Part shown: piece by piece, positions 1-29,360 of the stretch
Numbering within the stretch: position 1 is the stretch's first letter
How the letters are laid out: every line of letters starts with the position of its first letter
Origin: Planctomycetota bacterium
Lineage (GTDB): Bacteria > Planctomycetota > Planctomycetia > Pirellulales > Pirellulaceae
NCBI GenBank assembly: GCA_026692885.1
Contig: JAPLNJ010000735.1
Location: 1-29,360, forward strand
Direction: 5' to 3'
DNA: 29,360 nt
Translations under genes and position numbers: made by a program
The notes under the pieces: model-generated
The model's database searches: none
Seen by the model: the letters and a program-made list of their open reading frames with translations, nothing else
What the model was told of the DNA's origin: nothing

Positions 1-14
1 GTGGCTCGAAACCG

Positions 15-37
15 GCGGCTAGCGCCTTGCCGCTCAC
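15..37. repeat. Dispersed intergenic repeat, copy 1
   Basis: The 16-base block GCGGCTAGCGCCTTGC at 15-30, followed by CGCTCAC, recurs at 29102-29124 with one difference in the last seven bases. Both copies are intergenic. From memory such CTAGCGCC-containing blocks are common between planctomycete genes, but this was not searched. Confidence 0.6.
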
Positions 38-54
38 AACCCTAAACTCAAGCT

Positions 55-83
55 TTGACAAAGCACTAGGTGAAAACGCTATT
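55..83 (+). promoter_or_regulatory. Possible sigma70-type promoter before the decarboxylase
   Basis: A perfect TTGACA (55-60) is followed after 17 bases by GCTATT (78-83), a weak -10. It points toward the decarboxylase at 235 and would leave a leader of roughly 145 bases. Only the -35 is convincing. Confidence 0.25.
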
Positions 84-234
84 GAGTCCTACGCAGTTAA
101 TGGAACGTCAAGTGAAAAGATACCGTTGCAGCCGGCGTTTGACGAGCGGTCGTGGGCCTGAAAAGCGACCGCCAATCGACTATGCTGTACCGCCATGCTT
201 GCGGATGCATCCACTCGCTCTTGAGGACTGCCGG

Positions 235-1650
235 ATGAACAACGACGAATTCCGCCACTGGGGCCATGTCGTGATCGACTGGATTGCCGATTACTTGGAC
301 CGCGTGGAGCAGTATCCGGTGCTGGCTCAGGTCAAGCCGGGCGAGATTCGGTCGCGATTGCCGGCCGCGGCACCGGTCGACGGGGAATCCTTCGACGCGG
401 TCCTCCGCGATTTCGAGCAGATGATCCTCCCCGGCATCACCCACTGGCAGTCCCCCAACTTCTTTGCCTACTTCCCGGCCAATAATTCCGGCCCGTCGAT
501 TTTGGGCGAGTTGCTTTCGGCGGGGCTAGGTGTGCAGGGCATGTTGTGGGCGACCAGTCCGTCCTGCACAGAGTTGGAAACGCATGTGATGGACTGGATG
601 GTCGACGTCATGGGACTACCGCAGCACTTCAAATCCACGTCTACGGGCGGCGGCGTCATCCAAGACAGCGCCTCGTCAGCGGCGCTCTGTGCGATCTTGG
701 CCGCGCGGGAACGAGCGACGAGCGGACAGAGTAATCTGACGGGCGCGGACGGTTCGCTGATTGCCTACACGTCTACGCAGGCCCACTCGTCGATCGAGAA
801 GGGCGTGCGGATCGCCGGTTTGGGCAGTCACAACCTGCGCCTGATCGAGGTGGACGAAGGCTACGCCCTGCGTCCGGAGCGGTTGGCCGCGGCGATTGCG
901 TCGGACCAGGCTGCGGGTCGCCGGCCCTGTTTCGTCTGCGCCACCATCGGCACCACATCGTCCACCGCCTGCGACCCCCTTCGAGAAATCGGCGTCATCT
1001 GCCGGGAGCACGGTCTCTGGTTGCATGTCGACGCGGCGCTGGCGGGCACGGCCGCCCTGTGCCCCGAGTTCCGCGGCCTGTTTGACGGTCTGGAACTGGC
1101 GGACAGCTACTGTTTCAACCCGCACAAGTGGATGTTCACCAACTTCGACTGCACTTGTTTCTTTGTGGCCGACCGGGGTGACTTAATCCGCACCCTGAGC
1201 ATCCTGCCGGAATACCTCCGCAACCAGGCCACGGAATCGGGTGCGGTGATCGACTATCGCGACTGGCAAGTACCCTTGGGACGTCGCTTCCGCGCTCTGA
1301 AACTGTGGTTTGTCTTACGTTCTTTTGGCGTCGCCGGGCTACAAGATCGCGTCCGCCAGCATGTGGCCCTGGCCCGCGACCTGGCAGGCTGGGTGCAGGC
1401 GGACCCGCGATTCGAATTGGCCGCCCCCGTGACACTGAACCTCGTCTGTTTTCGTCATCGGGGCGGTGAAGGGGTCAACCAACGGATTCTGGATACTTTG
1501 AACGGCTCCGGCCAGATTTTCCTGACGCATACGCGGTTGAACGGCCAATTCACGCTGCGGTTATCGATCGGCCAGACCCATACGCAACGGCGGCACGTCG
1601 AGCGGGCGTGGGAATTGATCCAACAAGCTGCCGCCGGGTCGCAATCGTGA
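235..1650 (+). CDS. Group II PLP-dependent (aromatic) amino acid decarboxylase
   Basis: This 471-residue cytoplasmic enzyme belongs to the pyridoxal-phosphate family of aromatic-L-amino-acid, histidine and tyrosine decarboxylases, which convert an amino acid to its amine and CO2. The N-terminal region holds the usual HWQSPNFFAYFPANNS substrate-lobe motif. The cofactor aspartate lies in LHVDAA (D266) and the Schiff-base lysine in NPHKW (K298), close to D271 and K303 of animal DOPA decarboxylase. Length matches the family. I chose ATG 235 because GAGGA sits seven bases upstream and family similarity begins there. The frame is open back to a GTG at 70, and ATG 205 is an alternative. The substrate cannot be read from sequence; an aromatic amino acid is the default guess. 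The gene stands alone, with tRNA-Gln downstream on the same strand. Confidence 0.9.
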   Translation: MNNDEFRHWGHVVIDWIADYLDRVEQYPVLAQVKPGEIRSRLPAAAPVDGESFDAVLRDFEQMILPGITHWQSPNFFAYFPANNSGPSILGELLSAGLGVQGMLWATSPSCTELETHVMDWMVDVMGLPQHFKSTSTGGGVIQDSASSAALCAILAARERATSGQSNLTGADGSLIAYTSTQAHSSIEKGVRIAGLGSHNLRLIEVDEGYALRPERLAAAIASDQAAGRRPCFVCATIGTTSSTACDPLREIGVICREHGLWLHVDAALAGTAALCPEFRGLFDGLELADSYCFNPHKWMFTNFDCTCFFVADRGDLIRTLSILPEYLRNQATESGAVIDYRDWQVPLGRRFRALKLWFVLRSFGVAGLQDRVRQHVALARDLAGWVQADPRFELAAPVTLNLVCFRHRGGEGVNQRILDTLNGSGQIFLTHTRLNGQFTLRLSIGQTHTQRRHVERAWELIQQAAAGSQS

Positions 1651-1724
1651 CGGCGTCCGGTCCTTCTGCCAAAGGACGCTTGTGGAGCGCGCAAAAATCC
1701 TTAAGATAGGACACCACATTGGAT

Positions 1725-1795
1725 TACCCGGTAGTGTAATGGTAACACTAGGGATTTTGGCTCCCTCATTCCAGGTTCGAGTCCTGGCCGGGTAG
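1725..1795 (+). tRNA. tRNA-Gln (anticodon UUG)
   Basis: The cloverleaf folds by eye. The acceptor stem is TACCCGG (1725-1731) pairing with CCGGGTA (1788-1794), with discriminator G1795. The D stem is GTGT/ACAC. The anticodon stem AGGGA/TCCCT encloses loop TTTTGGC with anticodon TTG, and the T arm is CAGG-TTCGAGT-CCTG. CCA is not encoded. The gene is intact although its 3' end is the insertion site of the downstream element, which supplies an identical core. Confidence 0.95.
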
Positions 1796-3115
1796 CCTTA
1801 CACACTCGAAAACCCCGTTTTTTACGGGGTTTTCTTGTTTCTTGTGCACAGCCTCAGTACCCCTTGAAGCTAGACAAACGGTGCCTGATTGCACGTTTTT
1901 TTGCACAGCTTTTTGGGCCGTCTCCGCGGTGGCCCGTGCGTAGTCGTCCTCCGTCACCCTCCAATAGTGCTCCTGCGCGACCAGCGTGCTATGCCCCAGC
2001 CAGTAGGCGGCCACGTGTGCCGGGTACTCGGCAGCCAGTTCAGTAGCCCTTGACGCCCGGCAGTTTTGGAACGGCTTGGGCCACTTGCTCACGCCAGCCC
2101 GCTTTAGGATTCGCTCAAACTGCGTCCGCAGGTTCGCCCGACCGCTGCGGTAGCTGGTAATCACATAATCGGTTCCCGATGGTGGCTTGCCGTTTTTGTC
2201 GCTGGCCTCGTTGAAAGCTGCCTCCAGGTAGGGCAGCAATTCCGGGAACAACGGGATTATTCGAGAATCCTTCCCTTCGTGGTGCTCGGTTTTCGGACTG
2301 TGCACCGTGATCCTAGAATGGTCGAAATCCACGTCAGCCCACGTCAGCAGCAGCGTCTCCGATGGCGTCCGTAGTCCTCCGTAGCGAGCCAGAACGATAA
2401 TCAACTGCCATTCCACGTCGTGGCAGGCTTCCAGGGCCTTGGCGATGTCTTCACGGGGGACAAAGTAATCCCGCTCGCGGTTGGCCTGCACATTGCAGTT
2501 ACGCATGTCGCCGAATGGGTTTTCCGAAATCAGCCGTTTGCGGACCGCTGCCCGGAAAAACTGTTTTGCGCGTCCACAGAATCGGCGGGCCGTGTTGTCG
2601 CCCAGGTCCGGACATCCTTTCTCGGCACTCAGAAGCCATCTACGCCAGTCATCGGCGTCGCCGGGTGTGATGTCGCCCAAGGGCTTGGATTTGCCGAAGT
2701 GGTCAACGAGTGCACGGGCGGCTAGTTCGAGGTTGTAGAGCGTGCCTTCCTTCACGTCAGTGCGGCTCTTGACGTAGGTGTCCAGGAACACGCCCAGCCG
2801 GACAACTTCCGGCTCCACTTCGACCACTGGCTCCGGGCTGTCTCGCTCGGTCACCAGCCCCACGGCGGCCATTCGGTCATAGAGCCAGTGGCGCGCCGAA
2901 TTGTCCAACAGTTCGGACGCCCACCGAACCGTCCGCGCCTGCACTTGGCGGTCATGCTTCCAACATTCGACCAATTCCTCCACGTGCACGTTGATCTCCT
3001 TGGCCTCTGCTGCGGTGCACTTGCCAAGGCTGATTCCCCTGCGCGTCTTGTCGGGGGCGATGAACTGGATTCGTCGGCGGTCCTTGTTCTGGCCTTCCAG
3101 GATGATTGTGGCCAT
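1766..3115 (-). CDS. int: Tyrosine recombinase (integrase)
   Basis: The 449-residue integrase catalyses insertion of the element into tRNA-Gln. The SAM-like core-binding domain spans about 105-210 and the catalytic domain about 225-400. Visible catalytic residues are R249 (GGLRT), K285 on the beta hairpin, R353 in FQNCRASR, H385 (WLGHS) and nucleophile Y394 (EHYWRV). The usual HxxR histidine is replaced by Q350, a variant I associate with planctomycete integrases. Start ATG 3115 has AGGAG nine bases upstream; the open frame continues to 3169. The last codons read through the downstream hairpin and into tRNA-Gln, so the C-terminus RLPGQDSNLE is encoded antisense to the tRNA 3' half. The same frame crosses the other att site, so the C-terminus should differ in the excised form. 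Confidence 0.93.
   Translation of the reverse strand: MATIILEGQNKDRRRIQFIAPDKTRRGISLGKCTAAEAKEINVHVEELVECWKHDRQVQARTVRWASELLDNSARHWLYDRMAAVGLVTERDSPEPVVEVEPEVVRLGVFLDTYVKSRTDVKEGTLYNLELAARALVDHFGKSKPLGDITPGDADDWRRWLLSAEKGCPDLGDNTARRFCGRAKQFFRAAVRKRLISENPFGDMRNCNVQANRERDYFVPREDIAKALEACHDVEWQLIIVLARYGGLRTPSETLLLTWADVDFDHSRITVHSPKTEHHEGKDSRIIPLFPELLPYLEAAFNEASDKNGKPPSGTDYVITSYRSGRANLRTQFERILKRAGVSKWPKPFQNCRASRATELAAEYPAHVAAYWLGHSTLVAQEHYWRVTEDDYARATAETAQKAVQKNVQSGTVCLASRGTEAVHKKQENPVKNGVFECVRLPGQDSNLE
1775..1796 (+). repeat. Attachment site, left copy (tRNA end)
   Basis: GTTCG-AGT-CCTGGCCGGGTAGC covers the T loop and 3' acceptor end of tRNA-Gln. It recurs at 14455-14476 with only the three middle bases different, giving 14 identical bases at the 3' part of the tRNA (1783-1796). 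A direct repeat of a tRNA 3' end flanking an adjacent integrase is the standard signature of tyrosine-recombinase integration. Confidence 0.9.
1809..1833. terminator. Intrinsic terminator between tRNA-Gln and integrase
   Basis: AAAACCCCG (1809-1817), a 7-base loop, then CGGGGTTTT (1825-1833) form a perfect 9-bp stem with A/T tracts on both sides, so it can act in both directions. It lies inside the 3' end of the integrase frame, which reads through it, and just after the tRNA. Confidence 0.7.
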
Positions 3116-3155
3116 GTCGGTTTTCTCCTTCTGGGTTAGCGGCGTCCGGCTGGTC

Positions 3156-3398
3156 TCATTCGGCAGCAAGCGTTTCCCAGGCAGCTAGGGCGCCCAGTTC
3201 TCGGCCGTACGCCTCCAAATCAATGTGACTGTCCACAACAAAGTTCCGGGGAAGGTCCACGACGTAGTAGTCGCCTAGATCGCTCTGCCACCGTTGGCTG
3301 CGGAGCGCCTTCAACTTCCGATCCATCGGAGCCAGTTTGCGGTTTATCCGCTGGATAATGGCTCGCTTGCTGACTGCCGCCCGTTGTGCTTTTGACAT
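3156..3398 (-). CDS. Small basic protein encoded upstream of the integrase
   Basis: The 80-residue protein has a strongly basic first half (MSKAQRAAVSKRAIIQRIN, then KLAPMDRKLKALRSQR) and an acidic second half. No known domain was recognised. ATG 3398 has a very good AAGGAGG seven bases upstream, which is the main evidence that it is real. It ends 40 bases before the integrase start and shares its promoter. A recombination directionality factor or DNA-binding accessory is possible from position and charge, but this is only a guess. The frame upstream of 3398 is open but has no ribosome binding site. Confidence 0.7.
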   Translation of the reverse strand: MSKAQRAAVSKRAIIQRINRKLAPMDRKLKALRSQRWQSDLGDYYVVDLPRNFVVDSHIDLEAYGRELGALAAWETLAAE

Positions 3399-3439
3399 GA
3401 CTTTGCCTCCTTTAAGAGAGAGATTTTCACTACCACCAA

Positions 3440-3494
3440 AGTCTAGCGAAGTAAGCGGATAAGTCAACGGGCAAATGAGCAAATGAGTAAATGT
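3440..3494 (-). promoter_or_regulatory. Integrase promoter with three 8-bp upstream repeats
   Basis: On the minus strand TTGACT (3462-3467) is followed after 16 bases by TAGACT (3440-3445), leading into the AAGGAGG of the 80-residue gene. Immediately upstream lie three tandem 8-mers: GCAAATGA (3471-3478), GCAAATGA (3479-3486) and GTAAATGT (3487-3494). Their position just behind the -35 suits binding of an activator, repressor or Xis-like protein. This is the longest gene-free stretch in the left half of the element (3399-3618). Confidence 0.5.
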
Positions 3495-3618
3495 CATCGG
3501 CATCGCTCGGAATTGGGGGGCATTTCGTCCACATAGCAACCGTCCCACGGTCCGAACTTTCCCGGAATTTATGGGAATCCTTCGCCGGCCTCGCCTCGGC
3601 GGGTAAAATCCCGTGCAA

Positions 3619-4113
3619 TTACCCGGCTCCGTCCACTGAACCGACCAGCGCCCGGGCCTCCCGGTATCGCCTTCTCGCTGCGGTGAACAACAGGCGGGAA
3701 ACATACCGTCCGGCCCGTTCGTGATCTCCCGCCATGACAACCGGCAGCCCGGCCGCAATCCAGCCCAGCAGACTGCCCAGCGCAGCCGCGGAGGTGATCT
3801 TGCTTCGCCAGTCTCCTGCCTCGATTTCCTGCCAGGTGGATTCGATAATCAGGGCGCGAACCGGGTAGGCCAGCAGCCGCATAACCTCGCGGTCGAACCG
3901 CTCTCGCTCTTGGCCGATGCACCCCAGCAGGTCAGTTAGGCTTTTCCGCTCAATGCTGACGACCGTCTCCAGACCCACAATCGAGTAATCGCCAGTGTTC
4001 AATGCTGCGGTGATCGTCTGAAGCGGTGATAAGTCCAACGGGCATTGCTCGCGGGTGTCGATGATGGCAACCACTGACTCGGGGCGAAGCTCGGCGGGGA
4101 TCGGGAATTTCAT
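3619..4113 (-). CDS. ERCC4-domain (XPF-type) nuclease
   Basis: The 164-residue protein is a single ERCC4 nuclease domain, the structure-specific nuclease fold of XPF/MUS81. The motif is IIDTREQ (D19, R21, E22), GDYS (D42), IERKSLTDL (E55, R56, K57, D61) and a following RFDREVMRL helix, matching the family GDx(n)ERKxxxD signature. The helix-hairpin-helix domain that usually pairs with it in XPF is absent. Phage and element versions of this size are thought to process branched DNA during replication or recombination, an inference here. ATG 4113 is the only sensible start. It sits downstream of the lipoprotein-like gene in the same direction. Confidence 0.85.
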   Translation of the reverse strand: MKFPIPAELRPESVVAIIDTREQCPLDLSPLQTITAALNTGDYSIVGLETVVSIERKSLTDLLGCIGQERERFDREVMRLLAYPVRALIIESTWQEIEAGDWRSKITSAAALGSLLGWIAAGLPVVMAGDHERAGRYVSRLLFTAARRRYREARALVGSVDGAG

Positions 4114-4173
4114 TTGGCGGGTTCCTTGCTCAACTAGCTCGCCTGCCCGGTGATCAGGGCCACGGGGCGAGAC

Positions 4174-4662
4174 TCACGCCCCGAGCCGGTTGCAACAGCT
4201 TCGGGACGCCTGAGTCACGAGGCCCTTACATGCTCGTAACCCCAGCAGGAGATATTCCAGGGCGGCAATCTTTCTATCAGTGGCCTCTATGAATTCGCGG
4301 TGGACTCGGCACATTCCAGGATTGGCCGCTGGTGTCTCCGGCCCTTCCGTGGACGATACCGCGCGGACCTCAGCGCGCGGTGCGAGGGTTAAGGGCGGCA
4401 GTCTTTCAGGGAGACAGCCGCACAGCACCAGCAACGTCAACACCGCTGCCACGGTGATCATCCTGGTGGCCAGCGCTGACGCCTTCCGGCTGGCGTCGCC
4501 GATGGCCTCTTGCATCGTCCGACAGCTGCCCCACGGGATGCCATCCACCTTGATTGTCAGCACGCCGGGATAGCGACGGCTGCCGATTGAACCCCCGAGG
4601 CTGGCCCCGCTACCGAAGACCCGCTGAATCGCCAGTTCCGCTTGTTCGTGTCGCAATTCCAT
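4174..4662 (-). CDS. Hypothetical protein with one membrane segment
   Basis: This 162-residue protein is unrecognised. Residues 1-60 look soluble. A hydrophobic segment (about 66-83) ends in LVLCGC, which resembles a lipobox, and is followed by a Pro-rich linker and a Cys-containing C-terminal helical region. If translation began at the internal M68 the product would look like a short lipoprotein, but I see no spaced ribosome binding site there. The chosen ATG 4662 has GGAG about ten bases upstream. A short GGGGCG/CGCCCC hairpin lies at the stop codon. Phage lysis spanins are similarly small, lipobox-bearing proteins, but nothing else supports that role. Confidence 0.6.
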   Translation of the reverse strand: MELRHEQAELAIQRVFGSGASLGGSIGSRRYPGVLTIKVDGIPWGSCRTMQEAIGDASRKASALATRMITVAAVLTLLVLCGCLPERLPPLTLAPRAEVRAVSSTEGPETPAANPGMCRVHREFIEATDRKIAALEYLLLGLRACKGLVTQASRSCCNRLGA

Positions 4663-4765
4663 GCTCTTTCATCTCCGTGAAGTAAAAACCGATGCGAGGC
4701 TTGGGGCGCCACTGCGCCCAAACACCTCAACTCGACAACTGACCCGCACGCCGTCCCGCTGCGTC

Positions 4766-5236
4766 CTACGCACTCAGGCGACGCCGTAGACTGACCTCGA
4801 TTACCGCCACGGCCCATTTGCCGTCCAGCGTCTTGACCTGCTGTAGCAGCCTTGCCAAGTCGCTGATTGCTCGCCACACGGCGGGGGCGGCCAGCAGATT
4901 GGTGACCTCGCCGAAAATGTCCGTCAGAAACTGGTCTCTGCCGGCTCGATCGCCGCCGCAGACCTCTGCCGCAATCTGAGTTGACCGCAAAAAGTCGGTG
5001 CGTCCATGTCGCCGAAGTAGCGGGATGTCGTCGCAAACACGCCGCTCGGCTAGCGGCCCCGCCAGGTTCTGCATGATGGTTTGTCTTGGCTTCTGCCCTG
5101 GGGCAGCCCGGAAAAACGTAGTCGGGTTGGCGGTCATCATGTCGATGCGGACCAGTCGGCCCCCGGTTCGCCAATCGGCGAAAGCGTGTCCCGCTTCGTG
5201 GTAGGCGGCAAGTCTTCGGAATTCCGATTGCTCCAC
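4766..5236 (-). CDS. Small HEAGH (M41-like) putative metalloprotease
   Basis: The 156-residue protein opens with a zinc-protease helix, AAYHEAGHAFADW (H13, E14, H17), followed by an LAGPLAERRV segment resembling the LGGRxAEE of FtsH (M41) peptidases. The FtsH AAA ATPase and membrane segments are absent, so it would be a stand-alone peptidase domain. The third zinc ligand could not be identified. I chose GTG 5236 because GGGAG lies seven bases upstream; the frame is open to 5491 but its upstream part looks non-coding. Substrate unknown. Within a mobile element, cleavage of a repressor or host factor is conceivable but unproven. Confidence 0.7.
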   Translation of the reverse strand: MEQSEFRRLAAYHEAGHAFADWRTGGRLVRIDMMTANPTTFFRAAPGQKPRQTIMQNLAGPLAERRVCDDIPLLRRHGRTDFLRSTQIAAEVCGGDRAGRDQFLTDIFGEVTNLLAAPAVWRAISDLARLLQQVKTLDGKWAVAVIEVSLRRRLSA

Positions 5237-5454
5237 TTTCGCTCTCCCGTCAAAAAACAGGCAGGAACCGATGACGAACCACATCGGCCCCGCCTGCTCA
5301 GTCTGCCAGAACGCGGCTACGTAACAGCAGACCGATATCAAAAAGTGGCGGGTGGCGTTTGTCCGATGCGAGGAGACGCACACGGGACACCACCCGCCGC
5401 GCGCCGGTAACCAGCCGGCACGCCCCGTCAGGGGCCTAATCCTGACGGGCCCAA
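5237..5454 (-). other. Intergenic stretch with a 9-bp hairpin
   Basis: No convincing gene lies in these 218 bases. CCCGTCAGG (5424-5432) and CCTGACGGG (5441-5449) form a perfect 9-bp stem just downstream of the 98-residue gene, without a U tract. It could stabilise mRNA ends or act as a weak terminator. Confidence 0.4.
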
Positions 5455-5751
5455 TCACAACAAGCTGAAAAAGTCTGCACACGATAACCACGTCCGGCCC
5501 AGCCTATCGACCATCGGCAGCTCGCCATCCTTGACGCTCGTCTGCCGCAATGCTGCAAGTCTCGTCTCGTCCACAAGCACCCGACCGTCTCGGCTCGCCT
5601 GCCGCAACGCAATAAGTTCCTCGGCGTCGTCGTGGTTGTCGCACTCGACGAAAAATAAGTCTGCCGGCTGCTCCTGCCGTTCCGCTGCTGCGGTTCGGCG
5701 GGTGGCAATCCACTTCTCCGCTGCGGTCAATCGCCGGTCGATGCTGGGCAT
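5455..5751 (-). CDS. Hypothetical 98-residue element protein
   Basis: Not recognised. The first 30 residues are predicted helical and charged, the middle is acidic (VECDNHDDAEEL), and the end is hydrophobic (WLSCADFFSLL). ATG 5751 has GGAGG with a seven-base gap. It overlaps the end of the upstream TerS-like gene by 25 bases, indicating translational coupling. It is probably a small accessory protein of the same module. Confidence 0.65.
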   Translation of the reverse strand: MPSIDRRLTAAEKWIATRRTAAAERQEQPADLFFVECDNHDDAEELIALRQASRDGRVLVDETRLAALRQTSVKDGELPMVDRLGRTWLSCADFFSLL

Positions 5752-6146
5752 GATGGCCCCTCCTGCGTCGTGGTGATATAGGCTTCGATGGCAGCTACAC
5801 GTTCTGCAAAATCGACCTCACGTCGTAGGCTGACGGTCATCTCCAGGAGCGACCGGGCAGCCCCCAATCTCACCGTTTCGGATTCTGCTAGCAGCAGGGC
5901 ACGGAGCGTATCGGCGGCCGCTGTGCAAGCGTCCGAAAGTCTGCCGCACGCCTGCGAAACCATCCGACCACGGGCCTCCGTAATCTCGCTACGCACGTCG
6001 CCACGCTTTAACCAAGCGTAGGCGGTTCGCTCGCCGATGCGGGCGGTCTTGGCAGCATCGGCGACGGTGCCCCCGGTGACGATTGCCGCCACAAACGCCG
6101 ATTCGGCTTTTTTTCTGCTACCGCCTGCCACGGACTGCCCCCCCAT
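5727..6146 (-). CDS. HTH protein resembling a phage terminase small subunit
   Basis: The 139-residue protein has an N-terminal helix-turn-helix of the phBC6A51/TerS-like type (AAIVTGGTVADAAKTARIGERTAYAWLKRGDVR, in two parts: about residues 18-33 and 34-52). A long helical region with SEITEARGRMVSQACGRL and a VRLGAARSLLEM segment follows, as in those families. Such proteins recognise packaging sites or act as small DNA-binding regulators. No large terminase is present in the window, so packaging by a helper phage is one reading and simple regulation another. ATG 6146 lies inside the upstream gene (29-base overlap). The frame is open upstream, but that part overlaps a better gene. Confidence 0.65.
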   Translation of the reverse strand: MGGQSVAGGSRKKAESAFVAAIVTGGTVADAAKTARIGERTAYAWLKRGDVRSEITEARGRMVSQACGRLSDACTAAADTLRALLLAESETVRLGAARSLLEMTVSLRREVDFAERVAAIEAYITTTQEGPSCPASTGD

Positions 6147-6450
6147 TGCTGCGGATATGTGCAAAAAGTGCGTGCAGCAACTTGCCCCGCCTGACGACAA
6201 CTTCGGACGCTGCTTTTCCGTCGCCGGTGGTCGTCTCGACCAGCTCCAATAAAGCCAGCGTCTCCAGGCGGTCTCCAAGTATTCCACGTCCACCAACTCG
6301 CCGGCTGCATCGGCGGACGTGATCCCACGTCTGACCCAAAGGCAATCGGCACCGTCGCCCGATTTCTGTGAGGGGCAAGCCGTCCAGGTACAGACGGCTC
6401 ACCCGCCGATGCAACTTGGCGGCTGCTTCCCGTTTTTCTGTCGCCGTCAT
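6118..6450 (-). CDS. Putative small HTH DNA-binding protein
   Basis: The 110-residue basic protein has a likely helix-turn-helix around residues 17-45 (LYLDGLPLTEIGRRCRL). A leucine-rich helical region follows (LETLALLELVETTT). No specific family was recognised. ATG 6450 begins just after the stop of the upstream gene (6454), with GGAG eight bases before it. Its end overlaps the TerS-like gene. With that gene it forms a compact pair of HTH proteins, possibly a small regulator or packaging module. Confidence 0.65.
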   Translation of the reverse strand: MTATEKREAAAKLHRRVSRLYLDGLPLTEIGRRCRLPLGQTWDHVRRCSRRVGGRGILGDRLETLALLELVETTTGDGKAASEVVVRRGKLLHALFAHIRSNGGAVRGRR

Positions 6451-6453
6451 CGC

Positions 6454-7305
6454 TCAAACTCCTGCCGTCTGGGCTGCTCTCGGATTCAACTTGGCCTTGG
6501 CCAGGTCAACCAAGTGTCTGCCGCCGATGTCGCCCAATCCGAAACCCGCCTCGACCATAGCGGCCTCGACCTCGGCCAGCGTGCAGCACTTTTTGGCGGC
6601 AATGGCTTTCGCCGTCATGCGGGGCAGGCTGGCCAGCTCCATAATCGACTCGCTACACGGCTGGCGGACGGGTCGGGGCGTCGTCGTCGGCGGGGTCGGG
6701 GCGTCGTCGGCTGGGGGCGGGGTGGGGACGACTCGCGCCGCCCAGCGTGCACACGCCTCACGCTTGGCCCGCAACTCGGTGGGGTGCGTGTACGTCGCCG
6801 GGTTGTAGTGGGTGCCGGGCACCGCAATCTCTTCCATGGCCTTCTGGGTGTCTGCCTTTCCCTCTGGGGTGTACCATCCGTAGTGCTTGGCGATTGCCAG
6901 GACGGGCATACCCTCACGGACCATATCGGCAATGCGACGGGGTTTCCTCGGCGACGGGGGCGGCGTCAACGTCGCCAGTACGGTGCCCCATGTCGTCAAA
7001 CTGTGTCGGGGGTCGCCGGGTCGCATCATGTCGTGGACGACAGTCCACCGCAAGAAGTCTGCCCGGAATAGGTCAACGGCGAACACGATCGCCTGGGCGT
7101 CCTCCGCAACGTCGGCTGTGCTGGTCACGGTGAACAACTCACGCAAGCCGTCCTCGATGGCCTTGGGCATTGTCGCCGTGGGTCGGGGGCCTTTGGGAAT
7201 TGCCAGCCATGCGTCTTGGGCGGTTCTCTCGCTGTCGAGCCATTGCTCGATCGTCTGGGCGAGGGTGGCGACGGTCGCCGTAAGTGCATTTCTTGTCAGT
7301 GTCAT
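6454..7305 (-). CDS. Hypothetical element protein with HTH-like segment
   Basis: The 283-residue protein is not recognised. The N-terminal 100 residues look alpha-helical. RRIADMVREGMPVLAIAKHYGW (in the middle third) resembles a helix-turn-helix. A Pro/Thr-rich linker (PTPPPADDAPTPPTTTP) follows, then a C-terminal helical part with KCCTLAEVEAAMVEAGF, which may be a second small DNA-binding fold. ATG 7305 has GGAG ten bases upstream. It is encoded 36 bases after the Cys-rich gene and directly before the small HTH gene, so all three are probably co-transcribed. A role in DNA recognition is inferred only from the helices. Confidence 0.65.
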   Translation of the reverse strand: MTLTRNALTATVATLAQTIEQWLDSERTAQDAWLAIPKGPRPTATMPKAIEDGLRELFTVTSTADVAEDAQAIVFAVDLFRADFLRWTVVHDMMRPGDPRHSLTTWGTVLATLTPPPSPRKPRRIADMVREGMPVLAIAKHYGWYTPEGKADTQKAMEEIAVPGTHYNPATYTHPTELRAKREACARWAARVVPTPPPADDAPTPPTTTPRPVRQPCSESIMELASLPRMTAKAIAAKKCCTLAEVEAAMVEAGFGLGDIGGRHLVDLAKAKLNPRAAQTAGV

Positions 7306-7341
7306 CGTTACGAATCTCCATTGAAAAAAGTAGGGTCAGTC

Positions 7342-7989
7342 TCAAGTACCGAATTGGTGTTGCCGCTGTGCTGGCGGATCTCCGTACTGTGCTCGGAAAT
7401 CCTTATCGCTAAGTGTCAGGGCGTTGATCGGGCTTGCTCGCCTGCGGCTGGGGTCCGGCTTCGCCTCTGCCGGCTTCGCCTCTGCCGGCTTCGGGGATCT
7501 CGCCGTCGGTCCTTGGTTCCCCGCGTCTTCCGGGGCAAGGAAACTCGCCAATCCGAAAATCTGCATCACGTCGTTGATCTCGCTCAGCGTATGCGACGTG
7601 CAGCACGGCTCCCAAAGAATGGTGCCATCGGGGGCGTGCAGCTCTCTCGGTAGCGCCGGCTTGCCGCATAGAAAACATTCTTGCTGGCCATGTCGTTGGG
7701 CTTCGATGCCGTACCGTTCTGGCGTCGGCTGACGGGCCGGCCCGATGCGTCTGAAGCGGGTTCCGCCCGGCCGCTGATTTAGCTCGCTCAGGCTGTGATG
7801 TCCGCATAGCGGGTAGTGCTTGACCGTGCCATCAACGGTGTGCAGCTCTGCCATCGGGGCGGGCTGTCCGCAAATTATGCACGGCTCGCCGTTGGGGGCG
7901 GCGGTGGTCTCGGCTCGTCCCTCGCTGTACCGTGTCAGGGTCGCCCCCGACGTTCCGTAAGTCGGCCCGAAGTATTTTTCAACTTGCAT
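7342..7989 (-). CDS. Tandem Cys-rich (zinc-ribbon-like) protein
   Basis: The 215-residue protein contains two copies of one module: CIICGQPAPMAELHTVDG...LCGHHSLSEL (residues 37-70) and CFLCGKPALPRELHAPDG...PCCTSHTLSEI (105-138). Each has CxxC followed by Cys and His about 20 residues later, a likely zinc site. The tail has a KPAEA tandem repeat and ends in charged sequence. It is probably a nucleic-acid or protein-binding adaptor; no named family was recognised. ATG 7989 has AGGAG seven bases upstream. The gene lies between the 105-residue coiled-coil protein and the 283-residue protein in the element operon. Confidence 0.7.
   Translation of the reverse strand: MQVEKYFGPTYGTSGATLTRYSEGRAETTAAPNGEPCIICGQPAPMAELHTVDGTVKHYPLCGHHSLSELNQRPGGTRFRRIGPARQPTPERYGIEAQRHGQQECFLCGKPALPRELHAPDGTILWEPCCTSHTLSEINDVMQIFGLASFLAPEDAGNQGPTARSPKPAEAKPAEAKPDPSRRRASPINALTLSDKDFRAQYGDPPAQRQHQFGT
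7456..7493. repeat. 15-bp tandem repeat inside the Cys-rich gene
   Basis: CGGCTTCGCCTCTGC occurs twice without a gap (7456-7470, 7471-7485) plus eight bases of a third copy (to 7493). It encodes the KPAEA repeat of the tail. Perfect short tandem copies in coding DNA suggest slippage and possible length variation between strains. Confidence 0.85.
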
Positions 7990-8057
7990 GTTCCCTCTCC
8001 TAAAAAGTCGTCCGTAACCCTCTGGGGGTGCGAACTATCCTCGAAAAACTCAACGCC

Positions 8058-8375
8058 TCACGCATTTTGCGACTTGCCCCGGCTTCGCCCGTGCACGGGG
8101 GCGTGCATTTTCGGCGGCTGGCCGGGCCGGATGGCCGACAGATATGCTTTCCCGGTCGTCATCCATCCGGCAGTCTGAAGCGGCTGTAGCTGGTCTACGA
8201 TTTCCGCCCAGTCAATCCACGCCTTGCCACCCAGAACCAAATGCTCGGCGTCGCCGGTCTGGCACATCTCGGTCTTGGTGGACACTGTGCAAACCACTGG
8301 ACGCCTGGGCGGCGGCTGGTTACGCACGGCCAAGACGGCTTCGATTTTTGCAAGTCGCTTTTCCAAGCCTGTCAC
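8058..8375 (-). CDS. Hypothetical 105-residue protein
   Basis: A short charged helix opens the protein (MTGLEKRLAKIEAVLAV) and may form a coiled coil. A Pro-rich turn and a region with KTEMCQTGDAEHLV follow. No family was recognised. The GTG start at 8375 has AGGAA seven bases upstream and shares four bases (GTGA) with the stop of the upstream gene, a sign of translational coupling. The following 68 bases before the Cys-rich gene hold nothing obvious. Confidence 0.6.
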   Translation of the reverse strand: MTGLEKRLAKIEAVLAVRNQPPPRRPVVCTVSTKTEMCQTGDAEHLVLGGKAWIDWAEIVDQLQPLQTAGWMTTGKAYLSAIRPGQPPKMHAPVHGRSRGKSQNA

Positions 8376-8662
8376 GGGTAGGTTCCTCTCGTCGCCACGG
8401 CTGCGGCTGCGGCGTCCTGGTTGTTGCTCGGCTCCGATGTCACGTCAGCCGCCTCGCTCGCCGCCTGCGTCGTCTTGGTCGCCTGGGATTGGGCTTGGGC
8501 TTCCACCTTCCGCAGTTCTTCGCTGGATCTCCAGTCGGGTCGTGAAAAACTGAACACGGCTTCCCCTCGCACTCTTTCCTTCATGCGGCTGCACGTTGTC
8601 TTGAGTCTGCGGAAACCTTCCGCGGTCATCTTCGCCGGCCGTGGTGATCTTCTGCCCTTCAC
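8372..8662 (-). CDS. Hypothetical 96-residue protein
   Basis: A basic N-terminus (KGRRSPRPAKMTAEGFRRLK) leads to an Ala/Gln/Ser-rich low-complexity C-terminus. No family was recognised. The GTG start at 8662 overlaps the primase stop by four bases (GTGA) and has GGAGG eight bases upstream; the frame is open to 8692. It overlaps the following gene in the same way. The coupling makes it likely that it is translated, though its function is unknown. Confidence 0.6.
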   Translation of the reverse strand: MKGRRSPRPAKMTAEGFRRLKTTCSRMKERVRGEAVFSFSRPDWRSSEELRKVEAQAQSQATKTTQAASEAADVTSEPSNNQDAAAAAVATRGTYP

Positions 8663-11595
8663 GGTTGAACCCTCCCCAGTGGTTTGCCACACCCACGGCA
8701 GAAGGCCCGTCCCTCGCGGTGGACGAATGTGGCAGGGTCCAGGTGGTCACAGACGGGCAGGGGCGGCGGTGTTGCGGGACATGGTGCGGGACATGCGGGT
8801 GATTGCGGAGATGTTTCCAGCTCCCTAGTCTTTTCTTCCCCACTTATGTCATCACATTTTTGCTCCGGTGGAGAGTAAACATCTCCGCCATTACCCGCAT
8901 CACCCGCAACATCACCCGCAGAGAAAATAGCTTCGACACCCCAGGAACCGACCTTCAGGTGTCTGTCATGGCGGTTTACCAGCCGCCGTCCTCCGCAAAC
9001 CCGCCCCACATACTGCCGCAGGGCATATCCGATCCTGCGAGATGTAGGCTTGTCACACGTCTCCCCTACAGCCGCCCGCAGCGTTGGGTACGGATCGGCA
9101 CCGTCTTCTGATAGAGGATGAGACAATAGACGGGCAATATCCGCCGACGTGACCCCAGCACCGTCAACGTCCGCCTCCTCGATGCCGTCAATGAACATTC
9201 GGAGGATTTCCGCAGAACGGTCAGCCGCGCGAACAACCGCCCGTGTCTCGCACGGATCGGGCAGCCCGACCCAGACGATTGCGGAGCGGATTAGGTCCGA
9301 CCACTGCGAAAAACTGCCCCAGGGGATTAGTTGTTGCTCCGGTCTGCCGGCAGCCACGTACGCGCGTAGGACGGTGACAGCCGCAGACGCAAGCCGTTGG
9401 CGGTTCTCACGAACCCAGGTCAGCAAGTCGGGGTGAACGAACCCGCTTCGATCTTCAGGGTTTTCAACAAGCGATTCGACGCGACCATAAAGCACTCGTC
9501 GGGCAGTGTCGGCACCGATCTGTAAATTGTTGCCTGTCGCCACCCAGACCGTCGTAAGCGGTAAGTCACCCGTCATCGTGTTCGTGCCAAGGTTGCGGTC
9601 ATTCCAGGTCGTACCCGTGATAGCTGCGTCCAGGCTCGCCGAACCAAACACGCCTGCGACGTTGTCCAACAGGATCGCCGCAATACCTTCGATGGCTACG
9701 GCGGTGATGGTCTTGCGTATTTCGTTGTCGTCCGCGGTCCATGTTTTTCGGGCAAGGGGATTGCCGTAGACGATCAGACTCGCCGCATCGACCGCGAGCG
9801 ATTTTCCTGCCCCTCTAGTGTTGGCGTCCAACACGAAGGCTGGGCAGCACCCAGCCACGGCGGACCGACCTATCATCGTCTCGACCAAGGCAAGCCAGAC
9901 CGACCGATGGGCTTGACCAGCAAATGGGAAGTCCACAATTACGTCCAACAGCTCGTCAGCCGCCCGCCGTGCGGTCTCGCGGCAGGGGTGGTCTTCGATA
10001 TTTGGGTAGTCTCCGTCTGGAACGTACAACAGACCCGTACCATCATCGTAGCCAGGCACTTGTAGGACCGTTCCATCCGGTCGCAGTGTCGGGGACCGGA
10101 CGATACCGACAAGATTACGGACGCAATCAGGATACTGCCCACGGTCAAACACGGCGGCGGTCAGCCATAAGGGTGGTCGCTTAACTTTCGGGCCGTCGTC
10201 GGTCTCAACTACCAACATGACAGCGGACGCAATACGCTCACGGACGATCGGACGGGGGAGGGGTCGCATTCGCAGCGTCCCATCGGGCAAACTCACTCCG
10301 TACACGTCGGCGTCTGGCGATCGGAGAACTTGCGCAAGCCGCCCCTGCCGTTGGTAGACTCGCTCCGCTGGATTGTGTCCCGGTTTCCATCCAAGCTCTG
10401 CCATCGCCTCGACACACTCACGCGCAACGCGCGCCTCGTCCATGTCCAGGATCACGGGCGGCTTAGTCGCGGTCGGCGGTTGCTGCTCGCTGGCTGGGGA
10501 CTTCGCCGCGGGTTTGCCATAGCCGTTGCTGCTCGGTTTGCCATAGCCTAACTTTGCCAGCGCTCGCCCGGCCGCTTTCACGTCGCCGCCGTGTTCCAGC
10601 AGCATGTAAACTTGGAACGGGTTGTATGCCGTATCTTCCTCAAATGGATCCGCGTTGCCGGAGAAGCAAAAGAACAGGCGATCCCCGTTTAGTGTGGCGC
10701 TATGCCCGTCAGTCTTTCCAGGTCGCCGCCAGCGCTCGTTGTCATCGCCCGGAATGGCATCTCGGATCTTCTGCCACCCTTGCCCGACCAGTACCGCGCG
10801 AACGTCACCACGGGCATTGAAGTCATCCCAGGGCTTGCTATCGTCTGCTAGTCCTTCGGGCTTCGGAAGGCTTGCCTTAGCTGCCGTCGCTGTCGCGCTC
10901 GTTTCCACCGGCTCGTCAAACGATCTGGCAGCGTCCAAGAGGAATTGCCGTTGCTCTGGGGTGATTATGGGTATGGCTAACAGACTGCCTTGAATCAGCC
11001 GATAACCCGGCGTTGGATCGCAGACAATCAGCCCACCCTCCCCGCGGGTCTCAATGAGCGTTATGGTCACGTACCAACGCCCACTAGCGTCTGGCCTTGG
11101 CTTCAACGATTTGCCGTTGATCGTCGCCATGTCGGGACCATCGACGAAGACAATCCGCTTCGCAAGTTTTTGGTTTCCTCCAACGCCGCTAGGACATCTT
11201 TCGTGGACGTGATAGCCGCCCGATGGTGATTGCTCCACCACTAGCGAATCCATCAGCGACGGATTGACGCCCGCAACTTTGCGATTCCACGCCTCATAGC
11301 GGCTACCGCAATCATCAAAGTCCAGAACCTCCTGGTGACCGGCTACCTCGCCACAGATGAGGCAAATGGCGTCAGCGTGGCTAAACCACTTCGGCACTTC
11401 CGCCCGTTCCATCGGCCTGCGTTGGTATTCGCCCCAGGGTAGATTCGTCGGGTACTTGTCAGCGAGTACAGCCCGAAACGGCGATAGCCCAGCGTCTAGA
11501 AATGCGTTCGCCGCCGCGATAAAATTCGGCGCCGTCCGCTCGGCTCCCCGCTGGCCCGGCTTGGCTGGTCTGTCCGTGGTGCTCAACATGCTCAC
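8659..11595 (-). CDS. Primase-polymerase/helicase replication protein
   Basis: The 978-residue protein is probably the replication initiator of the element. The N-terminal 250 residues look like a bifunctional primase-polymerase (archaeo-eukaryotic type): LDFDD (D92, D94) and SPSGGYHVH (125-131, H129) fit its catalytic metal and nucleotide motifs. A Gly/Ala/Pro linker follows. The C-terminal half holds a P-loop, TRGAGKSL (K598), and an ILLDNV Walker B-like strand, as in phage/plasmid helicases. The end carries a CxxC ribbon (FCRGCGKPLG). The GTG start at 11595 overlaps the upstream stop as GTGA and has AAGGAA eight bases before it; ATG 11589 is an alternative. Prim-pol fused to helicase is typical of satellites, plasmids and small phages. 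Confidence 0.85.
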   Translation of the reverse strand: MSMLSTTDRPAKPGQRGAERTAPNFIAAANAFLDAGLSPFRAVLADKYPTNLPWGEYQRRPMERAEVPKWFSHADAICLICGEVAGHQEVLDFDDCGSRYEAWNRKVAGVNPSLMDSLVVEQSPSGGYHVHERCPSGVGGNQKLAKRIVFVDGPDMATINGKSLKPRPDASGRWYVTITLIETRGEGGLIVCDPTPGYRLIQGSLLAIPIITPEQRQFLLDAARSFDEPVETSATATAAKASLPKPEGLADDSKPWDDFNARGDVRAVLVGQGWQKIRDAIPGDDNERWRRPGKTDGHSATLNGDRLFFCFSGNADPFEEDTAYNPFQVYMLLEHGGDVKAAGRALAKLGYGKPSSNGYGKPAAKSPASEQQPPTATKPPVILDMDEARVARECVEAMAELGWKPGHNPAERVYQRQGRLAQVLRSPDADVYGVSLPDGTLRMRPLPRPIVRERIASAVMLVVETDDGPKVKRPPLWLTAAVFDRGQYPDCVRNLVGIVRSPTLRPDGTVLQVPGYDDGTGLLYVPDGDYPNIEDHPCRETARRAADELLDVIVDFPFAGQAHRSVWLALVETMIGRSAVAGCCPAFVLDANTRGAGKSLAVDAASLIVYGNPLARKTWTADDNEIRKTITAVAIEGIAAILLDNVAGVFGSASLDAAITGTTWNDRNLGTNTMTGDLPLTTVWVATGNNLQIGADTARRVLYGRVESLVENPEDRSGFVHPDLLTWVRENRQRLASAAVTVLRAYVAAGRPEQQLIPWGSFSQWSDLIRSAIVWVGLPDPCETRAVVRAADRSAEILRMFIDGIEEADVDGAGVTSADIARLLSHPLSEDGADPYPTLRAAVGETCDKPTSRRIGYALRQYVGRVCGGRRLVNRHDRHLKVGSWGVEAIFSAGDVAGDAGNGGDVYSPPEQKCDDISGEEKTRELETSPQSPACPAPCPATPPPLPVCDHLDPATFVHREGRAFCRGCGKPLGRVQP

Positions 11596-12008
11596 GGGGT
11601 GGGTTCCTTGGTCTGGGTCTGCGGCTGGGGGCGGTCGCAATCATCCTGGGGTGCGAACTTCTGAGCTTTTCCTTGGGTTTCCGGCGTCTCGGCCTCGCCG
11701 GTGTGCACGCCTGCGTGCATATTGGCCTCCGCCTGGGCTGCGGCCAGGTCAGCCAGCCATCGCCGCACGCCGTCCACCGGATACCGTCGCAGTCGTCCCT
11801 GCGGTAACACGGCGGACGGTGGCCCATCGCCACGCCGGGACATCGCCAACACGGTTCCGACACTCACGCCGATGGCCTTGGCCAGCTCGCCGACAGTCAT
11901 CGCCAGCCGCTCGACGGGCGCGGCGGTGATGGTCGCCACTGGCGGGGCGGCTGGGGGCGTCGCCGATTTCTGCCAAGGAAACATGGGGCGGGCGGTGTTG
12001 GTGGTCAT
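11592..12008 (-). CDS. Excisionase-like HTH protein
   Basis: This 138-residue protein has a central winged-helix/MerR-type DNA-binding domain: MTVGELAKAIGVSVGTVLAM (about 37-56), SRRGDGPPSAVLPQGRLRRY as the wing, then VRRWLADL. This is the layout of AlpA/Xis proteins that bind att DNA or regulate islands. A disordered Pro-rich N-terminus and Gln/Pro-rich C-terminus flank it. It is the second gene of the operon, 12 bases after the 61-residue HTH gene, and overlaps the primase start. A role in excision or transcription is inferred. Confidence 0.75.
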   Translation of the reverse strand: MTTNTARPMFPWQKSATPPAAPPVATITAAPVERLAMTVGELAKAIGVSVGTVLAMSRRGDGPPSAVLPQGRLRRYPVDGVRRWLADLAAAQAEANMHAGVHTGEAETPETQGKAQKFAPQDDCDRPQPQTQTKEPTP

Positions 12009-12020
12009 GGGCCGAACCTC

Positions 12021-12206
12021 TTAAGCCGTCGCCGGGGTGCTGGGGGTGGTTCTCGCCTTCAGCTCTTCGAGGACTTTTTCGCGCTCGAAGCGAATCGTCT
12101 TAGGGCTGACTCGGACCGCCTTGACCTTCCCATCTGTGACCCATTTCCGCAGTGTTTGGGGCTGAACACCCAGTTCGGCCGCCATCGCTTTTGTTCGGAC
12201 GAGCAT
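12021..12206 (-). CDS. Small excisionase/AlpA-like DNA-binding protein
   Basis: The 61-residue protein is a single winged-helix domain: MLVRTKAMAAELGVQPQTL (helix-turn-helix), RKWVTDGKVKAVRVSPKTIR (recognition and wing), then a charged C-terminal helix. It matches the excisionase (Xis/HTH_17) type. ATG 12206 is preceded by GGGGGAGG with seven bases between, the best ribosome binding site of the element; the longer open frame to 12326 runs through a terminator and is rejected. It is the first gene of the main operon, behind a leader with two intrinsic terminators, so its expression is probably attenuated. Confidence 0.8.
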   Translation of the reverse strand: MLVRTKAMAAELGVQPQTLRKWVTDGKVKAVRVSPKTIRFEREKVLEELKARTTPSTPATA

Positions 12207-12231
12207 TTCCTTCCCTCCCCCTGTTACCAAT

Positions 12232-12273
12232 AAAAAAAGCCGACGGAGACCACGCTCGTGGTCGCCATCGGCT
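12232..12273 (-). terminator. Intrinsic terminator A in the operon leader
   Basis: On the minus strand an outer stem AGCCGA/TCGGCT and an inner stem GACCAC/GTGGTC form a compound hairpin followed by seven Ts. It lies only 26 bases before the first gene (12206). A 14-codon frame (ATG 12268 to TAA 12224, MATTSVVSVGFFYW) runs through the stem, so translation could disrupt it. The sequence just upstream, CGACCGAGCACCGGAG, is shared with terminator B. Confidence 0.75.
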
Positions 12274-12331
12274 CCGGTGCTCGGTCGCCAATTGGTTTCA
12301 GTTACTACGCGATTTTCTTTGCCCAAGAACT

Positions 12332-12369
12332 AAAAAAGGCCCGCAGAACCTTTGGTGGCTATGCGGGCC
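12332..12369 (-). terminator. Intrinsic terminator B in the operon leader
   Basis: On the minus strand GGCCCGCA and TGCGGGCC form a perfect 8-bp GC-rich stem followed by six Ts. The upstream flank CGACTGAGCACCAGAG parallels that of terminator A. Both lie between the candidate promoter and the first gene of the operon. Confidence 0.8.
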
Positions 12370-12411
12370 TCTGGTGCTCAGTCGGCCGCTATCAGACTTC
12401 AACTACCTATA

Positions 12412-12440
12412 AACGTAGCGACTCACGTAGGTAGTGTCAA
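12412..12440 (-). promoter_or_regulatory. Candidate promoter of the element replication operon
   Basis: A perfect TTGACA (12435-12440) on the minus strand is followed after 17 bases by TACGTT (12412-12417), a mediocre -10; TTTATA slightly further on is an alternative. The promoter is framed by an 8-bp inverted repeat, ACTACCTA (12402-12409) and TAGGTAGT (12428-12435), and contains ACGTAG twice, which suggests an operator. The remaining bases to 12634 hold no convincing gene. Confidence 0.4.
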
Positions 12441-12634
12441 ACGGATAAATCAGATTTTCTTTTGCATCCGTCAGATTCCCCAGCCGTCCCCCCGGCCTCG
12501 CCGCTTGTGTCGGCGGGATGCCGCTCGGCGTCTTAGTGGTCCACGTAGGCGGCTCGCTCGAAAGTGTACATAATGCCACTACTAAGACCACGACGGGCTA
12601 ACCATGTCCCACCCATGCGTATACCATAAGCAGC

Positions 12635-14164
12635 TTACTTCTTCGGGGGATACTTTCGCGTCTTACTGCGGGTGCCCTGCGATTGCTGCGGATTGGGTCC
12701 GTTCGATGTCGTCGGTTGCCGTGCTGCGCCCGTGTCGGTCCTGGTTGGAGTCTGACTAGCCTGTTCACCGCGCGAATCCGGCCAGGTCTCTAACGCTTCG
12801 CGAAGCTCGTACCCCTTGGGTGTCGTCAGCGGCACACCGGTCAAGTGCAAGCGGAATGCGACACTTCCTGGGAGATCAAGCCCGTCAAAACTTCCGTGGA
12901 GGGTCGCTGGCTTGCTCCCGTTTGGTACTTCGGCGAAAAACACCACCCCTCCCGTCTCGCCTGCTTCGATTGTATGAGAACGCGGCCAATCAATGCGTCG
13001 ACATTCCGAACTGGTTCTCTGCACGTATGCCGGATACTTGAAAGCATTATCGGTCTCAAGCTCGCCATGCAGCGTCTCCATTCCCGGATCTCCCGTTTGA
13101 TTGAATTGTCGCATACGATTCGACACTGTTTTCCGCGGACCCAAGTTCTCGACTCGTGCCCAAACGCAAAGGAATTTTTGGCCTCTTGGTGCGCGATCTG
13201 AGGGAAACAGCAAGTTATTTTCTTGGCAAGTCGGCTTCCAGTCGTCCACAAAGCAGTGCTCGAAGGTGAGACGATACTGCGTCACCTTTTCGGAGAGCAT
13301 ACTCTCCGACACCCAAAACGTCGTAGGCGCACCCATTCGGAGCGTTCGCACCCCGGACGACGTGCCAGTCATTGATTGCCCGGTGAACGAAGAATGGAGC
13401 GCCCACACAATCGTCAGCAACGCGAGCCCCCCCAGGACTGCTGCACCCGTAAGGATCCAGGCTACGAAAAGACGGGGATTAGCGGCTCGTCGTCGCTTCA
13501 AATTGTCAACAATCATTGAGGAAGTGCGGCGGTGGGGCGCACCGGAATCGGTAACCCGGCCTGACGGTCCAGGCATCTGCGCGGGGGCTTGATTGATGCT
13601 TTGTTTCGCTATTGTCGGCGTACCCGTTGGAATTGGTGACGGTCGCATCTTCCTGGCCGGTAGGCGCGGGTGCCTGCCACTGCGAATAACAAAGCCCAGC
13701 CCGATCCCCGCTCCACCACCAAGAAACAGTCCCAGTAGGCCAAAGGCAAGAATGTGAACGGGAATTAGGCTCGTTCGAGCCGGGCTCCACGGTACGGCCA
13801 GCGACTTCTCAATGAACCCCCCGAACACTGGCCAATACTGACTCAAGAGCAAGCCGAAAAACGACGAACCAGTCGCACCCGATAATGCACCCACGCAACC
13901 CCCGATAATCGGCGCGAAGAACCCGGACTGACGATTGTCTGATGGGGCATCAGTACGAGACGACAACGCTGGTGGCGGTGGGCAATGCGGCGATGGCGGC
14001 GGGAGTTCGGAATGGACAGCACTGCCCACGCTTGGCGGCTGCGATGGATCACGAACGGGCATCGTGAAGACTTGTCGGCAAAGGGGACACAGAACATCCC
14101 TTCCCGCAAGTTCGGCGACGTAGGCCACCGAGCCGATGCAATGCGGGCAGTTGATGACGGACAT
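12635..14164 (-). CDS. Membrane protein with zinc ribbon and DUF4352-like domain
   Basis: This 509-residue protein starts with a zinc ribbon (CPHC at 6-9, CPLC at 26-29), then a Pro-rich linker. Glycine-rich hydrophobic segments (about 83-107 and 133-160), a basic linker and a third membrane helix (232-256) follow. The region from about 275 to 440 looks extracytoplasmic and beta-rich; GQKFLCVWARVENLG resembles the opening strand of DUF4352-type immunoglobulin-like domains. The tail is low-complexity and basic. AGGGGG lies six bases before ATG 14164. It is separate from the replication operon, next to the right att site, where islands carry cargo. A sensing or surface function is possible, but none can be assigned. 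Confidence 0.7.
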   Translation of the reverse strand: MSVINCPHCIGSVAYVAELAGRDVLCPLCRQVFTMPVRDPSQPPSVGSAVHSELPPPSPHCPPPPALSSRTDAPSDNRQSGFFAPIIGGCVGALSGATGSSFFGLLLSQYWPVFGGFIEKSLAVPWSPARTSLIPVHILAFGLLGLFLGGGAGIGLGFVIRSGRHPRLPARKMRPSPIPTGTPTIAKQSINQAPAQMPGPSGRVTDSGAPHRRTSSMIVDNLKRRRAANPRLFVAWILTGAAVLGGLALLTIVWALHSSFTGQSMTGTSSGVRTLRMGAPTTFWVSESMLSEKVTQYRLTFEHCFVDDWKPTCQENNLLFPSDRAPRGQKFLCVWARVENLGPRKTVSNRMRQFNQTGDPGMETLHGELETDNAFKYPAYVQRTSSECRRIDWPRSHTIEAGETGGVVFFAEVPNGSKPATLHGSFDGLDLPGSVAFRLHLTGVPLTTPKGYELREALETWPDSRGEQASQTPTRTDTGAARQPTTSNGPNPQQSQGTRSKTRKYPPKK

Positions 14165-14286
14165 TGTCAGCCCCCTTCGAGAAGACGAGCGATGCTGCGG
14201 CTGGACGCAAATACCGGCCCCCAGCCTACCACCCGGCGAATCGACCTACAATTAGTGCCGCGTGGACCGATGCCTGGGCCGACAGT

Positions 14287-14463
14287 CTACGGTTCCGTGC
14301 CGATCGCCGCCTTGGCCATCGCCAGAATACCCGCCCGTGTTCCGGCGTCCAGGGGCACGGGGCAGGTGTCAAGCCACTGGTCGACGGTCGGGATTGCACG
14401 TCCTTGTGCACGGGATTCCGAAGGAGTATCATTTTCCCCGTGTTTTTGCTCGGTGTTCGCACC
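14287..14463 (-). other. Stranded alternative C-terminus of the integrase
   Basis: Across the right att core the minus strand reads CTA CCC GGC CAG in the same frame as the integrase LPGQ. It then stays open for 58 codons to TAG at 14287-14289. The tail includes a charged linker and AIPTVDQWLDTC, PVPLDAGTRAGI and LAMAKAAIGTEP, which look protein-like. There is no start codon of its own. In the excised circle it would be joined to the integrase gene. Confidence 0.6.
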
Positions 14464-14476
14464 CTGGCCGGGTAGC
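14455..14476 (+). repeat. Attachment site, right copy
   Basis: GTTCG-CAC-CCTGGCCGGGTAGC repeats the tRNA-Gln 3' end of 1775-1796, with 19 of 22 bases identical and an unbroken 14-base core at 14463-14476. No other tRNA part is present here. It marks the distal end of the element; chromosomal sequence with arsenic genes follows. Confidence 0.85.
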
Positions 14477-14855
14477 TTGGTTTTCTCGATTCTGCGCGCT
14501 GATCACGACGTAACGGGCGCTGGCACCGGCGGATCGCTCCTTCGGCAACGGTCTCCTGCAGAGCAGCGCGTCCGTCGATGCGATTCTGACTCCGCTGGTG
14601 GTGCAAGCTCTGGTCACGGACCAGCCGCGCAGCCTTAGGGCCTTGGTAATCGTCATAAGTCGCGCATCGAGGACTCCGACGTCGGCAGACCATGAAACAA
14701 CGCCGAGATGCGATCGTTTCCAGTGCGACGTTCGTCGGCTGTCAAGGACTCATCGAGGCCACCAAGGCAATCGCCACAGAGATGAGTACCGCATGGAGGG
14801 CCAGCGTGGGCATGAATCGCGATTCGACGATCCACGATACCGGGAGGAGAAAATC
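14477..14855. other. Gene-free stretch between att site and arsD
   Basis: These 379 bases have short open frames but none with a good start or recognisable product. An ArsR regulator, which usually precedes arsD, is not visible. The open frame that runs into arsD from 14598 has no ribosome binding site. Confidence 0.5.
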
Positions 14856-15461
14856 ATGCCGACGATCCGAGTCTTCGATCCACCGATGTGCTGTTCCACG
14901 GGTGTGTGTGGTCCGAGTGTGAATCCCGTGTTGCCGCGATTCGCTGCGGACCTGGAGTGGCTGAAGTCGCAAGGTGCAACCGTCGAGCGATTCAACCTGG
15001 CTCAGCAACCGGACGCCTTCGCCAAGAACGAGCTGATCCGGGAAACGCTGCGCACGCACGGTGACAAGTGCCTGCCACTGCTGCTGGTCGACGGCGAAAT
15101 CGTCGCTCAGGGCAGGTATCCGCTGCGCGAGGAACTGGCGGTGCTGGCTGGTCTGACGCCCCGGGACGCGGACAGCCTGTACACGTCCGCGGTGGAAGAA
15201 CTGGTGGCGATAGGGGCCGCGATCGCGGCGAACTGCGAGCCCTGCTTCGAGTATCATTTTCGTGAAGCCCGGAAGCAGGGTGTCTCCCGGAACGACGTCG
15301 CGTTGGTGATCGCCACGGCCCGCCAGGTGAAGGAAGCCGCCGCGGCGGCGATGTCCAAGGTGGCGGGGCGGCACTTGGCTGGTGAACGGGAGACAGATCG
15401 CCCCCGTACGGAATCTTGCTGCGGTCCGACGCTGCCGATCGGTTCCGAGAAATGTTGCTGA
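14856..15461 (+). CDS. arsD: ArsD metallochaperone fused to an AhpD/CMD-like domain
   Basis: The 201-residue protein begins as ArsD, which binds As(III) or Sb(III) and passes it to the ArsA ATPase. It has FDPPMCCSTGVCGP with the metal-binding triad C12, C13, C18, and the thioredoxin-like fold continues to LAGL (about residue 100). Residues 105-175 form an AhpD/carboxymuconolactone-decarboxylase-like helical domain with NCEPCFEYH (C127, C130, H134), the CxxC-xxxH redox motif. The C-terminus has two more Cys pairs (188-189, 200-201). ATG 14856 has GGAGGAG six bases upstream. It precedes the arsA remnant on the same strand, so its usual partner is broken here. The domain fusion implies coupling of arsenic handling to thiol redox chemistry, an inference. 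Confidence 0.85.
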   Translation: MPTIRVFDPPMCCSTGVCGPSVNPVLPRFAADLEWLKSQGATVERFNLAQQPDAFAKNELIRETLRTHGDKCLPLLLVDGEIVAQGRYPLREELAVLAGLTPRDADSLYTSAVEELVAIGAAIAANCEPCFEYHFREARKQGVSRNDVALVIATARQVKEAAAAAMSKVAGRHLAGERETDRPRTESCCGPTLPIGSEKCC

Positions 15462-15534
15462 GACGGGACCGCAGAAGGACGCCCTCGCCCCGGTACGATT
15501 GGTAGGAAGAAGGTCTGAGATAACTTTGCTGTTC

Positions 15535-16050
15535 ATGGAACGGGCCGCACGGAATCTGTTTTTCACGGGTAGGGGCGGTGTCGGCAAGACTTCGTTGGCT
15601 TGTGCCGCAGCCGTGACTTTGGCCGAACGAGGCCAACGCGTGCTGCTGGTCAGCACCAATCCGGCCTCGAATTTGGATGAGGTGCTGGGAGTCGCCTTGA
15701 GTAGCCGTCAGTCGCATCGATCCCGCCGAGCAGACGCGGGAGTATATGGCGGAAGTCTTGGCGATCGCCGGCGTCGGCTTGGACGCCCCAGGCCGGGCGT
15801 TGCTGGAGGAAGTGGGTGATCAACCAGAGCCTACCGCCGTTGGGGGTGCGGGACTCGCTACTGGCCGCTCGTCAGCATGATGAATCGCAGTGCATCCACG
15901 AAGTTATCAAACGCTTGGCGACGCGAACGGCCCTGATTCCTTGGTTGCTCGAAGCACCGGTGGGCGCGCACCAACTGTCGCTGGCCGTCCAGGGCTACGG
16001 CGAAGGCCAGGACTGGCTATCGGCCAAGGCCATGACACGCACAGCCTGTG
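15535..16050 (+). pseudogene. arsA: Remnant of arsA (arsenite-transporting ATPase)
   Basis: The N-terminus is intact and clear: FFTGRGGVGKTSLACAAAV (P-loop) and LLVSTNPASNLDEVLG. The frame then shifts near 15700, after which SRIDPAEQTREYMAEVLA and GRALLEE continue ArsA in the +1 frame. At about 15811 the sequence jumps to the far C-terminus, WVINQSLPPLG...HEVIKRLATRTALIPWLLEAPVG, in another frame. ArsA normally has about 580 residues in two ATPase halves; most of the middle is missing. One internal deletion plus a frameshift explains this, and no functional product is expected. It follows arsD by 73 bases. The end at 16050 is approximate, where similarity fades into the Uma2 gene. Confidence 0.8.
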
Positions 16051-16055
16051 CATGG

Positions 16056-16709
16056 TTAGGTCTCGGGTTCGACGCCGAGTGCCCGCAGTTGAGCTGTCAA
16101 GCGTTCGTTTCGCTGCCGCTCGCGATCGCTTAGCTCAGCCAGTTCAACATAGCTGGCCAGGGGACGGCCATCGGGGCGCAGAACACGTAGTTCACCGGAA
16201 GATAACTCGAAACGTACGCCCAGCCGCGGACTCGTCCAGCCGTCCGGTTCGGCAATCTCCTGGAACGTATCTGCCTGGCGAATCCAGCCCGTCAGTCGGA
16301 CCACGTCCGGGTCGTAGATGTAGAACTCCTCGACGCCATAGCGCTCGTAGAACCGGAATTTGCGGACCATCTCCGCCGCGTGATTGCCAGGTGAGGCGAT
16401 TTCAAACACGACTTGGGGCGCGAGACCGTCTTCTTCCCACTGGCGATACGAGCCGCGATCTCCTTTGGGACGTCCCCAGACGACGAACACATCGGGTGCG
16501 GCCCGCAGTGTGTTGTTCCCTTCCACGGGATACCACAGCAGGTCGCCCGCCACGAACACCAGGGGATCAGCAAGGAACAAGGCATCCAGGCCGCCTTGGA
16601 GCGTCTGGATCCAGCGGAACTGCACGGTGTTGTCGGCCATCGGTTGCCCATCGCTGTCGGGATAATCCACCTTGGGTTTGGTACGCGTCAGAGTTTCTGT
16701 GCTCATCAT
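16056..16709 (-). CDS. Uma2-family (DUF820) putative nuclease
   Basis: The protein has about 217 residues. It shows the PD-(D/E)xK-type core of Uma2 proteins: APDVFVVWG (D73), VFEIASPGN (E103), EMVRKFRFYERYGVEEFYIYDPD (K117) and a C-terminal Asp/Arg-rich coiled coil. These proteins are very numerous in planctomycetes and cyanobacteria; their biological role is not established. Three consecutive ATG codons (16706, 16709, 16712) follow a GAGG; the middle one has the best spacing. The gene is convergent with the arsA remnant. Confidence 0.85.
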   Translation of the reverse strand: MMSTETLTRTKPKVDYPDSDGQPMADNTVQFRWIQTLQGGLDALFLADPLVFVAGDLLWYPVEGNNTLRAAPDVFVVWGRPKGDRGSYRQWEEDGLAPQVVFEIASPGNHAAEMVRKFRFYERYGVEEFYIYDPDVVRLTGWIRQADTFQEIAEPDGWTSPRLGVRFELSSGELRVLRPDGRPLASYVELAELSDRERQRNERLTAQLRALGVEPET

Positions 16710-17032
16710 CATCGAGCCTCGTGTGCTGCCGAAGAAAACCACGCTGATTGTACCGCAACGCGGCCCGCGATCACAACCAGACGCTCGTCGTGCCGGCTCT
16801 AGCTGCAGGGCGAGGAAGTGTCCAGGGCTGGCCGTCATGTTCGTCAATGCCCGTCAGACGCTCCCTCCTGCTGCCCGCTGGCTCGATGCACCGGCGAACA
16901 GATTCGCCGTGAATCATCCGGGCCAGGCAGTGACGGCCGCCCCCTTGCGTTGACCGGCTGAACGGAAACGCTAAACTGATTGTGCGACCCCACAACTCCC
17001 TATCCCGACTTCTTGCAGAGAGGATTACGGCG

Positions 17033-19291
17033 ATGCAGGACTCACGCGTTTCCCCCGCAACGACCAGCCCGCAAATCCCCCTGGACGCGAAGACCATTCT
17101 CAAGATGCCGAAGTTCGTCAGCCCTCTGCCGACGCTCAGCGTGGCGGGAGGCAGTCTCCACACGGTGTCTGGCAACCAGCCGCTCACGATGCGGATGCGC
17201 GAGTTCTGGACGAATGTGCTGCCACCGGGCACGTTTCCCGATGGGATCCAACGGAAGACGCGGGTGTGGGGCTACATCATCGGCGTCGCGCGCCCGCCGG
17301 ATGCGGACAATGCCCCGGCGATGGACACCTACATCGGTCCAGTCATCGTTTCGCAGCGTCACACCAAAGCCCACCCGGCCGCACCGACAGAGATCACCTG
17401 GGTGAACGAACTGGGAACGACGGCGACGACCAAGTTGCTGGCCTACAAGTACTCCACCGATCAGACGCTCCATTGGGCCGACCCGCTGCATTCCGGTCCA
17501 GATGCCAATATGTGCAATATGATGGACGGCATTCCCGCGCCGGGAAGCCTCTGTGCGTCGAATTACGATGGTCCGATTCCCGGCGTGGTCCACCTGCATG
17601 GCGGCGAGGTGCCGCCCGAACTGGACGGTGGACCGGACGCTTGGTACGTGAGCGACGGCAGCCACCAGGGCCTGGGGTACTACTCCTTCCCCGCCGCCGC
17701 CGGCAACGCCGCCACCTACCGCTATCCGAACACCCAGGAGGCGGCTGCGATCTGGTTCCACGACCATACCCTGGGCGTTACACGGTTGAATGTCTACGCC
17801 GGTCTGGCAGGGGCCTACCTGATCACCGACCCCGGCCTCCATCTGCCTCCCAACCTGCCAGGCGCGGCGCAAATCGTCCCCGTGGTACTCCAGGACCGGA
17901 TGTTCGACACCCACGGGCAGTTCTTCTTCCCGGCGGACAGCGCCGGAGGAGCACTTTCGTCTCCCAACCCCCAGCATCCGTATTGGGTGCCGGAGTTCTT
18001 CGGTGACGTGATCGTCGTCAACGGCAAAGCCTGGCCGTACCACTACGTCGAGCCGCAGCGGTTCCGCTTCCTGTTCCTGAACGGTTCCAACGCTCGCGTC
18101 TACGAGTTGGACCTGATCGACGCCGCGACCGGAGCGTCGGGGCCGGCCCTGTGGGTGATCGGCACGGATGGTGGTTACCTCGATGCGCCCGTCAAGCTCG
18201 ACCCGGCCCAGAAGCAGACGCTGCGCATCATGCCCGGCGAACGCTACGACGTGATCATTGACTTCGCCGGTTCGGAGGGCAAGTTGCTGCGACTCCGCAA
18301 CGCGGCCGCGGCGCCCTATCCGACGGGCGCTGCGCCCGTGCCGGGGACCACCGATCGCGTCCTGCAGTTCAAGGTGGGACCGTGCGCCGTCCGCGACGAT
18401 AGCTACAACCCGGCCAGCGGCATTCCGCTGCGCACCGGTGCCCAGAAGATCGTGCGTCTGGTGGACCCCGTGAACGGCAAGCTGGCGCCGGGAGTGCAGG
18501 TACAAACGATTCGCCAATTGACGCTGAACGAAGTCCTAGGGATGCCGTCCGACGCGATCAATCCGGTGACGGGCCAGCTGACGAGCTATGCCGGCGGGCC
18601 GCTGGAGATCCTGGTCAATAACACCAAGTGGTCCGGGGATTCGCCGCGGCCTTACGGGGACTTCACGCCGGTTACGGTGGGCGGAGTGACCACCTATTAC
18701 TCGGAACTGCCCCAAGAAGGCACGACCGAGACCTGGGAGCTCGTCAACCTGACCATGGATGCCCATCCCATCCACCTACACCTGGTGCAGTTCCAGGTTC
18801 TGAACCGGCAGAACGTCAACATCGACAATTACAACGCGGCTTACGCGGCGGCCTTCCCGGCAGTCCCGGGCAGTCCGGATTGCACCGGGGGCGTCTATTG
18901 TCCCGCCTTCGGGCCACCGCTGAACTACGCACCGTCAGCCGCGACGGGCGGAAAATACGGCGGCAATCCGAACGTTGATCCGTTCCTGGAAGGTCTTCCG
19001 GCATTGCCTGAACCCCAGGAAGCCGGCTGGAAGGACACGATTTGGGTTCCGCCCGGGCGCGTGACGCGCATCGTCGTACGCTGGGCGCCCACCGACCTGC
19101 CGACCAATACGGTGCCGCGCGCGCTCTGCTTTCCTTTCGATCCCCATGGCCGCCTGCAGCATGGCTACGTGTGGCACTGCCACATCATCGACCACGAGGA
19201 CAACGAAATGATGCGGCCCGATGCTGTGCTGCTGAATCCCGACGCGCCGCCGCCAGCCAACAGACCGCTGAAGCAAGGGATCGACTACTAA
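17033..19291 (+). CDS. Multicopper oxidase, CotA/bilirubin-oxidase-like
   Basis: The 752-residue protein has all four copper-ligand motifs of a three-domain laccase-type oxidase, which oxidises phenols, bilirubin or metal ions while reducing O2 to water. These are HLHGG (H187, H189), WFHDHTLG (H243, H245), HPIHLHL (H578, H581, H583) and WHCHIIDHEDNEMM (H715, C716, H717, H721, M726; axial Met suggests a type 1 copper of moderate potential). The first motif is HLHG rather than the common HWHG. No Sec or Tat signal is visible: the N-terminus is QDSRVSPATTSPQ. ATG 17033 has GAGAGGA eight bases upstream. It is longer than CotA (about 510 residues), with insertions. It stands alone between a Uma2 gene and the BREX operon; a metal-related role is only suggested by the arsenic genes. 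Confidence 0.92.
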   Translation: MQDSRVSPATTSPQIPLDAKTILKMPKFVSPLPTLSVAGGSLHTVSGNQPLTMRMREFWTNVLPPGTFPDGIQRKTRVWGYIIGVARPPDADNAPAMDTYIGPVIVSQRHTKAHPAAPTEITWVNELGTTATTKLLAYKYSTDQTLHWADPLHSGPDANMCNMMDGIPAPGSLCASNYDGPIPGVVHLHGGEVPPELDGGPDAWYVSDGSHQGLGYYSFPAAAGNAATYRYPNTQEAAAIWFHDHTLGVTRLNVYAGLAGAYLITDPGLHLPPNLPGAAQIVPVVLQDRMFDTHGQFFFPADSAGGALSSPNPQHPYWVPEFFGDVIVVNGKAWPYHYVEPQRFRFLFLNGSNARVYELDLIDAATGASGPALWVIGTDGGYLDAPVKLDPAQKQTLRIMPGERYDVIIDFAGSEGKLLRLRNAAAAPYPTGAAPVPGTTDRVLQFKVGPCAVRDDSYNPASGIPLRTGAQKIVRLVDPVNGKLAPGVQVQTIRQLTLNEVLGMPSDAINPVTGQLTSYAGGPLEILVNNTKWSGDSPRPYGDFTPVTVGGVTTYYSELPQEGTTETWELVNLTMDAHPIHLHLVQFQVLNRQNVNIDNYNAAYAAAFPAVPGSPDCTGGVYCPAFGPPLNYAPSAATGGKYGGNPNVDPFLEGLPALPEPQEAGWKDTIWVPPGRVTRIVVRWAPTDLPTNTVPRALCFPFDPHGRLQHGYVWHCHIIDHEDNEMMRPDAVLLNPDAPPPANRPLKQGIDY

Positions 19292-19370
19292 CACTTGACT
19301 ATCTCCAGACTGCGAGAACGCCAGGCGATCTACGAGCGGACGGGATTCCCTGGACCAGCGCATCCAGAAA

Positions 19371-20144
19371 TCATGTTCGCTTGGACGAAGGCTCTGTGAC
19401 CTGACGCAGAATCAACATGTCATCGTCCAAGCCGTGCCGAACCAGTTCGATTCGGTCAGCCCTGGCTAGGATGCCAGGCGAGTATGCATCCAGACGGAAG
19501 GGGAAAAAAGCCGGCGACTGAAGGAGTGCCTGCACCGAAGCTTTCCCGATTTCCTCTGTGTATAGTGCGGCCTCGACCAGCCACGCGGTTAGGTATGGGT
19601 GAGTGATGGCGAGGGTTTGGCCCGCGACGTAGACGCCTCGCTCCGGGCCTTCAGCCAGGACACCCCAATCCACAAAGGTCCGTAAGACGCGTCGCGCCGC
19701 ACGGCTTACCGTCTCACGTTCGCCATACTTTTCGCAGGCTCGTCGCTGAACCTGCGCCGCCGCAGCAGTTCCTTGCAGACAAAGGAGCCGACCCACATGG
19801 GAGGCGATCCCGGCGACGAACGGATAGGCGGCGATCGACATTCCCCAATGGATGACCAGTTGATCGCGCTGCGGCAACTCTTGAAGAAGTCGTAAGCCGT
19901 CGGCCCGCAGAGCTCGGTGTTCGTGAGGGACAGTCACCCACACCTTCATGAGGATGGTAATCGCCTTTTCCCGAGTTCCGCGCGGCGAAGTCCCGCCGAC
20001 CGATAGTTTGTCACACAGGAAATGCTGGAGTGCATGCTGGATTTCCGCTTCTCCCATACCGGCCAGCAGGAGGTTGGCGGTTCTTTCCAGCCATTCGAGC
20101 CGAACGCGTTGGCTGAAACCGATCTGATGGGGCCGTTTGATCAT
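19371..20144 (-). CDS. BREX-associated protein in the BrxA position
   Basis: This 257-residue protein closes the BREX-like operon. It is mostly alpha-helical, with a winged-helix-like middle (ASHVGRLLCLQG, VSRAARRVLRTFVDWGVL). In BREX type 3 loci the gene after pglZ is brxA, and the all-helical DNA-binding character fits that family, but I did not recognise DUF1819 motifs with certainty. Its ATG overlaps the stop of the PglZ chimera by four bases (ATGA), so the two are translationally coupled. Product length and frame look undamaged. Confidence 0.6.
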   Translation of the reverse strand: MIKRPHQIGFSQRVRLEWLERTANLLLAGMGEAEIQHALQHFLCDKLSVGGTSPRGTREKAITILMKVWVTVPHEHRALRADGLRLLQELPQRDQLVIHWGMSIAAYPFVAGIASHVGRLLCLQGTAAAAQVQRRACEKYGERETVSRAARRVLRTFVDWGVLAEGPERGVYVAGQTLAITHPYLTAWLVEAALYTEEIGKASVQALLQSPAFFPFRLDAYSPGILARADRIELVRHGLDDDMLILRQVTEPSSKRT

Positions 20145-21373
20145 TGTGCCTTGCGAGTGACCTGTATCAACGGAACGACGACTTCCTCCAGCGACATACC
20201 ACCATGCGCCACGATTCTATCGCCTTCCGAGACAAAGGCCAGCCGCCCAGGTGCCAGCAATGGCAGATAGCCTTCGGGTAGCCCAACAGGAAGCCACGGC
20301 AGGGCATCGGGAAAACGCTCTTGAACGCCAGCCAGCAAGCATTCGTCGGAGAAGACGCGAACACGTTCGCCCCGAATATCGGCAATCGCTCCTTCGGACG
20401 GATTACCACAGCCGACCGCCTCAATGTTTCCGTGATCCGAGGTTACGGTAACTGCAAACCCACGATCCAAGAGAATTCCGAGCAGCCTCGCCAAGTAGCC
20501 TTTCTCAGCCCATTGTCGCACCTGGGCCAGCATCCCGTCCATGCCGAGCGTCATGCCGTGCATGATCTTGTCGATCTTGTCGACAACGAGCCCGAACGCA
20601 CGAAGGGACGGATGGGAAGCCATCTCCGTGACCTTGTCTAGACCACGTTCACCCAGCCCCCGGATATACATGCTTCCCCAGTTCGTCAACCCGTGGTCCG
20701 ACCAAAACAGCTCCCACTGTGCGGCGTCCTCGTCCGTAGAGTAAATGCTCTCCGGGAAGTAAAGCGGGGGCTTGGCGGCGAAGGCCGCCTGCCGGGACAC
20801 GGCCGTGATGGTCGGAATCCAGGCGAACACGGCACGTTCCTGAAAATGTAGTCCTGGACGCTGGGCCTGCAAAACGTCTCGCACGACGAGCCACTGACTG
20901 ATCGCCATGCCATCCACCAGGACTAGGGCGACCTTCTTGTCGGCCGACTCCTCACGCTGCCGCGTCAGTTCCCGGGTTACGTGGTGGAGCATTACCGGCG
21001 GCACGTGGTTGATTGTGTAATCCTTGCTGTAGGGCACCGTTGGGTCATAAGGCTTGCCATACTGTTCGAGGAATTTCTCCAGAAATGGATTCGGGCAAGC
21101 CGTATGGTAGGGCGGATCGGAGAGCGCGAGGATGGCCTCCTCCGTGCTGATCGGGAAGCCTTCCGTCTTCCGAAAATCGGGATCCTGAAGCTTTTCCCGC
21201 AGTGCGTTCAGGAAGTGCTCGCGGCGGGCGTTGTCGTCGGGAAAGATTCTTCCCAAGCACTCGACCTGTTGCCCGTGTGGCGTCTCCAATTCCTCTTCGT
21301 GAGATTTGTCGAATATAGGCTGTTGGCCGCTGGGATCTCTGGAGGGACTGCCGGTGGGACGTTTGAATGTCAT
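20141..21373 (-). CDS. Chimera: PglXI methyltransferase N-terminus fused to PglZ phosphatase domain
   Basis: The 410-residue product joins two BREX proteins. Residues 1-118 are the N-terminus of a BREX type 3-like adenine methyltransferase: ILALSDPPYHTACPNPF and EQYGKPYDPTVPYSKD match that family, where DVSEGK-type sequence normally follows. From residue 119 (INHVPPVMLHHVTREL) it is PglZ: VALVLVDGMAISQW (D154), WIPTITAVSR (T188-T190), VVDKIDKIMHG, TSDHGN (D313, H314) and HGGMSLEEVVVPLI. The alkaline-phosphatase-fold catalytic domain seems complete, but the PglZ N-terminal domain, the methyltransferase catalytic part and the helicase gene that should lie between are gone. The frame is open and coupled to both neighbours (10 bases after brxC, ATGA overlap with the next gene). 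The start ATG 21373 has a weak site (AGAAGAA). Confidence 0.85.
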   Translation of the reverse strand: MTFKRPTGSPSRDPSGQQPIFDKSHEEELETPHGQQVECLGRIFPDDNARREHFLNALREKLQDPDFRKTEGFPISTEEAILALSDPPYHTACPNPFLEKFLEQYGKPYDPTVPYSKDYTINHVPPVMLHHVTRELTRQREESADKKVALVLVDGMAISQWLVVRDVLQAQRPGLHFQERAVFAWIPTITAVSRQAAFAAKPPLYFPESIYSTDEDAAQWELFWSDHGLTNWGSMYIRGLGERGLDKVTEMASHPSLRAFGLVVDKIDKIMHGMTLGMDGMLAQVRQWAEKGYLARLLGILLDRGFAVTVTSDHGNIEAVGCGNPSEGAIADIRGERVRVFSDECLLAGVQERFPDALPWLPVGLPEGYLPLLAPGRLAFVSEGDRIVAHGGMSLEEVVVPLIQVTRKAQ

Positions 21374-21383
21374 CGAGTTCTTC

Positions 21384-24300
21384 TTACTCCAGAACGATCC
21401 GCACCTTGGCAGGATCCAGGCCCTTGGTCAGTTGATCGAGGTATCCATCCAGACGCTTCCGCAACTCGGCGGGCGACGCCGGTGAACCAGCGGGGAACAG
21501 CGCACTCTGCAGATTGTCGGCAGTCACTGCCACTCTGACCAAACCGGAGAGGACCTCCTGAGCGGCCTGCAGGAATCCTTGGCTTGGGATCTCCGGCAGA
21601 GCTCGTTCCTGGAGGAAGGCGTCGATCGATTCGCGCTGGTCGGGCTTGAGCAACTGCAGATTCTGACGCGTCGCGGAATGTTCGAGGTCGGAAAGCAGCG
21701 TCTGGGTCCAGGCCGCCACCAGGGAATCCAGTTCGTTGTCCAGCCCCTCAAGCACTGCGCGAGCCGGCGGCCCGGGCGGTTCGACGGCCGGCTTGTAGCC
21801 GCAATGCGGGCAGATCGGGACCGCGCTGAGTTCCGGTGCCGTCAGTGCAAAGCAGCTTTCGAGTCGATCCACGCGCTTCTGGAAGTCGGTCACTTGCTGC
21901 CGCGGCAGGATGTCGATGCTTGCCAGCTTCTGGAGCAGGAGTAACCGTGGATCTTGCGCCAGCGAGTTCTTGCGTTTATCTTCGTTCACTCCTAGACGGG
22001 CTCGGGTGTGCAAAGCCGCATAGACCGTGACGTAAGCCTTTTTCAAATCGAGCAGCTTGCGGTGCAGATCCTGCCGGAGCTTCGCCGTGGTTCGCTGCTT
22101 CGCATCCAAGATGCCCTCGAGGACTTCGCCGCGGGCCGTCTTCATCGCTGCCACCCAATGGTGATCGGCGGGCAACACCGCTTCGGCTGTCGAGAGGTAC
22201 GACGCCACGGAACCCGCGTCGGCGATCAGCGACTGCAACGATTCCACCTCGGCCAACGTCTTGAGGTCGCTTCGATGCTCGTTCACATCGGCTGCGGAGT
22301 AGCGAAAATTCTTGAGTTTGCCGGGCGAGTTATAGGCCTGCAGCGACTCCAAGAATTCCTTCGTCGATCCCAATTTCGCTCGAAGCTTGTCTGCCTCGCC
22401 CGGTTCCAATAGGTTGCGGCCCCAGAAAGCCAATCCCGCGTTTATCGTCTGTTGTGCCACGACGAGTCGCTGTACAACGTGATCGACCGCCTTCCGCATT
22501 TCCTGTACCGGTTCGGTCTTGCCTTGTGTGATCTGTTGGGCCGTGCCTGGCGCCAGTCCGAGCAGCTCAAAGACTGCTTTCAGAGCTGGCAAGTTCCAAT
22601 CCTTGGGCCATTCGAGGTGCTTGAAGGCAACCAGTTCATCGACAGGCGTGGCCGCCAGCGATGGCAGATTCGTCGCGTCGAACTTGTCTCCCACAAGGGC
22701 CAACACCGCATCGCCCGTGTAGACCAACGACGCGAACGTAACCACGGCCCACTCGGGTTCCAGGCGGAACGTGCCGGGTGCCAAGTACTCCACGCCCAGC
22801 ACGTCTTGGATTAACTCGGAACGGTTGACAACCTGCCCCTGGCCTTTCTTCTTGATCACTTGCAGGACATGCTGTGCGTATTTCGATCGGTAGGGATCCA
22901 GCCGGTCGCCATCGAGCAATTCCAGTGCGCCGAGCACAGCCGCAGCTTGCTTGGTCCGGGGCTGGCCCGCCAACGCCCGCAGGGCATCTTGGGCTGCCTG
23001 CTCGCGGTTGTCCCCGGTGATCAGGACTGTGAAGACGGGATAATCCGGTGATAGATTTTGAAAGTGGGCGGACAGGCAGACGGAACCGACCGTATTCACC
23101 ATGTCACGGACGTTGGCACGCACGCCACCGGTCGCCGTCACTTTGCCTTTGACCCACTCCACCAGCTTTCTCGTCTTGCCCTGGTAGGTGACGTCGTACG
23201 CGGTCCCGAGGTGCTCCTGTAACCAGCGAACCAACTGCTGCAGGAATCCATTGGGTCCACTGGCCCTGGCTTCGTAACTCGCCTTCGCGTGGCCCGAAGA
23301 GGTCGAGGCCAAGTCGAGGGCAGCCGCATAACCGCGCAGAGCGGCACGGAATGCATCGTCGGCACCGGCGAGTCGAAAAAACACTTCGTCTGGCTCCTTC
23401 CCGTCCTTGAAGGCCGGTGGATCGTGGGGCTGGATGAAGTAGAGATAGAAATCACGCGCTGGTACGGCCGTGGAGCGTTCGTTCGGAGCGCCAAAAAACA
23501 AGTATCCACCCCGGGACGCCTTGTGCTCGATCCATTCCAGCGAGTGCTGCCAAATCTTGTAGCCACCGACATGTGTCTGATCGGTGCATTCCAGGACGCG
23601 TTTCAGAGCTTCGTAGTAGTAGCGGTCCAGCCGCGCATCGTCCAGTGTCTCGGCCCGCCTGGCGACCAGGGCGCCGTAGTCATCGGTCTTCTTCAGGTCC
23701 AGGTAATACTGCCCGTTGTCGGGACTGCAGGAAATGAACTGCCCGCTCACCGTCCTGTGGATTTCCCGGAGCACCGTTTCGACTTGGGTGCGCAAGTCTT
23801 CTGCCGGATCCCCGCCCAGTTCTTCGATACCCGGTTGGTACAAGCACAAGCTATCCCGCAACTCCTGCGGCGTCGCCCCCAACGGGGCCTGCACGTCGCC
23901 GGTTGTCAGCCGATGAATCGACAGTCCATGGATAATCTGCAGAGCCATGCCCTGGTAAGCCGGCCGCGTGAACGTTTGCTGGATGCGGGATTCGAGCACC
24001 ACGCTGCAGTCGATCACCGCCCGGATATCTGGCACGGCACGGAAGGACGGGTTTTCTCGCAGCGTGGTCCAGTAGGTATCGTACGCGATGACGCCCGGAC
24101 GATCCTCAGGAACAGGCCTGTTCAACAGTCCCTTCATGGCCAGCGAAAGCGTCTTTAGCACCTCGCGTTTTTCGATGGCTCGGATCCGTTCAAACGTGTC
24201 GATGTAGTCGGGGTGAACGGGAAATAGCCGGACGAAGTCGTCCATCCGCTCGTTCATGTTTCCGTAGAACTTGGCGAAGGCGGTCAGGTACTCACGGATC

Positions 24301-25100
24301 CTCGCCTGTTGCTCGATGGTCTTCTTCAGCAACCGCTCGGCAACGACGAACTTGACGTCCTCCCGTGCAATCAGGACTTGGTCAAAGCGATCCTTCACTC
24401 GCCGGATACTGTCGGCGACGAACGCGAATCGCTGGCTGTCGAAAATGGCTTCCTGCACCCCCGCCATGAAGCGGAACCGCAAATCTTTGCACACCTCGCC
24501 GAGTTCGCGCAGAAAACTCAGGTCGAGGATCAATTCCTGGTCTTTGCGTGTCCGCAGGAAATCCAGCAGTTCGTCCACCACCAAGAGCAGTCCGTGATCG
24601 GGGTACTCTTGATGAAACGCCACCATCATGTCTTCCAGGGGACGTTTGTTGTTTGCGACTGCTTCTGGAAACGTGTAGCTCACTCCCAGGTGGCCTAGGT
24701 GCTCCTCGAGTTCCGCCACGATGATGTCCCGCAAAGACATGGTCGTGGAACCGATTTCGGTGCGGATGACCTTGAACTTGCCGGCAATCCGGATCGCGGC
24801 CTCCGCCAACCTGCGGTCGTTGACCTGGGAAACCAGTTCCGCGTGTTCCGCAATTGCGGAAATCACTGACATCAGATGGGACTTGCCGGTCCCATAGTTG
24901 CCGACGATCAGGATCCCTTTATTGTCGGCAGGCGTTTGGAACTGGAGTTGGGGCAGCACCAAACCGATCAGTTTTTCGGACATCTCGGCGGAAACAACAT
25001 ACGTTCGCACGAGATTCGCTGCCGCCTTCGTCCGGTCCGCGTCGCGAAGTTGAACGACGGTTTCGATGGGATCGAACTGGATGAGTTCGCCGTACTTCAT
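21384..25100 (-). CDS. brxC: BrxC/PglY-type ATPase (DUF6079)
   Basis: The 1238-residue AAA+-like ATPase is the largest core component of BREX phage defence. It carries a P-loop GNYGTGKS (67-74) and a Walker [13 protein letters not shown] (D176, E177). The long helical middle and the C-terminal coiled coils are typical of DUF6079. A CPHC knuckle (C1097, C1100) near the C-terminus may bind zinc. Length fits the family (about 1200). I prefer ATG 25100 because AGGA lies nine bases before it; ATG 25109 directly abuts that motif. It follows brxF by 34 bases and precedes the PglX-PglZ chimera by 10. No stop or frameshift is seen, so it appears intact. Confidence 0.9.
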
Positions 25101-25134
25101 GGCGGCCATTCCTACGTTCCGGCGGCAGTGGGGG

Positions 25135-25611
25135 TCATGCCGCGGGCTGCGAGTTCACGATAATCAAGTCTTCGATCGGGTATCGACGAAATTCCGCGTG
25201 GTCCGGCACGGCATAAGTCAATTGCCTGCCATCTGCCGTTCCATTCCAGGCTGCAACTATTGTACGGTTTCGTGACAATCCCTGCAGCAGCCGAAGTGGA
25301 TCCTGCCGTAGCGAGACATCGAACAGGATTTCGGTGTTGTCCAGTAGCACCGGATCACAACTGTCGTCGCCAAGGACCTCGGCAAGCAACCGTGCGGTCT
25401 GGATCGCTCTTTGACGTCCCGTAAGCGAGAGCATTCGTTTGGAGATCTCCAGGTTGACGTTGATGTACCGAGCACCGGTCTGAGCCGCCACCTCGGCCAG
25501 CGCCGCAGTCTTACCCGTACCTTTTTGCCCAACGATCAGTACCAGCCGATGGTATAGTTCCGATAGGTTACCCAACTTCCCAATAATATGGTCCGCGAGC
25601 TTCGCAGGCAT
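25135..25611 (-). CDS. brxF: BREX type 3 P-loop protein BrxF
   Basis: The 158-residue small ATPase has Walker A GQKGTGKT (28-35) and a Walker B-like strand [13 protein letters not shown] (D91, N92). A standalone P-loop protein of about 150 residues directly before brxC is the signature gene of BREX type 3, so it fixes the subtype. The Walker B has Asn where Glu is usual, which may weaken hydrolysis. ATG 25611 is used; the upstream GGGGAA is a modest ribosome binding site. It is the first gene of the operon, behind a promoter with an inverted repeat. Confidence 0.8.
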
Positions 25612-25676
25612 TACGAGTTTCCCCGGTCCGGAGCGGTGCAGGCCCCAGCCATCCGTCGAGGCTGCATGACAACGAG

Positions 25677-25707
25677 AATTGACTGTTTGCGACGCGGTCT
25701 GTCAATT
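25677..25707 (-). promoter_or_regulatory. Candidate BREX operon promoter with inverted repeat
   Basis: On the minus strand TTGACA (25700-25705) is followed after 17 bases by TCAATT (25677-25682). Arms AATTGAC (25677-25683) and GTCAATT (25701-25707) form a 7-bp inverted repeat that overlaps both promoter boxes. A dimeric repressor bound there would block transcription. Distance to brxF is about 65 bases. Confidence 0.45.
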
Positions 25708-25848
25708 GCCCACGCGCGCGGAAACGGCGTCGGGAACGTGCGTCTGGAATGGTTAGACGCGGAATGATTCCTGGGGACCAGAGTCTGGAAAGGCACCCTC
25801 ACCGTCCGACCACTCTACCGCTTACCGCGCCGGAAGTCGAGCCTCGCG

Positions 25849-28761
25849 TCAGCGCAAGGCCTCGGTCAAGTCGCACGTGGAGACCGCGCCGGGCATGTCC
25901 ATCCGAGGCCGTTGCTGCAGCAGTTGCCGGATCGGCTCAAAGGTCTGCAGCACGGCTTGGTAATCGGGATCGTGCGGGTCGGAGAAAACCGCTTGGCCGC
26001 AGACTTCCGTGCCGCCCGCGCTCTTGGCCAAGGGAGCCAGCAGGAAATCGTTCAGGTGCGGATGCTCGATCCGCACGCCCATACCGCCCCACGGCCCCAG
26101 CCCTCCGCTCCAGGTCGGCGGACGCCACGTCGCGAGGAACTTGACGTTCTTCTTGGTGTGGCACTCCTGGCAGCGACGGGCGTACACTTCGTCCATGACC
26201 CGCTTCAAGTCCGGCGGCAGCATCTGCCGACAGGCCGGCAACTCCGGGTGCGCCGTCTCGGCCGTGCCATAGTACGGCACGTTCAGGTCGATCCACATCA
26301 GGATCCGGCGGCGGTTGGGAGAGTCCATGTTCAGCCGCGGCTTACCGTGCTCATCGGGGTGACCGGTCAGAATCAGGTCGGCCAGTTTGCTGGCGGGCGA
26401 GCCCCAATACTTGGGCGTGATCTGCAGGATGTTCCACTCCTGGCCGTTGTAGGTCGGGATCCAACTCACGTACGGGCTGCCGGTCTTGTCCTGGTTCCTG
26501 CGGGCGAGCACTTCGTACGAGACGTTGAAGTAGTCCGTCCGGTCGCCGCTCAGGTCGATCCCGCGGTCTTTCTTCAGTGGGTTGTGGCATTCGACGCAGT
26601 ACTTGTCGAGCACGGGTTGGACGATTCGCGAGTAGCAGAAGCCCTGGGTGCCCCACTCCGGCGTGTGCAACGTCTGCGGCTCGCCCAACGCGGCGAGCGG
26701 CAGCTGACGCTGCGGCGTTTGTTGCCGGGACTCGTGGCACCCGACGCAGCCTTGCACCTCGCCCGGCATGAGATGCGTGAAGCTCCGCATCCGTTGGATC
26801 GCGCGGCCCTGGGCATCGAGCGCCAGGAAGTAAATCGGCTGCTTGGCGGGGACCTTGAAGTACGCAGAACCGTCCTGGGCCACGTCCGCAAAGCCCCAGA
26901 CCTTCTTCGGCACGTACGTGGCGCCGCAGGACACCAACACTCGCTGATAGCCGAACGCCGGCTGGTTGATGCCGGGGCTATTGATCAGGGTGCGACGCAG
27001 TTCCTGGACCACCGCAATCTGCTTGACCTCGCCCGGTTGCACATGCGGCGTTAAACCGTTCTGCACGTCCTGCAGATAGACGGCCGCCCACGGACCGGCT
27101 TCCTCCTCAGTGGGCAAGCTGGACCGCCGGACTTGCGGACGCTCTCGAGGCCGCAGGGGACGTGGGTTATAGAAACCCAGACGGCGCGGTGCGAGCACCG
27201 TCGTCTGCTGCCCACCGTCATAGTCGCGCAGCAAAATCGTGCCGTCGTAGGAGACCAGGAAGTAGGTGTCGTCCACGGGGTAGGGAGTCTGGTAGGGTCC
27301 GCGCGGCCCGTTGGAACTTACCTCGACGCCTGGCAAACGCACCTCCGGGGTCAGATTGCGGATCGCCTCCTGGGCATTCTCCCCGTAGCTCGGGTCGATC
27401 AAGCCGATCGCACCGCGGCAGGTTCCGTTGTGCCCGGTCAGGGTGCATAGGATCGCCGTGGAACCCGGGATCGGTTGCGGCTCGATGAACGTGGCCGGGT
27501 CGAGGACCCGATTGCCAAAGAAGCCCTTGAGCATCGTTCCGTCAGGATTGATTGTCCACAGGCTTTGGATCGGGATCGCGGGCCGGTCCACATACTCCCA
27601 CCGGCCATAGATGATGCGCCCATCGTTCATCACGGCGGGCGTGAAGTCGTTCAGGTAATTGGCGGAAATCTGCCGCTGGTCCGAACCGTCGGCCCGCATC
27701 GTGAACAGAATGCCGACCGGCGTGAAGAAACAATAGGCGGCCTGGGGTCGGCGCGTGGAGAGGAAGACAATTCGGCCGTCGGGCAGCCAAGCCCCGTCGT
27801 AGTTGTGACTGTCACCGTCAGTCAGTTGCCGCAAGTCGCTGCCGTCCACGTTGATCGTGTACACTTGGTAGTACTCCGACTTGTGGCGCCAGCCGAACAG
27901 AATGGTGCGACCGTCGTAGGACAGGTCACAGCTTTGGATCTGGCCGTCCTTTGAGTCGACCAGTTGGGTCAGTTGGCCGTTGGTGACATCGTAGATGGAC
28001 AGGCCGCCGCCGTCGCTCTGCCCCTCGCAGTGATAGGTGTATACGTGCGTGCAGCGGATGTGGTGGCGCTGGGCGAGCACTAGTTTCGTAAAGCCGAGTC
28101 CCCCAGCCTTCAGTTTCGCCGCCAATTCGGGCGACTCCTCGATGCTGGGCGGGGGTGGGGGAAAGAGGCTCGGCTCGTCCTGCCCCGGAATCTCCGCCGG
28201 CTTCAGAAAGCGGCCCAAGTCGGTCGGCAGAGGACGCACGCCGTAGATGCGGATCTCGGACGCGCCCGGGTTCGGTCCGCCGTGGCTGCTCAGGAATCGC
28301 AACGTGAGCTTGGTCGTGGTCACGGGACTGGGAAGGTTCACCGGCTGCGGTCCGTGGCCCGGATTGAATTGTCCTTTGGCGACAGGTGCCGGGGACTCGC
28401 CCTCACGAATCTCGTAGTCTTTCCAGTTCTCGCCCAAGGTGAAGGCCGTGCGGCCGTAGTAGACCACGGTGGCGATGGTCACCGGTTGAGGCCACTGGAA
28501 GATGACGCTGACGCCTTCGGGGTAGTCATTTCCTCGGACACACCAAGCCTTGCCAACATCCTCGCGACTCATGGGGCCGGGGATCTGGCCATCGACCAGG
28601 TTGGCCGCCCGATATTGGGCGTTGTACTCCGCGCTCGCGGTCACCTGCGCTTTCGTCGCGAGGTTGTCCGGCAAGGAGGGACCTGCCAAGGCCCGGCTGT
28701 CCGTCAGGCAGCAGGCTACGAAGAGGGCCACGACGGCCGCGTAGCGCCATGAGTCGCACAT
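25849..28761 (-). CDS. HzsA-related multihaem protein (TolB-like beta-propeller)
   Basis: The 970-residue exported protein has a signal peptide (residues 1-27, AAVVALFVACCL core, cleavage after ALA). A discoidin-like (F5/8 type C) beta domain covers about 35-175. A TolB/WD-like propeller region follows (IYDVTNGQLTQLVDS, INVDGSDLRQLTDGDSHN). The C-terminal part has three c-type haem sites: CVGCH (672-676), CVECH (722-726) and CQECH (864-868). This architecture matches planctomycete proteins related to the hydrazine synthase alpha subunit. Most bacteria with this family are not anammox, so hydrazine synthesis should not be assumed; a periplasmic redox or sugar-linked role is more likely. The proline-rich linker near residue 205 (PSLFPPPPPSIEES) separates the domains. 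It is encoded upstream of, and in the same direction as, the BREX operon, with 237 bases between. Confidence 0.85.
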   Translation of the reverse strand: MCDSWRYAAVVALFVACCLTDSRALAGPSLPDNLATKAQVTASAEYNAQYRAANLVDGQIPGPMSREDVGKAWCVRGNDYPEGVSVIFQWPQPVTIATVVYYGRTAFTLGENWKDYEIREGESPAPVAKGQFNPGHGPQPVNLPSPVTTTKLTLRFLSSHGGPNPGASEIRIYGVRPLPTDLGRFLKPAEIPGQDEPSLFPPPPPSIEESPELAAKLKAGGLGFTKLVLAQRHHIRCTHVYTYHCEGQSDGGGLSIYDVTNGQLTQLVDSKDGQIQSCDLSYDGRTILFGWRHKSEYYQVYTINVDGSDLRQLTDGDSHNYDGAWLPDGRIVFLSTRRPQAAYCFFTPVGILFTMRADGSDQRQISANYLNDFTPAVMNDGRIIYGRWEYVDRPAIPIQSLWTINPDGTMLKGFFGNRVLDPATFIEPQPIPGSTAILCTLTGHNGTCRGAIGLIDPSYGENAQEAIRNLTPEVRLPGVEVSSNGPRGPYQTPYPVDDTYFLVSYDGTILLRDYDGGQQTTVLAPRRLGFYNPRPLRPRERPQVRRSSLPTEEEAGPWAAVYLQDVQNGLTPHVQPGEVKQIAVVQELRRTLINSPGINQPAFGYQRVLVSCGATYVPKKVWGFADVAQDGSAYFKVPAKQPIYFLALDAQGRAIQRMRSFTHLMPGEVQGCVGCHESRQQTPQRQLPLAALGEPQTLHTPEWGTQGFCYSRIVQPVLDKYCVECHNPLKKDRGIDLSGDRTDYFNVSYEVLARRNQDKTGSPYVSWIPTYNGQEWNILQITPKYWGSPASKLADLILTGHPDEHGKPRLNMDSPNRRRILMWIDLNVPYYGTAETAHPELPACRQMLPPDLKRVMDEVYARRCQECHTKKNVKFLATWRPPTWSGGLGPWGGMGVRIEHPHLNDFLLAPLAKSAGGTEVCGQAVFSDPHDPDYQAVLQTFEPIRQLLQQRPRMDMPGAVSTCDLTEALR

Positions 28762-28872
28762 GGGAATTCTCCGATCGTGAAGGTGAATGGGCAGCTTCGC
28801 CGAGCGTCATGGTAGACGTTGGCCGCAGCCAAGGAAAGCGTTTTTGCTATATTGAGTCCTAGGTTGCCAATG

Positions 28873-28909
28873 GCATGGGAGGGCGAGGCTCCTGCATGGG
28901 AGGGCGAGG
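28873..28909. repeat. Direct repeat with 21-bp period
   Basis: GCATGGGAGGGCGAGG occurs at 28873-28888 and again at 28894-28909, separated by CTCCT. The repeat is purine-rich. Confidence 0.85.
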
Positions 28910-29013
28910 GGCCCAGTGGGCACCCCGCCGAGCTGGAACGAGCCGTCAGGGACGGCCCACGGCTCCGCGGGAGCGTCGCGCTCCCAATCTGCGTTCTCTC
29001 GTTGGTATTCTCT

Positions 29014-29038
29014 CGTTCCCACGCTCCGCGTGGGAACG
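29014..29038. repeat. Perfect palindrome, 11-bp stem
   Basis: CGTTCCCACGC, loop TCC, GCGTGGGAACG. The nearby blocks GACGCTCCGCGTC and GACGCAGAGCGTC (29050-29088) continue the same theme. From memory, such GTTCCCACGCTCC elements are widespread intergenic repeats in planctomycetes and some other bacteria. Confidence 0.85.
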
Positions 29039-29101
29039 CAAGTGTTTTGACGCTCCGCGTCGTCTGCCCAAGGACGCAGAGCGTCGGAACGAGAAGAACC
29101 C

Positions 29102-29124
29102 GCGGCTAGCGCCTTGCGGCTCAC
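29102..29124. repeat. Dispersed intergenic repeat, copy 2
   Basis: GCGGCTAGCGCCTTGC followed by GGCTCAC matches 15-37 at 22 of 23 bases. See copy 1 at the left edge of the window. Confidence 0.6.
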
Positions 29125-29218
29125 CATATCCGAGTGCAAAGTAAGTGGCCTTGGGCGTCAGCCCCTCGCTCAACGCCGTTAAGGATTTTGACGCGGGCAA
29201 CAACCGACACGTGCGTCG

Positions 29219-29283
29219 TAGCCGAAGTCGCCAGACTTCGGGGATTCACGCCAAACACCCGAATTCTGGCGAATTCGGCTACC
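29219..29283. repeat. Composite inverted repeat (nested palindromes)
   Basis: Two 25-base arms (29219-29243 and 29259-29283) are inverted copies with two mismatches, separated by 15 bases. Each arm also contains its own 8-bp palindrome, CCGAAGTC/GACTTCGG in the first and CCGAATTC/GAATTCGG in the second. The element could fold as one long hairpin or two short ones and resembles a small non-coding REP/MITE unit. Confidence 0.8.
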
Positions 29284-29360
29284 AGAATCCTCCGCGGCAT
29301 TGCGTCACACTGCCAGCGTCGGGGCCAGCCGCTCACTTCTCGAATGCTAACACCTCGACC

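What the first reader, a model, noticed from the sequence alone, without database searches (positions are those of the whole stretch)
20141..21373. BREX type 3-like locus with a natural PglX-PglZ chimera
Seen: the N-terminal 118 residues carry methyltransferase family sequence (DPPYHTACPNPF, KPYDPTVPYSKD) and switch near base 21019 directly to PglZ sequence with an apparently complete phosphatase domain. Known: BREX type 3 order is brxF, brxC, pglXI, brxHII, pglZ, brxA. Here brxF, brxC, the chimera and a brxA-position gene remain in that order, so one in-frame deletion removed most of pglXI, all of brxHII and the 5' part of pglZ. Inferred: the frame, the ATGA coupling and undamaged neighbours suggest either a recent event or retention of a reduced system of two ATPases, a phosphatase and BrxA that cannot methylate. 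A methylation-independent mini-BREX would be new. An assembly collapse must be excluded first.
Basis: partly seen in the sequence, partly recalled or inferred. Interest (0 to 1): 0.85.

Follow-up and report, generated by a model that had tools for sequence, protein, structure and literature searches.

The report
Deletion-fused stub of a BREX-3 locus
A bacterial anti-phage gene cluster has lost its DNA-marking enzyme through an internal deletion that glued the first part of that enzyme to the nuclease half of another protein; other genomes carry similar remnants, so it is most likely a decayed system rather than a new minimal one.

Summary
ORF 20141-21373(-) is an in-frame fusion: residues 18-118 match the PglXI profile at 4-101 of 919, residues 117-409 match PglZ at 373-665 of 666. 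BrxF, BrxC and BrxA around it are full length. No methyltransferase motif survives. The PglZ phosphodiesterase domain is complete: 35 of 35 invariant columns kept, predicted to fold, unlike the PglX part.

It is not unique, and I found no family sharing its junction. Three further fusions (P0002-P0004) have other junctions; their closest listed intact PglZ are 99.5%, 94% and 95% identical. One genome (L173) carries the same kind of join out of frame: pglX codon 113 to pglZ codon 637, then a truncated brxA. Other relics keep only a pglX stub or a brxC-pglZ-brxA remnant.

Best reading: a BREX-3 locus decayed by internal deletion, probably without methylation or defence (0.78). A working methylation-free mini-BREX is not excluded (0.08), nor an assembly error (0.10). 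That brxHII was deleted is an assumption: 28 of 59 relatives with pglX and pglZ show none in the stretch held.

The parts
20141..21373 (-). PglX-PglZ fusion ORF, 410 aa
   Evidence: junction
21020..21373 (-). residues 1-118: N-terminal prelude of PglXI, upstream of SAM motif I and of the later DPPF
   Evidence: low AlphaFold confidence
21002..21025 (-). junction zone (K117 to V124): PglX identity ends, PglZ identity begins
   Evidence: alignment, codon table
20141..20998 (-). residues 126-410: complete PglZ phosphodiesterase domain (D154, T190, D313, H314, H390 invariant in 50 rows)
21384..25109 (-). brxC (DUF6079 ATPase), full length
25135..25611 (-). brxF, full length
19371..20144 (-). brxA, full length, start overlaps the fusion's stop (ATGA)

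Best explanation
A decayed type 3 BREX locus. An internal deletion joined pglX at about codon 117 to pglZ at about codon 374-382 in frame. It removed about 2.5 kb of pglX and 1.1 kb of pglZ, and about 2.9 kb more if brxHII lay between (estimates from protein lengths). The product is the PglZ catalytic (nuclease/phosphodiesterase) domain with a roughly 120-residue PglX tail, predicted to be poorly folded. It cannot methylate (shown: no SAM motif, no catalytic motif). It has lost the PglZ N-terminus, which in type 1 BREX binds BrxB. Inferred: the locus neither marks DNA nor restricts phage; BrxF, BrxC and BrxA are leftovers not yet eroded, and the in-frame join is a one-in-three chance.
For: Profile split. 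Motif I and DPPF absent. Three other fusions with other junctions, whose closest listed intact PglZ are 99.5%, 94.4% and 95.3% identical. L173: pglX 7-113 abuts pglZ 637-668 (E 1.2e-4) in another frame, then brxA 7-73 only: the same kind of join, plainly dead. L137: brxC 20-150, pglZ 612-665, brxA 7-249. L057, L171, L172 and a plasmid recorded as complete (L175: brxF, brxC, 150-aa PglX) end pglX early. No fused ORF seen in 79 loci (L042 and L058 are cut by contig ends) or in genome draws with matches in 8 of 392, 7 of 369, 13 of 396 and 30 of 395 genomes. Literature, passages read: type 1 delta-pglX gives no defence and no methylation (PMC12205998); PglZ 1-98 was crystallised with BrxB and BrxC (PMC13326643).
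Against: The rest of the operon is intact and the fusion keeps frame and overlap with brxA. 35 of 35 invariant PglZ columns are kept; at columns at least 95% conserved it deviates at 3 of 57, and 5 of 70 relatives do as badly; in a wider set at 5 of 73 columns, and 13 of 387 rows do as badly: mild loosening at most, no pseudogene-like erosion. Distance ratios of both halves lie in the upper part of the range but inside it. The window's PglZ part is at most 62% identical to any listed protein, so the event cannot be dated. P0002 and P0003 enter PglZ only six codons apart, so a shared origin of those two is not strictly excluded, though P0002 is nearer to intact P0121 (99.5%) than to P0003 (94.0%). 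In type 1 BREX, mutations that break BrxB-PglZ binding cost only about tenfold of defence, and nuclease-dead PglZ keeps some (PMC12205998), so the docking argument is weak. Type 1 genetics may not carry over to type 3.
Confidence: 0.78

Rival explanations
1. Assembly artefact: the genome has a full pglX-(brxHII)-pglZ interval and the contig skips it, or two loci were joined.
For: No reads and no whole genome are held for the window; an arsA remnant in the same contig also lacks its middle.
Against: No repeat at the junction within the locus, no composition step. Other fusions and relics exist: a protein from a 7.25 Mb contig (P0004), relics on contigs of 54 kb (L137), 39 kb (L173) and 2.8 Mb (L207), and a truncated pglX in a plasmid recorded as complete.
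Confidence: 0.1
2. A retained, methylation-independent mini-BREX: BrxF and BrxC with a PglZ nuclease re-tethered by the PglX N-terminus, plus BrxA, restrict without self-marking.
For: All four ORFs intact; the phosphodiesterase domain is complete and conserved; two of four fusions (window, P0004) enter PglZ within about ten codons of each other, just before the catalytic domain.
Against: No listed relative shares the junction (120 rows each); PglZ N-terminus lost; type 1 BREX needs PglX for defence (PMC12205998); the same kind of join exists out of frame as a relic.
Confidence: 0.08
3. The fused protein acts with, or interferes with, a second complete BREX-3 elsewhere in the genome.
For: G1161 holds a relic and also pglX and pglZ places with long open frames on another contig; G767 and G1460 each show two pglX and two pglZ places.
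Against: The window's genome is not held, so nothing could be searched.
Confidence: 0.04

Closest known systems
Type 3 BREX (brxF-brxC-pglXI-brxHII-pglZ-brxA)
   Same: Gene order and full-length brxF, brxC, brxA; both halves of the fusion come from its pglXI and pglZ.
   Different: No methyltransferase, no brxHII match in the window, PglZ reduced to its catalytic domain.
PglX-PglZ fusions P0002, P0003, P0004 (public protein set, unnamed)
   Same: PglX N-terminus fused in frame to the PglZ catalytic region.
   Different: PglZ is entered at about codon 288, 282 and 373 of their close intact relatives; P0002 and P0003 keep SAM motif I. Their gene surroundings could not be seen.
BREX-3 relic in genome G1401 (L173)
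   Same: pglX 5' end joined directly to pglZ 3' end, followed by brxA.
   Different: Out of frame, PglZ catalytic domain gone, brxA matched only to residue 73, no brxC or brxF match in the 16 kb held.
StySA, an inactive BREX of a Salmonella laboratory line (PMC9009780, passages read)
   Same: A BREX locus without restriction or methylation although the genes are largely intact.
   Different: Multiple mutations in pglZ and brxC; pglX wild type.

Membership tests
Type 3 BREX, functional system | BrxF | tested here: met
   profile 3-156 of 158, E 1.1e-64
Type 3 BREX, functional system | BrxC of the DUF6079 kind | tested here: met
   profile 1-1231 of 1231; PF19557 1-1238 of 1238
Type 3 BREX, functional system | PglXI adenine methyltransferase with SAM motif I and catalytic motif | tested here: not met
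   profile positions 4-101 of 919 only; the motifs lie downstream in intact PglX
Type 3 BREX, functional system | BrxHII helicase | tested here: not met
   no tblastn match in the window; the rest of the genome is not held; a published survey finds it in 77% of type 3 taxa (PMC12839542)
Type 3 BREX, functional system | full-length PglZ | tested here: not met
   profile 373-665 of 666 only
Type 3 BREX, functional system | BrxA | tested here: met
   profile 1-249 of 251
Type 3 BREX, functional system | methylation and phage restriction | not testable with these tools
   needs experiment
PglZ catalytic domain | conserved active-site residues and nucleotide-phosphodiesterase fold | tested here: met
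PglX methyltransferase | Rossmann methyltransferase core | tested here: not met
   only the N-terminal prelude remains

The most novel reading that the evidence does not exclude
Loss of the methyltransferase core with fusion of the PglX N-terminus to the bare PglZ nuclease is a recurrent route to a self-mark-free BREX: the PglX tail replaces the lost PglZ docking domain and recruits the nuclease to BrxC/BrxF, giving a four-gene, methylation-independent defence.
Probability: 0.08. Interest if true: 0.8.

Novelty: new variant of a known kind. Interest (0 to 1): 0.35.

Why it matters
As a relic it shows how type 3 BREX loci can die: by internal deletions that cut pglX and pglZ, sometimes in frame. 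Gene calling then reports a lone short PglZ (298 aa here), so counts of BREX by PglZ hits can include dead loci. The natural fusions also offer constructs to ask whether the PglZ domain needs its N-terminus. If the locus did protect cells, it would separate BREX restriction from methylation.

Tried and rejected
Considered and rejected: residues 1-118 as a PglZ N-terminus (they are PglX; BLAST alignments to intact PglZ that reach further, about 52% over 88-89% against about 61% over 70%, add only chance-level identity over the extra 70 residues, my estimate). A fusion family with a shared junction (none listed). A contig join at a repeat. A hotspot or a kept 'pglX stub' gene: tblastn end points of stubs in L172, L171, L173, L057 and L175 are 102, 108, 113, 134 and 174 of the 954-residue reference, which looks clustered, but L176 ends at 592, and C-terminal remnants also exist (L207 677-951; L210 scattered pieces); the comparison is post hoc, so I leave it unexplained.

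Led nowhere: an alignment with separate PglX and PglZ pieces misaligned (A2; tests), so the fold of the fusion had only four rows over its N-terminus and its low confidence there is partly lack of depth. My first helicase reference was wrong and was replaced. Viral contigs gave 5 loci: L084 encodes a 666-residue PglZ ORF; L085, L086 and L088 show separate long pglX and, in the first two, pglZ ORFs; in L087 pglX runs off the contig end. E. coli genomes gave no match to the plasmid relic.

Not counted as relics because the gene runs into a contig end: L042, L058, L138, L170, L208, L209, L212, L198, L167. Undecided: L169 (pglX match ends at 165, transposase-like ORF behind it, contig ends 0.8 kb on), L174 (pglX match ends at 346, contig ends 0.4 kb on), L211 (5 kb contig, stops inside). 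Other short-frame rows (for example L090, L094, L095, L097, L123, L124, L161) were not followed; their held stretches are shorter than the flank, which suggests contig ends. Frameshifted or interrupted genes: L023, L052, L062, L010, L136.

Full report
What is there. The ORF at 20141-21373 on the minus strand encodes 410 residues. PADLOC splits it cleanly: residues 18-118 match PglXI positions 4-101 of 919, residues 117-409 match PglZ 373-665 of 666. NCBIfam names the second part BREX-3 PglZ. BrxF, BrxC and BrxA flank it in BREX-3 order and match their profiles over nearly their whole length. The fusion's stop overlaps the brxA start as ATGA. Aligned to intact PglX, the fusion follows PglX through YGKPYDPTVPYSK (K117); PglZ identity is plain from V124 PPVMLHH, so the switch lies in 21002-21025. 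Repeats and base composition show nothing at the junction. The database entry from this contig starts at residue 113 and so misses the fusion (P0001, 298 aa).

Is brxHII missing by the same event? Of 79 fetched loci, 59 show both pglX and pglZ; brxHII lies between them in 27, elsewhere in the locus in 4, and is not found in the held stretch in 28 (some stretches are cut). The published survey finds brxHII in 77% of type 3 taxa. The deletion was thus about 3.6 kb if pglX and pglZ were neighbours, about 6.5 kb if brxHII lay between (estimates from protein lengths).

Are there others like it? A protein search with the fusion scored 7995 candidates; 3599 passed and the best 120 were listed. Besides the window's own protein, three fusions came up: P0002 (609 aa), P0003 (565 aa) and P0004 (487 aa, on a 7.25 Mb contig). 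Of 348 distinct proteins returned by three searches (120 rows listed in each), 3 carry the PglX motif. Their junctions differ from the window's. Their closest listed intact PglZ are 99.5%, 94.4% and 95.3% identical. P0002 and P0003 enter PglZ only six codons apart, but P0002's PglZ part is nearer to intact P0121 (99.5%) than to P0003 (94.0%), and their PglX parts are 82% identical; separate events are likely, a shared one is not strictly excluded. The window's PglZ part is at most 62% identical to anything listed, so its event cannot be dated. No fused ORF was seen in 79 GTDB loci (L042 and L058 are cut). Draws of 392 genomes of the phylum of L037 (record titled Planctomycetaceae), 369 of the class of L002 (Gammaproteobacteria; query P0004), 396 of the phylum of L010 (Terriglobia) and 395 of the phylum of L007 (Desulfofustis) gave matches in 8, 7, 13 and 30 genomes. 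No place was a fusion; a few alignments reach back to query residue 47-97, but in PglZ-length frames of 674-773 aa.

Dead cousins. In L173 (G1401, phylum of L007, 38.8 kb contig, 16 kb held) pglX 7-113 ends at the base where pglZ 637-668 begins in another frame (E 1.2e-4, reading AHGGISIEELIVPLV), followed by brxA 7-73: the same kind of join, out of frame and without a catalytic domain. L137 (G1161, 54 kb contig) joins brxC 20-150 to pglZ 612-665 and brxA 7-249; that genome also holds pglX and pglZ places with long open frames on another contig. L172 and L171 show only a pglX stub in 16 and 14 kb, L171 with a stop inside. L057 keeps pglX 43-134, helicase 4-66, and near-full pglZ and brxA. A plasmid recorded as complete (AP022422, IncN, L175) has brxF, brxC and a 150-residue PglX, then an arsenic operon. 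L207 (2.8 Mb contig) shows only pglX 677-951, L210 only scattered pieces. L136 has pglX in two parts with an insert that I read as a transposase. BREX-3 loci therefore decay repeatedly, internal deletion being one way. In the draw of 395 genomes, 40 had a match to full PglX, some of them weak matches to other methyltransferases; I did not compute a rate of decay.

Tests for constraint. With leave-one-out conserved columns the fusion's PglZ part deviates at 3 of 57 columns conserved at 95% (5 of 70 relatives do as badly), at 5 of 74 conserved at 90% (7 of 70) and at 0 of 35 invariant ones; its PglX part at 1 of 25 (13 of 43); BrxC at 9 of 225 (4 of 20); BrxA 1 of 37 (17 of 47); BrxF 1 of 38 (6 of 6). 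Against 387 intact rows the PglZ part deviates at 5 of 73 columns conserved at 97%; 13 of the 387 do as badly, all of them among the fetched loci. Distance ratios put both fusion halves in the upper part of the range (rank from top, window included: PglZ against BrxC 4 of 19, against BrxA 7 of 66; PglX part against BrxC 4 of 13, against BrxA 4 of 33; each below the 95th percentile). This fits a recent deletion or mild relaxation; it shows neither erosion nor selection for the fusion.

How it most likely works. [quoted passage not shown] By analogy (inference) the present locus makes a nuclease domain without its usual N-terminus, plus BrxC, BrxF and BrxA, with no site recognition and no self-mark. 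Loss of function is the simplest outcome. A reduced system with the PglX tail as a new tether is possible but rests on no positive result.

Is it in print? Searches 'BREX PglX PglZ type 3', 'BREX PglX deletion fusion', 'bacteriophage exclusion BREX type 3 BrxHII', 'BREX incomplete pglX phase variation' and 'BREX pseudogen degraded methyltransferase' listed no paper whose title or abstract start reports a PglX-PglZ fusion. In the 2026 survey I saw 12 of 44 places found for fusion and related terms; those on fusions concern other BREX parts, and words beginning 'chimer' or 'truncat' do not occur in its main text. I did not read every listed paper.

Noticed in passing
1725-14476: Likely integrative element of about 12.7 kb: tRNA-Gln 1725-1797, tyrosine recombinase 1766-3169(-), and a 14-base copy of the tRNA 3' end at 14463-14476 (original 1783-1796); ERCC4 nuclease at 3619-4113. 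It ends before the BREX locus.
   Followed up: partly
15382-16133: arsA remnant beside arsD: ATPase start (PF02374 2-52 of 305) followed in another frame by an ArsA-like C-terminus (my reading, no profile match); the middle is missing.
   Followed up: partly
25849-28761: Protein with a hydrazine synthase alpha middle domain, beta-propeller and cytochrome-like motifs; suggests a planctomycete source (taxonomy is inference).
   Followed up: no
P0236: 378-residue protein joining an unrelated N-terminus to PglZ from just before the catalytic domain, on a 437 kb contig: another PglZ 5' loss.
   Followed up: no
P0082, P0243, P0246: Clusters of 308-310 residue PglZ catalytic domains with 34, 18 and 3 members that start at nearly the same internal point; frameshift, deletion or a real short form not decided.
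   Followed up: no
L171, L172, L173, L057, L175: Unexplained: pglX stubs in decayed loci end within residues 102-174 of 954; L176 ends at 592 and C-terminal remnants are also seen.
   Followed up: partly
L061: Two tandem pglX ORFs of 907 codons each in one BREX-3 locus.
   Followed up: no
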